A stretch of 64,000 nucleotides of DNA from Arthrobacter sp. C2 (GTDB taxonomy: Bacteria; Actinomycetota; Actinomycetes; Actinomycetales; Micrococcaceae). The DNA is taken from positions 1,054,001 through 1,118,000 of the forward strand of contig CP042428.1 in assembly GCA_024207135.1 (NCBI GenBank). The letters run 5' to 3'. Shown here one piece after another: positions 1 to 64,000 of the stretch (the first letter of the stretch is position 1; every line of letters begins with the position of its first letter). The position numbers and the translations under genes were made by a program. The notes under the pieces were generated by a model that was given only the letters and a program-made list of their open reading frames with translations, was not told the origin of the DNA and did no database searches.

Positions 1-911
1 CCACCGAGGACCACGATGTGGACCTGCACCAGGTGCACGACGCGGACGGCGGACGGATCCGTTACCAGCGCAAGTGCGAGAAATGCGGGAAGAAGATCCC
101 CTACGAACGCATCGACAAGGCCTTTGACGACGGGGAACGCACCGTTGTGCTCAGCGACGAGGACTTGGAAGCCCTTCCCGCGGAGAAAAGCCGGGAAATC
201 GACGTCGTCCAGTTTGTTCCCAACGATCAGATCGACCCGATCATGTTGGAGCGCAGCTACTACCTCGCCCCGGATTCGAAATCGCCCAAGGCCTACGTCT
301 TGCTGCGCCAGACCCTCGAGGAAACGGAACTGACGGCGGTGGTGAAGTTTGCCTTGCGGCAAAAGACCCGCCTGGGCATCCTGCGGGTGCGCGGGGACGT
401 GCTGGTCCTGCAGGGGATGCTGTGGGCCGATGAGGTGCGCGAGGCGGACTTCGCTTCCGCCCGCACCGCCAGCAAGATCAGTCCGCAGGAGATGAAGATG
501 TCCGCTGCCCTGGTCAAGCAATTCACCACCGACTTCACCCCGGAGGAATTCGAGGACGACTACCAGGTGCAGTTGCGCACGCTGATTCGCGAAAAGCTCA
601 AGCAAGGCGACGCACTGGACACCGAGGCCACCTTCGGGACCGGCGACACCTCGGACATGGGGGAAGAGGGGGGCGTGATCGACCTGATGGAGGCGCTCAA
701 GCGCAGCATCGCCAACAAGCGAACCTCCGCCAAACCGGCGGCGGGCAAGAGCTCGGTCACCAGGAGCACCCCTGATTCGAAGCGTGCTGAGACGGCCGCT
801 CAAAAGAAGTCTTCCACCAAGAAGAAGGCCCCGGCCAAGAAGAAAACGCCCACCAAGACGAAGGCCTCCGAGTCCACTGCAGCCCGGACAAAGACCCGCA
901 AGGGAGCCTAG
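1..911 (+). CDS. ku: Non-homologous end joining protein Ku (5'-truncated by window edge)
   Basis: Bacterial Ku binds double-strand DNA ends and recruits LigD in non-homologous end joining. The reading frame is open from base 3 and begins inside the Ku core; residues matching the family's usual first 25 or so lie outside the window, so the GTG at 18 is internal. The visible part has the CEKCGKKIPYE region, the 'DQIDPIMLERSYYLAPD' segment and the LRQTLEE/AVVKFALR stretch typical of bacterial Ku. The last 60 or so residues form a Lys/Ala/Thr-rich tail (SSTKKKAPAKKKTPTK), as in other actinobacterial Ku proteins, where such tails aid DNA binding. It ends directly at the ATG of topoisomerase IB, so the two genes are probably co-transcribed. 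No ligD is visible. Confidence 0.95.
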   Translation, partial: TEDHDVDLHQVHDADGGRIRYQRKCEKCGKKIPYERIDKAFDDGERTVVLSDEDLEALPAEKSREIDVVQFVPNDQIDPIMLERSYYLAPDSKSPKAYVLLRQTLEETELTAVVKFALRQKTRLGILRVRGDVLVLQGMLWADEVREADFASARTASKISPQEMKMSAALVKQFTTDFTPEEFEDDYQVQLRTLIREKLKQGDALDTEATFGTGDTSDMGEEGGVIDLMEALKRSIANKRTSAKPAAGKSSVTRSTPDSKRAETAAQKKSSTKKKAPAKKKTPTKTKASESTAARTKTRKGA

Positions 912-1904
912 ATGGACCAGGAGCTGGAACGGGTCCAGCCCGGCACCAAGGGCATCCGCCGCCGGGTCGCCGGACGCGGATTCAGCTACGTCTCGGCCAA
1001 CGGCCGCAGGATCCATTCCGATCGCCTGCTCGAGCGCATCAACGCGCTGGCCATCCCCCCGGCCTGGACCCAGGTGTGGATCGCCTCCGCCCCCTCGGCC
1101 CACATCCAGGCCACCGGCGTGGACGCCGCCGGGCGGCTGCAATACATCTACCACCCCCGGTGGCGGCAAATGCGCGAACACGAGAAGTTCATTCGTTCCC
1201 TGGCCTTCGCCCAGCGCCTGCCCACGATCCGTCGAGGCGTCACCCGCGACCTCAAGCAAGAGCGTGACCCCAGATTGCGCGCACTGGCTGCCGCGGTACG
1301 CCTGATGGACCGCGCCGGGCTTCGGGTCGGGGGCGCCGCCTATGCCCAGGAGAATGGTTCTTTTGGCGCCACCACGCTGCTCAAGCGCCACTTGAGCCTG
1401 GAGGGCGACACGGTCCACCTGAGGTTCCGCGGCAAGTCCGCGGGTGACTGGGACGTCGCGCTCACGGACAAGCTGCTGGCCGCGTACTTTGCCGCCCTGC
1501 CGCACACCCCCCGTTCGGGCCCGGCTATTTGCCATGCGGTGCCTGTGGGGCGGCGCAAGGAATGGAAGCCCGTTTCGGACGGCGAGGTCAATGCGTACCT
1601 CGGCGAGGTGGCGGGGCACGGCTTTACCGCCAAGGATTTCCGCACCTGGCAGGGCACCGTCGTGGCCGCGCTGTCACTGGCCCGTTCCCTGCGCGCCGGT
1701 GCCACCTCCCCGGAGGCAGTGACTGCGGCCATCGACGAGGCGGCCCAGTGGCTGCACAACACCCCGGCCGTCGCCCGCGGGTCATATGTGAACCCGCGGC
1801 TCATCGATCTTTTTGAGCGCGGCGTCGTGGCCGATCCGCGGCGCCAACCCGACCGCGCAGTGCTCGCCCTGCTGATGGAGGGCGACGGGGAGGAACCCGA
1901 GTGA
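912..1904 (+). CDS. DNA topoisomerase IB (poxvirus/bacterial type)
   Basis: Relaxes supercoils by a transient 3'-phosphotyrosyl nick. The 330-residue protein fits bacterial TopIB (about 320-360). Visible catalytic landmarks are 'LRVGGAAYAQENGSFGATTL' (the first Arg region), 'RFRGKSAGDWDV' (the Lys), 'DFRTWQGTVVAA' (the second Arg) and the nucleophilic Tyr at about residue 292 in 'ARGSYVNPRLIDLF'. The N-terminal 'GRGFSYVSANGRRI' and 'IPPAWTQVWIA' blocks are also family hallmarks. The ATG follows the Ku stop codon with no gap, implying translational coupling; Ku-TopIB neighbourhoods suggest a DNA-repair or stress role, but that is inference. Confidence 0.95.
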   Translation: MDQELERVQPGTKGIRRRVAGRGFSYVSANGRRIHSDRLLERINALAIPPAWTQVWIASAPSAHIQATGVDAAGRLQYIYHPRWRQMREHEKFIRSLAFAQRLPTIRRGVTRDLKQERDPRLRALAAAVRLMDRAGLRVGGAAYAQENGSFGATTLLKRHLSLEGDTVHLRFRGKSAGDWDVALTDKLLAAYFAALPHTPRSGPAICHAVPVGRRKEWKPVSDGEVNAYLGEVAGHGFTAKDFRTWQGTVVAALSLARSLRAGATSPEAVTAAIDEAAQWLHNTPAVARGSYVNPRLIDLFERGVVADPRRQPDRAVLALLMEGDGEEPE

Positions 1905-2539
1905 GCCGGTTGCATGGCTGACTCGGCACCGAACACGTTCCGGGGCGAATGGTTCGTCCTTGGCGGCGACGTGGTTCAGCGCCTCCGGTCCGGGACTTCG
2001 AATGCTGGTGCGGAAAGTGCGAGCAGTTCTGCGGGCTTCGGACCACGCGGCGACCCATCGACTCGTTCTGCGGGCCGCAAGCCGGTTCGGCCATTGGCGT
2101 GCATCGGAGGATGGGCCGTCCACGGCGGTGCGGGAAGACACGGCCTACCTTCCATCGTCTGCGGGCTGGGCAGGTGGAAACCCGTTCCCGCTGCCCGGCA
2201 ATGCAACCGATGGATGCCTCGTTCCCTTGCTCCCGGACCAGGTGCGTGTCCATGGTCTTGGCCGTCCAGGACGGCCCGTTGGCCGGAACGGTGTTCACCC
2301 CGGCAACCCTGCCGTGGATCCGGCCCAAAGGGATCGGGACAGCCTTGGCGGGACGGAAGAAAAGGCACCGCAGACGCACGGATCACCCGAGCGGGCGGTA
2401 TCCGCCCGTGTGATGAGGACCCGATCAGGACCGCCCTAAGAGGCGTGTGCAAATCCTTGCCCCGTGTCATGGTGCGTGCTTAACTTTGGGCGAGGGGGGA
2501 AACCGACCGCGGAAGACCATCAATTGTTGAGGTGTTGGC
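1905..2539. other. Intergenic region without a supported gene
   Basis: Several overlapping ORFs exist on both strands, but none shows recognisable protein character or a convincing ribosome binding site; they are GC-bias artefacts. A short GC hairpin (CGGGCGG, three-base loop, CCGCCCG) lies at 2392-2408, flanked by complementary ATCAC/GTGAT. It could be a terminator for the Ku-topoisomerase operon, though it lacks a T-run. Confidence 0.5.
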
Positions 2540-3661
2540 ATGTCCAGTCGAAATGAATCCAGAAGCGCGAGCCGAACCGCCACCGGTACAGCCCAAAAGG
2601 GCCGGTCGGCTCCGGCGCCCGATGACGAACGGAAGCCGGATGCACCCACCGAGCTCGGTGGCGCATCCTGGAAGTACATCTTCAAGCGCTCCATCCGCGA
2701 ATTCTCCCGTGAGAAGTGCACCGACCTTGCCGCCGCACTGACCTACTTCGCCATGCTTTCGCTCTTTCCCGCCCTCTTGGCCTTGGTTTCGCTGCTCGGT
2801 CTGGTGGGACAGGCCCAGTCCACGACCCAAACAATGATGCGGATCGTGGAGGGCGTCGCGAGTCCCGAGGTCGCAAATACGCTGCGACAGCCCATCGGGC
2901 AGTTGGCCAGCGCCCCATCGGCGGGATTCGCGTTGATCGCCGGTCTGCTTGGTGCCCTGTGGAGCGCGTCGGGTTATGTCGGTGCCTTCGGGCGCGCGGT
3001 CAACCAGATCTACGATGTGCAAGAGGGGCGCCCCTTCTACAAGTTGAAGCCGTTGATGCTGCTTCTGACGCTGGTCCTGCTGTTGATCGCCGTGGTCATG
3101 GCCGTTCTGCTTGTCGTCTCCGGACCGCTTGCCCGGAACATCGGCGATGCGGTCGGGCTTGGTGAGACGGCGGTGATGGTCTGGAACATTGCCAAGTGGC
3201 CGGTCCTGGTCATTTTCGCAGTGGTACTGATTGCCGTGCTTTACTACGGCACCCCGAACGTCAAGCAGCCCAAATTCCGTTGGTTGAGCCCGGGTTCCGT
3301 GATCGCCCTGGTCGTCATGGCGATCGCCACCCTCGGATTCTTCTTCTACGTCTCACACTTCGGCAACTACAACAAGACCTACGGTGCCATCGGCGGGGTC
3401 ATCGTGATGTTGCTCTGGATCTGGATTGCCAACCTCTCCTTGCTCTTTGGTGCCATCTTCGACAGCGAAACCGAACGCGGACGCGAACTGCAAGGCGGCA
3501 TCGAGGCCGAGGAGTCCCTCCAGCTGCCCCCGCGCGACACCAAGGCCAGCGAAAAACTGCGGAAGCAGGAAGACAAGGACATCCGGGACGGAAGGGACTT
3601 GCGCCTGGAAGCCGAAGCCGCCGATCCCGAACAGGGCAGGGATGCCAAGGACGAGCGGTAG
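2540..3661 (+). CDS. YihY/BrkB-family inner-membrane protein
   Basis: Integral membrane protein of the YihY/UPF0761 (historically BrkB) family; its molecular function is not established. Visible are a hydrophilic N-terminus of about 50 residues, then 'CTDLAAALTYFAMLSLFPALLAL' (the family signature around the first helix), 'GALWSASGYVGAFGRAVNQIY', 'VLYYGTPNVKQPKFRW..PGS' and 'SHFGNYNKTYGAIGGVIVMLLWIWIANLSLLFGA', giving about six helices. The C-terminus is a charged tail of about 65 residues. The ATG at 2540 follows a GAGG about 8 bases upstream. It stands alone on the plus strand. Length 373 aa is normal for actinobacterial members with tails. Confidence 0.9.
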   Translation: MSSRNESRSASRTATGTAQKGRSAPAPDDERKPDAPTELGGASWKYIFKRSIREFSREKCTDLAAALTYFAMLSLFPALLALVSLLGLVGQAQSTTQTMMRIVEGVASPEVANTLRQPIGQLASAPSAGFALIAGLLGALWSASGYVGAFGRAVNQIYDVQEGRPFYKLKPLMLLLTLVLLLIAVVMAVLLVVSGPLARNIGDAVGLGETAVMVWNIAKWPVLVIFAVVLIAVLYYGTPNVKQPKFRWLSPGSVIALVVMAIATLGFFFYVSHFGNYNKTYGAIGGVIVMLLWIWIANLSLLFGAIFDSETERGRELQGGIEAEESLQLPPRDTKASEKLRKQEDKDIRDGRDLRLEAEAADPEQGRDAKDER

Positions 3662-3919
3662 AAAGGCCGTTTCAGCGGCTCGAGGCCGCCGGGCGGATCT
3701 GGGCGGACAGCCTCCCTGCGCTTCGCCTGGCTCCTACCGTGTAGCCGCGCCTGGTGGTCAAGGCGCTATTTGCAGGGTCGGTCCCGCTGAAACGTTCCCC
3801 GAAGAAATTCCACGACAGTTTATTGCATCACCTCGGTGGCAATGCCATAAAAATGCTGCACCCGCCGAGACCGTGGCGGCGGATGCAACGGACAACGTTA
3901 CCGACAAGGAGTGAAAACC

Positions 3920-4339
3920 ATGTTGATGCGCACCGATCCGTTTCGGGACCTCGACCGGCTCGCCCAGCAACTACCGGGGTGCACTGCCCGGCCGGCCCCC
4001 ATGCCGATGGATGCGCGACGGGATGGCGATGTCTTCCACGTGGAATTCGACCTGCCCGGCGTCAGCCCGAATTCCATGGACCTGGACGTTGAACGTGATG
4101 TGGCCACCGACCAGGCAGAACGTGAGCCGCTGGCCGAGAGCGCCGAGATCCTCGCGGACTACGCTCCCGCGGGCGCTACAACCGCAAGGGGTCCTTGGCG
4201 AGAACCTCGATACCGGACGCATAGGGGCCGCCTATGACGGCGGGGTGCTGACCTTGCGCATCCCGGTCGCTGAGCGGGCCAAGCCGCGCAAGATCGCCGA
4301 TACGGCGAAAACAGCGAACAGCACGAAATCAACGCCTGA
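3920..4339 (+). pseudogene. Hsp20/alpha-crystallin small heat-shock protein, frameshifted
   Basis: Begins with ATG at 3920 after AAGGAG (3905-3910) and reads [14 protein letters not shown], then '[20 protein letters not shown]', a clear Hsp20 alpha-crystallin start. The signal then moves between frames: one near 4155 (RSRGRYNR), another near 4190 ([36 protein letters not shown]), and the original frame again near 4300 ([11 protein letters not shown], stop TGA at 4337). The total span, 420 bases, equals an intact gene of about 139 aa, so the changes are small compensating indels rather than a deletion. The read-through product from the first frame stops at 4237. Either a recently inactivated gene or a run of sequencing errors; I favour the former only slightly. 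Confidence 0.75.
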
Positions 4340-4595
4340 GCGCGGATCCCGGCAGGGAGCCGCCCGGCGGACCCCGCAGCAGCCCGGCCGGGGCCGAGGT
4401 CCTTTTCAGTGGGGGTCAATGACTGGCTCGTGCCGATGGGCATCGCCGCTGGTGTCCTCTTCCCCACTGGAGAGGAAGAGGTGTAGGCACCATCCGTGTT
4501 CGGGCGAAACCGGGCAGTCCTGCAGGTCCTCTCAGCCAGGGGGCTTCGCGGTTTCCCACCACCCGCAACCTGCCGTGCGCCGATTTGCTTGAACG

Positions 4596-4631
4596 ATAAT
4601 TTCAAACCTATTAGGATTCAAATTATATAAT
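4596..4631 (+). promoter_or_regulatory. AT-rich operator-like palindrome overlapping a TATAAT box
   Basis: A 31-bp imperfect inverted repeat (4596-4626) is centred on T4611 with core CCTA-T-TAGG and outer arms ATAATTT/AAATTAT; three base pairs mismatch. It abuts a perfect TATAAT (4626-4631), 26 bases before the GTG start at 4658. The block is strikingly AT-rich for this genome. No good -35 is present. The geometry suggests a repressor site that would cover the polymerase. Confidence 0.55.
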
Positions 4632-4657
4632 GTCAACGACAACGAAAGGTTCTTGAC

Positions 4658-4867
4658 GTGCATGAACTGGATTTGATCCACGCAGCCGCGGAGGACGTGG
4701 CCTCCGCGCGTGTCCTTCTGCAGGAGCGCATGGCAGCTTTGGATGCCATCGTCCAGACCGCTCTCGACCACGGGATCCCCGAGAAGAAGGTGAATGTGGC
4801 CAGCGAACCGTCCCTGCTTCGCGACGACCGTGAGCTCGCCGGAGAGCGTCCGATGCTCGCCGCCTGA
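4658..4867 (+). CDS. Small conserved helical protein, paralog of the ORF at 8846
   Basis: A 69-residue protein I cannot assign to a known family. It starts at GTG 4658 with AAAGG nine bases upstream. It is predicted to be mostly helical: MHELDLIHAAAEDVASARVL, then LQERMAALDAIVQTALDHGI and a Ser/Arg tail. It aligns without gaps over about 48 residues with the product of 8846-9049 (pattern LDL-x2-AAA-x-DVA-x7-R-x5-AI-x2-A-L-x-HGI), so the two are paralogs. The HGIPEKKV segment resembles the turn of a helix-turn-helix, which could mean a small DNA-binding or anti-sigma-like role; this is speculative. A strong terminator follows. Confidence 0.65.
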   Translation: MHELDLIHAAAEDVASARVLLQERMAALDAIVQTALDHGIPEKKVNVASEPSLLRDDRELAGERPMLAA

Positions 4868-4885
4868 TCCGCTTCGGCCATCCAG

Positions 4886-4911
4886 GCCCCGACTCGTTAA
4901 CGAGTTGGGGC
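4886..4911. terminator. Hairpin terminator between convergent genes
   Basis: GCCCCGACTCG, TTAA loop, CGAGTTGGGGC forms an 11-bp stem with one G-T pair, followed by CTGGGGGCCTGTTTTCG. It sits between the small plus-strand gene and the convergent alcohol dehydrogenase and could serve both. Confidence 0.75.
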
Positions 4912-4953
4912 TGGGGGCCTGTTTTCGTCCCCGGCCCCGCCCACTGCGATTCC

Positions 4954-6126
4954 CTACGGCTCAAGGACCACCTTGATGCAGCCATCCTGCTTCTTCTGGA
5001 ATGTCTCGTAGAGCTCCGGGCCCCGGGACAGCGGCGCGGTATGGGTCACCAGGTCATCCAGGCCCAGCGGGTCCCCCGGATCCTCGGCGATCGGCAGCAG
5101 CTGTGCGGTCCAGTGACGCACATTGCATTGGCCTTGGCGAAGCTGGATCTGCTTGTCGAACATCTCCAGCATTGGCATGGGAGTGGCGGCCCCCGCATAG
5201 ACACCGCTGAGCGAAATCGTGCCGCCGCGGCGCACCGTGCGCACCGCCGCATGCAGCACGGCGGTGCGGTCCACCGAGACGTTTTCCATCGCCAGTTGCG
5301 CCACCTTGTCCGGCAGCAGGCCGGTGGCCTGCTGCAACAACTGTGCGCCGGGCGAGCCATGGGCTTCCATCCCGACCGCGTCCAGCACGGCGTCGGGTCC
5401 GCGTTGTGTGGCTTCGCGCAGCCTTTCGGCGATGTCCTTGTCGAACTCCATGGTTTCAATGCCGTGGCGCTGGGCCATGGTGCGCCGTTCGGGCACCGGG
5501 TCCACCCCGATCACCCGGTGGCCCAGGTGCGTGCCGATGCGCGCTGCCAGCTGGCCGACGGGCCCGAGCCCGAAAACCGCCAGGGTCCCGTTCTTGGGCA
5601 CGTCCGCGTATGCAACGCCCTGCCACGCGGTGGGCAGGATGTCGGAAAGGAAGAGGTAGCGGTGATCGGGTAGTTCGCTGCCCACCACGATGGCCCCGTA
5701 ATCGCCATGCGGGACCCTAAGGTACTCCGCCTGTCCCCCGGGAACCTGGCCATAGAGTTCCGAGTAGCCGAAGAACGCCGCGCCCTTGTTCTGGGAGCGC
5801 ACTTGCGTCGTTTCACACTGGGACTGCAGTCCGCGCTCACACATCCAGCAGTGGCCGCAGGAGATGTTGAAGGGGATGACGACCCGGTCCCCGACCTTCA
5901 CGCGCCGGACCGCGGATCCGACTTCTTGGACGATGCCCATGGGCTCATGCCCGACGATGTCTCCGGCATGCATGAACGGGCCCATCATTTCATAGAGGTG
6001 CAGGTCGGATCCGCAGATCGCGGTGGAGCTCACCTTGATGATGATGTCCCCCGGGTCTTCGATGCGCGGATCGGGCACCTCGGAATATTCAATCTTGCGT
6101 TTTCCCTGCCAGGTCAATGCCTTCAT
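4954..6126 (-). CDS. Zinc-dependent alcohol dehydrogenase (MDR family, formaldehyde-dehydrogenase-like)
   Basis: Medium-chain NAD(P)-dependent alcohol/aldehyde dehydrogenase of 390 aa. Catalytic zinc ligands appear in 'TAICGSDLHLYE' and 'GHEPMGIVQEVG'; the four-Cys structural-zinc lobe is 'CGHCWMCERGLQSQC'. The Rossmann motif is 'LAVFGLGPVGQLAARIG'. The insert 'GMEAHGSPGAQLLQQATGL' near two thirds of the protein is characteristic of the long formaldehyde-dehydrogenase-like subgroup. The start is the ATG at 6126, preceded by GGAGGAAA, giving MKALTWQGKRKIEY; longer upstream frames lack a site. The substrate cannot be fixed from sequence. It lies among stress genes and is transcribed alone. Confidence 0.9.
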   Translation of the reverse strand: MKALTWQGKRKIEYSEVPDPRIEDPGDIIIKVSSTAICGSDLHLYEMMGPFMHAGDIVGHEPMGIVQEVGSAVRRVKVGDRVVIPFNISCGHCWMCERGLQSQCETTQVRSQNKGAAFFGYSELYGQVPGGQAEYLRVPHGDYGAIVVGSELPDHRYLFLSDILPTAWQGVAYADVPKNGTLAVFGLGPVGQLAARIGTHLGHRVIGVDPVPERRTMAQRHGIETMEFDKDIAERLREATQRGPDAVLDAVGMEAHGSPGAQLLQQATGLLPDKVAQLAMENVSVDRTAVLHAAVRTVRRGGTISLSGVYAGAATPMPMLEMFDKQIQLRQGQCNVRHWTAQLLPIAEDPGDPLGLDDLVTHTAPLSRGPELYETFQKKQDGCIKVVLEP

Positions 6127-6376
6127 GGTTTCCTCCGGTGGCGTGGTGGATGGGATGGGCCATGTATGGCCCATTCGAACCTGTCAAACATATTGGTTTC
6201 GCCGTCGCGGGTCATGGTGAAGGTGTTACCGGAGGCGTTTCCGCACGTCTCGCAGGCCTTCATCGTTCCTCCAGCGTTCGGTCGATCGGGGGTGGACGGG
6301 GATGGCGCCGGTCAGCATCCCCAGATGACGGAGGAGCCGGGAAAATCCCGGCCCCTCCGCGTGGTGCGTGGCGTTC

Positions 6377-6991
6377 CTAAATACCGCCGGTACGGTGAGC
6401 CGGATCGCCCGGTGGGACGCCGGGCCCGGTCTGGCCCCCGGAATCCTTCACGTTCGCCGCGGCGCCGCTGGCCTCGTCCTGCAGGTAGCTGGCCTCGTCC
6501 GAGGCCTCCTCCTTGACCGTTTGCGCCGATTCCCTGGCCGAGTCCTTGAGGCTTTCCATGGCCTCGGCCGCAGGTTGCTTCATGTCCTGTGCGATGTCCT
6601 TGGCGGCCTCGGAGATCTCGGTTGTCACCGGCTCCGCCTTGTCCTTGAGTGTGTGGACCATGTCGCGTTCCTTCTCGCTCCCGGGGACCAGGGAGGAAAT
6701 CAGCAATCCTGCGCCGAAGGCGATCAGCCCGGCGGCCAGCGGGTTTCCGCGGGTCTGGGAGGCCATGGCGCGCGGTGCCTCGTGCAAGGCCTCCGGGACG
6801 GCCGAGCCGGCCTGATCCACGGAGCCCATGACAGCTTCCTTGGCCCGGCGCACGGAGCCCTTGATCTTCTCGCTCTGCCGATGGGCAATGTTCGAGGGCA
6901 TGACCTTGTCGGCAATCGCGTCAACGTCCTCGCCAAGGTTGCCGCGGGTACGTTCGATGTCCTCACGAATCTCTTCCGGATTCCGGTTCAT
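6377..6991 (-). CDS. DUF3618 domain protein
   Basis: A 204-residue protein starting with the DUF3618 pattern 'NRNPEEIREDIERTRGNLGEDVDAIADKV'. It has one hydrophobic stretch in the middle (PLAAGLIAFGAGLLISSLVP), likely a membrane anchor. Long Ala/Glu/Lys-rich amphipathic helices follow, with repeated 'AEPVTTEISEAAKDIAQDMK'-type heptads. Its ATG overlaps the end of the upstream holin-like gene by four bases (6988-6991), so it is the last gene of a translationally coupled three-gene operon. The function of the family is unknown; a membrane-associated stress role is inferred from such operons in actinobacteria. Confidence 0.85.
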   Translation of the reverse strand: MNRNPEEIREDIERTRGNLGEDVDAIADKVMPSNIAHRQSEKIKGSVRRAKEAVMGSVDQAGSAVPEALHEAPRAMASQTRGNPLAAGLIAFGAGLLISSLVPGSEKERDMVHTLKDKAEPVTTEISEAAKDIAQDMKQPAAEAMESLKDSARESAQTVKEEASDEASYLQDEASGAAANVKDSGGQTGPGVPPGDPAHRTGGI

Positions 6992-7446
6992 GGGGTTTCC
7001 TCCTGGGGGTTGAATGTTGGCGGAATGTCCTTAATGGTTTCGGCCGTCTTGGGCATGCCCTTGACCTCCTTGAAATGCTTCTTGCCCAGCGTGGCCATGA
7101 TGGCGGCAATGATCGCCCAGATCACCGCGATCACCACCGCGGACCAGCCATAGCCCATCCAGGAGGCTAGTCCGACCATTGCCGCAAGCGAGAGGAAGAG
7201 CAGTACGAAGTGGCCGGCCACGCCGGCGCCTGCATACAGCCCCGCCACCTTGCCCGTCGAACGTGCGGTCTGGCGCAGCTCGGCCTTGGCCAGCTCCGCT
7301 TCCTGGCGCACCAGCTCCGAGACGTTCTGGCTCAGGTCGCTGAACAGTTCTCCGAGGGAAGCATCCGAGGTCGGGACTCCCTTCGCCTGCCCAGGGGGAA
7401 TGTCGGTGCTGTGGGCTCCCGATGCCGTTGTTGGATATTCGCTCAT
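6988..7446 (-). CDS. Actinobacterial holin-X-like (phage holin family III) membrane protein
   Basis: A 152-residue protein. Residues 28-65 form a helix of the pattern 'LFSDLSQNVSELVRQEAELAKAEL', followed by two transmembrane helices (GLYAGAGVAGHFVLLFLSLA and 'SAVVIAVIWAIIAAIMATLG') and a short basic tail. This is the layout of the Phage_holin_3_6 family, which despite its name is usually chromosomal and not a lysis protein. It overlaps both neighbours by four bases (ATGA at 7443-7446 and at 6988-6991), so all three are expressed together. Confidence 0.85.
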   Translation of the reverse strand: MSEYPTTASGAHSTDIPPGQAKGVPTSDASLGELFSDLSQNVSELVRQEAELAKAELRQTARSTGKVAGLYAGAGVAGHFVLLFLSLAAMVGLASWMGYGWSAVVIAVIWAIIAAIMATLGKKHFKEVKGMPKTAETIKDIPPTFNPQEETP

Positions 7447-8354
7447 GGCCCGGTGTACCCCTGCTCGGTGCCGTGCACCGCCGACGGGTTGTAGCCGACA
7501 CCCGGGTTGCTCCCGGTGCCGCCCACCGCGCCTTCACCGATGGTTGGGTTCACCGTCGGCGGCAGCGGGCTGGCCGTTCGCGGTTGGGCGGCCTCCGGGA
7601 ATCCGGGGGTTTCAACGGCGTTTTTCCGGCTCTGGTCCGGCCCGCTTCCGGCATTGCGGGTGATGCGCCCGGCGAGAAGACCCGCACCCAGCGCGATGCC
7701 CAAAAAGGCCCCGGGCCGTCGGCGTGCGAAGCCCTTGACCTCGTCAAGCAGGTCACCGGGCTCCCGCTGTTCAAGCCAGTCCGCCGCGTTCCCGCTGTGC
7801 TTTGCGGCTTGGTCGACCAACATCGACGCGCTGCCCGAGGCATCGGAGGACGCGAGCATGTTGCGCAGGTCCCCGCTGATCTGGCGCAGGTTGGCCGAAA
7901 TCTTTTGCTGTTGGGTTCCCGCTTGTTCGCGGATGTCCGATCCAAGCTCGGAAAACAGGTTGGATGCCTGCTCCTTGGCCTGGTCCAGGACCTCTTCGGC
8001 CTCGCGCTTGGCCGTCTGGCCCACGTGCTTGGCGGAATCCACGCCCTCGCGAGCCAGCGCCCGGGTTTCCTCCTTGGCTTGCGCCCCCATGCCGGATTCG
8101 CCCTCCATGGGGGTTTCTGTTGTGGCCGGCGGCGGTGCCAACGGCATCTCAGTGCCCGCCGCAGCGAACGAGCCCGAATCCTGCGGGCTCACCGGTGCCG
8201 GAGGGCCGGCAGGTTCCAGTGGCCCAATCGGTTCGACAGGAACGCCGGGATGCGTGTGCACATCCGGTTCCAGTCCCCTGTCGTCAGCTGCGTCCCGGTC
8301 CCTCTCGATGTTGTCTTTGGGCCGATAGGCAGCGTTAAGATCGTTCTCACTCAT
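7443..8354 (-). CDS. Amphipathic-helix protein with C-terminal glycine-rich membrane segment
   Basis: A 303-residue hypothetical protein and first gene of the operon with the holin-like and DUF3618 genes. The start is ATG 8354, preceded by GGAGG; the longer frame upstream lacks a site. Residues 1-85 are acidic and Pro-rich. Residues 90-190 are a long predicted helix ('REGVDSAKHVGQTAKREAEE', 'FSELGSDIREQAGTQQQKI') resembling LEA or apolipoprotein-like proteins. A Gly-rich hydrophobic hairpin follows (RRPGAFLGIALGAGLLAGRI), then a disordered Pro/Gly tail. I recognise no named domain. With its partners it probably coats or shapes the membrane; that is inference. Confidence 0.8.
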   Translation of the reverse strand: MSENDLNAAYRPKDNIERDRDAADDRGLEPDVHTHPGVPVEPIGPLEPAGPPAPVSPQDSGSFAAAGTEMPLAPPPATTETPMEGESGMGAQAKEETRALAREGVDSAKHVGQTAKREAEEVLDQAKEQASNLFSELGSDIREQAGTQQQKISANLRQISGDLRNMLASSDASGSASMLVDQAAKHSGNAADWLEQREPGDLLDEVKGFARRRPGAFLGIALGAGLLAGRITRNAGSGPDQSRKNAVETPGFPEAAQPRTASPLPPTVNPTIGEGAVGGTGSNPGVGYNPSAVHGTEQGYTGP

Positions 8355-8845
8355 TGGTGACCTCCAGTTGATCCATGCCCGCCGCCATTGGGCGAGCCGT
8401 ATTCGTCGGAAAGTGCGTCCCGCGGTTTGCTTGGCGGACCCGCTTTGTGCCTCGCACCGGTTCCGGGGATCCGGTGCGGTCAAATGAATTTGCTTCGATA
8501 TCGAACGGGTTCCCCGCGGGCCATGACCCCCGCAGAGTCCCGGACCGCGGCCCGGGACACCCAACCAAATTGCAACTCCGATCGCCTGCTTGGGGAAATC
8601 GGGTTGTATAAGTAGCAAACCAATATCGGCGCGGCTGCACAACCTTTTTGACACCAGCACCGGCCAATTGCCGTTTTTCCTTGCCTGGTCCCTGGCTCGG
8701 GTGCCGGTGGCCGCACAAATCCTTGCTCCGTGGCTGCCCGAATGCTTGACTGTGAACAAGGGCAGCAAGAACCCCGCCACGGATGTGGCACACGGATCAT
8801 TGGGGGCAAGGGCAATTAGGCGAACTTCGGAACGACGGGCAAGCA
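8355..8845. other. Intergenic region, divergent promoters only
   Basis: No gene is supported. It separates the minus-strand holin operon from the plus-strand small gene at 8846. A TATAAG box lies at about 8606-8611 in an otherwise GC-rich stretch and might belong to a promoter, but no matching -35 is convincing. Confidence 0.45.
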
Positions 8846-9049
8846 ATGGGTGATTTGGACCTGGTTCGCGCGGCCGCCCAGGACGTGGCAGCGGCACTGC
8901 TGCTGTTGCGCCAACGCCAGGATGCCTTTGAAGCTATCAGCGCCACGGCCCTGAAACACGGAATCAGCGCAACGGATATCGCTTCCGCCATGGTGCCGGA
9001 GGAACCTGGAATCGGGTTGCCGGTGGATATGCGCGGCAGCGCGCGCTAA
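8846..9049 (+). CDS. Small conserved helical protein, paralog of the ORF at 4658
   Basis: Starts at ATG 8846 (MGDLDLVRAAAQDVAAALLL); the frame extends further upstream but homology to the 4658 product begins exactly here. The product is 67 residues, helical, ending in a Pro/Gly-rich tail. Shared positions with its paralog include LDL, AAAxDVA, a run of Leu/Arg/Gln, A-I-x2-TA-L-x-HGI and a short downstream acidic stretch. The upstream palindrome of the 4658 gene is not repeated here, so the two are likely regulated differently. It converges on a gene remnant starting at 9046. Function unknown. Confidence 0.6.
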   Translation: MGDLDLVRAAAQDVAAALLLLRQRQDAFEAISATALKHGISATDIASAMVPEEPGIGLPVDMRGSAR

Positions 9050-9190
9050 CGACCGGAGGTCCGCCTTCGGGCCAACCGCCAGCCGCCGACAACAAGGTTC
9101 GTCAACGCATCGCCACCCTTGGTGCGCGGACGCCACGCCAGCACGCTGAAGAACTTTCCCGGCCCCGTGGCACCACGCCCGTCAGCGTGA
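9046..9190 (-). pseudogene. Remnant of a second copy of the gene at 12169 (3' end)
   Basis: On the minus strand this reads HADGRGATGPGKFFSVLAW, RPRTKGGDALTNLVVGGWRL and then a stop at 9046. It matches the last part of the 12169-13320 product (SADARESTGWRKFFNVLAW, RPRTQ, then GIDALTNLVIGGWRL) with the intervening transmembrane part deleted. About 40 bases at 9073-9112 are nearly identical to 12188-12226. It is in the same orientation as the intact gene, so the two form an imperfect direct repeat around the accessory island. Confidence 0.75.
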
Positions 9191-9199
9191 CCCAGAAGG

Positions 9200-9622
9200 A
9201 ACCCGTCCGCTCGGCACTACTCGAGCTCCGGTCCCCTGCGTCTTGCTGGGGGACTAAGCCAAAAGCAGCGAACTGACCGGGACTGCGATTCCGCCTACGT
9301 CGAACTAGAGTTCCGGTCGCCATGTTGATGCCACTGCCAGCGCTGGGGGCGGCAGGGGCGGCGGAATTTTGCTGGACGTCCGTGGGCACCTTTTATTGCC
9401 CTTAACGGAAGTTCCAGGAAGACCGATTCCACGCACATGCAACTGCCTGAACGTGCCTGATGCCCATCAATTATGAACTTTCGGGAACTTCGCCCTTTGA
9501 GCCCGAGCAAGCCGCTTGTTCGGCCGACTTCTCCGAGGCAAAGTCCGATTGATGTGCTGGGCTTCAAAATCAGGGGCGGTGTTTCAGTTGCCCCAATCGA
9601 CCAGACTTTCCGAATATGGCAC
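9200..9622. other. Intergenic region, no supported feature
   Basis: Overlapping short frames are present on the minus strand, but I see no ribosome binding site or recognisable protein. It lies at the left edge of the accessory island and may contain decayed insertion debris. Confidence 0.4.
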
Positions 9623-9850
9623 TTACGCGAGCTTCTGCCTGGTGGAGGCCCCAGCCACGATTTTTCGGATGGCCTTCGTGGCTTCTTCTTCGGTACCGGT
9701 ATAGGGGTACTCGCCAATAATCGATCCGCCGCCAGATACGATTTCATAGTCAACGTTCTTCATGACTACATCAAGTTTCACACGCCCAGCTCGGGCATCT
9801 TCTACGAATCGACTGCTTCGTTTTGCGACGCTCCGTACCGACTTAGCCAT
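9623..9850 (-). CDS. Small hypothetical protein, last gene of accessory island operon
   Basis: A 75-residue protein starting MAKSVRSVAKRSSRFVEDAR with a strong GGGAGG site before ATG 9850. A basic N-terminal helix is followed by a compact segment (VKLDVVMKNVDYEIVSGGGS, YTGTEEEATKAIRKIVAG) with alternating strand and helix. I do not recognise the family. It overlaps the 3' end of the membrane-protein gene by eight bases (9843-9850), so it belongs to the same transcript and may be a toxin, antidote or accessory subunit of that system. Base composition is less GC-rich than the flanking core genes. Confidence 0.65.
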   Translation of the reverse strand: MAKSVRSVAKRSSRFVEDARAGRVKLDVVMKNVDYEIVSGGGSIIGEYPYTGTEEEATKAIRKIVAGASTRQKLA

Positions 9851-11156
9851 GATCTACCTCCCTGTTGCTGTTCCATCTTATCCGTGAAACGTGGCCTTTT
9901 ATCGTCTCCCCCAGAAAATACCATGCGAAGACAAACCAGGCCGCAAGTACCGAGCCGAAAACTAAGATCCAAGCCCCGTGCCACACCGGTTGGGCTACGG
10001 GAATTGCTGCAAGAATCGCCATGAGCACCAGAACTGTCGTGCACAAGTACAAGATCCATCTGAGAGGCTTAAGCAAATGCCCCTCATACGGGTGCTCTAC
10101 CTGCCTACTGATCCATGACAAGAGCAATGCCGGACCGATTAAGAGTATGGATGCCGATGGCGAGGGAATAACGGCCGCCTTTGCCAGGACCACGTCGCTA
10201 AATATCCGAACCAGTGTTGCAATGAGCACGAGGAATGATGTGAAGACAAGTGCCGATTTTGTAAAGCTAAGCAGCCCGGCCTTGGCCGGAGTCAGCCGCG
10301 CAATCACGAGACCGTTGTAAAATCTATGTCCCGGTTCAAGAACAGAGTGGGCGATAAAAGGTGGCTCACTGCGGCTCCTCAATTCAAGGTGATCAATCTT
10401 TGTAGAAGACCCGGCGAAGTCGAACTCGACGAAGTCCAATGAGACGATGGTCAGACTCGAAGGTACCTCCAGTTCAAAGTGCTGGCTCGCGCTGAACCCA
10501 TAGTCCGGAACGAGCTGGCTGAAATCCGCCTCGATGAAGTGCTCCGGTGAACGTGCTTGGACGTCTTGGTCGAAAGCATATTTCAGGGTGCACCGAACAC
10601 CTACCATCGACTCATCGACTTCGACCATAAACAGATAGTTTCCGGCCAGCAGTCTGATCAGCAGATCAAGCTCCTGCGGAACCTCGATCTGCTCGCTCGC
10701 GGCCCAAATTTTATACTTGCTGAGTTCTTCGACCCGTGCTTGCTCGTTGCAATGGACAACACTTGAAATAACCTCGACAGCCCTGGATTCATCGCTTGGA
10801 GAAAAGTTCTTGAGGTTTCAGATCGCCGAGCAAAGCATCTCCACAGCGAGCTTGGAGTTGTCCTTGCGTCCAAGAATCGGTAGTGATTTCCCCTCAAATC
10901 GAGCATCCAGCCGGGTTTTAGTTCCCTTGTTCAGCACAGCCAGTGGAACGACAATGCGGCCTTTGCTGCCTTGGATCTGAGCATCCTCGGGGACAGTGAC
11001 GTCTACGGATACATGACGACGAGTCCGGCCATCGGCACTCATGCGAAGCGAATCAACCCTCCGATGGGCCCAACTTTGCGATTCCAGGAGTAGCCGCAAA
11101 AGCACTTCGCCGTCGCTGGAATCCGGATTTTTTCCGACGAGAGTCGACAACTCCAT
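9843..11156 (-). pseudogene. Four-helix membrane protein of accessory island, interrupted by in-frame TGA
   Basis: A frame with coding character runs from ATG 11156 (AAAGGA just upstream, MELSTLVGKNPDSSDGEVLL) to a stop at 9843, broken only by TGA at 10818-10820 (codon 113). Both sides are in the same frame, and the 63 codons after the TGA up to the next ATG (10628) contain no other stop and look coding (NLKNFSPSDESRAVEVISS). Without the stop the product would be 437 residues: a soluble N-terminal region of about 300 residues, then four transmembrane helices at the C-terminus (for example 'SALVFTSFLVLIATLV', 'ILLIGPALLLSW', 'ILYLCTTVLVLMAILAAIPV', 'WILVFGSVLAAWFVFAWYFL'). The second part could be re-initiated at 10628. 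I do not recognise the family. Confidence 0.65.
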
Positions 11157-11223
11157 ATATCCTTTCAAGATCGGTGACGGAGGCGTGGCTTTACCTCTGC
11201 TGGCGAAACTTCTCGCGGCGCGG

Positions 11224-12132
11224 TTAGGCCCGAAGCATTTCCCAAAGCTGTTCTCTGGCCTCCACGAAATCAAACGACCCACCGGCCAACGTCGTGGTGA
11301 CATGTTCCAAGGACCAGCTGACCAAGGCACCGTATCTGGCCGAGTAGATGCCCACGGAGTTGATTTTGTACGAGTCGGAGCGATCGAGCAAAGCGTAGGC
11401 CAGCAATTGGTAGATTTCATCAATGCCCAACGAGTCGCTCCGAGTGCCGCTCTTGGCGTTCTTGGTTCCCAGCCGGGTCTTGATGTCGATCAACAATCCA
11501 TTGCAGATCAGGTCCGCTTCGGCAGCGATTAAGCGATCGTCGGCTCCCCCGCTTCGACGCGACGCGTCAAATTCGGGACCAAGGTGGAAGGGCGTCTTCA
11601 AGGCAGGAAGCAGGTTCCGGCCAGCCAGGCCACACAACGCCGTCATTTCCCGGACGGCAACTTCCGGTGCCTGGGACATCATGGAAGACACGTTGAATGA
11701 TTTGGAGCCCAGTAGTTCAAACACAACCGACGGAGCAGCCATGCCAACCCGGTGGACCGTTGCGCACAAGGCCAGCCCCCATACGGCCCGGGCAAAGCTT
11801 TCGGCTCCCCGCTCCCCGGCGTGTACAGACGAACCGGCGATCGAAGCCAGCTCATCCACTGTGCCTGTGTAATTTTTGTCCGCTCGCAAAAGGAATCGCG
11901 CCGACTGCGGCACGTCCGTTGGTTCCAACATTAGACGCACAGCCAGGTCCATCGCAGTTCCAACGGTGCCGGCGTGGGCCCCCATCGAGTCGACGATGAT
12001 CTCCCCGACGCGAACCTTGTATTCCCGGCGGATGGGGGCGGTGTTCGGGAACCTCTGGTCGAGGAATTGCCATAGGGGCGTACTTTTGTCCTTCACGGCC
12101 TTGCTGAGCGTCAAGCCATTGGTGATGTCCAT
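11224..12132 (-). CDS. PD-(D/E)XK-superfamily nuclease-like protein
   Basis: A 302-residue protein, first gene of the accessory island operon; the next gene starts 67 bases downstream. Around residues 205-220 it has 'EADLICNGLLIDIKTR': Asp207, then a strand with D216-x-K218, the canonical layout of the PD-(D/E)XK active site. A following helix contains 'DEIYQLLAYALL' and then 'INSVGIYSARYG', as in this fold's Q-x3-Y helix and last strand. The N-terminal 200 residues are helical and unassigned. It probably cleaves DNA or RNA. Together with the membrane protein and small ORF this looks like a mobile defence-type module, but no homology search backs that here. Confidence 0.65.
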   Translation of the reverse strand: MDITNGLTLSKAVKDKSTPLWQFLDQRFPNTAPIRREYKVRVGEIIVDSMGAHAGTVGTAMDLAVRLMLEPTDVPQSARFLLRADKNYTGTVDELASIAGSSVHAGERGAESFARAVWGLALCATVHRVGMAAPSVVFELLGSKSFNVSSMMSQAPEVAVREMTALCGLAGRNLLPALKTPFHLGPEFDASRRSGGADDRLIAAEADLICNGLLIDIKTRLGTKNAKSGTRSDSLGIDEIYQLLAYALLDRSDSYKINSVGIYSARYGALVSWSLEHVTTTLAGGSFDFVEAREQLWEMLRA

Positions 12133-12168
12133 GGCCCGAGACTAACGTGAAGCACAGTCAGATTGGCC

Positions 12169-13320
12169 CTATGCCTTGCGTTTGCCCCACAACCGCCAGC
12201 CGCCGATGACCAGGTTCGTCAACGCATCGATGCCCCAGAACGCGGCAATGAGCGCCACCGCCCAGAACGGCAGCCACGGCTGCTGCCAGTCGGTGAGCAT
12301 CACCAGGGCCAGGGCAACCAGAGCCTCCATGACGCCCCAGATGACCTGGGTGCGCGGGCGCCAGGCCAGCACGTTGAAGAACTTGCGCCACCCGGTGGAC
12401 TCGCGCGCGTCGGCGCTCATGCCGCTGGCAATCGTGGACCCCAGGGACTTGGGCTCCACCAGCACGGCGGTGTCCGGCAGCGTGCCTTCCTCGACGTAGT
12501 CGGCCAGGGATTCATCGCGGCCAAAGATCTTCAGCACGGTGCGCAACTTGTCCACCGACCCGCTGCCGCCCAGGGCGTCGTTGAGCTGGGCGATCACGTC
12601 CTCGCCGATGCCGTATTCGGTCAGCTCGGCGATGGACTCCAGGTCCGGGGCCAGCCATTCGCGGGACAGGAAGTCGGCGACCTCTGCGGAATCGGTTCCG
12701 GGCACGGTGTCCAGCACCGGGGCCGCTGCCACCGACCAGCCGTGGCCGAAGCCCGGGTAGCCGTGGAGCTTGCGATTTTGTCCCTCGAACCAGAAGACCA
12801 TGGAAAAGCGCGGGCCCAGGCGGGAAAGCATGATGGCGGGGAAGGTGGCGCGGGAGAGCATGATCTCGGGCATGTAGCCCTCGTGCACCGCCACGTCGCC
12901 GTGTTCGGTGGAGAAGTGGTGCCAGGCGGTCTTGGTCGCCCCGGCAAAGAGCGCGACCTCCGAGCCCTTGAAGGAACCCAGCAGCACCGAGCGCCCGCCG
13001 GTGGGGTACTCGAGGGCCGCGTCGTCGATGGGTTCGCCGCTTTCGGCATCCACCCCGTCGAAGTCGGCCCAGCGGGCCCCGGTCCCCCGCTTCAGGGCAA
13101 TGGCAAATCCCTCGATCTGCTGCCCGAAGCTGGTGTTGCCGTCCGCATCGGCCATGACGATGAACCCCTCGGCGTTCACCGCCAGGACCATCTCGATCAC
13201 GCAGAGCTCACCCCAGGAGACCGGCTCGGCCAGCAGCGCAATGGACTGCCTGGCGCGCAGCGTCTCGGAGATCCGCCGGTGTGCATCGCTCCCGGTGGGC
13301 TCGTCGAAGATCAGGGCCAT
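12169..13320 (-). CDS. Conserved hypothetical protein with C-terminal membrane hairpin
   Basis: About 383 residues from ATG 13320 (MALIFDEPTGSDAHRRISET); a TTG at 13392 inside ffh is an alternative start. Residues 1-300 appear soluble and include 'FDEPTGSDAHRRISETLRAR', 'FSTEHGDVAVHEGY' and 'GYPGFGHGWSVAAAP'. Two transmembrane helices lie near the end (VIWGVMEALVALALVMLTDW and PFWAVALIAAFWGIDALTNL), followed by a short basic tail GGWRLWGKRKA. I do not recognise a named family. It lies just downstream of ffh on the same strand, and a deleted copy of its 3' end occurs at 9046-9190. Possible links to membrane targeting rest only on location. Confidence 0.75.
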   Translation of the reverse strand: MALIFDEPTGSDAHRRISETLRARQSIALLAEPVSWGELCVIEMVLAVNAEGFIVMADADGNTSFGQQIEGFAIALKRGTGARWADFDGVDAESGEPIDDAALEYPTGGRSVLLGSFKGSEVALFAGATKTAWHHFSTEHGDVAVHEGYMPEIMLSRATFPAIMLSRLGPRFSMVFWFEGQNRKLHGYPGFGHGWSVAAAPVLDTVPGTDSAEVADFLSREWLAPDLESIAELTEYGIGEDVIAQLNDALGGSGSVDKLRTVLKIFGRDESLADYVEEGTLPDTAVLVEPKSLGSTIASGMSADARESTGWRKFFNVLAWRPRTQVIWGVMEALVALALVMLTDWQQPWLPFWAVALIAAFWGIDALTNLVIGGWRLWGKRKA

Positions 13321-13369
13321 GGAGGCGATCAGCCACTGCGGGCTCTCGCCTCCCGGCCCGGGGTGGGGG

Positions 13370-14920
<1,551 letters not shown>

Positions 14921-15035
14921 GTGCCGTGCACTTCTTTCGTTGTGGGATTCAGGCGCGGTCTAACCCGCTGGACTCAACATCCAAGATTACCAAGAAAGAC
15001 TGAGCGTTTTGGGCAACACGTGGCAATGTAGAGGA

Positions 15036-16454
15036 GTGAGCATTGAAACAGGCCATCACGGCGGCACCCACGTAAGCACATTGTTGATCCTCGGAGCCTC
15101 CGGGGACCTGACCGGAAGGCTGCTGCTTCCGGGCCTGGCCCGGCTGATCGGCTCGGGCCGCGCCACCGGGCTGCACCTGGCCGGGGCCGGGGGCCCGGGC
15201 TACAGCCAGGAAAAATGGCAGCAGCGCGTCACCGAAGCCTGCGAGGCCGCCATGGAGCACGCCACCGAGGCGGGCCGGGAGGAACTGGCGAAGATCGCCA
15301 AGCACACCTCCTTCACCGAGCTCGATGTCACCAAGCCCAACGAGCTGGCCAACCTGGTCGAGACGCTCGATGGCCCGGTGGCCCTGTACTTCGCACTGCC
15401 CCCGGCCGTGAGCCAGAAGGCCTGCGAGGTGCTGGAACCAGGGCAACTGCCCGAAACCACGCTCCTGGTCATGGAAAAGCCCTTCGGGTCCAACCAGCAA
15501 TCCGCCCAGGGCCTGAACCGCACGCTGATCCGCCTGGTGCCGGAGGAGAACATCCACCGGGTCGACCACTTCCTGGGCAAGGGCACGGTGTTCAACATCC
15601 TGGGCCTGCGCTTCGCCAACCGGCTGCTCGAGCCGCTGTTCACCTCCGAGCACGTGGAGAAGATCGAGATCTTCTACGACGAGGAGCTCGCCCTGGAGGA
15701 CCGTGCCGGGTACTACGACGGGGCGGGGGCGCTGCGCGACATGATCCAGTCGCACCTGCTGCAGATCCTGGGCCTGCTGACCATGAATGCCCCGGCCACC
15801 CTGAAGGAGCGCGACGTGCGCGACCACCTGGGCTCGGTGCTGCGTGCCACGGCCCTGGCCGGGGATCCGCGGAAGTTCACCCGCCGGGCCCGGTACACCG
15901 CCGGCACCTCCAAGGGGCGCCCGGTGCCGGACTACGCGGCCGAGAAGGGCGTGGAGCCGGCGCTGAAGACCGAGACGCTGGCCGAGGTCACGCTGCACAT
16001 CAACAACTCGCGCTGGGCCGGAGTCCCGTTCATCCTGCGCGCCGGCAAGGCGCTGGGCACCGCCCGGAAGGAAGCGATCATCACCTTCCGCCCGGTCTCC
16101 CACCTGCCCACCGGCTTCAAGGGCACCGACAAGCCCACCAAGCTGCGGATCGGGTTCGGCCCCGACACCCTCTCGCTGGATTTGGACGTCAACGGCCCCG
16201 GGGACCTGTACACCCTGGACCACGTGACCCTGGCGGCGGAACTGAACTCCCCGGATCTGCTCCCCTACGGCGAAGTGCTGCTCGGGGTGCTTTCCGGGGA
16301 CCCGACGCTGTCGGTGCGCGGGGACACCGCGGAGGAATGCTGGCGGATCGTGGACCCGATCCTCACCGCGTGGGCCGATGACATGGTGGACCTGGACGAG
16401 TACCCGGCCGGGGGCAACGGACCGTCGGGCTGGGACACCAACTGCACGCTGTAG
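15036..16454 (+). CDS. zwf: Glucose-6-phosphate 1-dehydrogenase-like protein
   Basis: Oxidises glucose-6-phosphate to 6-phosphogluconolactone with NAD(P). The NADP motif is GASGDLTGRLLLPGLARL near residue 18. 'LLVMEKPFGSN' and the catalytic-loop counterpart 'HRVDHFLGKG' (near residue 175; canonical form RIDHYLGKE) are present, as is 'NNSRWAGVPFILRAGKAL'. Length is 472 aa from GTG 15036, slightly short for the family, and the glutamate after the catalytic Lys is replaced by Gly, so this may be a divergent paralog rather than the main housekeeping enzyme. The start is uncertain: the GAGGA is immediately adjacent to the GTG, so the message may be leaderless. Divergent from ffh. Confidence 0.85.
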   Translation: MSIETGHHGGTHVSTLLILGASGDLTGRLLLPGLARLIGSGRATGLHLAGAGGPGYSQEKWQQRVTEACEAAMEHATEAGREELAKIAKHTSFTELDVTKPNELANLVETLDGPVALYFALPPAVSQKACEVLEPGQLPETTLLVMEKPFGSNQQSAQGLNRTLIRLVPEENIHRVDHFLGKGTVFNILGLRFANRLLEPLFTSEHVEKIEIFYDEELALEDRAGYYDGAGALRDMIQSHLLQILGLLTMNAPATLKERDVRDHLGSVLRATALAGDPRKFTRRARYTAGTSKGRPVPDYAAEKGVEPALKTETLAEVTLHINNSRWAGVPFILRAGKALGTARKEAIITFRPVSHLPTGFKGTDKPTKLRIGFGPDTLSLDLDVNGPGDLYTLDHVTLAAELNSPDLLPYGEVLLGVLSGDPTLSVRGDTAEECWRIVDPILTAWADDMVDLDEYPAGGNGPSGWDTNCTL

Positions 16455-16533
16455 CCGTAGGCGCCCGCGAAGCCTGGGCAGGCCATGCAAGGAATGCCGA
16501 ACCGAGGTGCCGACCGGGCATTACTCTGATGCC

Positions 16534-16977
16534 ATGGGTACACACCAGAAAACGTGGCATCAGCAGCACCGGGAATCGCTGACCCTGGGCCAGCGCTCGG
16601 CCGACGTGCTGCGCAATTCCATGGGCAGCTGGCCGTTCGTGGGCAGCTTCGTGTTGTTCATGCTGCTCTGGGTGGCGGCCAACAGCCTCATCCGCCCCGG
16701 CCAGGTCTGGGATCCCTACCCTTACATCCTGCTGAACTTGTTTTTGAGCATGCTGGCGGGGCTCCAGGGCGCCATCTTACTGATCGCGGCCAAGCGCCAG
16801 GACGCGATCGCCGCGGCCATGGCCCAGCACGACCTGGACACGGACATGGGCTCGAAGCGGGACCTGGACCTGTTGATGGAGATGAACCGGGCGCAGCTGG
16901 CCATGATCGAGGAGCTGCGCACCGAGCTGCAGCGCCTGGGCAGGCCCGGAACGACCCCGGGCGCCCCGTGCCGGTGA
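16534..16977 (+). CDS. DUF1003 membrane protein
   Basis: A 147-residue protein with the DUF1003 layout: a short polar N-terminus (QRSADVLRNSMGSWPFVGSF), two transmembrane helices (FVLFMLLWVAANSLI and LLNLFLSMLAGLQGAILLIA), the characteristic 'WDPYPYILLNLFLS' and 'KRQD', then a coiled-coil tail 'MNRAQLAMIEELRTELQRLG'. A TACTCT hexamer lies exactly six bases before the ATG (16522-16527), the same -10-to-ATG distance as in the leaderless paralogs at 21.8-24.3 kb, so this gene may also be leaderless. The tail of a second DUF1003 gene survives at 21681-21763. Confidence 0.9.
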   Translation: MGTHQKTWHQQHRESLTLGQRSADVLRNSMGSWPFVGSFVLFMLLWVAANSLIRPGQVWDPYPYILLNLFLSMLAGLQGAILLIAAKRQDAIAAAMAQHDLDTDMGSKRDLDLLMEMNRAQLAMIEELRTELQRLGRPGTTPGAPCR

Positions 16978-16987
16978 ACCGCCGCCA

Positions 16988-17009
16988 TTGACTCGCCGCG
17001 CGGCACAGC
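16988..17009 (+). promoter_or_regulatory. Fossil half of a leaderless promoter
   Basis: TTGACT at 16988 plus the next 16 bases match the promoter at 21775-21796 at all but one position, and the sequence before it (end of DUF1003 plus GTGAACC) also matches. The -10 hexamer and the gene that should follow are missing; IS-remnant sequence starts at about 17010. This marks an insertion breakpoint. Confidence 0.7.
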
Positions 17010-17400
17010 CAGGAGATCTCCCGATGGTGGTTTCCCGCGGGCGGCAGGAGGTTGGTCGGGTGATGGTGGGCACAGCTGATCGTGGAGTCCACCATAGCTC
17101 TCGGTTGACCACGCGCTACGCGCTGCCGTGGCCCGGCAAGATAGCCGGCGCGGCCTCCCCGGTGCCGACGGCGGGCACGCGGCGGCGGGCACGCGGCGGC
17201 GGCGCTTGCACGGTCCTCCCCGAACCGAGGTGTTCGGGCAGGTCTCGGCAGGCGAAGCTGACACGGTAGCGATGGATGCCGCCCTCGACCACGACCCGGT
17301 GGTCCATGGGCCGATCTCCCCGCCCTGCCCGTGGAATCTCTCATCATCGGGGAGATCGGTTCCCCATCGACGAGGACGGCGTACCGGGGATCCACCGGTC
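17010..17400 (-). mobile_element. IS5-family transposase remnant (5' portion)
   Basis: On the minus strand, pieces in different frames resemble an IS5-type transposase: 'RPMDHRVVVEGGIHRYR', 'RDLPEHLGS' (the usual WRDLPERFG block) and 'MVDSTISCAHHHPTN' (the usual VDST-x-x-AHQH block with the first catalytic Asp). The copy has several frameshifts and stops, and the C-terminal half is absent where it meets the fossil promoter. It resembles, but is not identical to, the remnant at 20.8-21.7 kb. Confidence 0.65.
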
Positions 17401-17822
17401 GGTCCTGCCAGATCGAGCCGGACGGGATCAGCAGGTCCGCCGGTACGTCAGGCTCGCTTGTTTTCGCGCTTGTCGGCGGCTTGACCGGACCTTGGACCCG
17501 ATTCCTGTTGATGCCGGCGGGTGGGCGACGATGTCCGGTGGCACAAAAACAGGCAGGGCCTGGCGCCCGGACGAAAACCGGGACTTGAGCGGGGCGAGCT
17601 AGCGCCCCCGCCCCGCGGAACCACGCGGCTAATTGCATGCGCGGACCAGGACCCGGACAAAGTGCACGATGCCCTGTTTGCCTCGGGGACACGGCACCTG
17701 GGCAACCTGCAGGTGACCGTGGCCATCAACGGGGCCTTGCTTCCGGTAAAAAGGCACCTCCGCGCCCGGGGTCGCCCGGCGGTGCCCGGGCACCGCCGGG
17801 CCCCTGCGCACCGGCCAACGGC
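17401..17822. other. Non-coding stretch between IS remnant and ligase gene
   Basis: No frame with convincing protein character was found. It contains a GC-rich inverted stretch near 17760-17810 that could act as a terminator for the minus-strand operon to its right. Confidence 0.35.
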
Positions 17823-18905
17823 TCAGGCCGTCAGCTCCTCACCGGCATCGCCGACCACCTGGACAAGGCCTCCGCGCTGGAAGCTGTTGCGCTGGCGCTG
17901 GGCACCGTTGCCGTGCCGTGCCAGGCGTTCCAGGCCCCCGTGGACAAAATCCGTGTCACCGTTCAGGGACAACGCCTCGCCGATGAGCTGCAGCAATGCC
18001 TGAAGCAACCGGCCGGTCCCCAAGGTCCGCCCGCTGCCGGGGTCCACCTGGTTGCCGACCATGCCGTGCTTGGCTGCCTGCCAGAAGGCGAGGTCCAGGA
18101 CCTCGGGCAACAGCGGCCTGCCCGTTGCGGGGGCACGCAGGCTCGTGTCGACCAGTGCGCGCACCAGCAGTGCCAGCAACACCGAGTCCTCGGCGCGCAG
18201 CTGCGCGTCCGCGATCCTGACCTCAACGGTGGGGTACCGGCTGGACAGGCGTGCGGCCCAGCCGATGTGGCCCTCGTCCACGACCACCTCGGAAGCCAAC
18301 AACGTGTCCAACCGGGTCCGGTACTCATGCCCGTCGGCAAAATGCGGCTGGATGCCCTGCACCGACCACCGCCGGTAATGGATGCTGCGCCAGGAAGCGA
18401 AGCCGGTGTCGGCACCGTGCCACCAGGGGGAGTTCGATCCGATCGCCAGCAGGAGCGGCAGCCAGGGCCGCAGGGCGTTCAGGGCCAGGACACCGGCATC
18501 CGCATCGGGTACCGAGACGTGGACATGCAGACCCGACACGTATTGCTCCGAGCTGATTCCCGGCAGGTACTCGTGCAGGCTGCGGTAGCGTTCCTGGTCG
18601 GCGATGACCGCCGGACCGGTGGGGACCACCGGTGCCGCTCCGAGTCCGACGGGCAGCAGGCCCAGCTCCTGGGCAGTGCGGGCCAGTTCCTTGCGGTACT
18701 CGCGCAACGAGGCAAGGGCCGCCGGTCCGTCACTGCAGATCGGCGTGGCGGTCTCCACCTGGCAGGCCAACAGCTCGGACTGGGTGGAATTCCCCCCGGC
18801 CCGGATGTCCATCAGTGCGGCGGAGGCGACGGGATCCGGAACGCCGGGCATCCCGGTGTCCGGGTTGAGCAGGAAGAACTCTTCTTCGATGCCGAACGTG
18901 CTCAT
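17823..18905 (-). CDS. GCS2-family carboxylate-amine ligase (YbdK type)
   Basis: ATP-dependent ligase of the glutamate-cysteine ligase type 2 family; members join an amino-acid carboxylate to an amine, with weak or unknown substrates. The start is ATG 18905 with GGGAGGA before it, yielding 'MSTFGIEEEFFLLNPDTG', the family's first ATP/Mg block. 'QSELLACQVETATPIC', 'SGLHVHVSVPD', 'GSNSPWWHGADTGFASWRS' and 'PTVEVRIADAQL' follow in the expected order. Length 360 aa is normal. It is the third gene of a minus-strand cluster with a CDGSH protein and a heme-oxygenase-like enzyme (gap 195 bases), which suggests a small biosynthetic or stress pathway. Confidence 0.88.
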   Translation of the reverse strand: MSTFGIEEEFFLLNPDTGMPGVPDPVASAALMDIRAGGNSTQSELLACQVETATPICSDGPAALASLREYRKELARTAQELGLLPVGLGAAPVVPTGPAVIADQERYRSLHEYLPGISSEQYVSGLHVHVSVPDADAGVLALNALRPWLPLLLAIGSNSPWWHGADTGFASWRSIHYRRWSVQGIQPHFADGHEYRTRLDTLLASEVVVDEGHIGWAARLSSRYPTVEVRIADAQLRAEDSVLLALLVRALVDTSLRAPATGRPLLPEVLDLAFWQAAKHGMVGNQVDPGSGRTLGTGRLLQALLQLIGEALSLNGDTDFVHGGLERLARHGNGAQRQRNSFQRGGLVQVVGDAGEELTA

Positions 18906-19100
18906 GGGGGTCCTCCCGCGCGATCTGTGGATGAGGCATGGTGCTTGCGGCGGGGCCGGCCAACGGGTGGCGGGACGATGGTTCGGGTCGTCGTGGCGGG
19001 CCAGGGCTGCCGGCATCCCCTCGGGGGTTGCCGGGCTTGCGTGGTCCCGGGCGAGGTACGACGCCCGGGACCAGGAATCAACGGACTTGGTGCCGAAGTT

Positions 19101-19547
19101 CTACTCGCTGGCGTCGGCGTCGAGAGCCGGTCCGGATGCGGTGGCTCCGCCTTCGTCGGTCCAGTCATGTCCCGTGTCGGTGGACAGTGCCGGGTCCGAG
19201 ACGTGGTCCTTACGGGTGTCCCTGTCCTTGGCTTCATCCGAAACGTCGTTGGTGGGTTCCTGGTTTTCATTCATGGTGTCTTGCTCCTTGTTGTTGTGTT
19301 GTGAAGGATTCGGTGGAGTGCCGCCATCCCGGCCGGCGTTCTGCTGCTGGGGCTCGTCGAAGCGAAGCAGCTTGTGCGTGCCGTCGCAAAACGGCTTGAT
19401 CTTCGACCCGCCGCATCGGCATAGTGCCACGGTCCCGCGCCGCGGATCGACCGGTTGGTTGTCTCCGTCGAGGATGTCGAAGCTGCCCCGCACGATCAGC
19501 GGGCCACGCGGACACACGGTGATGCTGGTCGGCCCGGAACCGCTCAC
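19101..19547 (-). CDS. CDGSH iron-sulfur domain protein with acidic C-terminal extension
   Basis: The N-terminal 62 residues form a CDGSH domain: 'ALCRCGGSKIKPFCDGTHKL' with Cys43, Cys45, Cys54 and His58, which would hold a 2Fe-2S cluster. It should act in electron or cluster transfer. The frame continues without a stop into an 85-residue Gln/Asn/Asp/Glu-rich tail. Inside it, an ATG at 19274 is preceded by AAGGAG at ideal spacing and could start a separate 57-residue acidic protein (19101-19274). Thus this may be one long protein, two nested products, or a gene whose stop was lost. The start overlaps the upstream redox enzyme gene by four bases (ATGA, 19544-19547). Confidence 0.82.
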   Translation of the reverse strand: MSGSGPTSITVCPRGPLIVRGSFDILDGDNQPVDPRRGTVALCRCGGSKIKPFCDGTHKLLRFDEPQQQNAGRDGGTPPNPSQHNNKEQDTMNENQEPTNDVSDEAKDRDTRKDHVSDPALSTDTGHDWTDEGGATASGPALDADASE

Positions 19548-20575
19548 GATGCGCCCTGGAGTTGGGCGCGCAGGGAGCTGGTTCCCGACTGCCAGGCGTT
19601 CATCTGCCAGGTCCCGGCCAACGTGTCGAGCAGGATGACGGTCGCCGCACCGAAGAACACGTCCTGCATCATCCGGGGGTCCGCTTCGATGAGTCCGCCG
19701 GCGAGGTCCCTTCCGGCGATCTGCTCGTGGACGGCATCCGCCTCCACGTGTTCATCGAAGTAGTCGGTGACGGGCGAGTCGAATCCGAGGCGCCGGAATC
19801 CGCGGGCGTACTTGGCGTTGGGCAACGAAGACGTCATCTCGTAGATCGCGAGGTGGCCGCAGGTCGCGCCGCGGTGGCGCCGGTGGAGCCCGAAGAGGGA
19901 GATGGCGTTGACCGAAGCCAGCGTGATGGCCGGGATGGCCTCGATGTAGCTCCCGAAGTCGTGCTCGAGTCCCAAGCCCTCCATGGTCCGGGCAAACAGC
20001 TCTGCATGCGTTCGGCCGGGGACCCCGCCGCCGTATTCGTCGGCCTGGATCTCCACCAGCGCCGACTTTGCCCGTCCGGTCAGCCGGGGAATCGCCCAGG
20101 TGTGCGGATCGGCCTCCTTGAGCTGGTAGATGGATTTGTGGATGAGGAATTCGCGCGCCTGTTCCAGGGTTGCCTGGCGTGCCACAAATGAAGAGACCGA
20201 GGGGCCCGTCGCCGCCCGGGTCATCTCGAATAGCGCGTCGGCAACCGCCTGCGCGTTCGGGGCCGGGTGGGGAACTTCTCCCACGGCGTCCTTCAGGCGT
20301 TGCTCGAAGCGTTCTTCGATCCGCTTGCGCAGGGCGAGCAGCGGCGGATGCCATTCCCAGTCCTCGCGGATGGAATCGAAGCCCGAGTAGTGCAGTTCGT
20401 ACAGGACAAACAGGGTCAGCTGGAGGTCCTCGTTGAACAGGATGTCGGCATCGGCTCCGAAGGCCTCCTGAAGCGTTTCCCCGAGGTGGCCCAGGTCCGG
20501 GGGCAGGTCCGTGCGGATGAGTGTCGCCAACAGGGCGGAACTGAGCGGTCCACGTTCCGTGGGAAGTACTCGCAT
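19544..20575 (-). CDS. Iron-containing redox enzyme, heme-oxygenase-like (HOLD) family
   Basis: A 343-residue all-helical protein of the heme-oxygenase-like di-iron/redox group. Putative metal ligands are seen in 'LYELHYSGFD' (Glu60, His62), 'IYQLKEADPHTWAI', 'EIQADEYGGG' and 'DYFDEHVEADAVHEQI', the E..H / E-x-x-H spacing of this fold. The start is ATG 20575, with CGGAGC in front; a much longer upstream frame runs into IS debris and is rejected. It is the first gene of the operon with CDGSH and GCS2-ligase genes. Related enzymes oxidise amino acids or fatty acids, sometimes with N-N or C-C cleavage; the substrate here is unknown. Confidence 0.82.
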   Translation of the reverse strand: MRVLPTERGPLSSALLATLIRTDLPPDLGHLGETLQEAFGADADILFNEDLQLTLFVLYELHYSGFDSIREDWEWHPPLLALRKRIEERFEQRLKDAVGEVPHPAPNAQAVADALFEMTRAATGPSVSSFVARQATLEQAREFLIHKSIYQLKEADPHTWAIPRLTGRAKSALVEIQADEYGGGVPGRTHAELFARTMEGLGLEHDFGSYIEAIPAITLASVNAISLFGLHRRHRGATCGHLAIYEMTSSLPNAKYARGFRRLGFDSPVTDYFDEHVEADAVHEQIAGRDLAGGLIEADPRMMQDVFFGAATVILLDTLAGTWQMNAWQSGTSSLRAQLQGAS

Positions 20576-20829
20576 GATGCTCCGTTCGTGAATTGGTGCA
20601 GTTGGAAATCCGGCCAGGCAGCTGCGCTTGAGTTGGGCTGCCATGGTCCTCGTTGCCGTCTGCAGGGTTTCGTCCCCCACCAACCGTAATTCACCGATTC
20701 CTGGCCGACAAGGATTTTGGCATCCGTCGACAGGCGGCCTGCAGCACCGCCGGTGGGCAAGGCCGGTTCCGGCCGGAAGGCGGACCATCCATGTCGTGAG
20801 GCACGACTTCGAGACGCACCAGGACGTGT

Positions 20830-21680
20830 CCCCCATGGCGATTTTTTGGGGGGGCGGCTCTCCGGATGGGCACGGCGCGGAGGTCGACGGCTCAGCGATA
20901 GGTCGGGGCTAGCAAGGCGCACCGGGTGGCCATGCCGTGCCACTGCCTCAGGGCGTTGAAGCTGCGCTCGACTTGCTTTGCGCCGCTTGAGCCCTCCCGC
21001 CTCGCAGGCCGCCGGCCGCCCGCGGGCCGGGTTCATGCGCTTCCGGTTGGGCTTCCGGTCGTCCTTTTCGGGGATCGTGCATGGGATGCCGCGGTCCCGG
21101 AGGTGTTCCCGGTTGCCCTTCGAGGAATAGGCCTTGTCGGCCAGGGTCTTCTTCGGACGGGTCCAGAGCGGCCAGGGGGCTTTGGCCCTCAGGGCGTCCA
21201 GGAGGTTTTCGAACATCGCGAAATCGCCGGCCTGCCCGGGTCCAATCGGCATCACCAACCGGCGCTGCTTCCCCTCCACCAGACAGTGGATCTTGGTCCC
21301 CGGCCCGCTGCGGGACGTGCCGATGGCGCGTCAGGTGGCTCGCCGAGCACCTTTTTGTCAATCGACACGCTCCCCTGTGCGGCGCGGGGGCTGGTGCGGT
21401 GCTGGTGGGCACGGTTGATCGTGGAGTCCACCGACACGCCCCGGTCGAGCAGTCCGCGACTCTCGGCCTGGCCCGGCAGGACCGCCAGCACGGTGTTCCA
21501 GGAGCCGATGTTCCCGGTGGAGTCGGCGGCGTACCGGCGATGGCCCTTCCACTCGGTGCTCTTCGAACCGAAGTGTTCGGGCAGGTCACTTCGGGGATTG
21601 CCGACGCGTTGGCGGGAGATGCTGCCATGAACCATGAGCCGGTGGTCCTTGAACTGGTCTCTCCGCTCATGCCCGTGGAA
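20830..21680 (-). mobile_element. IS5-family insertion sequence remnant with broken transposase
   Basis: The minus strand encodes, in at least three frames, successive IS5 transposase blocks: 'RSDLPEHFGSKS', 'GRGVSVDSTINRAHQHRTSP'-like (VDST-AHQH), 'LVMPIGPGQAGDFAMFENLL', 'KTLADKAYSSKGNREHLRDR', 'GIPCTIPEKDDRKPNRKR', 'FNALRQWHGMATR'. Frameshifts separate these blocks and the N-terminus is truncated at the junction with a DUF1003 fragment at about 21680. It is inactive. It lies upstream of the HOLD gene and forms the right edge of the 17-21.7 kb insertion. Confidence 0.8.
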
Positions 21681-21763
21681 TCGGCCATGGTCGAGGAGCG
21701 GCGCACCGAGCTGGAGCACCTGGGCAGCCCCGGAACCGGACCGGGCACCTCGGGCCGGTGAAC
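21681..21763 (+). pseudogene. 3' fragment of a DUF1003 gene
   Basis: Reads SAMVEERRTELEHLGSPGTG...TSGR then stop, matching the end of the intact DUF1003 protein at 16534 (LAMIEELRTELQRLGRPGTT...PCR). The downstream bases up to the promoter are also shared. It is the displaced tail of the pre-insertion locus or of a duplicate DUF1003 gene. Confidence 0.75.
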
Positions 21764-21774
21764 CACCACCACCA

Positions 21775-21808
21775 TTGACTTGCCGCGCGGCACAGCTACT
21801 GTGGTGCC
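21775..21808 (+). promoter_or_regulatory. Leaderless promoter, paralog 1
   Basis: TTGACT (21775-21780), 16-base spacer, TACTGT (21797-21802), six bases, then ATG at 21809. A start site 6-7 bases after the -10 would fall on the ATG, so the mRNA is probably leaderless. Confidence 0.8.
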
Positions 21809-22555
21809 ATGTCGGCCACCAGCAAAACAGGCCAGTCCGAACTGGCCGTTCGCCTCCCCCGGGCCTCGGTCTTCGGGTTCCTTGCGGCCGCCTTGCTGTT
21901 CATGGCCTCGGCGGTGCTGCAGCACCTGGCTTCGATCCAACGCTGGGTGGTGCTGCGCGGGCAACGTCCCGGCAACGAGCTCACGGTCGAAGACCACGAA
22001 TTGGACTACAGCTTCCCCGCAGATCCCTGGGAGACGATCGGGACCGCGGCCGAGCTCTTCGGGGCGGCCACGCTGCTCCAGGCCGTGGGCGTCCTGGCCA
22101 TGGCCCTGGGCGTGCTGGCCGTGCCTCGCGTGGCACCCAACCGGATCGGCATCGTCGCCGAGCCTGTGCTCGGGATCTTGGTTGCCGCCGCGTTCGCGGT
22201 CATGGGTGCCCATGCCCTGATCTCGGGGATCAACGGTGCGCCCTCCGATCTGCAGCACTCGCGGGTGTTGGCCCCGCTCATGGTCTGGTGCGGATTCGGC
22301 GGCCTGGCAGCCCTGGCGTGGCTGTGGTCCTGCATGTCGAGGGCGGCATCGGTGGCGTGCGTGTTCCTGGTGGGTTCAAACATGTTCGGTGCTGCGATCG
22401 CCAATTTCACGGTCGCTGCCATGATCGCCGGCTACGTCTCTCATGACACGACCCCCTGGCTCGAAAGCGTGGTCGCCGGCACGAGCGCCGCGGCCGCCCT
22501 GGCCATGGTCTTCGCAGCCGGCACCGTGGTGCGCCGCTACCGGCGCGCGGGATAA
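21809..22555 (+). CDS. Six-helix membrane protein, tandem paralog 1
   Basis: A 248-residue hypothetical membrane protein. Six predicted helices: 'VFGFLAAALLFMASAVLQHL', 'FGAATLLQAVGVLAMALGVL', 'PVLGILVAAAFAVMGAHALI', 'LMVWCGFGGLAALAWLW', 'ACVFLVGSNMFGAAIANFTV' and 'VVAGTSAAAALAMVFAAG'. The loop after helix 1 holds the paralog motif QRWV then VEDHELDYSFP..PWETIG. There is no ribosome binding site, consistent with the leaderless promoter six bases upstream. It heads a row of four paralogs, each with its own promoter. No named family recognised; the acidic/aromatic outer loop suggests a ligand- or ion-binding role, which is conjecture. Confidence 0.8.
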   Translation: MSATSKTGQSELAVRLPRASVFGFLAAALLFMASAVLQHLASIQRWVVLRGQRPGNELTVEDHELDYSFPADPWETIGTAAELFGAATLLQAVGVLAMALGVLAVPRVAPNRIGIVAEPVLGILVAAAFAVMGAHALISGINGAPSDLQHSRVLAPLMVWCGFGGLAALAWLWSCMSRAASVACVFLVGSNMFGAAIANFTVAAMIAGYVSHDTTPWLESVVAGTSAAAALAMVFAAGTVVRRYRRAG

Positions 22556-22590
22556 AACCAAGCCCACGCACCGGCGCAGGTCCGCTGCCA

Positions 22591-22624
22591 TTGACTTCGG
22601 CGGTGCGCTGGCTAGGGTGGGGCC
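22591..22624 (+). promoter_or_regulatory. Leaderless promoter, paralog 2
   Basis: TTGACT (22591-22596), 16-base spacer, TAGGGT (22613-22618), six bases (GGGGCC), ATG at 22625. Geometry is identical to the other three promoters in the array. Confidence 0.8.
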
Positions 22625-23338
22625 ATGTCGGCCATCAACGATTCGTCCCGGGTCACGCGGAGCGTCGGCTTCCACACTGTTTCGTTCACGCTCCTGCTCG
22701 GAGCCGCCTTGCTGTTTCTCGCCTCGGCCGTCATCCAGCAGCGGGCCTCGATCCAGGGCTGGGAGGTCTTCAACGGCGAGCTGTCCGGCGACGGGCCGGG
22801 GGTCGACCCGCAGGATCAGTTCGCCGCCACGGCTCGGCTGTACAGTGTGGCCAACTGGCTCAAGGTGCTCGGGATGCTGGCGATGGCCGCGGGGGTGCTG
22901 GCACTGCCGCGGGTGGCGCAAAAACGCAAGGCAGTGGTTGCCGGGTCGGTGGCAGTGGTCCTCGTGGCCGTCTCATTCGGAATCCACGCAATGCTCGCCG
23001 GGGACCAGGGTTCCACCGGCATCCAGACCCTCATGATGGATCCAGAGTTGCCGGTGCGGATGATGTTTCTTCTCTCCTTGGTCGGCCTGGTGGCCGCGGC
23101 CATCTGGTGGCGGGGCAGCTCGCTGCCGGCCATGATCGGGTGCCTGTTCCTGCTCGGCTCCACCGTGCTGGGCGATTTCGTGGCCTCCAGCGTCATCACT
23201 CCCCTGCTCTACGCGTTTGCCGGCGACGGGTTCTTCCCGGTCACCGAAATGGTGGTCATTGCAACCACCGCCGCGGCCGGCATCTCGATGCTTTTGGCAG
23301 TCGGTTCGCAGGTGCGCAGGGCCAGCCGCACCGACTGA
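22625..23338 (+). CDS. Six-helix membrane protein, tandem paralog 2
   Basis: A 237-residue member of the tandem family and the most divergent of the four. It keeps the helix pattern ('SFTLLLGAALLFLASAVIQQ', 'LKVLGMLAMAAGVLALPRVA', 'VVLVAVSFGIHAMLAG', 'MIGCLFLLGSTVLGDFVASS') and the IQGW at the end of helix 1. The outer-loop signature is replaced by a Gly/Asp/Gln-rich stretch (GDGPGVDPQDQF) that lacks the EDH-x-x-DY motif, so it may have a changed ligand. It begins MSAIND with no ribosome binding site. The 69-base gap from paralog 1 contains its own promoter. Confidence 0.8.
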   Translation: MSAINDSSRVTRSVGFHTVSFTLLLGAALLFLASAVIQQRASIQGWEVFNGELSGDGPGVDPQDQFAATARLYSVANWLKVLGMLAMAAGVLALPRVAQKRKAVVAGSVAVVLVAVSFGIHAMLAGDQGSTGIQTLMMDPELPVRMMFLLSLVGLVAAAIWWRGSSLPAMIGCLFLLGSTVLGDFVASSVITPLLYAFAGDGFFPVTEMVVIATTAAAGISMLLAVGSQVRRASRTD

Positions 23339-23373
23339 GCACCGGGGCCCTCGGCCGGCTGCCCGGGCAACCA

Positions 23374-23407
23374 TTGACTCCTGCAGGCAAATTGCTACGG
23401 TTGGGCC
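23374..23407 (+). promoter_or_regulatory. Leaderless promoter, paralog 3
   Basis: TTGACT (23374-23379), 16-base spacer, TACGGT (23396-23401), TGGGCC, ATG at 23408. The last 14 bases of spacer plus -10 closely match paralog 4 (TTGCTACGGTTGGGCC). Confidence 0.82.
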
Positions 23408-24178
23408 ATGTCGGGGTTAAGCGAAACCGGTGGGCATGCCCGGGAAGTGCGCTTCCGCAAGACATCGTTCCTATTCATGCTCGCCGCCACGGTGCTGCTC
23501 CTGGTGTCCTTTACGTTGCAGCTGATCGCCTCGTTGCAGCGCTGGGTGACCTTCAGCGGCCCCCAGGGGCCGGCTGACCGATCGGTCGAAGACCACGCCT
23601 ATGACTACTTCCTGCCTTTTGAGGGCTGGGAGCCCATCGGCAACGCCGCCCAGCTCCTCGGGGCGGGTTTGCTCATCCAGGTGCTCGGCCTGCTGGCGAT
23701 GGCTCTGGGGGTCATGCTGCTGCCGGCCGCGTCAAAGGTGTTCGGCCGGACCGCCACCGTTGGCATCGCCGTGGTCGAAGTCGTTTTGGTGCTCCTGGTG
23801 GCGGCCGCCTTCACGCTCCATGGCGGATTGGTCTTGGTCGCCGGGGTCAACGGGACGGCTACCGGGCTGGAGATCGGACCGGGGGTGTTCTGGTCGATGC
23901 TCTTGGTCGCGCTGATCGGGCTGGTGGCCTTGGCCCTGTTCTGGGGATACAGGTTGCCGGCGGCCGGGATTGCGTGCGTGTTCCTGATCGGGTCAACCAT
24001 GGCGGGCTACCTCTTGGCCACCTACATGGTGGCACCGATTTTCTTTGGCATGTCCCACGACACCGCCCGCTTCACCGAGACGGTGGTCGCGGCATCCACC
24101 GCCGCCGCGGCGGTGGCCATGGCCTTCGGCGCCAGGGACGTGGTTCGGCGCGCGGCCGCCCGCGTGGAGCCCGCGTAG
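23408..24178 (+). CDS. Six-helix membrane protein, tandem paralog 3
   Basis: A 256-residue member of the tandem family. Helix 1 is 'FLFMLAATVLLLVSFTLQLI' followed by 'ASLQRWVTFSGPQGPADRSV' and the family outer-loop signature EDHAYDYFLP..GWEPIGNAAQL. Later blocks are 'QVLGLLAMALGVMLLPAA', 'AGIACVFLIGSTMAGYLLAT' and a short basic tail. It is closest to paralog 4 by eye, in both protein and promoter, suggesting these two duplicated last. Leaderless start at ATG 23408. Confidence 0.8.
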   Translation: MSGLSETGGHAREVRFRKTSFLFMLAATVLLLVSFTLQLIASLQRWVTFSGPQGPADRSVEDHAYDYFLPFEGWEPIGNAAQLLGAGLLIQVLGLLAMALGVMLLPAASKVFGRTATVGIAVVEVVLVLLVAAAFTLHGGLVLVAGVNGTATGLEIGPGVFWSMLLVALIGLVALALFWGYRLPAAGIACVFLIGSTMAGYLLATYMVAPIFFGMSHDTARFTETVVAASTAAAAVAMAFGARDVVRRAAARVEPA

Positions 24179-24242
24179 TGTACGAATCGGATTGATCCGG
24201 GCCCCGGCCAGCCTCGCCCGGCGGCGGAAACCAGCGCAGCCA

Positions 24243-24276
24243 TTGACTCGTGCGGGCACGTTGCTACGGTTGGGCC
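24243..24276 (+). promoter_or_regulatory. Leaderless promoter, paralog 4
   Basis: TTGACT (24243-24248), 16-base spacer, TACGGT (24265-24270), TGGGCC, ATG at 24277. Confidence 0.82.
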
Positions 24277-25035
24277 ATGTCGGGCAGCAAGCCATCGGGA
24301 ACGCGCCTCAAAGCCCTGCGTTTTCGCAGGGCCAGGATCCTGTGGCTGTCCATTGCCGCCGCCCTGTTCCTGGTCTCCTGCCTCATGCAGCTGGCCGCGG
24401 TGCTGCAACGCTGGGTGGTCCCAGCCGGCACCCGCGGACCCAGGGGCCTGTTGATCGAGAACCACCGCTACGACTACTACTTTCCCGTGGAGAACTGGGT
24501 CCCACTGGGCACGACCGCGCAGCTGTTCGGTCTCGCAATGCTGCTGCAGGCGATCGGGGTCCTGGCCATGGCCGCCGGCGTCATGTTCTTGCCGGATCCA
24601 ACGGTGGACCACCTCAGGCTCGTCGGGATCGCCGCTGCCACATGCGAGGCACTGCTTGCCGTCCTCTTCGCGGCCTCCTTCGCCGTGATCGGGTCCCATG
24701 CGCTCATCTCCGGCCTCGCCGGAGCCGCGTCCGGGATGCCGGATGCCACTGGGCTGTCCTGGGGCGTGCTCCTGGCCGGGATGGTGTCTCCGCTGATCCT
24801 TGCTGCCCTGTGGCGCGTCAGGCTGCCGGCCGCCGGCACCGCATGCCTGTTCCTGCTCGGCACCGGCTTCGCGGGCTACCTCGCGGCCATCTACGTGGTC
24901 TCGCCACTGATTGCGCTCAAGGCCTATGACGCCCGGTGGGCCGAGACGGTGATGGCGGTGTCGACCGCAGCCTCGGCGGTGGCCATGGCGGTGGGTGCGC
25001 TGTTCCTTGCGCGGCGCACGTTGCCTGCCGCTTAG
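24277..25035 (+). CDS. Six-helix membrane protein, tandem paralog 4
   Basis: A 252-residue member of the tandem family. It starts at ATG 24277 (MSGSKPSGTRLKALRF); a GTG at 24250 lies inside the promoter and is rejected. It shows 'LSIAAALFLVSCLMQLAAVL', 'QRWVVPAGTRGPRG', the loop signature ENHRYDYYFPVENWVPLG, 'TAQLFGLAMLLQAIGVLAMA', 'TACLFLLGTGFAGYLAAIYV' and a final helix with a short Arg-rich end. It is the last gene of the array; a GC-rich hairpin lies about 120 bases downstream. Confidence 0.8.
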   Translation: MSGSKPSGTRLKALRFRRARILWLSIAAALFLVSCLMQLAAVLQRWVVPAGTRGPRGLLIENHRYDYYFPVENWVPLGTTAQLFGLAMLLQAIGVLAMAAGVMFLPDPTVDHLRLVGIAAATCEALLAVLFAASFAVIGSHALISGLAGAASGMPDATGLSWGVLLAGMVSPLILAALWRVRLPAAGTACLFLLGTGFAGYLAAIYVVSPLIALKAYDARWAETVMAVSTAASAVAMAVGALFLARRTLPAA

Positions 25036-25154
25036 CCACCCGCAGTTCCTTGCGCCCTGGCCCGCTTCGCGCTTGGCTCTTAGGGAAACCGGCACCGGCC
25101 TTCCGACGAACGAACTGCCGATTCCAGCCCCCGGATTCCGGCCTGATTGCGCAT

Positions 25155-25175
25155 GCCTCCCGGCCACAGGGAGGC
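25155..25175 (+). terminator. Hairpin downstream of the paralog array
   Basis: GCCTCCC and GGGAGGC (7-bp stem, 7-base loop) followed by CCCCTTCCGTT. A plausible but weak terminator between the membrane-protein array and the olefin cluster. Confidence 0.45.
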
Positions 25176-25348
25176 CCCTTCCGTTGGGCGCCGCATACAA
25201 CAAAGGGCGCGCCCGTGTGTGGCGCAGGGCCCGGCAGGGAATACGGTAGGAGGAGGACAACCTTTATCGTTGGATTCCCTGATGACCCCGACGACCATTT
25301 TCTGCGCGGCCGGCACCGGCACGACAGCCCCGACACAAAGGCTAGATT

Positions 25349-26374
25349 TTGAACGGCAATGCAACGTTTAGGCACGACAACGCGGCCCTTTTGGCCGTCA
25401 CCAGCGTGCAGGCCCCCAGGGTCCTGAGTTCGGCCGAATTCGACGAACGCCTGGCCCCCAGCCTCAAGCGGTTGCGCCTGTCCAAGAAACTGCTTGAACG
25501 CGTCTCCGGTGTCGTGGAACGCCGCTGGTGGTCCGAGGGCACCAGCTTCGACGACGCAGCGGTGGAGGCCGGCGGAAAGGCCATGGCCGAGGCCGGCATC
25601 GAGGCGGGCCAGATCGGCCTGCTGATCAACACCTCGGTGACCCGGCGCAACCTCGAGCCCTCGGTTGCCTCGAAGGTGCACAACGATCTCGGCCTGCCTT
25701 CCTCGGCGATGAACTTTGACATCACCAATGCTTGCCTCGGCTTTGTCAACGGCATGACCCTGGCCGCGAACATGATCGATTCCGGGCAGATCAAGTACGC
25801 GCTGGTGGTGGCGGGCGAGGACGCCCAGACCACCCAGGAAACCACCTTTGCCCGGCTCAACGCCGAGGATTCGACCCGCGAGGACTACCTGAACCAGTTC
25901 GCCACCCTCACTCTGGGCTCGGGTGCCGCCGCCGCGGTGATCGGCCCGGCCGACGCACATCCCGGTGCCCACCGGATCGTGGGCGGCGTCTCCCGCGCCG
26001 GGACCGAACACCACGAACTGTGTGTTGGCGGCCTGAACGGCATGTACACCGACACCAAGGGACTGCTGGACAACGGACTGGAACTGGTGGTCAACGCCTG
26101 GGACGAGGCGCACCAAGCCGGCTGGAACTGGCGGTCGATGGATCGCTATGTGACCCACCAGGTATCCAATTCCTATACCAATGCCATTATCAAGGCCGTG
26201 GGCCTGGTCCGGGACCGGGTGCCGATCACGTTCCCCAAGTGGGGCAATGTCGGGCCGGCCTCGCTGCCGATGACCCTTTCCCAGGAAGCCAAGACGTTGA
26301 AGCCCGGTGACCGGGTGTTGTGCATGGGTGTCGGCTCGGGCCTGAACACCGCCATGATGGAGCTTGCCTGGTGA
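25349..26374 (+). CDS. oleA: OleA: thiolase-fold head-to-head acyl-CoA condensing enzyme
   Basis: First step of long-chain olefin biosynthesis: non-decarboxylative Claisen condensation of two fatty acyl-CoAs to a beta-keto acid. It resembles FabH (341 aa). The nucleophilic Cys is at about 129 in 'FDITNACLGFVNGM', with His in 'YVTHQVSNSYT' and Asn in 'FPKWGNVGPASLP'. 'RRNLEPSVA' carries the Glu (about 103) that distinguishes OleA from FabH. It starts at TTG 25349 (MNGNATFRHDN) after AAAGG. Its stop overlaps the next gene (GTGA, 26371-26374), so expression with oleBC is coupled. Confidence 0.93.
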   Translation: MNGNATFRHDNAALLAVTSVQAPRVLSSAEFDERLAPSLKRLRLSKKLLERVSGVVERRWWSEGTSFDDAAVEAGGKAMAEAGIEAGQIGLLINTSVTRRNLEPSVASKVHNDLGLPSSAMNFDITNACLGFVNGMTLAANMIDSGQIKYALVVAGEDAQTTQETTFARLNAEDSTREDYLNQFATLTLGSGAAAAVIGPADAHPGAHRIVGGVSRAGTEHHELCVGGLNGMYTDTKGLLDNGLELVVNAWDEAHQAGWNWRSMDRYVTHQVSNSYTNAIIKAVGLVRDRVPITFPKWGNVGPASLPMTLSQEAKTLKPGDRVLCMGVGSGLNTAMMELAW

Positions 26375-28959
26375 CCGAGATCTTCCCCGGCGTCTATCGC
26401 CGGTTCTCCCGCCGCGTCCAGGTTCCCTCCACCTCGGCGGCGGATGCACCGGGCACCAGCCACCAGTGGCACCTGCTGGACAACGACTCCGAGCTCAGGG
26501 ACAAGGGCATCGAACCGGTGGGCACCCTGCTGTGCGTGCACGGCAACCCCACCTGGTCCTACCTCTGGCGCGGCCTGCTGAACCACGTCTCCGCCCACGA
26601 GCTGCCCTGGCGCGTGGTGGCGGTAGACCAGCTGGACATGGGGTTCTCCGCCCGCACCGGCGTGTTCCGCCGGCTCGCGGACCGGGTCAACGACCTGGGC
26701 GACCTGACCACCACGCTGGGGATCAGCGGCCCGGTCACCACGGTGGGACACGACTGGGGAGGACTCATCTCCCTGGGCTGGGCCCTGGGACACCGGGAGC
26801 AGCTGGCCAACGTGGTGCTCACCAACACCGCCGTGCACCCGGCCGGCTTCGAGCTTCCCGCCGCCCTGCGATTGGCTTCCCACCCGGCGGTGCACGGCTG
26901 GGGGACCAAATCCACCGATGCGTTCCTGCGCACCACCCACTCGCTGGCCCACCCGGCCCTGCAGCCGGAGGTCCGCAAGGCCTTCATGGCCCCCTACGCA
27001 AACGCCAACCGGCGCACCGGGGTGGGCAACTTCGTGGCCGACATCCCCTTCACCGAGGACCACCCCAGCCGACCCGCGCTCGAAGCAATCGCCGAGGGCA
27101 TCAAATCCCTGGAGGTCCCCGCCCTGCTGCTCTGGGGCCCGAAGGACCCGGTCTTCTCCGACCGCTACCTGCGCGATCTGGTGGGCCGACTCCCCCACGC
27201 CGCGGTCCACCGCTTCGAGGGAGCCGGCCACCTGCTGCCCGAGGACCGCGACATCGCCACCCCGGTCTTTGACTGGCTCGGCCACAACACCGAATCAAAA
27301 GCCGCCCACCGCGCGCAGGCCCTGGCCGCTTACCGGCCCATGCTGGCCGAACTCGACGAGCGCACCGAAGACAGCACCACCGCGGTCGTTGACATCAACC
27401 CTCCCAAATCCCTGTCCTGGTCGCAGCTGGGCCAACGGGTCAATGCCCTGGCCGGCGGCCTGGCCGGGATCGGGGTCAAGCCCGGGGACCGGGTGAACCT
27501 GCTGGTGCCCCCGGGAATCGAGCTGACCTCGCTGATCTATGCCTGCCTGCGCCTAGGCGCAGTCATTGTCGTGGCCGATGCCGGACTGGGCACCCAGGGA
27601 CTGGGACGGGCCATCCGCGGGGCAGGACCGAGCTACCTCATAGGAATCGACCGGGCGCTGACCGGCGCCAGGTTCCTGGGCTGGCCCGGAACCCGGATCG
27701 CCGTATCGGACATGCCAACCGCCAAGCGCAAGCTGCTCGGGGTGGCACACACGATCCCCGAGCTGCTCGAGGCAGGCAGCCACGCAACACCAACGGGCAC
27801 GGACTTCGCCGAGGCGGACCCGGACGCGGACGCCGCGGTGCTCTTCACCTCAGGCTCCACCGGGCCGGCCAAGGGCGTCGTGTACACCCACCGGCAGCTG
27901 GCAGCGATGCGGGACACCCTGCGCGAGACCTACGACCTGAAGGCGGGCTCGGCCCTGGTGGCCGGGTTCGCCCCGTTCGCGCTGCTCGGCCCGGCACTGG
28001 GTGCCACCTCGGTGACCCCGGACATGGACGTCACAGCACCGCGCACGCTCACCGCCGGCGCCCTGGCGGATGCCGCAGCGGCCGTGGATGCCACCACGGT
28101 GTTTGCCTCCCCCGCCGCCCTGGCCAATGTCCTGGAAACCCGGGATTCCCTGGACGCGTCCCAGCGCCTGGTCTTGGAAGGCATCTCGCTGATGCTTTCG
28201 GCCGGCGCCCCGATCCCCGAACCCCTGCTCGCCAAGGTCCAGGACCTGGTCCCCAAGGCCCGGGTGCACACCCCCTACGGGATGACCGAGGCCCTTCCGG
28301 TCACCGACATCGACCTGGAGTCCATCCGTGCCGCAGGATCGGGCAACGGGGTCTGCGTCGGCACCCCGGTCGCCGGGGCGCAGGTTGCCATTGCGCCCCT
28401 GGACGCCAACGGAACCGCCGGCGACACACCGGAAACCACGCCCAACCTCACCGGTGAGATCCTGGTCCGTGCCCCGCACGTGAAGGACCGCTACGACAGG
28501 CTCTGGATCACCGAGCGCTTGAGCACCTCGATCCCCGGTTGGCACCGCACCGGGGACGTGGGGCACCTCGATGACGCCGGACGACTCTGGGTCGAGGGAC
28601 GGCTGGGCCACGTGCTCAACACCCCCACCGGGCCCAAGACCCCGGTGGCGGCCGAACAGGCCGCCGAGTCCGTGACCGGCGCCGGACGCGCCGCACTGGT
28701 CGGCGTGGGCCCCGCGGGGACCCAGGCCTCCGTGGTGGTCATGGAGACCGTGCCGCCGGCCCGCCGCGCGGCCCCCGCACCCGAGGCCCTGGCCCAGGCC
28801 GTGCGTGCCGCGGTCGCCCGCACCGGGACCAAGGTCTCCGCGGTACTGGTGGTCCCGGAGCTGCCCACCGACATCCGGCACAATTCCAAGATCGACCGGG
28901 CCGCACTGGCCGCATGGGCCACCGGCACCTTGGCCGGTGGAAGGATCCGCAACCCATGA
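26371..28959 (+). CDS. oleBC: OleBC fusion: beta-lactone decarboxylase plus beta-lactone synthetase
   Basis: A natural fusion of the second and last olefin enzymes. Residues 1-310: alpha/beta-hydrolase fold of the haloalkane-dehalogenase type with 'LCVHGNPTWSYLWR', the nucleophile Asp at about 128 in 'VGHDWGGLISLG' and His in 'FEGAGHLLPEDRD'; OleB decarboxylates the beta-lactone to the cis-olefin. Residues 330-862: acyl-adenylate-forming domain (OleC) with P-loop 'VLFTSGSTGPAKGVVYTHRQ', 'YGMTEALPVT' and the hinge 'HRTGDVGHLDDAGRLWVEGR'; it makes the beta-lactone. Such fusions are known in actinobacteria such as Micrococcus. The GTG overlaps the oleA stop; the stop overlaps oleD (ATGA). Confidence 0.93.
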   Translation: MTEIFPGVYRRFSRRVQVPSTSAADAPGTSHQWHLLDNDSELRDKGIEPVGTLLCVHGNPTWSYLWRGLLNHVSAHELPWRVVAVDQLDMGFSARTGVFRRLADRVNDLGDLTTTLGISGPVTTVGHDWGGLISLGWALGHREQLANVVLTNTAVHPAGFELPAALRLASHPAVHGWGTKSTDAFLRTTHSLAHPALQPEVRKAFMAPYANANRRTGVGNFVADIPFTEDHPSRPALEAIAEGIKSLEVPALLLWGPKDPVFSDRYLRDLVGRLPHAAVHRFEGAGHLLPEDRDIATPVFDWLGHNTESKAAHRAQALAAYRPMLAELDERTEDSTTAVVDINPPKSLSWSQLGQRVNALAGGLAGIGVKPGDRVNLLVPPGIELTSLIYACLRLGAVIVVADAGLGTQGLGRAIRGAGPSYLIGIDRALTGARFLGWPGTRIAVSDMPTAKRKLLGVAHTIPELLEAGSHATPTGTDFAEADPDADAAVLFTSGSTGPAKGVVYTHRQLAAMRDTLRETYDLKAGSALVAGFAPFALLGPALGATSVTPDMDVTAPRTLTAGALADAAAAVDATTVFASPAALANVLETRDSLDASQRLVLEGISLMLSAGAPIPEPLLAKVQDLVPKARVHTPYGMTEALPVTDIDLESIRAAGSGNGVCVGTPVAGAQVAIAPLDANGTAGDTPETTPNLTGEILVRAPHVKDRYDRLWITERLSTSIPGWHRTGDVGHLDDAGRLWVEGRLGHVLNTPTGPKTPVAAEQAAESVTGAGRAALVGVGPAGTQASVVVMETVPPARRAAPAPEALAQAVRAAVARTGTKVSAVLVVPELPTDIRHNSKIDRAALAAWATGTLAGGRIRNP

Positions 28960-29984
28960 GCGCCGAGCCGAATCCCGTGGCCCCGCGCCGCGTGCTGGTC
29001 ACCGGCGCCAGCGGGCTGCTCGGCGGGGCCGTGGCAGCGCTGCTGCGGACCAAGGGGCACCAGGTGCGCACCTTCCAGCGCCGGGCCTCCGCGGCGGGCA
29101 CCGACGAGGTGCTGGGCTCGCTGACCGACCCGGCCGCGGTGCGCCGTGCCGTGGACGGCATGGACGCCGTCATCCACCTGGCGGCCAAGGTCTCCTTCAC
29201 CGGGTCCTGGCACGACTTCGTGGCCACCAACATCACCGGAACCAACACCCTGCTCGAAGCGGCCAGGGACGCCGGAGCCCGGGACTTCGTGTTTGTCTCC
29301 TCCCCCTCGGTCGCCCACTTCGGCGAGCCGCTGGCCGGAGCCGGGGCCGGGGTTGCCGATCCGGACCGTGCCCGCGGGAACTACGCACGGTCCAAGGCTG
29401 CTGCCGAGCTCAGCGCGCTCGCCCAGGACTCACCTGAATTCCGGGTCACGGCCATCAGGCCGCACGTGGTCTGGGGCCCGGGCGACACCCAGCTGGTGGA
29501 ACGGGTGATCGAGCGGGCCGCCGGCGGCAGGCTTCCGCTGCTGGACCAGGGTGCCGCGCTGATCGACACCACCTACATCGACAATGCCGCCGCTGCCATC
29601 GTGCGCGGGCTCGAGCGCATGGGACACGCCCACGGGCGCTCCCTGGTGGTCACCAACGGCGAACCGCGCCCCGTGGGCGAGCTGATCGCCGGGATCTGCA
29701 ATGCCGGAGGCGTTCCCGCGCCGCGGACCAGCGTCCCAGGCTGGCTGGCGAGAGGTGCGGGCTCGGTCATTGAGCGCTTGTGGATCGCGGCCGGGTCGCG
29801 GAACCTGGTTCGCGACGAGCCGCCCATGACCAGGTTCCTGGCCGAACAGCTCTCCACCGCGCACTGGTTCGACCAGCGCGAAACCCGCGCGGTGCTGGAC
29901 TGGGAGCCCAGCGTGGGCATTGACGAAGGGCTGGATCGGCTCGCCTCCCACTATGGCGGAACCGGACCCGGGCAGGCTAGCTAA
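28956..29984 (+). CDS. oleD: OleD: NADPH-dependent 2-alkyl-3-ketoalkanoic acid reductase
   Basis: Short-chain dehydrogenase of the extended (epimerase-like) type that reduces the OleA product to the beta-hydroxy acid. 342 aa. Nucleotide motif 'VLVTGASGLLGGAVAALL' near residue 13, 'VIHLAAKVSFTGSWHDFVAT', the active-site pair in 'RGNYARSKAAAE' (Y-x3-K), and 'AIRPHVVWGPGDTQLVERVI'. It follows oleBC with a four-base ATGA overlap and completes a compact oleA-oleBC-oleD operon. No terminator-like hairpin is obvious directly after it. Confidence 0.93.
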   Translation: MSAEPNPVAPRRVLVTGASGLLGGAVAALLRTKGHQVRTFQRRASAAGTDEVLGSLTDPAAVRRAVDGMDAVIHLAAKVSFTGSWHDFVATNITGTNTLLEAARDAGARDFVFVSSPSVAHFGEPLAGAGAGVADPDRARGNYARSKAAAELSALAQDSPEFRVTAIRPHVVWGPGDTQLVERVIERAAGGRLPLLDQGAALIDTTYIDNAAAAIVRGLERMGHAHGRSLVVTNGEPRPVGELIAGICNAGGVPAPRTSVPGWLARGAGSVIERLWIAAGSRNLVRDEPPMTRFLAEQLSTAHWFDQRETRAVLDWEPSVGIDEGLDRLASHYGGTGPGQAS

Positions 29985-30107
29985 CCCGGCAGAACGCCGC
30001 ACCACCGGCTACTTGGGGCTGCGCCTCGCCGTTGAGGCCATCGTTTCCTGGGATGCCGCTCTCCATGGAAAACACGGCAATCAAACCGACGGGACAATTC
30101 CCCGGGC

Positions 30108-30296
30108 ATGGCCTCCAACGTGGTCGCGCTCCCGGCCGGCATCGGGTTGTTCTGCGTTGCCCCACGCCCGCTGCGCGGCATGCTGGTGGTGCTCTCGGGC
30201 ATTTTCCACCCAGCCAGGTAAATCGACTACGAAGAGGCGATCGTTGCGCTGGCCGCAGCCATGTGCTTGGCCACCGCGCACGGTACCTTGCCGTGA
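30108..30296 (+). pseudogene. Fragment resembling MprF/lysylphosphatidylglycerol-synthetase membrane region
   Basis: From ATG 30108 the frame reads MASNVVALPAGIGLFCVAPR, then 'GMLVVLSGIFHPAR', an in-frame TAG, and then 'IDYEEAIVALAAAMCLATA' before another stop. The order hydrophobic helix, L/F-rich helix, '(G/I)DYEEA' and a further helix is typical of the membrane part of MprF-type proteins. The rest of the gene is absent. A decayed fragment at best. Confidence 0.45.
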
Positions 30297-30909
30297 TTCG
30301 CCCAGCAGAGCAACGGCCATTAAAGCGGGGATTGTCGGCTGCGAGGCGCAGTGCCGGTGCCGGGAGTCGCGACGTTCTTGGCCTTGCCGGGTGACCGGCT
30401 CGGCCCATAATGCCGAACACGAAAGGACCGGGCAATGTTCGCGACCCGTCGCGGCGGGACACAGGATTGATTTGCGCCGCGCGGTGACAAGGAACGGTTC
30501 TTCTCCGGGCCTTCCATGGCCACCCGCACTTGGCGCAACGGCGTCTTCCGGCACTCCCCGGACCCCGCGGGAAGCGCAAGGATATCCGGGCCGAATTCAT
30601 GATTTCCATCCCGCTCCAGGGCCTATCGCCCACCGTAGTGGGTGCCACGCCGGAGTGGCTGGGCAACTTCGGGTCCTCAGGGGTGTCCAGCGCATGCATC
30701 GGGGACCAGGCCACCGGGGGCTGTCCCTCATTCGCCCTGGAAACCTTTGCATCACCGGCACGGAAAAGACATCGGGGTAACGCCCGGCGATTCTCGGCAA
30801 CATTGCAGCCGATCGGGCGCATCCTTGTAGCAAGACCACACCGGTCTGCCGCTTGGCCCCCAACTCCACGGGGAGAAACGGCACGAAACCGAGCGATTGC
30901 GAGCACGCC
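30297..30909. other. Intergenic region without supported gene
   Basis: Frames on both strands are long only because of GC bias; none has a ribosome binding site or family features. Probably continued debris from the decayed locus to its left, plus the promoter of the SGNH hydrolase. Confidence 0.4.
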
Positions 30910-31740
30910 ATGGCGCGAACCGGCTTCCCGGAACGTCTCGGCGCCTTGGCCGTGGCCGCGTGCATTTCCCTCGCCTTGTTGCTTGGAGCCTCACCGCCGC
31001 CGGTGCTTTCGACGCCCCCGGCGGTGGGCACCGCGAGCACCGCCGGCAATGCAGAGCTGGTGCCGCACCGCGCGGGCCCCGCATCCACAGCCAAAACCGC
31101 GTTGCTGGTCGGCGACTCGCAATCGGCCGGAGCCGCGAACGTTCCCGGGCATCGGACGTGGACCCAAACCGCGTTGCGGGCCTCCGGATACGACGTGCAG
31201 TTCGTGGGCGCCGGAGGAATCGGGTTCGTCACATCGAACGGGTCCGGATCGCCGAACTACCCCACCTCGCTCAACCAAGGCCGATGGGCTCTTCCATCCG
31301 GGGCGCCCGCATTGGTGGTCATCGAAGGCGGCGGCAACGATGCCAGGACCGGGGCCACCGATGCCCGGATCCTGCAGGGGGCCGACGCAACCGTCCAAGC
31401 ACTTCAGCACCGTTACCCGACATCGCGGATGCTGATGATCGGGACCCTCTCCGGTGTCCGGTCACCGGCCGGCTCCCGGCGCGCGGAGGTGGATCGCCTG
31501 CTGGGGAACTACGCCCGCAGCAACCACATCGCCTTCGTGGGAGCCAGGGATTGGTTGGCACGGTACGGCCTGGTGAGCCACCTGGCCGACGACGTGCACC
31601 TGACCCAGGACGGACACGATTTGCTCGCCGGGGTATTGGCCACGCGCCTGGCCACGCTTCACCTGGGCCAGAAGGACACCACCGCGACGCTGCCGGCCAC
31701 GGTGCCTGCCAACGCCCAGGCGGTCGACCCCCAGCGATGA
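30910..31740 (+). CDS. Secreted SGNH/GDSL hydrolase
   Basis: A 276-residue exported esterase/acyl-hydrolase-type protein. Residues 8-34 form a signal peptide (RLGALAVAACISLALLLG). The SGNH blocks are visible: block I 'ALLVGDSQSAGAANV' (Ser70), a Gly in 'FVGAGGIGF', block III 'VIEGGGNDARTG' (Asn) and block V 'LADDVHLTQDGHDLL' (Asp and His). It could remove acyl groups from wall or extracellular polymers. The ATG at 30910 lies just before the signal peptide; the ribosome binding site is weak. A stand-alone gene between decayed loci. Confidence 0.82.
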   Translation: MARTGFPERLGALAVAACISLALLLGASPPPVLSTPPAVGTASTAGNAELVPHRAGPASTAKTALLVGDSQSAGAANVPGHRTWTQTALRASGYDVQFVGAGGIGFVTSNGSGSPNYPTSLNQGRWALPSGAPALVVIEGGGNDARTGATDARILQGADATVQALQHRYPTSRMLMIGTLSGVRSPAGSRRAEVDRLLGNYARSNHIAFVGARDWLARYGLVSHLADDVHLTQDGHDLLAGVLATRLATLHLGQKDTTATLPATVPANAQAVDPQR

Positions 31741-32048
31741 TCGTGGGCCCTGCGCAGGCGGGGGGCCCGGCGCAGGTGGAGGGCGTGCGCTCGGCCCTCG
31801 GCCAGCGGCGGGGGCGGGGCGGGAAGACCGTCAGCATTGCGCGGCCGTCCGCCGGCGGGGAATCGAGAACCACGCGGTGCATTGATCTAGGCGACACTGG
31901 AGCGGCGGCCAAGAATGGTTTACCGCGCAGCAGCTCCGATTCGGGGTGGAATCGGCTGCGTGCGGCGTCGAGTCCGGCTGCGAGGTCGCCCGGCTTCACC
32001 GAGCTGAAACGGTACGAACCGGTGCTGCGGGGGCATGCTTCTTGAGGC
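31741..32048. other. Intergenic region, no supported feature
   Basis: No convincing coding frame or regulatory signal was seen between the SGNH hydrolase and the DedA remnant. Confidence 0.4.
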
Positions 32049-32480
32049 GTGGTCCTGGCCGTTACCTGCCCGGAAATGCCCCAACCGAGGATTTCGCCGA
32101 AATCACTGCTGTTCTTGCTCCCCCTCGGAATCAGCAGCACGGACCTTGCCAATCCACTCACACTCCCGGAGGACGCTGGATCCTGGATTTTGGGTTTCGT
32201 TGCGGTGATCGTCATTGTCGATTCCGGTGTCCGATACCCCTTTCTCAGCGGCGATTCCTTGGTGTTCACCGCCGGTGTGGCCCACGAACTGCTGGGAATA
32301 CCCCCTGCTCCTGTTGATTGCGATCATTGTTGGCGTTGCGCTGCTGGGTGATCAGGTCGAATATTGGATCGGACATCGGTACGGTGCGGCGTTGTCCAGG
32401 GAAGACTCACGGCCTCTCAAGCTCCGATGCCTGCGCAAGGACGAGCAGTTTTTCCAAGACAAGGCGGGTATCCATTCTTG
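32049..32480 (+). pseudogene. DedA-family membrane protein, frameshifted and truncated
   Basis: The first frame (GTG 32049) gives 'PKSLLFLLPLG', 'SWILGFVAVIVIVDSGVRYP' and 'FLSGDSLVFTAGVAHELLGI', the DedA signature GDS-x-L-F-x-AG. At a run of five Cs near 32298 the signal shifts frame to 'PLLLLIAIIVGVALLGDQVE' then 'YWIGHRYGAALSRED' and 'KDEQFFQDKAG', again classic DedA. The protein then ends without the C-terminal helices. One frameshift plus 3' loss; the teichoic glycosyltransferase gene begins just downstream. Confidence 0.75.
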
Positions 32481-32561
32481 GTCAGTGCCAAGGATGAGGC
32501 GTTACGGTGGACGAAGGCAACTCCCCCGAAGCCGCTTCCCCGACCCAAGGAGAACCCGTCG

Positions 32562-34406
32562 ATGCCATTCCATGAAGCCTCAGGCCCTTCGGGCCACGTG
32601 GTGAGCCAGCCGCCACAGCCCCACCGGGCACCAAGGGCCGCGCTCATGGTCACGTGGGCTGTAGAGCAGGGTTTCGGCGGCATGACAGCCATGTGCCTGA
32701 AGCGTGCCGGGCTCTTCCACGAGGGCGGCGTTCCCAGCGCCGTGGTGACCTTTGACGCCAACCCGGAGCTCGACGCCATTCGCACCGCGTTGACGGCCAA
32801 CGGAAAGCTTCACCCCGAGGTGCCCCTCCTCAATCTCCATGAATACTATGCGGAGCAGCCACCGGCCACGGAGACGGGTCGCGGGCTGAAGTTGCGCGGG
32901 ACCGGGATTCCCTGGACCGAGGCCGCGCGGCTCGACCGGTCGTTGGACGGGTCGCTGTTTTGCGTTGATTACACTTCCGCCGGCAACGACAAGCTGTCCA
33001 AGCGTGAATACCACCGGCGCGACGGCAGCGTGTACCTGGTGGACGCCACGCTCCCGGCCCCGCACGATCCCGACCAGACAGTCAGGACACTGCAGCTTCT
33101 GGCCGCCGACGGAACCGTCCAGCTCGAATTCACCAGTGCCGCACGGCTATACCGGCATTGGCTGACCGAATTGGTGGATCGAAGCAATGCCGATGTAATC
33201 ATTGACAGCAAGTTCTCCGCCGGGTTCCTCTTCGCATGGCAGCATCCCACCGCACTGAAGTTCGTCAACTTCCACAGCACCCATGTCGCAGCCGGTCAGG
33301 ACACGCTGACCGGCAAGCTCTCCCCCGCCCACCGGAAGATCATCGACAACCGCGACGCCTGGGACGGGATCACCTTCCTGACCGAATCACAGCGCACCGC
33401 CTTTGTGCGGAGGTTCGGCAACGGCTCCAACACCGTGGTGATCAGCAACCCCGTGGATGGGCCGGACACGTTGCCGGCTTTCGAAGCCCGGGATCCGGGA
33501 ACGGTGGTCCACGTGGGGCGGTTCACCAAGGGCAAGAACATCGGTGCGGTCATTGACATCGTCAACGCCGTGTCCGTTGCGAACGTTCCTGTCCACCTGG
33601 ACCTGATCGGAGACGGGGACCAACGCCCCGTCCTGGAAGAGCAGGTCCGCCGGCTCGGCATCGGTCATCTGGTGAGCTTCCACGGGCACGTCCACGACGT
33701 GGCCCGGCGACTGTCCAAGGCACGTGTCCTCCTGCTGTGCAGCAGGTTCGAAGGCCAATCGCTGGCGATCCTCGAGGCCCAGGCCCATGGCTGCGTCCCG
33801 GTCGCGTACGACGTGGACTTCGGCCCCAGGGATGTCATACAGGATGGACGCAACGGGTTCATAGTCCCGTTTGGCGACCAGGAAGCCGCAGCCATGGCCT
33901 TGGGACGGCTCCTGGCTGACGATGCGCTGTGCGCCGGGATGTCAGACCAGGCGTTTGAATCTGCTAGGCAATACAGCAGCGAGCAAATCTTCACCCACTG
34001 GAAGGAAGCCCTTGAGATGGCCCGAGTGAACAAGAAAGACCGCGAGGTCCTCGCGGCTGCCACGGTCCGGCTGGCCGGGCTGCGCTTCCATCCGGACGGC
34101 GACACCGATCTGGAGGTGGCCGTCAACACCGGCTCCGGGCATCTCGGGGGCCTCATGCTCGTGGTCACCGAACGGGGAACCGACGCCGGCCAGGGAAAGA
34201 CGTTCGAACCGTACAACGAATCGGACGGCATCTTCGGTTTCAGGATTCCAGCCTCCCTGCGCGCCCAGCTTCCGGGATCCGATGCGTTGGACATCAACGC
34301 CGTCCTTGACGTTGGCGGTCTGAAACGCACCATCCGCCTCGGTGCCACGCCCAAGCCGGCATCTGTGCCCTATTTCACGGCCTACGGAAACCTGAGCATC
34401 AAATAG
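32562..34406 (+). CDS. GT4 glycosyltransferase, TagE/TarM-like (poly(glycerol-phosphate) glucosyltransferase type)
   Basis: A 614-residue GT-B glycosyltransferase. The start is ATG 32562, AAGGAG nine bases upstream. The N-terminal domain has 'TWAVEQGFGGMTAMCLKRAG' (donor-side glycine loop) and a long TagE-like insert ('YHRRDGSVYLVDATLPAPHD', 'LTELVDRSNADVIIDSKFS'). The C-terminal donor domain has 'VHVGRFTKGKNIGAVIDIVN', 'SRFEGQSLAILEAQAHGCVP' (E-x7-E) and 'FGPRDVIQDGRNGFIVPFGD'. An extra C-terminal beta-rich domain of about 120 residues follows. It most likely adds sugars to a wall teichoic-acid-like polymer made by the neighbouring glycerophosphotransferases. Confidence 0.85.
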   Translation: MPFHEASGPSGHVVSQPPQPHRAPRAALMVTWAVEQGFGGMTAMCLKRAGLFHEGGVPSAVVTFDANPELDAIRTALTANGKLHPEVPLLNLHEYYAEQPPATETGRGLKLRGTGIPWTEAARLDRSLDGSLFCVDYTSAGNDKLSKREYHRRDGSVYLVDATLPAPHDPDQTVRTLQLLAADGTVQLEFTSAARLYRHWLTELVDRSNADVIIDSKFSAGFLFAWQHPTALKFVNFHSTHVAAGQDTLTGKLSPAHRKIIDNRDAWDGITFLTESQRTAFVRRFGNGSNTVVISNPVDGPDTLPAFEARDPGTVVHVGRFTKGKNIGAVIDIVNAVSVANVPVHLDLIGDGDQRPVLEEQVRRLGIGHLVSFHGHVHDVARRLSKARVLLLCSRFEGQSLAILEAQAHGCVPVAYDVDFGPRDVIQDGRNGFIVPFGDQEAAAMALGRLLADDALCAGMSDQAFESARQYSSEQIFTHWKEALEMARVNKKDREVLAAATVRLAGLRFHPDGDTDLEVAVNTGSGHLGGLMLVVTERGTDAGQGKTFEPYNESDGIFGFRIPASLRAQLPGSDALDINAVLDVGGLKRTIRLGATPKPASVPYFTAYGNLSIK

Positions 34407-34631
34407 CCGTGGGGATTTCCCGTCCTCGCGCGCCGGGATCCGTGGACCGCGGCCAACAGCCACGCACTATCAATACGCCCTTCTGTGCCGGAGGATTGGT
34501 TCCATCAAGGTAATCCTCATCAAGCGCACAGGTTGCGCTGCCAGCTTTAAGGGCAACGAACATATCGGGTTTCCCCGCTTCTCGCCGGTCGTTACGGCGG
34601 CCGGAGAACGGGCATGAAATGACGGAAGCAG

Positions 34632-35924
34632 GTGACCGGCACGATGAAGGATTGGTTGAGCCAACAGCTCAAGGCAGCGATCAGTTCCAAACCGGGAATT
34701 AAGACCAGACGATGGCTTGGCCTGGGCACGGCAACCGTTGCCAATCACGAATTGGACCATATTCCGGTGGCCGGAGACGTCGTCGTCTATTTCAGCGACG
34801 TGGTCAACAAGGCGTACCAACTTGAACAGTGGATCCCCACCTTGGAGCAGCTCCACGAGCACCACCGTGTCGTGCTCGTCTTCCGGAAGGTGCCCACGAT
34901 GCGCCATTTCCGGAAGTTGACCGACCTCCCCAAGATCTACGTCCGCCGTTTGGACGACCTCGTGAACTTCTACAACTTCAATGATTTCAAGCTTTGCCTC
35001 TATGTCAACAACGGTGTGGCGAACTTCCAGTCCCTGACCGCCTCCAGACCGGTACACGTCCATGTCAACCATGGCGAGAGCGACAAGCTTTCCATGGTCT
35101 CGAACCAGGCGAAGGCCTACGACAAGATCTTTGTTGCCGGCCCGGCCGCCGTGGAACGCCACAAGGCCGTCCTACTGGATTTCGATCTGGACAAGCTTCT
35201 CAGCGTTGGCAGGCCACAGTTGGACTCGCGTTTTGAGTCCGAGCTTCCCGCATTCACGGGCAAGACGGTCATGTATGCACCCACGTGGGAGGGTGAGAAC
35301 GATGCAAACAACTACACCTCAATGGATCTCTTTGGCGAGAGCATCATCGAAGCATTGGTGGCCCTCCCTGACATGCGAGTCATCTACAAGCCCCATCCAC
35401 GCATCCTGACCTCGACGACAGCCGCAGTCGCACGTGCACACACGCGGATCAATGAAATCCTCGAAGAACACAACACCGCCGGTGCCCAACACGTGATTGC
35501 TGAAGCCCAGAACATCCTGGCGCTCTTCGAAGACATTGACGCGTTGGTCACCGATGTTTCGAGCGTGGGCCTGGACTTCCTGTATCTACACCCAGAGAAG
35601 CCGTTGATTCTTACCGATCGGCGAAACGACTTGGAGAAGCTGAATCGGGAAGTTCCCGTCAGCAGGGCCTGCCCGGTGATCAGCGATTCAACCCAAGGTT
35701 CCTTGCTGGCCTCAATGGCCACGCATCTCAACGCGGCTCCGAGTGAGGAACGCCTGCAGATGCGTGCGTTTTATTTTGGGGATCGCCAGCGAGGTTCCTC
35801 AACAACGGACTTCATCGCGGCGGTCGACGGGCTGATCAAGGGCCGTGAACAGCAGCTGGAGTCTTACGAGCTCCGCGGCAGCGCCTTGGACTCCGAGGAC
35901 TCCCCAGACTCCGCCGACGAATGA
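34632..35924 (+). CDS. CDP-glycerol:glycerophosphotransferase-like protein (HGESDK subfamily)
   Basis: A 430-residue soluble or peripheral GT-B transferase of the teichoic acid TagB/TagF type. Landmarks: 'VVVYFSDVVNKAYQLEQWIP', 'VNNGVANFQSL', 'HVHVNHGESDKLSMV' (in place of TagF WHGTPLK), 'VGRPQLD', 'VMYAPTWEGEND', 'VIYKPHPRIL' and 'VTDVSSVGLDFLYLHPEKPL'. The start is GTG 34632; ATG 34644 is an alternative. It shares whole-length layout with the products at 56933, 58665 (two copies) and 62237. It would transfer a polyol-phosphate to a lipid- or sugar-linked acceptor at the membrane; the exact substrate is unknown. Confidence 0.85.
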   Translation: MTGTMKDWLSQQLKAAISSKPGIKTRRWLGLGTATVANHELDHIPVAGDVVVYFSDVVNKAYQLEQWIPTLEQLHEHHRVVLVFRKVPTMRHFRKLTDLPKIYVRRLDDLVNFYNFNDFKLCLYVNNGVANFQSLTASRPVHVHVNHGESDKLSMVSNQAKAYDKIFVAGPAAVERHKAVLLDFDLDKLLSVGRPQLDSRFESELPAFTGKTVMYAPTWEGENDANNYTSMDLFGESIIEALVALPDMRVIYKPHPRILTSTTAAVARAHTRINEILEEHNTAGAQHVIAEAQNILALFEDIDALVTDVSSVGLDFLYLHPEKPLILTDRRNDLEKLNREVPVSRACPVISDSTQGSLLASMATHLNAAPSEERLQMRAFYFGDRQRGSSTTDFIAAVDGLIKGREQQLESYELRGSALDSEDSPDSADE

Positions 35925-35960
35925 CACGCTCCGCGCCGTTCAAGCCGGCAGAAACGCAGT

Positions 35961-36003
35961 AATGCGGGTTGGTCCATTCGTTCAGAATGGACCAACCCGC
36001 ATT
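35961..36003. terminator. Strong bidirectional terminator
   Basis: A perfect 19-bp stem (35961-35979 pairing with 35985-36003) with a five-base loop lies between the convergent glycerophosphotransferase gene and glnK. The A/T flanks allow use in both directions. Confidence 0.85.
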
Positions 36004-36018
36004 GCCGTATTTGTCGGG

Positions 36019-36357
36019 TTACACCGCGGCCAGGCCGCGCTCACCGGTGCGAACCCTGATCACTTCCTCCACGTGGGTGACCCAGATCTTCCCGTCGCCG
36101 GCGCTACCGGTGTTTGCCGTGGAGATCAAGACATCCAGGATGTCGTCGCAGGAGTCCTCCTCCACCAAGATTTCGAGGCGGACCTTGGGAAGGAGGTCGA
36201 CAGTGTACTCAGCGCCCCGGTAGACCTGCGTGTGTCCGCGCTGCCGACCGTAACCGCTGGCTTGGCTGATGGTCATGCCCTGGACCCCGTAGGACTCGAG
36301 TGCCTCCCGGATCTGGTCCGTCTTTTCAGGCCGGATGATGGCTGTCACGAGTTTCAT
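36019..36357 (-). CDS. glnK: PII nitrogen-regulatory protein (GlnK/GlnB)
   Basis: A 112-residue trimeric PII signal protein that senses 2-oxoglutarate, ATP and ADP and blocks AmtB. The T-loop is 'QRGHTQVYRGAEYTVDLLPK' with the modifiable Tyr at 51 (YRGAEY); the B and C loops are 'VEEDSCDDILDVLISTANTG' and 'GDGKIWVTHVEEVIRVRTGE'. Its ATG overlaps the amtB stop by four bases (36354-36357), the usual amtB-glnK coupling. The modifying enzyme gene glnD, commonly next in actinobacteria, is absent from this window. Confidence 0.96.
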   Translation of the reverse strand: MKLVTAIIRPEKTDQIREALESYGVQGMTISQASGYGRQRGHTQVYRGAEYTVDLLPKVRLEILVEEDSCDDILDVLISTANTGSAGDGKIWVTHVEEVIRVRTGERGLAAV

Positions 36358-37682
36358 GCGTTGACCTCTTCCTTGACTCGATCCGCATCCTTGGCGGCGG
36401 CGGACTTCAGGTGTGCCGAGGTGGCCGGGTGCGGGACGAAGGTCCCGCCGGTACCCAGGCCGCCGAACTCGTAGCCGGTCTCGGCGTGCTGCATCAGGTC
36501 GATGCCGGCGATTTCGTGCTCGGTGGTGATGCGGAAGCCCATGGTCTTGTGAATGGCCAGGCCGATGATGGCGGTCATGATGGCGGTGAAGGACATGACC
36601 ACCAGGCAGGCTACGATCTGGGCCCAGAGCTGGCCGAATCCCCCGCCGTAGAAGAGTCCGCCACCCACGCCGTCAACAGGAAGGGCAATGAAGCCCAGGG
36701 CCACGGTTCCAATGATGCCGGAGACCAGGTGAACACCCACCACGTCAAGGGAATCATCGTAGCCCCAGCGGTACTTCAGACCCACGGCCAGGGCCGAGGC
36801 GACGCCGGCAACAATGCCCAATCCAATGGCTGCAACAGGAGTGATGTTGGCGCAGGCCGGGGTGATGGCCACCAGCCCGGCCACGATGCCAGAGGCAGCG
36901 CCCAAGGATGTGCTGTGGCCGTCGCGAAGGCGCTCGACCAGGATCCAGCCCAGCAATGCTGCGGCGGGGGCTGCCAGGGTGTTCACCCAGATCAATCCGG
37001 CTTCCTCAGCGGTGCTGGCGGCGCCGCCGTTGAATCCAAACCAACCGAACCAAAGCAGGGCCGCACCAAGCATGACGAAGGGGATGTTGTGGGGACGCTG
37101 GCTCGGATCCTTCCCGAAACCGCGGCGCTTGCCAAGGATGAGCGCCAAGATCAGTCCGGCAACGCCGGCATTGATGTGCACCACGGTGCCTCCGGCAAAG
37201 TCAATGGCCTCGCCCACCACCGAGCCGATGGCGCCGTCGGCTCCGAGGATGCCGCCGCCCCAGACCCAGAAGGCGATCGGCGCGTAGACCACGGTCACCC
37301 AGACGGGAACGAACACCATCCAGGCACTGAATTTTGCGCGGTCCGCCACGGCTCCGGAAATCAGTGCAACGGTGATGATCGCGAAGGTCGCTCCGTAACC
37401 GGCAGCAATGAAGCCATCGGTGCCGAGCATCGATCCCATCCCGAACCCGTCCGCCGGATTTCCCATGAGGCCGCCAATGTTTGCGCCGCCGCCCGACATG
37501 GAGTTTCCCCAGAGCACCCACACCACGGTGACCAGGGCGATGGCCGAGAAGCTCATCATCATCATGTTCAGTACGCTTTTGGCCCGGGTCATCCCGCCGT
37601 AGAAGAATGCCAGTGCCGGGGTCATCAGCAGGACGAGCGCGGCACACACCATCATCCATACCTGAGTCGTTGTTAGCTCCAT
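36354..37682 (-). CDS. amtB: Ammonium transporter AmtB
   Basis: A trimeric channel for ammonium uptake; 442 aa from ATG 37682 (GGGAGG eight bases before). About eleven helices; visible Amt signatures include 'TTQVWMMVCAALVLLMTPAL', 'FFYGGMTRAKSVLNMMMMSF', 'DFAGGTVVHINAGVAGLILA' and 'MLGAALLWFGWFGFNGGAA'. The conserved pore His in 'VVHINAG' and 'VGVHLVSGIIGTVALG' are present. Co-transcribed with glnK. A GlnR-type site about 86 bases upstream suggests induction under nitrogen limitation. Confidence 0.96.
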   Translation of the reverse strand: MELTTTQVWMMVCAALVLLMTPALAFFYGGMTRAKSVLNMMMMSFSAIALVTVVWVLWGNSMSGGGANIGGLMGNPADGFGMGSMLGTDGFIAAGYGATFAIITVALISGAVADRAKFSAWMVFVPVWVTVVYAPIAFWVWGGGILGADGAIGSVVGEAIDFAGGTVVHINAGVAGLILALILGKRRGFGKDPSQRPHNIPFVMLGAALLWFGWFGFNGGAASTAEEAGLIWVNTLAAPAAALLGWILVERLRDGHSTSLGAASGIVAGLVAITPACANITPVAAIGLGIVAGVASALAVGLKYRWGYDDSLDVVGVHLVSGIIGTVALGFIALPVDGVGGGLFYGGGFGQLWAQIVACLVVMSFTAIMTAIIGLAIHKTMGFRITTEHEIAGIDLMQHAETGYEFGGLGTGGTFVPHPATSAHLKSAAAKDADRVKEEVNA

Positions 37683-37767
37683 GTCTAACGCCTCCCTGAA
37701 TCGCTCGCGAGTCTTTCTCGCCTGATTCAAGAATTCCTTGACGGTGTTACGTGCGATTCGACCAACC

Positions 37768-37783
37768 GTTTCGCGGGGGTTAC
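37768..37783 (-). promoter_or_regulatory. GlnR-type binding box upstream of amtB
   Basis: On the minus strand: GTAAC, six bases (CCCCGC), GAAAC, an exact match to the GTnAC-n6-GaAAc element of actinobacterial GlnR. A further GTAAC half-site follows 17 bases downstream (toward amtB). It lies 86-101 bases before the amtB start. Confidence 0.65.
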
Positions 37784-37820
37784 CGAATCGCTCTTGAAGT
37801 AAAAGGCTCGTGTCTTGCAC

Positions 37821-38983
37821 ATTGCGTGCTTGTTTCCGGGCTTCGTAGTGGCATGGGAAAGGCAGCCACAGAGGTACCGCAACGTCAGTCTAAACAGACA
37901 GTTGAGCGTTATGCCCTTTGACGATGAATGTTCAAGCTTTCTCCTGGTATGAGGCGCCTTGGTGGACGGTTCGATTTTGAATAATTGACCCAGACAAGCT
38001 GACGCGAACCGAAATTGAGGCCACGGATCATGAGCAGATTCAAATGCCCACATGGGTTCGTTCTGTAGCTAAACAATCACGCCCGTGATCTCGGCGGGTA
38101 GGCAGGCACCGCTTTCGATTCTAATCTGCGTCAAGGGCTCCATTGGTGTCCGCAGTGCGGCGTGGAGCTGGAACCGTGCTGTTCACACACCGAAACGGCG
38201 GAGGCGTTTCGGAGTCACTGACCGGTCGTTGTCGTTCCCAGTTGTGGGCAGGCGCTCCGGGCGCAATGTGGAACAGTTTTTCATGCCCTTGTTCCCGGCC
38301 ACACTGGGCGCGATGTAGCCATGGTGATCGCCGAACGCGCCGAGGCCCTGGTGACGGAGGTGTCTGCCAGTCGCCGAAACGCAAAACGTATGGATCAGAT
38401 AGTAAGTGTGGTGAGCGTTAAGGTTCTTACCCACGCGGGCGCCTCGCCCACTGAATTGGCTCGGCTCGCAACGCTGGAGTTGCGGAATTCGTAACATTCA
38501 TGCGCCGACTTGGTCGTACCAATTGGCAATGTCTCGGCCTATGGCGGAGGGAATCCGCAGGGCCTGTGCTGGTGGAATCCGTCGTATGAATGGGCACAGC
38601 CCTGTTCATCCCTTCACAACCATTGTGAATGCACCTGCAGTGGATTTATCCATCCCCCGTCCAACGCTGGAAATCGCGCCATCCGCAGAGTACATAGATA
38701 GCAGCACAACCGCTCACGCGTGCAACCACATGTTGACGAGCTCGATCAACAAATTTTTGGCATTTGCGGCCCAATAGGTGGTGTGCACGATGTTGCGTCA
38801 ATTGGTCGCCTTAGAACATCCATGGACGTTCACCGGGACCAGAAGTACTCCTTCTGCGCGCAACGACCGCAGGCTCAAGGCCTAGCTGAGCTTCTACGAA
38901 ATGCTGGTTATGCTTGGTACTGCCATCAAGGTGAAATTTGCGCCCACGTGGCGGTCGGTAGAAAATACGGAAGGTCATATCCT
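37821..38983. other. Long, lower-GC intergenic region between amtB and a glycosyltransferase
   Basis: Apart from the small candidate ORF at 38321 I see no gene. The base composition is visibly less GC-rich than the left half of the window and stays so through the next two genes, suggesting acquired DNA. No IS ends or tRNA-like structures were recognised. Confidence 0.4.
38321..38494 (+). CDS. Candidate 57-residue protein of unknown function
   Basis: From ATG 38321 the frame reads MVIAERAEALVTEVSASRRN, then 'AKRMDQIVSVVSVKVLTHAG' and 'ASPTELARLATLELRNS' and stop. The composition and amphipathic helices look protein-like, and the 'ASPTELARLATLEL' end resembles a helix-turn-helix recognition unit, but no good ribosome binding site exists and I cannot name a family. 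It may be the remnant of a longer gene. Confidence 0.35.
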   Translation: MVIAERAEALVTEVSASRRNAKRMDQIVSVVSVKVLTHAGASPTELARLATLELRNS

Positions 38984-40519
38984 ATGCATTACGAATCGCG
39001 AGACGTGTTCTGCGTCTTTCCAAAGTTCGGGCCCGGAGGAATGACTACAGCAATCATGAACCGGACAGCCCAGCTGGCGGAGGCCGGACATCGATGCAAG
39101 ATCGTAGCGTACGACTACGACGCGGAAATGCGGACCACCGCCGCACGCCATCAAGCATCGGGACGGCTACACTACGGCGTTGAGGTCCTGTCGCCCTATT
39201 ATTCGCTGAAAGATGCCAATACCCTCGACCCTCTTACGGCGGCCGACCCCACCGTTCATGCCCTTGCTGAAGACGGATTCCTTATCCAAGACGACGAATT
39301 CACAACGCGTAACTACGCACGATATTTCACGTCTGATGGGATCTACAAGAAAAACAAGAACTGGAATCCAAGCACGGGCAAGCTGACCCACATTGATCAT
39401 TTCAATGAAGACAAGGAAATATCTAGGCGGGAAGAGTTCGACGTCGCAGGAATGCTTCATCGTGAAATCGGGTACGTGCGGGGCAAGAAGAACAGAGAAC
39501 GATACTTCACGGTGGACGGATTCTGTTATCTCGTTCGCTGGTACGAGCCTGAGGACAACAAACCACTAAGCGTATACACCTTCGAGCGAAGCAGCACCAA
39601 GGTGACCCGCTATTCCAGCGTCTGGGCATGGCGCCTTGATTGGTTACGCCGTCTTGTCAACAGTTGCCAGCAAAAGGTGTTAGTGCTCGGCGACGGAACT
39701 TACGTTCCCCCGCAGCTTCTAAATCTCAAGTCAGACAACGCTGCTAACTTTGTGGTACTTCACACGAACCACAGGGATGCCGACGGTGAGCTACGTCCGC
39801 GATACGAGCCCTACTTCTCGAAACTCGACAAATTTGACGGTCTTGTCGCCCTGACCCACCGTCAGGCCAAGGACATCGCTTATGAATTCGGCCTAACCAA
39901 ACGTGTCTGGACAATACCCAATGCCATCAACCTTTGGCCATTGCGCAATCTTGAGAAGAACGAGCACCAGGCAGTCATCCTGGCCCGCATTACAGCCGGC
40001 AAAGGCATCGACGATTCTATTCAGGCCTTCCGCTCCGTTGTGGACCGGATCCCGGATGCAACGCTGAACATCTTTGGTGAGGGGCTCCCCGCTGACAAGG
40101 GGAAGATCGTCAACAAACTTAAGGCCTTGATCACAGAACTTGGACTCGAAAACAACGTCTTCCTGCGCGGATACACCAATGAGGCGCTTGCCGAGTTCGA
40201 AGGATCTGCACTTTCAATCCTTTCTTCTTACAGCGAAGGTCTGCCGTATACGGTTGCCGAATCGATGACGATGCAAACCCCCGTCGTCGCCTATGACTGC
40301 AAATACGGTCCAGCTGACTTCATCACCGATGGCGAGGACGGTTATCTCGTTGAAGAAGGCAACGTGGAATTGCTGGCCCAAAGAATCACGTCTCTAATGT
40401 TGGAACCCGAATTGGCGAAGAATATGGGGATCCGAGCACGGAACAAGATCAGTACCGAACATTCATCGGCGAGCTCTGCCCGCCGATGGCAAGAGCTTAT
40501 TTCGACGATGATTGGTTGA
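38984..40519 (+). CDS. GT4 glycosyltransferase, TagE-like
   Basis: A 511-residue glycosyltransferase, second of its kind here. The start is ATG 38984 with GGAAGG nine bases before; the frame is open further upstream but without a site. N-terminal domain: 'FPKFGPGGMTTAIMNRTAQL'. A TagE-type middle insert contains 'YFTVDGFCYLVRWYEPEDNK'. The C-terminal donor domain has 'VILARITAGKGIDDSIQAF', 'SYSEGLPYTVAESMTMQTPV' and 'YDCKYGPADFITDGEDGYLV', the KYGP-x-D-x-I block typical of poly(glycerol-phosphate) alpha-glucosyltransferases. Codon use is more AT-rich than neighbours such as the ole genes. It probably glycosylates the polymer made by the next gene product. Confidence 0.86.
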   Translation: MHYESRDVFCVFPKFGPGGMTTAIMNRTAQLAEAGHRCKIVAYDYDAEMRTTAARHQASGRLHYGVEVLSPYYSLKDANTLDPLTAADPTVHALAEDGFLIQDDEFTTRNYARYFTSDGIYKKNKNWNPSTGKLTHIDHFNEDKEISRREEFDVAGMLHREIGYVRGKKNRERYFTVDGFCYLVRWYEPEDNKPLSVYTFERSSTKVTRYSSVWAWRLDWLRRLVNSCQQKVLVLGDGTYVPPQLLNLKSDNAANFVVLHTNHRDADGELRPRYEPYFSKLDKFDGLVALTHRQAKDIAYEFGLTKRVWTIPNAINLWPLRNLEKNEHQAVILARITAGKGIDDSIQAFRSVVDRIPDATLNIFGEGLPADKGKIVNKLKALITELGLENNVFLRGYTNEALAEFEGSALSILSSYSEGLPYTVAESMTMQTPVVAYDCKYGPADFITDGEDGYLVEEGNVELLAQRITSLMLEPELAKNMGIRARNKISTEHSSASSARRWQELISTMIG

Positions 40520-40530
40520 ACTTGATGCAC

Positions 40531-40567
40531 CAAACCGGGACGCATTCAAATGGTGCGTCCCGGTTTG
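40531..40567. terminator. Hairpin terminator after the glycosyltransferase
   Basis: CAAACCGGGACGCA (40531-40544), nine-base loop, TGCGTCCCGGTTTG (40554-40567): a perfect 14-bp stem followed by AAATAACG. Separates the glycosyltransferase from the TPR-TagF gene. Confidence 0.8.
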
Positions 40568-40756
40568 AAATAACGATTTCGTGGGATGCTCAGGCAGCCG
40601 TCGATACCTTTCACTGGTTAAGAATCGCTCGGGGACTACAGGATCTGGGGAGCTAATGCCCAGCATCCTGGGCACAGTCAGCTTTCAGTTAAGCTAGATG
40701 ATGGCTCCCGTTGCCCGGATGGTTGCCGTTTCGCATATTAATGTTAGGTAATTGTC

Positions 40757-43700
40757 TTGCTTCGTCGTCAAATCATCTGGAACTTCTATATCCAACAAGG
40801 CAGACTCCAAGCGCGAAAAGGCCAATGGTCCAAAGCCGCGAAACTATTTGAACAAGGCGCCGCGGTGACACCGACGGCCGATGCGTTTTACTACTTGGGC
40901 AATGCCCAGTTTCAACTAAAGAAATATCGAGAGGCCCTCGAATCGACCGAGCGATCCATCGCTATGGCCGGAAACGACCCTGCTCGCCAGATCCGACTGG
41001 GAGCCCTTTATGAGCGAGTTGGCCGTCATATAGATGCTGTGCGGGTCTACTCAACGGCGCTGCAGGCGGATCCCGGAAATGTAGGGCTCAGCAAACGCCT
41101 CACACGCGCCGAGAAAAACGCCAAGGACACCACCCAGATCGCCGTAGCAGCGCCGAAGAAGTTAAGCGCGATCGAATCGGCCATTGAGGAGCTCGACGGT
41201 ACGACCAAGACGCTCCTGGCCACCGGTGAACCTTGGAAGCGCCTCGCATTTTTGACAAAGGCAATGGGTGACGATCCGAAGAATGCCATTTGGCCGTACC
41301 ATTGCGGCCTTACCGAACTACAGTTGGGTCGGGAGAAATTAGCAGTAAAATACTTCTCGCAGGCGGCACACCTCGATCCTGACGATCATTCCATTTTATT
41401 CCACCAGGCCTTGGCGATGCTTCGGTGCGATCAACCTGAAGCGATCGAGGCGACAGTAACCAAGGGCCTTGCCCTCAAGGGTGCAGCCGTGGACAAGGAT
41501 GTCGAGCCCGGAGCATTCTTCCAATCCAAAGGCCTTTGGGGTCCGGCAGCCAAGCTATACGAACACCGCTTGAAGATGAAACCATCGCATTCGGACCTTA
41601 ACTATCGCCTCGGCGTTGCTCATGAACGTCTGCAAAATTGGTCCAGTGCGGCAACCTTTCATTACCGGGCACTGATCTTCGAACCAGAGTCCGCTGCACG
41701 CCATTTTCGATATGCTACTGCGCTAGAGCGGTTGTGCCGTTTCACCGAAGCGGCCGAGGCCTATGCGGTTGCCGTGCGGCTCACCAAAGGCCCACAAACT
41801 GACTGGCTTTACCGTCAGGCTTCAGCACTGAACGCAGCGGGTGACACTGCGGGCGCCATTGCCGCATTCATTCGGCTCTACCCGGAGGACGAAGCTCTCC
41901 TATGGATCGAACCTGGCTCATCCAGCGAAGAGTACGACATATCCGCATACGAATCGGAACTGCTCGCCAAGAATCTCCAGCACGCATTGACAACACACGA
42001 TCCAAAGCATCTCTACGAACGAGGTTCAGCCTTCCTTAGGCAAAAGCAGTTCGACATTGCCGCCACCGCACTGCAAGCCGCAGTCCGGCAGCAATCAATC
42101 CACAAGCCTCGATGGTATTTCCGCTTGGCTCTGGCACAGCTCGCAGCGGGTTACACTGCCGAGGCGATCGAGAGCTTCCGCGATACCCAAAAGTTCAGGG
42201 GTCCAGTCAGCATCGGTAGTCACAGCTACTTCAAAAAGGAATGGCAAGAAAAGGCCATGCAGTACGTGGAGTACTCTCAGTCCTTGGCACTTGAGGAAAA
42301 CACTGTACTTTTCGAAAGCTACCAAGGCAACAGGGTCGATTGCAATCCCGCCGCCATCTATCGTGAGCTCCGCTCAGACCACCGCTACTCCCACATGAGA
42401 TTCGTGTGGATCATTGGCGCAAAGACCATGATTCCGGACGACGTCACCAACGACCCTCGGGTTAGTCTTGTCAGGCACGGCTCGGACCTCTACCGGAGAA
42501 GTTTGGCTACGGCCAAGTACCTCGTGTCCAACGTGACGTTTCTCCACTACTTCGTGAGACGTGAGGGACAACGATATCTGAACACGTGGCACGGGACACC
42601 GCTCAAAGCACTGGGCAAGGACATCACCGGAGGGTTCATGCAACATGGAAACGTTGCCCGGAACTTCATACAGGCGACCCACATCCTGGCACCGAACAAT
42701 CACACCCATGAAAGCCTCATCCGGGGACACGACGTCGAGGGGCTGTTCACCGGCAAGGTTGCCCGGCTGGGCACACCGCGGATCGATCGAATGATGTCGA
42801 TTTCTCCGGCCCGGAGGAGTGAACTGTTCAACCGACTGGGTCTTGCCGACGACGGACGACAGGTCATCTTCTATGCACCTACGTGGCGTGGTTCCCGGGA
42901 CAGCAAGCATTTTGACCGTGACAAGCTCATCAGTGATCTCAGCACATTGTCCAAGCGGAACGCACACGTAGTCTTCCGTGCACACCGCCTGACAGAGGCT
43001 CTACTCAAAGGCGTCGACCTGGACGTGACACTGGTTCCGGCCGATATAGATTCCTATGATGTCCTCGGAATCACTGATGTGCTCATTACTGACTATTCAA
43101 GTATCTTCTTTGATTTCCTTCCCGCACGTCGCCCAATCGTCTTCTACGCATATGACCTGGACGAGTATCTTTCGGAACGGGGACTCTATTTCGAATTATC
43201 CAAAATGCCTGGTGAAATCGCGCGCACCATTGTCGAACTTGGCGAGTGCCTAGACCGAGCGGCGGATTCCGGCATCCAGAATACAGAGCAGTACGACCGG
43301 GCCGTCGAGGAGTTTGCCCCGCGCGAACAGGGAAACGCCGCACAACGCGCCGTGGCCTTCCTAATGGAAGACGATGTCGAGTTCGTTGTGGATCTCCCGC
43401 AAACGAATCGTGAACTGATCTTGTTTCGCCACAACTTTGCGCCAGGTGCGACCACCGAGGCAGTCCTGGACTTCGTGTCCAAGCTCGATCCATCACGTTT
43501 CAGGGTCATCGTGCAATTCGACCGGACAGCAATCCAGCATTCTCCTGCACGCCGGGCAAACGTCGACCGGTTGCCTGGTCACGTCCAGCGCTTGGTTCGC
43601 TCCGGCGAATTCTTGGCATCCGTTGAGGAACGATGGGTCATCAACACCTTCAACAAGGCCCACAGTTGGGCCAATGCGGAGCAGGAAGGCATCTTCCGCC

Positions 43701-43969
43701 GGGCCTTCGAACGCGAGTTCCGCCGCACGATCGGAACCGCCAAGTTTGATGAGGTCTTCCAAATAGCCTCCGACGATCTCGTCGGAAGAGCTATGCTGGC
43801 ATCGTCGCGAGACAATGCCAGAAACCGAGTCCTCTTCCTGGACCGGACTCTTGAAGATGTCAGGCGTGGGACGGATGCCGTTGACGTCACAGAGGCGCTT
43901 CCAGTCGCAGGTTGGTACGACAACCTCATCACCGACATGACTGAACATGCAACGTCGCAGCACCTATAG
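40757..43969 (+). CDS. TPR-repeat protein fused to a TagF-like CDP-glycerol glycerophosphotransferase
   Basis: A 1070-residue fusion. Residues 1 to about 490 are helical TPR-like repeats ('AFYYLGNAQFQLKKYREALE', 'IRLGALYERVGRHIDAVRVY', 'NYRLGVAHERLQNWSSAATF'). Residues 500-880 are the teichoic acid polymerase domain: 'TVLFESYQGNRVDCNPAAIY', 'YLNTWHGTPLKALGKDITGG' (catalytic His region near 612), 'VIFYAPTWRGSRDS', 'VVFRAHRL' and 'VLITDYSSIFFDFLPARRPI' (near 778). A C-terminal 190 residues are unassigned. The start appears to be TTG 40757. It should polymerise glycerol- or ribitol-phosphate; the TPR part may dock it to partners or sense polymer length. Confidence 0.85.
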   Translation: MLRRQIIWNFYIQQGRLQARKGQWSKAAKLFEQGAAVTPTADAFYYLGNAQFQLKKYREALESTERSIAMAGNDPARQIRLGALYERVGRHIDAVRVYSTALQADPGNVGLSKRLTRAEKNAKDTTQIAVAAPKKLSAIESAIEELDGTTKTLLATGEPWKRLAFLTKAMGDDPKNAIWPYHCGLTELQLGREKLAVKYFSQAAHLDPDDHSILFHQALAMLRCDQPEAIEATVTKGLALKGAAVDKDVEPGAFFQSKGLWGPAAKLYEHRLKMKPSHSDLNYRLGVAHERLQNWSSAATFHYRALIFEPESAARHFRYATALERLCRFTEAAEAYAVAVRLTKGPQTDWLYRQASALNAAGDTAGAIAAFIRLYPEDEALLWIEPGSSSEEYDISAYESELLAKNLQHALTTHDPKHLYERGSAFLRQKQFDIAATALQAAVRQQSIHKPRWYFRLALAQLAAGYTAEAIESFRDTQKFRGPVSIGSHSYFKKEWQEKAMQYVEYSQSLALEENTVLFESYQGNRVDCNPAAIYRELRSDHRYSHMRFVWIIGAKTMIPDDVTNDPRVSLVRHGSDLYRRSLATAKYLVSNVTFLHYFVRREGQRYLNTWHGTPLKALGKDITGGFMQHGNVARNFIQATHILAPNNHTHESLIRGHDVEGLFTGKVARLGTPRIDRMMSISPARRSELFNRLGLADDGRQVIFYAPTWRGSRDSKHFDRDKLISDLSTLSKRNAHVVFRAHRLTEALLKGVDLDVTLVPADIDSYDVLGITDVLITDYSSIFFDFLPARRPIVFYAYDLDEYLSERGLYFELSKMPGEIARTIVELGECLDRAADSGIQNTEQYDRAVEEFAPREQGNAAQRAVAFLMEDDVEFVVDLPQTNRELILFRHNFAPGATTEAVLDFVSKLDPSRFRVIVQFDRTAIQHSPARRANVDRLPGHVQRLVRSGEFLASVEERWVINTFNKAHSWANAEQEGIFRRAFEREFRRTIGTAKFDEVFQIASDDLVGRAMLASSRDNARNRVLFLDRTLEDVRRGTDAVDVTEALPVAGWYDNLITDMTEHATSQHL

Positions 43970-44252
43970 CCATATTCTTGCCCGTCCGGACTGCTAACGA
44001 AGCAGGCCGGATGGCTGGGCCAAGGCCATCCAAAGTCCGGCGCTGGAATGCTTTGAGCTTTTGCCCGGCCTGGTATTTTGGTTTGATCGCTCTGGCCATG
44101 ACGGTCGTGACATCACGCTATTGAATCGTTGTTTCCCACATTCTTCGGAAAGGGCGTTCGGTAGCGGGTGTAGGTCATTATTTTGTGGAAAATTGTCACA
44201 TCGTGGACACCGGACCCTGCTACTTCGAGGACACCTGAGTATTCGACGCTTT

Positions 44253-44800
44253 GGGGGCCACCCATTATCGTGCTTGGGGGCCAGCGATATTGCCGTCGGG
44301 GGCCAGCAGCTGCCCGGATGGGAGCCACCTGCCCCAGCGTATCCACCGATGCTGGGCGGTGCCGATCTTCTCTCGCATGTTCCAACTTCCAACATCGGTC
44401 CGGACGGTGTTGGGAAGATCCGGTCCGTGGCCGCGTCGTCGTGGACGAAGCGCCGGGCCGCGGGCGCCGGGGCCGGCCTTATGGCACCGCTCGCGGAACG
44501 CCGCCCGGTCGCAGCGGCCTGGCCTGTGCCCACGCAGCGCGCGCAGGCGCTTTTCGGTGGCGGGTTCCGGCAATGGCCGCCCCGCGCCGGCAGGACTGAA
44601 CCGGCCATGCTCTTCCAGAGCCTCGCAACGTCCATCGGGTTGTCCCGGGTAATCGCTCCACCTGTGGCCCGGCCGGCTCACGGCACGGGAACGGCCACCT
44701 GTCGACGGCAAGGCGGCTCCCACCAACGCCATTGGTGGCTCCCAGGGAGAATATTCCTGTTTTCCCGGGATGGTCCCCACTCGCAATATTGCTGGTTACC
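44253..44800. mobile_element. Deleted IS21-like element (both ends, no transposase)
   Basis: Left end: octamers GGGGGCCA at 44253, 44276 and 44298 and GGGAGCCA at 44320, spaced 22-23 bases. Right end: inverse motifs CGGCTCCC (44714), TGGCTCCC (44736), TGGTCCCC (44771) and TGGTTACC (44793), also largely 22 bases apart. CGATATTG and CAATATTGC sit symmetrically inside each end. Multiple phased subterminal repeats in inverted orientation are typical of IS21-family ends. The 390 bases between them carry no istA or istB. Confidence 0.55.
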
Positions 44801-44976
44801 ACAGCAGCAAATATTCACACCAACGCCCAAATTTTCTTTTCCCAACACACATGCCACCGAAAACCCCATCTATCGACCCAGTTCCCTTCTGACCGACTCG
44901 AGTCGGTCTCCGCAAGATGATCAACCCGTTGGGTAGCGGCGAGCACCAGTCATATTTCTTAGCCGTCCTTGACCAA

Positions 44977-45015
44977 GACAATGGCGGCTACGCATAGTCC
45001 GTAGCCGCCATTGTC
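44977..45015. terminator. Strong hairpin terminator for the acyltransferase gene
   Basis: A perfect 16-bp stem (44977-44992 with 45000-45015), seven-base loop, located 21 bases past the stop of the minus-strand acyltransferase gene. Confidence 0.82.
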
Positions 45016-45035
45016 AACTGTCCTTACTCCGACGT

Positions 45036-47189
45036 CTAAAGATTCGGTACCGCGTCAGTGATTCTTTTCTCCAAGGGTTCCGAGAGCGTCCGGGCAAATG
45101 TGGCAGTCAGGTGCGAACCATCGAAGTACGGGACGACGGACCCAATCACAGCGGGGCAGACATCCTGGTTGCAAAAGAATTCAGTCATGTTAATCGTGTG
45201 CACGAACGGAAAGTTGTTCTCCTGGGCCGCTGTCGCAAGCGGATCCAAAGACTTCCACGATTTTGGAGTTCCAGAACATTCCTGCAACGGATCATCGCTG
45301 CTTGCCAGGCAGTCCGGCACATTACTGACGGTGTGGGCGGGGAACGGTGTGTCACGGATAACCACTATTGGCGTATCCGCTTTGGCCCAGCGAGCTAGAT
45401 AGCTTGCGTACCCATCGATAGCCGCCTGTTCAGTGTTCTCCAGTTCGTAGCCTTCCACCGGAAGGCTCTGCCTATCGGACGTGATGATGAGGTCATACTG
45501 ACCGGATTCCGTTTTATCCTGGACCCACCGGCCATAGTCAAGGCACCCTTCGATTTTTGCAGGTGTGTTGAATGCGGTTGGCGCATCGGTCGGTGCGCAG
45601 CTGGAGGCCAAGTACGTGGTGATGGTCCATCCCTGCCGGTCGGCGATCTCGGTGAGCGCTGGCAGCCATTGCCCGGCGTGTGAATTTCCCGTCAGAGCTA
45701 CTTGTGTCTTGCCGGTGCCGTATGTGCAGATCGGTCGATCACTGAAGTCGCCGTTTGACCAGCATTTGTCTGCGTAAGCCTGGGACTTGTCATTCTTGGC
45801 CGCAGCAGGCGAGGGCACCATCGGTGACAGGCCGGTATTCGTGCAGGAATTCACCATGGCTGCGGCGCCAAAGCAGTCAATGCCAACTTGTGACTGAACC
45901 CGCTGGATCTCCGTAGACAGCTTGGAACCAGTTTCTTCACTGCTGCTGCCGACATTGATCATGGCAGTTCCAAGCAGACCAAGGACCAAGGTTCCAACGA
46001 GCAGGAATCGTCCTCCCGTGAGGATTTTGCTTGTGTCCAAATAGGCGCGGAAACGGTCTTCCACGTATCGCTTGGAGAGGATTGAAAGTAGGAGGGTTGC
46101 AGCAACAACGACTACCTTATCCAAAATCCCAAGCTCACCGCTGTAGAACGGGAGAAAGACGATGAGCGGCCAGTGCCACAAGTAAATCGAGTACGAGTGG
46201 TCACCGAGGAAACGTGCCGCTGGATGGCTAAGAAGGCCGTTGGGAGAAAACGTATGCGAGGCGTTCGCCCAGATAACCAACGCTGTTCCGAACACGGGCA
46301 GGGCCGCCGCATAGCCCGGGAAGGCCGTGGCACCACTGTAGGTCACACCTGCATAGGCAATCGCGAGCAATCCGATCCAAGCAAGGAATCCGCCAAGCTT
46401 CGAGCGTCGCAGCGCAGCCGTGGCGGGCACAATCACCGCAACCAATGCTCCGGCGGCCAGTTCCCATGCCCGGGTAAAAGTGGAGAAGTATGCGATGCCG
46501 GGTTCAGTTACCGTCGACACCGCGGAAAAGACGAGCGAGCCAACAATGATCAACCCGATGCCAGTCGCCACGACCAGCGTGCGGTTCTTTCGAAGCATGA
46601 AGGCGAGCCCCACCAGTGCCGCAACAATGACAGGCCAGAACAGGTAAAACTGTTCTTCAACGGACAAGGACCAAAAATGTTGGACCGCTGAGACGGCGTT
46701 ATCGGCCGCCAGGTAATCCACGCTGGTGGAGGCCAGACGCCAGTTCTGGATGTAGAAAGTCGAGGCTACAACTTGGGTCGCCCATTCCTTCCACACGGTA
46801 ACGGGGGCGACGAGGGGAATCGCTGCGAGCGTCACGCCCAACACAAGGAATGACGCAGGCAGCAGGCGTTTGACTCGCCTCAACCAGAATGTCACCAAGT
46901 CGTTCCACGTCTTTGGCGGACGTTTCATTAGGTGCGACGTGATCAGGAAACCGGAGATCACGAAGAAAACGTCTACGCCAATGAAGCCGCCGGTCAGCCG
47001 CTGTGGCCACAAATGGTAGATAACAACCAAGGAGACTGCAATCGCCCGCAGCCCTTGGATATCACCGCGAAAGACCTTGGGCTTGCCACCTTTGTGGGCT
47101 GCGCCGGGCACAGCTTCGAGGCCTTGGCCACGCGGGTCGCCAAAATGCCGGCCTTTGACCTGCGCGGTCAATTTCGTATCTTGAATCAT
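45036..47189 (-). CDS. Acyltransferase-3 / SGNH O-acetyltransferase (OatA-like)
   Basis: A 717-residue membrane O-acyltransferase that moves acetyl groups across the membrane onto a surface polymer. Residues 1-40 are a polar lead, then about ten helices of the acyl_transf_3 domain with 'FRGDIQGLRAIAVSLVVIYH', 'GGFIGVDVFFVISGFLITSH', 'RRVKRLLPASF' and 'QHFWSLSVEEQFYLFWPV'. After residue 420 a secreted SGNH domain follows: 'VALTGNSHAGQWLPAL' (Ser, with Asn in place of the usual Asp), 'DLIITSDRQS' and 'YFDGSHLTATFA' (Asp/His). Among teichoic acid genes it probably O-acetylates that polymer or peptidoglycan. Six bases separate it from the ftsY stop. Confidence 0.9.
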   Translation of the reverse strand: MIQDTKLTAQVKGRHFGDPRGQGLEAVPGAAHKGGKPKVFRGDIQGLRAIAVSLVVIYHLWPQRLTGGFIGVDVFFVISGFLITSHLMKRPPKTWNDLVTFWLRRVKRLLPASFLVLGVTLAAIPLVAPVTVWKEWATQVVASTFYIQNWRLASTSVDYLAADNAVSAVQHFWSLSVEEQFYLFWPVIVAALVGLAFMLRKNRTLVVATGIGLIIVGSLVFSAVSTVTEPGIAYFSTFTRAWELAAGALVAVIVPATAALRRSKLGGFLAWIGLLAIAYAGVTYSGATAFPGYAAALPVFGTALVIWANASHTFSPNGLLSHPAARFLGDHSYSIYLWHWPLIVFLPFYSGELGILDKVVVVAATLLLSILSKRYVEDRFRAYLDTSKILTGGRFLLVGTLVLGLLGTAMINVGSSSEETGSKLSTEIQRVQSQVGIDCFGAAAMVNSCTNTGLSPMVPSPAAAKNDKSQAYADKCWSNGDFSDRPICTYGTGKTQVALTGNSHAGQWLPALTEIADRQGWTITTYLASSCAPTDAPTAFNTPAKIEGCLDYGRWVQDKTESGQYDLIITSDRQSLPVEGYELENTEQAAIDGYASYLARWAKADTPIVVIRDTPFPAHTVSNVPDCLASSDDPLQECSGTPKSWKSLDPLATAAQENNFPFVHTINMTEFFCNQDVCPAVIGSVVPYFDGSHLTATFARTLSEPLEKRITDAVPNL

Positions 47190-47195
47190 CGGCCC

Positions 47196-48389
47196 TTAGT
47201 CCAGTAATGCGTCGACGAACGCTTCGGCATCAAACGGTGCCAGATCGTCCGGACCTTCGCCCAGGCCCACCAGCTTGACCGGAACACCGAGCTGCCGCTG
47301 GATGGCCACAACAATGCCGCCCTTGGCGGTGCCGTCGAGCTTCGTGAGGACGATGCCGGTGACGTTGACGACCTCGGAGAAGACCTTGGCCTGGTTCAGG
47401 CCGTTCTGCCCGGTGGTCGCGTCCAGGACCAAAAGGACCTCGTCAACGGTTGCCTTCTTTTCGATGACTCGTTTGATCTTGCCAAGCTCATCCATCAGGC
47501 CGACCTTGTTCTGCAGGCGGCCGGCGGTGTCGATCATGACAATGTCGACCTCCTGCTCGATGCCCGCGGTCACTGCCTCGAAGGCAACGGATGCCGGGTC
47601 GGCTCCGTCGACGTCGGACTTGACGGTGGGTACACCCACGCGGTCGCCCCAGGTGGCCAGCTGTTCGGCTGCAGCGGCACGGAAGGTGTCTGCTGCACCG
47701 AGGATGACGTCCTTGTTCTCGGCAACCAACACGCGGGCCATCTTGCCGATGGTGGTGGTCTTGCCGACGCCGTTGACACCAACCACCATGATCACGTTCG
47801 GGCGGTCAGCATGGCGAACCGGGATGAAGTTGCGGTCCATGGTGGGGTCGACCAGCTTGATGAGCTCCTCACGGAGCATGTCGTGGACCCGCTGCGGGTC
47901 ACGGCTGCCTTCAACCTTGACGCGTTCGCGCAATGCGTCGACGAGCTCAAGGGTCGGTTCGGTGCCCAAATCTGCCAAGAGCAAGGTCTCTTCGATTTCG
48001 TCCCAGACGTCTTCGTCGATCTTGTCCTGGCTCAAAAGGGCGAGCAGGCCCTTGCCCAGGACGTTGTTGGACTTGCTCAGGCGGGCGCGCAGCCGCGCCA
48101 GACGCCCCTGGACCGGTTCGGGGACATCGGTGGGGACGAGCACCTTGCCGGCGGTTTCGTCGACAACGTCGATAGCCGCGGCATCGGCATCGGCCGGGGC
48201 CGTTGCCTCCGGGGCCTCGATGGATGGTGCATCCGTGGTGAGCGTGGGCGCTGGGTCGTTGGCGTCGCGCGGACCGGTGTACGTTCCCTTGGGTGCCTTA
48301 CGGCCACGCACAAGGAAGAAGGCAGCACCAATACCGATGACGGCAACCACTGCAACGAGGACAATGATCAAGTTAAGTTGTTCTGACAC
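47196..48389 (-). CDS. ftsY: SRP receptor FtsY
   Basis: Membrane GTPase that docks the Ffh-ribosome complex. 397 aa. An N-terminal transmembrane helix is evident (LNLIIVLVAVVAVIGIGAAF), followed by a Pro/Ala/Asp-rich linker, the N domain and the G domain: P-loop 'VVGVNGVGKTTTIGKMARVL', 'LGAADTFRAAAAEQL', 'VMIDTAGRLQNKVGLMDELG' and 'VLTKLDGTAKGGIVVAIQ'. The start is GTG 48389. In the conserved order it follows smc; an MFS gene on the opposite strand now lies between. Confidence 0.97.
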   Translation of the reverse strand: MSEQLNLIIVLVAVVAVIGIGAAFFLVRGRKAPKGTYTGPRDANDPAPTLTTDAPSIEAPEATAPADADAAAIDVVDETAGKVLVPTDVPEPVQGRLARLRARLSKSNNVLGKGLLALLSQDKIDEDVWDEIEETLLLADLGTEPTLELVDALRERVKVEGSRDPQRVHDMLREELIKLVDPTMDRNFIPVRHADRPNVIMVVGVNGVGKTTTIGKMARVLVAENKDVILGAADTFRAAAAEQLATWGDRVGVPTVKSDVDGADPASVAFEAVTAGIEQEVDIVMIDTAGRLQNKVGLMDELGKIKRVIEKKATVDEVLLVLDATTGQNGLNQAKVFSEVVNVTGIVLTKLDGTAKGGIVVAIQRQLGVPVKLVGLGEGPDDLAPFDAEAFVDALLD

Positions 48390-48425
48390 CGTCCTAGCTT
48401 CTCACAGACTAAACTGGTCTTACCT

Positions 48426-49697
48426 ATGCCTAAGAATGCTTCGACCTCCGATTTCCCTGAAAAACCGGTTAATCCGGATTTACGGAAATTGCCGTCGGTC
48501 CCCCGAGAAATCCGTGTCCTTGTCGCGGCCGCCTTTGTTGTTGCCTTGGGCTTCGGGCTCATTGCCCCGATCCTTCCCCAATTTGCCACCAGCTTTAACG
48601 TCGGTGTTGCCGCTGCCAGCGTCATTGTCAGCATCTTCGCTTTCGCCCGGCTGATCTTCGCGCCCGTCAGCGGGAAGCTGACCGATCGGCTGGGGGAACC
48701 CACCGTCTATGTCACAGGTGTATTGGTTGTCGCCGCTTCGACGATCCTGTGCGGCTTTGCGCAGTCGTACACCCAACTGCTGATCTTCCGCGGATTGGGC
48801 GGTCTGGGATCGACCATGTTCACGGTCTCCGCCATGGCCCTGATTGCCCGGATGTCTCCGCGGGAGATCAGGGGCCGGATCGCCGGGCTGTATTCCGGCT
48901 CATTCCTGCTGGGCAATGTCGCAGGGCCCGTGCTTGGCTCCTTTGCGGCCGGCATGGGTTTCCGGATCCCGTTTTTCATCTACGGCGGTGCGCTCATTGT
49001 TGCCGCAGCAATTGTGTACTTCTCCCTGTCGCATTCGCGTGGGGCCACCGAGAAGAGCGCAACCGAGGAAGCCGTTGTTGTTGAACGAATCCCGTTGTCC
49101 GAGGCCTGGGGCACTGCCGCTTTCAGGGCCGCTCTGGTGTCTGGGTTCACCAATGGCTGGATGGCCTTTGGCGTCCGGATGTCCTTGATCCCGCTCTTTG
49201 CCGTCGCCGCGTTTGCTTCAAAGGGAACCTTGCTGGCTGGCCTGGCGCTGGCCATCTTTGCCGTGGGAAACGGTGCGGCGTTGACCGTTGCCGGTAGGCT
49301 CACGGACACCTACGGGCGACGACTCCCGATTCTTGTGGGACTGTCTATCGCATCGCTGTCCACGGCCGCAATAGGTTGGGTGGACAACATCCCGTGGTTC
49401 ATTGCCCTATCGGTCATTGGCGGCATCGGCACCGGCCTCATGGGGCCGGCCCAACAAGCAGCGATAGCCGATGTGGTGGGTCAAGGTCGAAATGGAGGCA
49501 AGGTCTTGGCTACATTCCAGATGGCCACCGACTTTGGTTCCATCATTGGCCCGATCCTTGCGGGCCTCATTGCCGATCAGGTGGGCTTCGGGTGGGCCTT
49601 TACCGTCAGCGGCGCCTTGGGCTTCTTCGGTGTCCTGGCTTGGTTGCTGGTCAAGGAGAAACGTGAAACCTCCACCCAGGACTCACCAATGCCCTAG
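48426..49697 (+). CDS. Major facilitator superfamily transporter
   Basis: A 423-residue, twelve-helix exporter-like protein. The MFS loop 2-3 motif is 'FAPVSGKLTDRLGEPTVYVT'; motif C-like 'GLYSGSFLLGNVAGPVLGSF' in helix 5 points to the drug/H+ antiporter group; the second half repeats the pattern with 'VAGRLTDTYGRRLPILVG'. A TAAACT box at 48410-48415 may be the -10 element, on a short gap divergent from ftsY. Substrate unknown. It interrupts the smc-ftsY core order. Confidence 0.88.
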   Translation: MPKNASTSDFPEKPVNPDLRKLPSVPREIRVLVAAAFVVALGFGLIAPILPQFATSFNVGVAAASVIVSIFAFARLIFAPVSGKLTDRLGEPTVYVTGVLVVAASTILCGFAQSYTQLLIFRGLGGLGSTMFTVSAMALIARMSPREIRGRIAGLYSGSFLLGNVAGPVLGSFAAGMGFRIPFFIYGGALIVAAAIVYFSLSHSRGATEKSATEEAVVVERIPLSEAWGTAAFRAALVSGFTNGWMAFGVRMSLIPLFAVAAFASKGTLLAGLALAIFAVGNGAALTVAGRLTDTYGRRLPILVGLSIASLSTAAIGWVDNIPWFIALSVIGGIGTGLMGPAQQAAIADVVGQGRNGGKVLATFQMATDFGSIIGPILAGLIADQVGFGWAFTVSGALGFFGVLAWLLVKEKRETSTQDSPMP

Positions 49698-49749
49698 TTA
49701 ATGCGCGCTTCCTCCATTGCAGGATCTCCCGGCAAAGAAATTGGCAAAG

Positions 49750-52700
49750 CTATGCGCTTTGGGCCTCCTCGCGCTCTACGCGTTGGCTGATCACCATGGA
49801 AACTCCATCTCCACGCATGGTCACCCCGTACAGCGCATCCGCGACTTCCATGGTGCGCTTCTGGTGGGTGATCACAATGAGCTGGCTTGACTCGCGCAAC
49901 TCCTCAAAGATCGTGATCAGCCGACCCAGGTTGGTGTCGTCCAGTGCCGCTTCCACCTCGTCCATAACGTAGAAGGGTGATGGCCGGGCCTTGAAGATGG
50001 CTACCAGCAAGGCAACCGCCGTCAGGGACCTCTCCCCACCCGAAAGCAGGGAGAGGCGTTTGATCTTCTTGCCTGCGGGGCGTGCTTCAACCTCGATGCC
50101 GGTGGTGAGCATGTTGTCCGGGTCGGTAAGGACGAGGCGTCCATCTCCCCCTGGAAAGAGACGGCCGAAGACCCGCTCGAATTGTGCCGCGGTGTCGTTG
50201 TAGGCCTCGGTGAAGACCCGCTCGACCCGCTCGTCAACGTCCTTGATGATGTCCAACAGGTCCTTGCGACTGTTCTTCAAGTCCTCCAACTGCGAGGTCA
50301 GGAACGTGTGCCGTTCCTCGAGCGCAGCAAACTCTTCCAAGGCCAACGGATTGACCCGACCCAGGGCCGCGAGGTCCCTTTCGGCTTTCTTCAACCGTTT
50401 TTCCTGCTCGACACGGTCAAAGGCAATTCCTTCAGGAATCGAGTTGCCCTCGTCGTCGACTTCCTGGCGAAGGGCTGCCCATTTGTCGTCTTCGGGGGGT
50501 GGCTGGGGCACCGGCAAATGTGGCCCAAAGTTTTCAACGAGGTGTTCACTCGTGAGCCCGAGTTCCTCAATGGACCGGTTCTCGAGCGTTTCAATGCGCA
50601 GGCGCTGTTCGGCGCGTGCCATTTCATCACGGTGCACCGAGTTGGTCAGTTCGGCCAATTCGTGGCCCAGCTTGTCCACCCGCTCGCGGACCACCGACAA
50701 CTCTGATTCCAGTTCTTCGCGCCGCTGCTGGAGCTGCTCGCGTTCCCTGTCGGCAAGATCGATCGACACGTCCATGAAAGAAATGACTCGCTCGACCTTG
50801 GCCGAGACTTCTCGGGCAGCTGATGCCTGGCTTCGGCGAATCTCGGCGCGGCGCTGTGCCTCGGCACGTGCCCGGCGTTCGGTCTCGGCCGCCCGCTTCA
50901 GCGACTCGACGCGGCCACGGAGTGCGTTGGCGCGTTCCTCCGCACTGCGCAGGGCCAGCCGGGCGTCGAGTTCCTTCTGCCGGGCTGCGGAGGCGGCCGC
51001 AGCAAGTACGTCGCGTTGGTCCGTTTCGGGTTCGTGGTCCTCGGGTGCTTCCTGGGCCATGTCCAGGCGTTCGACAAGTTCGGCGAGTTTTTCCTCCTCC
51101 ACTTCGAGCTTTTCCTGCGCCACGGCGATCTGTTGTTCGAGGCGTTCACGCTCGCCGTGGCCCTGGCGCAGCAAGGAACCAAGATGTTCCATGCGCTGCG
51201 CCACGGCGGAGATCCTGGCATCGGAATCGTGCAGCCGGCTCAGCGCCGCATCCGCGGCTTCCTCCGCTGCCATGAGCTGGGTGGTGAGCTCCGCGGCTTC
51301 GAGGCGCATGGCTGAAAGCTTCTCGTCAATCACGGCCAGTTCGGCCTCGGTTTCAATGATGGCGGCATTCTGTTCAATCAATGAGGGCGCGGCTGTCGTT
51401 CCGCCGCTGGCCGTGCCCGAGGTAAGGATGTCTCCGGCCAGTGTCACGGCCGTCAAGTGTGGGTCGTGCTCCAGCAGCTGCCGGGCTTCGGGCAGGTCGG
51501 CCACGACCACTGTGGAGTGCAGCACGTGAGCCAGCGTACCTGCCAGCGTCCCGGGGGTTCCGATGACCTCAAGCACGTGCGTTCCAAGGGGAGCTGCGGC
51601 GTTGGGCCGTGTTGCTGCATCAAGGTTGCCGTTGACCAAGTGCACCCGGCCGCCGTCGGTTTCCCGCAGGTCCCCAAGGATTGCCAAGGCGTGGTCAAGT
51701 TCCTCCACGGCGATGGCTTCGGCAACCGGGCCCAAGGCTGCGGCAACGGCGACTTCATAGCCGTTTTCGACCTCGAGGTATTGAGATAGACGGCCCATCA
51801 AACCTTTGTGCCCACCGGCAAGGATTTCTTCGGAGGCGTCCTTGCGGACTGCCCCCATGCGCAGCGCCTCAAGCCTTCCTCGCAAGGCACCCAGCGTCGT
51901 GGTGAGTTCCTGCTCGGCCGCCCGCTGGGCATCCATCTTGGCCACCAGGGCCTCGTGGCGGTCGGCTGCATTCTCATAGGCCGTATCGAGGTCCTCCTCA
52001 CCGCTTTGGACGGAGGCGGCCTGTTGTTCGAGGGCGGCAAACTCGTTCGCCGTTCCCTCCCGGCGCTCGGCCCAGCCCGCCAGGGACTGCCTGAGGCGGC
52101 CCAGCTCACCCTCGGTGGCTTCGGCCTTGCTGCGGGATGCACCGATCTGTCCGGCCAGCCGCGCCAATCCTTCGCGGCGGTCGGCGGCCGTGCGCAATTC
52201 GTTGGTGAGCCGTTGTTGCTCCGCGTGGGCGGCTTCCTCGGCTTCCGTCTTGGCTTCGAGTGCTTCTTCCAGAAGTTCCTGGCGCATCTCCAGGTTTTCT
52301 TCCAATTCCTCGAGTTCGTCGCCGAGGCGTTCGGCCTGCGACTCCAACCTGTCGGGATCGCGGCTTGGGTCGAATTCGGGGCCGTCGGTACCCAGCAGGC
52401 GGGAGCGTTCGGCCGACAGCGCGCCCAGGGACCTGAAGCGCTCTCGGGTGGACGTCAGCCCGAACCAGAGGTCCCGGGCCTTGTTCAGTGCCGGGGTGGC
52501 ATGTGCGGCGGCCACCTCCAGGCTGGCCAGTTCTGCCCTGGATTCCTCGAGCCGTCCCTGGACCACCTGCTGGGCAGCTCGCTGGCTGGCCTCATCAGCG
52601 ATGTCTTTTTCCAGGGCCATCCGCAGGGCTACCAGGTCATCGGCCAGGAGCCGTGATTTCGCATCGCGAACCTCGAATTGGACGGCCTGTGCGCGGCGGG

Positions 52701-53334
52701 CAATCTTGGCTTGTTTTCCCAAGGGGGTGAGCTGGCGGCGGATTTCACCGGTGAGGTCCTCGAGCCGGTTCAGGTTCCCCTGCATGGCGTCGAGTTTGCG
52801 TACGGTTTTTTCCTTGCGCCGCCGGTGCTTGAGCACGCCGGCCGCTTCCTCGATGAAACCGCGACGGTCCTCGGGTGTGGCATGCAGGATCCGGTCCAGC
52901 TGCCCCTGGCCGACAATCACGTGCATTTCGCGGCCCAAGCCGGAATCGGACAGGAGCTCCTGGATGTCCAGCAGGCGGCAGGAATTGCCGTTGATGGCGT
53001 ACTCGGAGCCGCCTGCCCGGAACAGCGTCCGGGAGATCGTAACTTCCGCGTACTCAATCGGCAGCGCGCCGTCGCTGTTGTCGATGGTCAGCGAAACGTG
53101 TGCGCGCCCCAACGGCGCCCGGCCGGAGGTCCCGGCGAAAATGACGTCTTCCATCTTGCCGCCGCGCAGCGTCTTGGCGCCCTGCTCCCCCATGACCCAG
53201 GCCAATGCGTCCACAACGTTTGATTTGCCCGAACCGTTGGGTCCCACCACTGCGGTGACACCCGGTTCGAATTCAAAGGTCGTCGCCGAGGCGAACGACT
53301 TGAATCCGCGAACGGTGAGTGTTTTCAAATGCAC
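49750..53334 (-). CDS. smc: Chromosome segregation protein SMC
   Basis: ATPase that forms the condensin ring with ScpA/B. From GTG 53334 (VHLKTLTVRGFKSFA; AGGA eight bases upstream) the protein has 1194 residues, normal for SMC. N-terminal head with Walker A 'VVGPNGSGKSNVVDAL', then about 350 residues of coiled coil, a hinge near 500-680 ('LAGGHKGLMGRLSQYLEVEN', 'LAGDILTSGTASGGTTAAPS'), the return coil, and the C-terminal head with signature 'LLSGGERSLTAVALLVAIFK' and Walker B 'PFYVMDEVEAALDDTNLG'. The longer frame beginning at 53490 overlaps the divergent serine hydrolase and is rejected. Confidence 0.97.
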   Translation of the reverse strand: MHLKTLTVRGFKSFASATTFEFEPGVTAVVGPNGSGKSNVVDALAWVMGEQGAKTLRGGKMEDVIFAGTSGRAPLGRAHVSLTIDNSDGALPIEYAEVTISRTLFRAGGSEYAINGNSCRLLDIQELLSDSGLGREMHVIVGQGQLDRILHATPEDRRGFIEEAAGVLKHRRRKEKTVRKLDAMQGNLNRLEDLTGEIRRQLTPLGKQAKIARRAQAVQFEVRDAKSRLLADDLVALRMALEKDIADEASQRAAQQVVQGRLEESRAELASLEVAAAHATPALNKARDLWFGLTSTRERFRSLGALSAERSRLLGTDGPEFDPSRDPDRLESQAERLGDELEELEENLEMRQELLEEALEAKTEAEEAAHAEQQRLTNELRTAADRREGLARLAGQIGASRSKAEATEGELGRLRQSLAGWAERREGTANEFAALEQQAASVQSGEEDLDTAYENAADRHEALVAKMDAQRAAEQELTTTLGALRGRLEALRMGAVRKDASEEILAGGHKGLMGRLSQYLEVENGYEVAVAAALGPVAEAIAVEELDHALAILGDLRETDGGRVHLVNGNLDAATRPNAAAPLGTHVLEVIGTPGTLAGTLAHVLHSTVVVADLPEARQLLEHDPHLTAVTLAGDILTSGTASGGTTAAPSLIEQNAAIIETEAELAVIDEKLSAMRLEAAELTTQLMAAEEAADAALSRLHDSDARISAVAQRMEHLGSLLRQGHGERERLEQQIAVAQEKLEVEEEKLAELVERLDMAQEAPEDHEPETDQRDVLAAAASAARQKELDARLALRSAEERANALRGRVESLKRAAETERRARAEAQRRAEIRRSQASAAREVSAKVERVISFMDVSIDLADREREQLQQRREELESELSVVRERVDKLGHELAELTNSVHRDEMARAEQRLRIETLENRSIEELGLTSEHLVENFGPHLPVPQPPPEDDKWAALRQEVDDEGNSIPEGIAFDRVEQEKRLKKAERDLAALGRVNPLALEEFAALEERHTFLTSQLEDLKNSRKDLLDIIKDVDERVERVFTEAYNDTAAQFERVFGRLFPGGDGRLVLTDPDNMLTTGIEVEARPAGKKIKRLSLLSGGERSLTAVALLVAIFKARPSPFYVMDEVEAALDDTNLGRLITIFEELRESSQLIVITHQKRTMEVADALYGVTMRGDGVSMVISQRVEREEAQSA

Positions 53335-53470
53335 GTGGGGGCGTCCTGGGTATTTGGTGGCTAAAGTGGTCGGTGGGCTGCCTTCCATCCTATCGAGTCG
53401 CTCCGACTCGATGGCGTAGGTCAAGCCCGGCATGCAGGTATTTTCATCACGAATGTTAGGAGCTGACCCC

Positions 53471-54289
53471 TTGAAGAGTCTTTTGGCCATTGATTCATGG
53501 CCTTCGACACACGCGGCCTCCGCCGTTGTTGCCGCGGACGGAACGATCTTGGGATCGCATGGCGATGCGGATCATCGCTATGCGCTGGCCTCGGTGACCA
53601 AGTTGCTCAGTTCCTATGCGTTTCTGGTGGCCTTGGAAGAGGGTGCCTTCGAGCTTGACACCCCGGCCGGCCCCGAGGGGTCCACGGTCAAGCATCTCTT
53701 GGCACACACCTCCGGCTACGACTTTGCCGAACGCGAGGTGCGCTTTGCCCCCGGCGCTCGACGGCTGTATTCGAATGTCGGCTTCGAGGTGCTTGCAGAG
53801 ACCCTGGAACAGGCCACGGAAATGAGCTTCGCCGACTATCTGGGTGAGGCGGTCCTGCAGCCCCTGGGCATGGATTCAACCTCCCTGGACGGCAGCGCAG
53901 CCGCGGATGGCATCTCCACACTGGGCGACCTGGTGCAATTCGCAACCGAATTGCACAGTCCCACACTCTTGGACGTGCAAACCCATTCCCAAGCCACACA
54001 CGTGGTGTTCCCAGGCCTTTCCGGGATCCTGCCGGGTTACGGGCGCCAAAAGGACAATACCTGGGGGCTGGGTTTCGAGATACGTTCCGCGAAGTCCCCG
54101 CACTGGACCGGTCTGCTCAATTCACCTGCGACCTACGGACACTTTGGCCAGGCCGGCACGTTCCTGTGGGTGGATCCAGCGTTGGACGCCGCCTGCGTGA
54201 CGTTGTCGGACAAGCCCTTCGGTCCGTGGGCCGTCGAGGCGTGGACACCGTTCAACGACGCGGTTGTCTCCGAGATCAGGGGTCGGTAG
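53471..54289 (+). CDS. Serine hydrolase of the beta-lactamase / DD-peptidase family
   Basis: A 272-residue cytoplasmic or exported beta-lactamase-fold protein without a clear signal peptide. Catalytic motifs: S-x-x-K in 'ALASVTKLLSSYAF', Tyr in 'RRLYSNVGFEVLAETLEQ' and the third-motif counterpart 'YGHFGQAGTFLWVDP' (HxG replaces KTG). 'LLAHTSGYDF' is a hallmark of class C-like esterases and peptidases. TTG 53471, with TTAGGAGC eight bases upstream, is the likely start (MKSLLAIDSW); ATG 53432 lacks a site. It lies between smc and mutM on the other strand. Beta-lactam resistance is not implied. Confidence 0.85.
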   Translation: MKSLLAIDSWPSTHAASAVVAADGTILGSHGDADHRYALASVTKLLSSYAFLVALEEGAFELDTPAGPEGSTVKHLLAHTSGYDFAEREVRFAPGARRLYSNVGFEVLAETLEQATEMSFADYLGEAVLQPLGMDSTSLDGSAAADGISTLGDLVQFATELHSPTLLDVQTHSQATHVVFPGLSGILPGYGRQKDNTWGLGFEIRSAKSPHWTGLLNSPATYGHFGQAGTFLWVDPALDAACVTLSDKPFGPWAVEAWTPFNDAVVSEIRGR

Positions 54290-54297
54290 AGATTCAG

Positions 54298-54327
54298 CCC
54301 CGCTGGGCGGTCAGTCTAGCGGGGTTT
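54298..54327. terminator. Terminator between convergent serine hydrolase gene and mutM
   Basis: CCCCGCT (54298-54304), 13-base loop, AGCGGGG (54318-54324), then TTT. It overlaps the mutM stop codon, a compact arrangement for convergent genes. Confidence 0.6.
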
Positions 54328-55233
54328 GCGCTGGCACCGAGGGCAGCTGTAGGAAGATCGCCCCATGAACGGGTCGCGACGAATCAGCGACACAAGGTCC
54401 TGCTCGGCACAGCGCAAGCACTCCTTACCTTCGCGACCATAGGCATTCAAAGACCTGTCAAAATATCCGGAAGCTCCGTTGACATTGACGTAGAGCGCGT
54501 CGAAGCTGGTGCCGCCCGCGTCCAGGGCCCTGCCCATGACGTCGACAAGCGCGGCATGAAGCCTGGCAACGTCCGGGCGGCGGATCGTTGCCGTGGAGCG
54601 CAGCCCATGGAGCTTGGCGGCCCACAGCGCCTCGTCGGCGTAGATGTTGCCGACACCGGAGATCACCTGTTGGTCGAGTATGGCCCGCTTGAGCTGTGTG
54701 TTTTTCTTGCGCAGGGCTTGATGGAGCGTCTCTGGATTGGACGCCGGGTCCAGCACATCCCGAGCGATGTGTGCGGCAGCCTCCGGGATAAAAGGATCCT
54801 CGGACCCCACTCCACCGGGGAATTGGTCACCGGTTTGCACCATGGGCGAGAGAAACATGCCACCAAAGATCCTTTGGTCAATGAAGCGCAACTGGCCGGG
54901 CTTGTTGGACTCTCCAGAGAGTTCGAGGCGCACCTTGAGATGCTTTTCATCCGGCGCGGCGGGTTCCTCCACCAGAAGCTGTCCGCTCATGCCCAGATGC
55001 GCCACCAAGGCACTGGGGATGGACAAGCCCTCCAACGGCATCCAGAGGAACTTTCCACGGCGCACGGCAGCTGCGATGCGTGCGTGGGTGAGGGTCGCGG
55101 CGAAGTTGGATGGACCGTCCACGTGTCGTCGAACGGAGCGTGGATCGACGACCTGGACCGATTCGATGGTGCGGCCAACGACCCAGTCATCCAGGCCGCG
55201 CCGCACCACCTCTACTTCAGGCAGCTCTGGCAT
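54316..55233 (-). CDS. mutM: Formamidopyrimidine-DNA glycosylase (Fpg/MutM)
   Basis: Excises oxidised purines such as 8-oxoguanine and nicks the abasic site. 305 aa. The catalytic N-terminus '[20 protein letters not shown]' holds Pro2 (nucleophile) and Glu3. '[12 protein letters not shown]' carries the catalytic Lys. '[20 protein letters not shown]' is the helix-two-turn-helix, and the C-terminal zinc finger is CLRCAEQD...CPRCQRK. It starts three bases after the rnc stop, so the two are co-transcribed. Confidence 0.97.
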
Positions 55234-55236
55234 TGC

Positions 55237-55938
55237 CTATTTGGCTTCGGTGGAATCGTCATGTGGGCGAACCATCTTCCACGACACTGCTGCGGATTCC
55301 TGTTCGGCTTCCTTCTTTGAAGGTCCGGTTCCGGCGCCGTAGGCAGTTCCGCCGATGTGCAGCACTGCTTGGTACGTGCGTTGGTGGTCAGGGCCGGAAC
55401 CCGTGACCCGGTACTCGATATTGCCCAACTTTTTGGCTGCGGCAATCTCTTGGATGGCCGTCTTCCAGTCGGTGCCGGCGCCCAAGACGTCCACGTCGTG
55501 CAGCAGCGGCAGGATCAGGCGCATGACCATTTGTCGGGCAACTTCAATGCCGTGGTTCAGGAACGTGGCGCCGATGAGTGATTCCATGGTGTCGGCAAGT
55601 ATGGACGACTTGTCCTTGCCATTGGTAAGAATCTCGCCTTGGCCCAGAAGGATGAACTCCCCCACGCCCAGGGAACGGGCTATACCCGCCAGGGCACGGG
55701 TACTGACCACTGCGGAGCGACGCTTGGCCAGATCGCCTTCGGGCAGGTCCGGGTAGTTCTTGTAGAGATGGTCGGTGACGGCATAGCCGAGGACCGAATC
55801 CCCCAGGAACTCGAGGCGTTCGTTGGTGGGGATGCCACCATGCTCGTAGGCGTAAGAACGGTGTGTGAGGGCAAGACGAAGCGTCTCGGGGTCAATATTG
55901 ACCCCGAGACGCTTCAAAAGCTCTTCTGTTGAAGGCAT
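55237..55938 (-). CDS. rnc: Ribonuclease III
   Basis: Cleaves double-stranded RNA in rRNA processing and mRNA decay. 233 aa: the RNase III domain with signature 'NERLEFLGDSVLGYAVTDHL' (metal-binding Glu/Asp) and 'ILADTMESLIGATFLNHG', then a dsRNA-binding domain ('DWKTAIQEIAAAKKLG', 'VLHIGGTAYGAGTGPSKKEA'). ATG 55938 lies nine bases after rpmF. Codons 8-20 contain a 38-bp perfect palindrome, described separately, so its own mRNA should fold into an RNase III-type duplex close to the start. Confidence 0.97.
   Translation of the reverse strand: MPSTEELLKRLGVNIDPETLRLALTHRSYAYEHGGIPTNERLEFLGDSVLGYAVTDHLYKNYPDLPEGDLAKRRSAVVSTRALAGIARSLGVGEFILLGQGEILTNGKDKSSILADTMESLIGATFLNHGIEVARQMVMRLILPLLHDVDVLGAGTDWKTAIQEIAAAKKLGNIEYRVTGSGPDHQRTYQAVLHIGGTAYGAGTGPSKKEAEQESAAVSWKMVRPHDDSTEAK
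55878..55915. repeat. 38-bp perfect palindrome inside the 5' coding region of rnc
   Basis: The 19 bases 55878-55896 are exactly complementary to 55897-55915 (arms run from GAAGCG to CGCTTC, centre AATATT). In the rnc mRNA this gives a stem of 17 or more bp with a minimal loop, about 25 bases after the start codon. Such a duplex is a natural RNase III substrate. It encodes the peptide KRLGVNIDPETL on the sense strand and nearly the same peptide antisense. Confidence 0.9.
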
Positions 55939-55947
55939 CAGACAGAC

Positions 55948-56151
55948 TTACGCGTCTGCGACCTTGCGACCCTTGTATTCAAGGAACAGCTCGGTGCCTG
56001 CGGAATCCGTGACAACCTTTGCCTGGTGCGGCAGGCTGTAGGTGACGCGACCATTTTCCATGGTCTTCACCAGGGTAGGCGCGGTTGCCTTCCACTGGGC
56101 GCGACGGGCGCGAGTGTTTGAGCGGGACATCTTCCTCTTCGGGACAGCCAC
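55948..56151 (-). CDS. rpmF: 50S ribosomal protein L32
   Basis: Ribosomal protein of 67 residues. The start is GTG 56151, giving [20 protein letters not shown], the invariant L32 N-terminus; the frame is open upstream but only as overlap with DUF177. '[10 protein letters not shown]' and the end '[13 protein letters not shown]' are typical. The zinc-binding Cys pairs of the C+ form are absent (no Cys), so this is the zinc-free C- type. Two bases separate it from the DUF177 stop. Confidence 0.96.
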
Positions 56152-56153
56152 GG

Positions 56154-56774
56154 CTACTTCTCTTCTCTCTCGACTGAATGTGTACTCTGTGTCGCGTCCT
56201 CTGCGACGATGTCGGTCAGCCCGGCAAGCGCTGCCCAACGAGGATCCAAGACCTCATGGTGATGCTCAGGATCCTCATTCAGGCTTTTTCCACATTCGGA
56301 GCAAAGCCCTGCACAGTCTTCCCGGCATACCGGTTGGAACGGCAGCGCGGTCACCACTGCATTCCGGAGCACAGGTTCGAGATCGATGCGATCATCTACA
56401 ACCTGGTACTGGTCAAGCTCTTCTTCTTCGGTGAACTCGTGTAAGCCCTCGTAGTAGAAAAGTTCTTGAATGTCGGCATCGAAGTCATACGCGATGGCTT
56501 CCAAGCACCGGCCGCATTCACCGTCGATTTCGACGGTGGCGATTCCGGAAACCAGAATACCCTCGTGCACGGCTTCGAATCTCAGATCAAGGTCAATCTC
56601 TGACCCTTCACGGACTCCGATGAGTGCAACACCGATTTCAGCCGGTGCGGCGACCACCTCATCAAGGGTCGTCATGTTTCCCGGGCTGCGCCCGAGATCC
56701 TTGGTTAGAAAAACCAAGGGCGAACTGCGATCGATGCCGTGTGACGACGAACGATCTGAACGCTTTTCGCTAAT
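56154..56774 (-). CDS. DUF177 (YceD-like) protein with apparent ATT start
   Basis: Member of the YceD/DUF177 family that precedes rpmF in most bacteria; linked to 23S rRNA accumulation. About 206 residues with '[16 protein letters not shown]' (family N-terminus), '[20 protein letters not shown]', '[13 protein letters not shown]' and '[20 protein letters not shown]' (conserved Cys). The family N-terminus lies upstream of the first in-frame ATG (56675), and no GTG or TTG exists at a suitable place; an ideal AGGAG (56780-56784) is five bases before ATT 56774. I take ATT as the start; ATG 56675 would lose the conserved first 33 residues. Confidence 0.85.
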
Positions 56775-56932
56775 GATGACTCCTGTAGAACATAGACCGA
56801 CATTACATCTTAGCCTGATCGAACATGAGATCCCAAACGAACCAGCCATGCCCGCGGCACTTTGTAACACAACCCACACTCGCGCACCACGCGGCTCCAA
56901 AACCTCAAAGGCCAAACGTCTATGCTACTTGA

Positions 56933-58129
56933 ATGCGTCAAGTCAGCACTCTCAAGTCGGCCCTCCTGCCAGTGGTATCCCGGATTCGCTCGGCAGCGGC
57001 CGAACCCACGGTGCGCAAATCATTGGCATTGCAAGCACCTATGCCTGCCAAGATCCCCTTCGTGGCGTATTTCTCGGATGCCCCCCAGGGCTTGTACCAA
57101 CTCGAGCAGTGGATTCAGCCGCTGTCGGAGCTTTCCCGGGCAGCTGGCCCAGTTGCCCTGCTCGTAGCCAACTCACTGACAGCACTTCAGCTACGGAAAC
57201 TTACGGACATGCCAATAGTGTTGGCCACATCATCCGCGGCGTTGGAGGGATTCGTGGCAAATCAAATGGTGGATGTGATCTTCTACGTCAACAACAACCA
57301 AGCCAATTTCACAACTTTGCGGCTCAACGGCCCAATACACGTCCACTTGAGCCATGGTGAAAGCGAGAAGTCGTCGATGACTTCCAATCAGCTCAAGGCC
57401 TACGACTACTGCTTCATTGCCGGCCAGGCTTCCGAAGACCGGCTCGTCTCCACGATCCCACGATTCGATGCAACGAAGCTCGTTCACATTGGCCGCCCGC
57501 AGCTTGACACCGCGGCGGCCAAGGTTCCCGCTGCACCAGCCGAGGGGAAGCCCATATCGATTCTGTACGCACCGACGTGGGAAGGCGACAGCCCCACCAT
57601 GGCGTACGGCTCCCTGGCCCAGTTGGGAGCAAACCTGGCAAGCCTGGTTCTAGAGGATCCCCGTTTTCGGCTTGTTTATCGCCCGCACCCCAAGCTCGGC
57701 TCGTTGTCACAGGAACATCGATCGGCGCACAGGAAGCTCCGTGACGCAATCAAGCTGCGTTCCCACCCTCACTCGCTTCAATCCCCCCTGCTCGATGAGA
57801 ACATCAATCCCGTCGATTCCATCAATCAGGCGGACCTCGTAGTCACCGATGTGTCCGCCATGGCCATGGACGCCATCGGGCTTAGCAAGCGCACATTGAT
57901 CCTGGTACCTGCCGCAATCCCGGATTCGTTAACCCGAGATTCGGAAATGCTGCAATCAACGAGCCACTGGCGTGCACTGCCCGAACAACCCCTCGAGCAA
58001 ATGCTGCGGCTGGCCTCAAGCGAGCTGACGGAAACCCAGCGAAATTTCCGGAGCCGTGTCTTTGGCTCCGAAGATCTGGGCACCGGCACCGAACGTTTCA
58101 TCTCCGCTTCGCTTCAGCTTCTTTGTTAG
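56933..58129 (+). CDS. Glycerophosphotransferase-like protein (HGESEK subfamily)
   Basis: A 398-residue relative of the 34632 product. Shared blocks: 'FVAYFSDAPQGLYQLEQWIQ', 'VNNNQANFTTL', 'HVHLSHGESEKSSM', 'IGRPQLD', 'ILYAPTWEGDSP', 'LVYRPHPKLGS' and 'VVTDVSAMAMDAIGLSKRTL'. It starts at ATG 56933; a TATGCT hexamer six bases upstream (56921-56926) and the lack of a ribosome binding site suggest a leaderless transcript, though the -35 is poor. Divergent from the DUF177-rpmF-rnc-mutM operon. It likely primes or extends a teichoic-acid-like chain. Confidence 0.85.
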   Translation: MRQVSTLKSALLPVVSRIRSAAAEPTVRKSLALQAPMPAKIPFVAYFSDAPQGLYQLEQWIQPLSELSRAAGPVALLVANSLTALQLRKLTDMPIVLATSSAALEGFVANQMVDVIFYVNNNQANFTTLRLNGPIHVHLSHGESEKSSMTSNQLKAYDYCFIAGQASEDRLVSTIPRFDATKLVHIGRPQLDTAAAKVPAAPAEGKPISILYAPTWEGDSPTMAYGSLAQLGANLASLVLEDPRFRLVYRPHPKLGSLSQEHRSAHRKLRDAIKLRSHPHSLQSPLLDENINPVDSINQADLVVTDVSAMAMDAIGLSKRTLILVPAAIPDSLTRDSEMLQSTSHWRALPEQPLEQMLRLASSELTETQRNFRSRVFGSEDLGTGTERFISASLQLLC

Positions 58130-58664
58130 CCGTTGAGAGTAATGCTCAATTCCCTTCGGCCTGCCACATCGGGTCGGTCGTAGAATGCCCGATATGCTGT
58201 AAGCATGGCCAAACGAACGACCCATGCACAGCTGCCTGACGGCGACTGCTATTCGAGCATCCTAAAATTTTTCGATAATTTACGGTTGTAGTCCTTGAAT
58301 GATACGCAGCCACGGAGGCCGGCAAATAGGTCTAAGTTGAAGATCCTTCCCGAACATTGGTCGCACTCAGGGGAGCCCGAGTCCCACTCGTTGCGCACCA
58401 GCGATTCGCCGGTCAAGCTCCTGCCGTTCGCTTGCGTGTGTGCAGCGAAGGGCCGCTACTTGGAAGCAGATTCGATTCCCTTGACGCTTCATTGATCGAG
58501 ATTTCAATAGCAGCGCGAGTATGCGCATGTTGTGTCGTGCACCAACAGCGATGCCCGCCATTCAGCTGTTCGCCTGTCCGGGCATGAGACGCTTATTAAC
58601 ACCACAACCCTGGTTCGCAGCAATTGCTCCAGGGAAGGAACAAGCAGTTTAGGAACCACCCACA
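58130..58664. other. Intergenic region without supported gene
   Basis: Short frames exist (for example a 28-codon one at 58205) but none is convincing. An AT-rich patch near 58262-58290 may contain promoter elements. Confidence 0.4.
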
Positions 58665-61600
58665 TTGTCTAGCCCATCGGTGAACACTTCCCTGGCGCGT
58701 AAGCAGACCGTATTTCGGTTGAGGTCCATTTTGGCAATCAGCCTGGTCGTGGCATTGCTTGCCACGACCTCCTTCACCCTGCTCAGGGACTCCGCGGACC
58801 ATTCATGGAACTGGCTGTTGTTTTCTTCCTGGCTGGCCGTCTGCGCCCTGATCTTGTTGATCCCGAAGTTCTCGCCGATACCGGCGTTGGCCAAGTTCAC
58901 CCCGGTGCGTGTGGGTTTCCTGACGCTCGTCGGTGCCTTGACCGCCTCGCGTGCGGAGTCCGTCACGGAAATCGTGTTTGCCGCCCTGGCCATCGTCGTT
59001 GGACTGGTGTCCATCGCCGGGGAGCAACTGCTGCGCCGCATCGGCCTTGGAGGCGGCCACGCCGTCCTCAACCTCCCGGGAACCGAGCCGGCAACCAGGG
59101 TGCTGCGGATGAACAAGTCCATCATCTTCGGCCAACTGCTCTTCCTGGGCCTTGGTGTGGTCGTTGCCACCACCTCGCTGTCAGCACTGTGGTGGATGCT
59201 CGGCGGCATGCTGGTCGTCTGTCTCGCCGGGATCCGTGCCGTCAGTGTGATTCGCCGTCGCAGGGCGAACAACCGGACCGAGAAGTCCATCAACGACTTG
59301 GTCGCTGACTACGCACCCGAATTCGCCATCTACACAGCCCGGCCCGACGACGCCTCCTACCAGGTCGCCATGTGGTTGCCGTACCTGCAGCGCACCGGCA
59401 AGAAATTCATTGTCATCACCCGCGCAGAGACCCCCAGTCTGGCCCTGGCGCAGATCACAGATGCACCGGTGATCATGCGCAAGCGCCTGGCCGGACTGGA
59501 TGACTTGATCGTCCCGTCCCTGACCACAGTGTTCTATGTCAACGCATCCTCCGGCAACGGCGCGATGGTGCGCTACAACCAGCTGACCCATGTCTATCTG
59601 GGGCACGGGGATTCGGACAAGGCCCCCTCGTACAATCCGACCCATGCCATGTACGACAAGATCTACGCGGCAGGACCGGCCGCCACCAGGCGCTACGGCG
59701 ATCACGGCGTGGTCGTCGATGCCGGAAAATTCGAGATCGTTGGACGCCCGCAGCTCGAGTTCGTCAAGGTGGCGCCACGGGGCGTGCCAGAGTACGCCAC
59801 GGTCCTCTACGCCCCGACCTGGCGCGGACACGTGGACGAGACATTCCTCCACTCCATCCCGGTTGCTACCGGAATCGTCGAGTCGCTGCTTCGCACCGGC
59901 AGCACAGTGATCTTCCGTCCCCACCCCTTCAGCTACCACTTCGAGGAGGACGCGGCGATCATCGCCCGTGTCCAGGAGATGCTGGCCGCAGATGCGGCAA
60001 GCACTGGCCGCAAGCACCTTTGGGGTGCGGAAGCCGAATCCGATCTCGACATCATCGGCTGCATGAATGCCTCCGATGCCATGGTTTCGGACGTCTCTAG
60101 CGTCGTTTCGGATTACCTCTACTCGGCCAAGCCGTTTGCCATGGTCGCGGTCAACGTGCCGATTGCTGAATTTGCCTCGGAGTTCCCGATTGCCCGTGCG
60201 GCCTACGTCTTTGATTCTTCGCTGGAGGGCATGGACGAAGCGATCATCTCGATGCTCGGCAGCGACCCCATGTACAACCAACGCCTGGAACTGCGCACCG
60301 ATTACCTGGGTGACTTCCCGCAGGAGGAATACGCCCAGGGGTTCATCCAAGCCGCCTCGCGCACCATCGAACTCGGCGCAGCTTCAGGTGACGAACCGGC
60401 GGAATTCGCCGAGGACGAGGACGAGGCGGCCTCCGGAGCGGAAGATTCCGACAGCCTGCCCGACGAGGCTCCGGAAACCGACGATGAAATCGCTGTCACC
60501 GACATCGAAACCGAAGCGGCCGGCCGCAGGGCGAGGGCCAAGCAACGCCGGCTCAAGAACGCACTGATGCGCGTCGCCAAGCAGGTCCTGCCGAACATCC
60601 TGGCTGCCCTGGCCCTGACCGCGGCAGCCGTCACCGATATTTCCAGCCCGTGGTTCATTATCCCGGCTACCTTGGCGATCGCGTTCTGCGTGTACGTCAA
60701 CAGGCGTGGCTTCCGAAGCCAAACCCGGATGAACCAGGCTTTGGGCGCCTTCGCACCGGCCCGGGCAACGGTTGCCGCCACATTGTCCATCGGGTTGCTG
60801 GGATACGGTCACAGCGTGGCTTCGGCCATCGGCGCGGCCCTGGTGTTCCTCGGTGTCGCATTGGAAGGCCAAGCCGTGGCGGTGTGGCGGGCCGACGGCC
60901 TGCAATCTCGCAACCTCCCGGGCACCGAAAAGGCAAAGCCGTTGCCCTTCGCACGCGGCTGGGCCGCGATGGGTGGCAGCCTTATGCTCTTGGCCATGAT
61001 CGTTGCAACGTACCTCGCTCCCGATCTTGGCTACCTTTACCTTGTCTTCGGCATTCTCTCCTTCGGCGTCACCGCCTTTGTTCTGATCGCCGGATTGCGC
61101 CGCCGCTACATCAACCAGGTGCTCGAGGCTCAGCTGCCCGAGCTGCTGGCCGAAGTCGCACCCCGCTTCGTTGTCTACTTCGGATCCAATATCGGGGTTT
61201 CCTACCAGCTTGGGATGTGGGTTCCGTACCTGGACCGCATCGGGGTTCCCTATATCGTGGTGACCCGCGACCTGAAAATGATGCGTGCCGCGGCCAAGGT
61301 CACTGCGGCGCCGGTCATCTATCGGCGCACCCTGGCCTCGGTGGAGACCGTGTTGGTCCCGGGGCTGACCACTGCCTTCTACGTCAACAATGCCGTGAAG
61401 AACACCCACCTGATCGAGCGGCGCGAACTTCACCATATTTGGCTTAACCATGGCGACTCGGAAAAACCGGCATGCTTCAACCCGGTCCACGCAATCTACG
61501 ATGAAATCTTCTCCGCAGGACAGGCCGGCATTGACCGCTATGCCCGCCACGGCGTACACATTCCGCTGGAAAAGTTTTCCGTGGTGGGTCGTCCCCAGGT

Positions 61601-62240
61601 CGAGGACATTGCGCAGGGCACCGTTGGTGTCGCACCTCAGACAGTCCTCTATGCCCCCACCTGGCGTGGTCCGTACGCGGATTCGGCGGTCTATTCACTG
61701 CCCATGGGCGAACAAATCGTCGCCGGTCTGCTGGAGCGCGGTTGCACGGTCATCTTCCGTGCCCACCCGTTCAATTACAACTTCCCCGATGCTCGACGCA
61801 TGATCCGCCAAGTCATAGACCTGCTGCGCGCGGATGCCGAGGTGTCAGGTCGCCAGCATGTCTTTGGGGCGGCCGCTGAAAAGGAGATGTCCTTCGTTGA
61901 GTGCTTCAACGCCTGCGACGCCATGATTTCTGATGTCTCCGCCATGGTCTCGGATTTCTTGTATTCCACCAAGCCGTTCGCGGTGGTCGCGGTGACCACC
62001 GACGAAGCCGGTTTGCATGAAACGATGCCTGCCACCACCAGCGGCTACGTCCTAGAGGGCTCGATGGAAAACTACAACGAGGTGTTGGACAAGCTGCTGG
62101 GCGACGATCCGTTGTTCCCGGTGCGTGCGGCGGTCAAGAAATACTACCTGGGCCCATTCGAATCGAACGGTTACGCCGACGCATTCCTGGATACCGCCCG
62201 CCAGAGGATAGCGTCCAGCCCAGGAGTGTTGGTCCAATGA
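58665..62240 (+). CDS. Internally duplicated membrane glycerophosphotransferase-like protein
   Basis: A 1191-residue protein made of two similar halves. Each half has a block of about four to five transmembrane helices followed by a glycerophosphotransferase-like domain. First half: 'FAIYTARPDDASYQVAMWLP', 'THVYLGHGDSDKAPSYNPTH' (near 313), 'VLYAPTWRGHVDE', 'VIFRPHPFSYHF' and 'MVSDVSSVVSDYLYSAKPFA'. Second half: 'FVVYFGSNIGVSYQLGMWVP', 'HHIWLNHGDSEKPACFNPVH' (near 930), 'VLYAPTWRGPYAD', 'VIFRAHPFNYNF' and 'MISDVSAMVSDFLYSTKPFA'. An acidic linker joins them. Both sites look intact. The start is TTG 58665 (AGGAA nine bases before). It is coupled to the next gene by ATGA overlap. Confidence 0.85.
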   Translation: MSSPSVNTSLARKQTVFRLRSILAISLVVALLATTSFTLLRDSADHSWNWLLFSSWLAVCALILLIPKFSPIPALAKFTPVRVGFLTLVGALTASRAESVTEIVFAALAIVVGLVSIAGEQLLRRIGLGGGHAVLNLPGTEPATRVLRMNKSIIFGQLLFLGLGVVVATTSLSALWWMLGGMLVVCLAGIRAVSVIRRRRANNRTEKSINDLVADYAPEFAIYTARPDDASYQVAMWLPYLQRTGKKFIVITRAETPSLALAQITDAPVIMRKRLAGLDDLIVPSLTTVFYVNASSGNGAMVRYNQLTHVYLGHGDSDKAPSYNPTHAMYDKIYAAGPAATRRYGDHGVVVDAGKFEIVGRPQLEFVKVAPRGVPEYATVLYAPTWRGHVDETFLHSIPVATGIVESLLRTGSTVIFRPHPFSYHFEEDAAIIARVQEMLAADAASTGRKHLWGAEAESDLDIIGCMNASDAMVSDVSSVVSDYLYSAKPFAMVAVNVPIAEFASEFPIARAAYVFDSSLEGMDEAIISMLGSDPMYNQRLELRTDYLGDFPQEEYAQGFIQAASRTIELGAASGDEPAEFAEDEDEAASGAEDSDSLPDEAPETDDEIAVTDIETEAAGRRARAKQRRLKNALMRVAKQVLPNILAALALTAAAVTDISSPWFIIPATLAIAFCVYVNRRGFRSQTRMNQALGAFAPARATVAATLSIGLLGYGHSVASAIGAALVFLGVALEGQAVAVWRADGLQSRNLPGTEKAKPLPFARGWAAMGGSLMLLAMIVATYLAPDLGYLYLVFGILSFGVTAFVLIAGLRRRYINQVLEAQLPELLAEVAPRFVVYFGSNIGVSYQLGMWVPYLDRIGVPYIVVTRDLKMMRAAAKVTAAPVIYRRTLASVETVLVPGLTTAFYVNNAVKNTHLIERRELHHIWLNHGDSEKPACFNPVHAIYDEIFSAGQAGIDRYARHGVHIPLEKFSVVGRPQVEDIAQGTVGVAPQTVLYAPTWRGPYADSAVYSLPMGEQIVAGLLERGCTVIFRAHPFNYNFPDARRMIRQVIDLLRADAEVSGRQHVFGAAAEKEMSFVECFNACDAMISDVSAMVSDFLYSTKPFAVVAVTTDEAGLHETMPATTSGYVLEGSMENYNEVLDKLLGDDPLFPVRAAVKKYYLGPFESNGYADAFLDTARQRIASSPGVLVQ

Positions 62241-63775
62241 AAACACTGAAGCATGCCCTCGGCGCAACCCTCTTGGGATTGTTGTACACACTGCCTTTGG
62301 CCGCACTCCAGTGCTTCGTGTTCTGGACCGTGCATCAATCTATTCCACAAACAATTCTGGCATTCTGCCTGTGGTTCGTGGCATTGGCACCTGTACCTGG
62401 CCTGCGTGTCCTGTCATCATTCCCCGGCATCCCGGTGGCCCACGGGCTGGGCCTGTCCAAGGTCCCCGATTTCCATCAGATGGCTCGATACTTGACCATT
62501 GGCATTGGCGTCCTCAGCCTCTTGGGCGCGGTGGTCCTCTTTTGGGAGGACTCATCCCTGCTGCATTTGGCAGCAGCGTTTGCCTCCACGCTGCTGACGC
62601 TAGTTCTCGGTGTAAGGATCCTGCTCGGCCTTCGGGGTATATCTTCCCGGAAGAACGAACTCAAGGCAGCAATCGCCAAACTGGCACCCGACGGCATCAT
62701 CTACACCGGTCGCAGCGACGGCGGCACGTACCAGATTCGGCAATGGCTTCCCACCATTCAGGCCGTGCTGCCAAACGTCCTGATCGTCACCCGGGATCCG
62801 AGCGCCGCAGATACCCTTGCCGGGGCGCTGCCGGCCGGTACCCCGATCGTGACCTGCCGCGAAAACGCCGACCTCGACATGGCAATGCACAGCGGCGCGC
62901 AAATCGTGTTCTACGTGAACTCCGTTGGCAGCAACTCGACGCTGGTCAACTACAGATCGCTCCATCATGTTTACCTGGGGCACGGTGATTCGGACAAGGA
63001 AATATCCGCCCATCCGGTGCATCGCATGTACGATTCGATATTTGTCTCGGGTTGGGCTGCCATCGACAGGTACGCCGCTGCAAACGTCTCACTCGATCGC
63101 GGCCAAGCCGTGTTGGTGGGCCGGCCCCAGTTGGCCGAGCTGATACCCGAGCTTGAAGCGCGGCACATCAAGACGATGCTCTACGCGCCCACATGGTCGG
63201 GCTACAACATGGCTTCTTCGCTTAGTTCCCTGGATCGCGCCGAACCGTTCATCCAGGACTGCCTGGCCAGGGGCTTGCGGATTATTTTTCGCCCGCATCC
63301 GTTCAGCCTCGACCGCGGATTAGATGCGAAGCATGTTGCGGTCATAGACGCCCTCTTGCAGAGAAACGGCTCGAAGCATGTGGGTTCACGGCAGGCGTCG
63401 ATGAAATCCTTGTACGAGCTTTTCAACGAGTCTGATGCCTTGGCAACGGATATTTCCAGCATCGTCGTCGACTACTTACCGACCCACAAGCCGATGGCGA
63501 TCCTCACGGAAACTGATGACATGGCGGAGTACCGACGCCTATTCCCGACCTCGGCAAGCGCCTATCTGGCTTCCTCCCCCGATTCTCCGGGATGGCAGCA
63601 GATGTTTGAGTCCGATTCCATGTCCGCAAAACGGCAAGAACTGGCCGAGTACTATGTATCGGACACAACAGCCAATAGTTTTGACTTCGCCATTGAGGCA
63701 ATCTTGGCCCGCATGGCCTCAAAGTCGTACCAACAAGAAGCTCCGGCCCTACCCGACGGTCGAAGCAGAGCTTGA
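62237..63775 (+). CDS. Membrane glycerophosphotransferase-like protein (HGDSDK subfamily)
   Basis: A 512-residue protein with the same plan as one half of its upstream neighbour. Helices lie in residues 1-135 ('LGATLLGLLYTLPLAALQCF', 'ASTLLTLVLGVRILLGL'); the catalytic domain follows with 'GIIYTGRSDGGTYQIRQWLP', 'HHVYLGHGDSDKEISAHPVH', 'MLYAPTWSGYNM', 'IIFRPHPFSLDRG' and 'ATDISSIVVDYLPTHKPMAI'. The ATG overlaps the upstream stop by four bases, so the two proteins are made together, possibly as a membrane complex. A very strong terminator follows. Confidence 0.85.
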   Translation: MKTLKHALGATLLGLLYTLPLAALQCFVFWTVHQSIPQTILAFCLWFVALAPVPGLRVLSSFPGIPVAHGLGLSKVPDFHQMARYLTIGIGVLSLLGAVVLFWEDSSLLHLAAAFASTLLTLVLGVRILLGLRGISSRKNELKAAIAKLAPDGIIYTGRSDGGTYQIRQWLPTIQAVLPNVLIVTRDPSAADTLAGALPAGTPIVTCRENADLDMAMHSGAQIVFYVNSVGSNSTLVNYRSLHHVYLGHGDSDKEISAHPVHRMYDSIFVSGWAAIDRYAAANVSLDRGQAVLVGRPQLAELIPELEARHIKTMLYAPTWSGYNMASSLSSLDRAEPFIQDCLARGLRIIFRPHPFSLDRGLDAKHVAVIDALLQRNGSKHVGSRQASMKSLYELFNESDALATDISSIVVDYLPTHKPMAILTETDDMAEYRRLFPTSASAYLASSPDSPGWQQMFESDSMSAKRQELAEYYVSDTTANSFDFAIEAILARMASKSYQQEAPALPDGRSRA

Positions 63776-63780
63776 CAGGG

Positions 63781-63826
63781 AATAGACGGATGGCTGGCCC
63801 CCACGGGGGGCCAGCCATCCGTCTAT
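63781..63826. terminator. Very strong bidirectional terminator
   Basis: A 22-bp complementary stem (63781-63802 with 63805-63826) flanked by AATAGA/TCTATT. Located between the convergent glycerophosphotransferase operon and the minus-strand gene at the window edge. Confidence 0.88.
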
Positions 63827-63851
63827 TCGGCGCGTGTCTGGTCGAAGATGC

Positions 63852-64000
63852 CTAGATTTCTTCGTGGGCGAGGAATGAAGCCGGCGACAATGGATCGTCA
63901 CGCCGAACGTCAATCACGTGGCCCGTACGGCTGCCCACCAGCGTCTCAAGGGAAGCCCTCGCTACGGTCACTGATTCAAGCAAAGTGCCCGGATCCTCCG
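63852..64000 (-). CDS. C-terminal end of an unidentified protein (truncated by window edge)
   Basis: An open minus-strand frame enters from the right edge and ends at TAG 63852: EDPGTLLESVTVARASLETL, then 'VGSRTGHVIDVRRDDPLSPA' and 'SFLAHEEI'. It reads as real protein and is followed by the strong shared terminator. About 49 residues are visible, too few to name the family. Its neighbours suggest a cell-wall or core-biosynthesis gene, but this is not supported by motif. Confidence 0.5.
   Translation of the reverse strand, partial: EDPGTLLESVTVARASLETLVGSRTGHVIDVRRDDPLSPASFLAHEEI

What the first reader, a model, noticed from the sequence alone, without database searches (positions are those of the whole stretch)
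9623..12132. Possible uncharacterised defence-type module: PD-(D/E)XK nuclease, four-helix membrane protein, small protein
Three overlapping or closely spaced minus-strand genes form an operon. The first has D207 and D216-x-K218 in the layout of a PD-(D/E)XK active site. The second is a large soluble region ending in four transmembrane helices. The third is a 75-aa protein overlapping the second. The island is less GC-rich than its flanks and has duplicated flanking sequence. A nuclease plus membrane effector plus small protein is a common architecture for phage-defence systems, but I cannot match this combination to a described one.
Basis: partly seen in the sequence, partly recalled or inferred. 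Interest (0 to 1): 0.75.

Follow-up and report, generated by a model that had tools for sequence, protein, structure and literature searches.

The report
Nuclease beside broken membrane-protein gene pair
A small inserted stretch in a soil bacterium carries a likely DNA-cutting enzyme next to a separate, uncharacterised pair of genes (a membrane protein and a tiny partner) whose membrane gene is broken here but intact in many relatives; the three do not appear to form one conserved system.

Summary
The three minus-strand genes exist, but they do not look like a three-gene system, and the middle one is interrupted. Gene 1 (11224-12132) is a convincing RecB-type PD-(D/E)XK nuclease by sequence: D207, D216, K218, Q242 and Y246 are invariant in all 13 sequences aligned, the window's included. 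Two of its close relatives sit beside restriction systems. Gene 3 (9623-9850) belongs to a small-protein family found directly downstream of gene 2 elsewhere: 12 of 49 small ORFs at that position score, against 1 of 2,737 other small ORFs. So genes 2 and 3 form a real pair. Gene 1 was not found in the 40 other gene-2 loci examined, nor gene 2 in 16 gene-1 loci. The predicted gene-2 fold is a beta-sandwich with a helical insert, then four membrane helices. Gene-2 neighbours include more defence genes than controls, but by locus only suggestively. The island is a lineage-specific insertion beside a duplicated gene end. Defence function is inferred, not shown.

The parts
11224..12132 (-). Gene 1: solitary RecB-type PD-(D/E)XK nuclease, 302 aa; conserved residues D207, D216, K218, Q242, Y246
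   Evidence: PADLOC RTasPDDEXK E 3.6e-5, residues 204-286; invariant in 13 of 13 sequences
9843..11156 (-). Gene 2 as a whole: membrane protein gene, interrupted by one in-frame stop; start at 11156 inferred
   Evidence: profile match with 1 TGA inside
10821..11156 (-). Gene 2, first piece (112 codons): N-terminal region with the H-R-R-V motif
10818..10820 (-). In-frame TGA that ends the first piece of gene 2
   Evidence: the aligned relatives have no stop there
9843..10817 (-). Gene 2, second piece: rest of soluble domain, four membrane helices and the S-W-x-x-R-x-x-E-H motif
9933..10253 (-). Region of the four predicted membrane helices of gene 2
   Evidence: hydropathy; helices in the intact relative
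9623..9850 (-). Gene 3: 75-aa protein with SGGGSI core, conserved partner of gene 2; overlaps its end
   Evidence: (31.1 bits, E 1.2e-9 with a profile of 16 dissimilar relatives)
9073..9112 (.). Left copy of the duplicated flank (with 12190-12229)
   Evidence: 93% identity
9117..9187 (.). Left copy of second duplicated stretch (with 12345-12415)
   Evidence: 79% identity
12190..12229 (.). Right copy of the duplicated flank, 3' end of the gene at 12169-13392
12345..12415 (.). Right copy of second duplicated stretch
12169..13392 (-). Gene of unknown function next to ffh whose 3' end borders the insertion; matched in 15 of 15 genomes of the genus, own included

Best explanation
The stretch from about 8.65 to 12.19 kb is a lineage-specific insertion at the 3' end of a conserved gene. 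It carries two independent accessory units. Unit A is gene 1, a solitary PD-(D/E)XK nuclease of the RecB type; it most likely cuts foreign DNA at the D207/D216/K218 metal site. Unit B is a two-gene module, gene 2 plus gene 3. In intact relatives gene 2 makes a protein with a soluble, probably cytoplasmic beta-sandwich domain with a helical insert, joined to four membrane helices; gene 3 makes a small partner from a start at or near the end of gene 2. I think unit B is a membrane-acting defence or stress module: the soluble domain senses a signal, or is held by gene 3, and the four-helix part then perturbs the membrane. In this genome gene 2 carries a premature TGA, so unit B is probably inactive while unit A looks intact. 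Shown: motifs, gene 2-gene 3 linkage, interruption, insertion, no gene 1-gene 2 linkage in the loci examined. Inferred: DNA cutting, placement in the cell, sensing, membrane action, defence role.
For: Conserved residues in 13 of 13 sequences. Gene 1 relatives next to type IIG RM, DEDDh-UvrD and PDC-S37-like genes (own-genome paralogue), next to a type III RM (L013), and near an AAA protein (L014) (neighbours picked by eye). Gene 2-gene 3 linkage. No gene 1-gene 2 linkage. One TGA in an otherwise conserved frame. Model of an intact relative, pLDDT 81: strands, helical insert, strands, four membrane helices. Gene 2 neighbours: 86 PADLOC families at E<=1e-20 from 106 proteins (25 of the 86 shown), against 2 families from 106 control proteins. 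Flanks close together in two congeners.
Against: No activity data. Many gene 2 loci lie among ordinary metabolic genes; in six loci of one genus and two of another the position is conserved, which suits a housekeeping role too. By locus, the defence neighbourhood rests on 6 loci of 33 mapped (at 1e-40, from ten proteins picked by eye, three of which did not match), against at most 3 of 19 control stretches (at 1e-20); in one of the six, L080, gene 2 is itself a remnant. Gene 1 has no Pfam match and no credible PDB sequence match, and its fold was not predicted. The TGA could be a sequencing error.
Confidence: 0.42

Rival explanations
1. The three genes are one uncharacterised defence system in which nuclease, membrane effector and small protein act together.
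For: Same strand, short gaps (67 bases between genes 1 and 2; 8-base overlap between 2 and 3), one island.
Against: Gene 1 not found in 40 of 40 other gene 2 loci; gene 2 not found in 16 of 16 gene 1 loci; gene 2 interrupted here.
Confidence: 0.06
2. Genes 2 and 3 are not defence genes but a cell-envelope or homeostasis module (for example a channel or sensor) that is gained and lost in Micrococcaceae and related actinobacteria.
For: Six loci of one genus keep the pair between the same neighbours, and two loci of another keep gene 2 near hisI- and trpE-like genes; many loci have ordinary neighbours.
Against: Patchy presence (30 of 395 sampled family genomes; 8 of 345 class genomes, own included); 6 of 33 loci mapped beside strong restriction or defence genes; four short or split copies among 40 other loci.
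Confidence: 0.33
3. The island is a decaying remnant of a mobile element: gene 2 is dead, gene 3 is left over, and gene 1 is merely not yet decayed.
For: TGA in gene 2; diverged flank duplication; no integrase among the three genes.
Against: Gene 1 and gene 3 are open and keep their conserved residues; gene 2 shows only one lesion.
Confidence: 0.19

Closest known systems
RecB/Cas4-type PD-(D/E)XK nucleases with the QhxxY motif (motif in PMC4625639; passages seen)
   Same: D, D-x-K and Q-x-x-x-Y in order, invariant in 13 of 13 sequences
   Different: No Pfam match; only three cysteines and no C-terminal cysteine cluster, so not a Cas4 iron-sulphur nuclease
PADLOC RTasPDDEXK (DRT)
   Same: Weak profile match over the active-site half, E 3.6e-5
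   Different: No Pfam match, hence no reverse transcriptase, in gene 2, gene 3 or the 12169 gene; genes further off not scanned. That this model stands for reverse-transcriptase-associated nucleases is read from its name
C-terminal part of an annotated UvrD-helicase protein of a Streptomyces linear plasmid (L166)
   Same: Same nuclease family in the alignment
   Different: Gene 1 is stand-alone, without a helicase
GABA-A and glycine receptors (ligand-gated channels), by architecture only
   Different: rmsd 6.7-8.1, 8-13% identity; gene 2 has no hydrophobic N-terminal segment and cytoplasmic placement is inferred; not a membership claim
Beta-sandwich domains in oligosaccharyltransferase chains and in leukotriene A4 hydrolase
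   Different: Gene 2 has a four-helix insert within the strand region and four membrane helices; no shared function implied

Membership tests
PD-(D/E)XK nuclease, RecB type | Catalytic D ... D-x-K | tested here: met
   D207, D216, K218 invariant in 13 of 13 sequences
PD-(D/E)XK nuclease, RecB type | QhxxY motif after the active site | tested here: met
   Q242 and Y246 invariant in 13 of 13; motif as in PMC4625639 (passages)
PD-(D/E)XK nuclease, RecB type | PD-(D/E)XK core fold | not tested
   fold job never accepted, queue full
PD-(D/E)XK nuclease, RecB type | Metal-dependent DNA cutting | not testable with these tools
   needs an assay
Cas4 | Four cysteines for an iron-sulphur cluster (as in PMC4625639) | tested here: not met
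   the 302-aa sequence has three cysteines, none in a C-terminal cluster
DRT (reverse-transcriptase) defence with RTasPDDEXK | Reverse transcriptase gene adjacent | tested here: inconclusive
   no Pfam match in gene 2, gene 3 or the 12169 gene; genes further away not scanned
Three-gene system as proposed | The three genes co-occur elsewhere | tested here: not met
   0 of 40 gene 2 loci hold gene 1; 0 of 16 gene 1 loci hold gene 2, E<=0.01
Gene 2-gene 3 pair | Gene-3-type ORF directly downstream of gene 2 | tested here: met
   window gene 3 31.1 bits; 12 of 49 nearby small ORFs against 1 of 2,737 others at E<=0.01; 18 of 22 places with E<1e-6 adjoin a gene 2 match
Gene 2-gene 3 pair | Intact gene 2 | tested here: not met
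   TGA at 10818-10820
Known Pfam, NCBIfam or PADLOC family for genes 2 and 3 | Significant profile match | tested here: not met
   gene 2 pieces and gene 3; 20 gene 2 relatives: best Pfam E 0.033, best PADLOC E 0.064. PHROGs not searched
Ligand-gated channels of the GABA-A/glycine receptor kind | Same fold, extracellular sensor domain, pentamer | tested here: inconclusive
   middling structural match; topology only inferred; assembly not tested

The most novel reading that the evidence does not exclude
Genes 2 and 3 found a new type of actinobacterial two-gene immune module: a channel-like protein with a cytoplasmic beta-sandwich sensor and four membrane helices, laid out like a ligand-gated channel turned inwards, gated or held by a tiny co-translated partner with a GGGS core.
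Probability: 0.15. Interest if true: 0.78.

Novelty: new variant of a known kind. Interest (0 to 1): 0.48.

Why it matters
It removes one proposed system and puts a better-supported unit in its place: a two-gene membrane module without a match in Pfam, NCBIfam or PADLOC and with a reproducible small partner. It also defines a stand-alone RecB-type nuclease family, seen beside restriction systems and on actinobacterial plasmids, with conserved residues ready to test.

Tried and rejected
One three-gene system: rejected on linkage. Gene 2 as intact: rejected. Gene 1 as Cas4: too few cysteines. Viral contigs: no relative of gene 1 or gene 2. Plasmids: no match for the second piece of gene 2; 43 records for gene 1. 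Single-sequence gene 1 scan of genome contigs: nothing. Single-sequence gene 3 search: only the window's own copy, 1 of 395 genomes. PDB sequence searches with gene 1 and gene 2 profiles: only weak hits, best E 0.02 and 5.4; gene 3 was not searched there. Literature: two searches gave no paper; one gave a single paper, start of abstract seen; a genus-plus-phage search and a nuclease-motif search gave listings, of which only PMC4625639 was opened, for passages. I make no claim that the pair is absent from print beyond those searches. Gene 1 could not be folded: the queue stayed full. Plain Foldseek searches were never accepted, so the structural comparison is the VIA-align second look alone.

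Selections that matter. The defence-neighbour test used 106 of 159 listed proteins, from 33 of 40 loci (five near-identical loci, two weak ones, proteins over about 1100 aa and some others dropped). The control used 106 of 116 proteins, from 19 stretches at coordinates I chose elsewhere in the same genomes. In one search only 25 of the 86 matching families were shown. Ten proteins picked by eye were used to map hits to loci; one of them was not among the 106, and 7 of 10 matched at 1e-40, from 6 loci. The neighbours of gene 1 relatives were also picked by eye. The gene 3 test dropped 8 duplicate loci, and six doubtful sequences were kept out of training. The gene 3 genome search used a profile trained partly on the same genomes: of the 18 places that adjoin gene 2, 9 come from genomes not in training, 8 of them close kin of training rows. 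Four strong places in one genome (G190) have no gene 2 match, and six weak ones (E 1.8e-4 to 8.7e-3) lie away from gene 2.

Full report
What is in the window. The window lies at 1054001-1118000 of a single-contig 4.56 Mb genome. The three genes lie on the minus strand at 9623-12132. GC falls to 52-58% over 9-12 kb against 63% and 66% in the adjacent kilobases.

Gene 2 is interrupted. Six-frame reading shows one frame from 11156 to 9843 with an in-frame TGA at 10818-10820. The pieces match consecutive parts of single proteins in relatives, for example residues 25-113 and 123-396 of one 440-aa protein. A family profile finds one place in the genome, 392 bits, with one TGA inside. Apart from the stop, the invariant columns of the relatives look kept (by eye). 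The ATG of the downstream open frame (10628) has no clear ribosome-binding site, while gene 3 has a good one (sequences, my reading). So the membrane part is probably not made here, unless the stop is a sequencing error, which I cannot exclude. Four of 40 other loci also have a short or split gene 2 (L069, L074, L080, L099).

Genes 2 and 3 belong together. Gene 2 relatives were found in 30 of 395 sampled genomes of the family, 8 of 345 of the class, own included, and 15 named loci, partly the same genomes. Small ORFs with a G-G-G-S-like core lie directly downstream in many. With a profile built only from dissimilar relatives, the window's gene 3 scores 31.1 bits (E 1.2e-9). Over 41 loci, 12 of 49 small ORFs at that position pass E 0.01, against 1 of 2,737 elsewhere in the same loci; the nearby ORF is the best in its locus in 23 of 41. 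In the reverse direction, 22 places in 390 family genomes match the gene 3 profile at E below 1e-6, and 18 adjoin a gene 2 match; four in one genome do not. That profile was partly trained on these genomes.

Gene 1 is a separate unit. It is not found in the 14 other genomes of the genus; it matches in 11 of 395 family genomes, strongly (E below 1e-50) in five including its own. The genome holds a second copy, 49% identical, at 4.476 Mb. In an alignment of 13 sequences (the window, six chromosomal or unplaced loci of the family with stand-alone or longer proteins, plasmid proteins and others) D207, D216, K218, Q242 and Y246 are invariant, the RecB-type layout (QhxxY motif: PMC4625639, passages seen). 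PADLOC's RTasPDDEXK matches weakly. The second copy lies near a type IIG restriction enzyme, a DEDDh-UvrD protein and a PDC-S37 relative; another relative lies beside a type III restriction system (L013), one near an AAA protein with a weak REase_II match (L014), one near a TrwC relaxase (L017). One relative, L022, carries leucine-rich variant repeats. No gene 1 match occurs in 40 gene 2 loci, and no gene 2 match in 16 gene 1 loci. In what I examined, the three-gene arrangement is peculiar to this window.

Neighbourhood of gene 2. Among 106 neighbour proteins from 33 loci, matches at E<=1e-20 fell in 86 PADLOC families, of which 25 were shown; these include BrxD, type I and II restriction, DruM, PD-Lambda-1 and ThsB. 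In 106 control proteins from other places in the same genomes, 2 families matched, 3 member matches in all. Many families are overlapping models hit by one protein. A mapping run of ten proteins placed matches at 1e-40 in 6 loci (L060, L080, L082, L097, L110, L113) and none for three others. By locus that is 6 of 33 mapped, a lower bound, against at most 3 of 19 controls at 1e-20: suggestive only. Many other loci have ordinary neighbours.

How it came here. The 3' end of the gene at 12169-13392 is duplicated at 9073-9187. In the congener locus L133 the two flanks lie about 650 bases apart, with a single copy of that gene end, against 3.5 kb here; in L136 they lie about 700 bases apart. In the other nine of 11 congener loci compared the left flank was not found as a long match, so only the right edge could be placed; in seven loci similarity ends at 12175-12194 and in four it weakens or ends further inside the gene (12223-12580). 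The insertion's three genes have no match to any integrase family; the rest of it was not scanned.

Reading. I see an insertion with a likely active nuclease and a separate, here probably dead, membrane module whose intact relatives deserve testing. The nuclease identity rests on sequence; its fold and activity were not tested. The defence role of the pair is inferred from patchy distribution, decay and partial association with defence genes; an envelope or homeostasis role remains open.

Noticed in passing
L015 (own genome, 4467000-4485000): The gene 1 paralogue lies in a dense defence island: MmeI-like type IIG enzyme, DEDDh-UvrD protein, PDC-S37-like helicase-nuclease.
   Followed up: partly
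window 21809-25035: Four consecutive called genes of 237-252 aa with similar hydrophobic N-termini look like a tandem family (by eye).
   Followed up: no
window 4658-4867 and 8846-9049: Two small called genes (69 and 67 aa) look alike; the second lies at the insertion's left edge (by eye).
   Followed up: no
L022:5699-8842: A protein with a gene-1-type nuclease region also carries leucine-rich variant repeats, beside a resolvase-like gene.
   Followed up: partly
L166:2525-4924 (Streptomyces linear plasmid): Gene-1-type region in the C-terminal part of an annotated UvrD-helicase protein 3-5 kb from the record's end; several other Streptomyces plasmid hits also lie within 10 kb of the record's start.
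   Followed up: partly
L063:7448-8212: A gene-3-like N-terminus continues into a 255-aa frame with a different C-terminal part (by eye).
   Followed up: no
L113 at 7195-8676 and 11889-13415: Two gene 2 relatives in one locus, beside a type II restriction enzyme and methyltransferase.
   Followed up: partly
L169, L170, L171 (genome G190): Four gene-3-like matches without a gene 2 match, three of them within 1 kb of a contig end.
   Followed up: partly
window 34000-48000: A second stretch of mostly lower GC (52-64% per kilobase).
   Followed up: no
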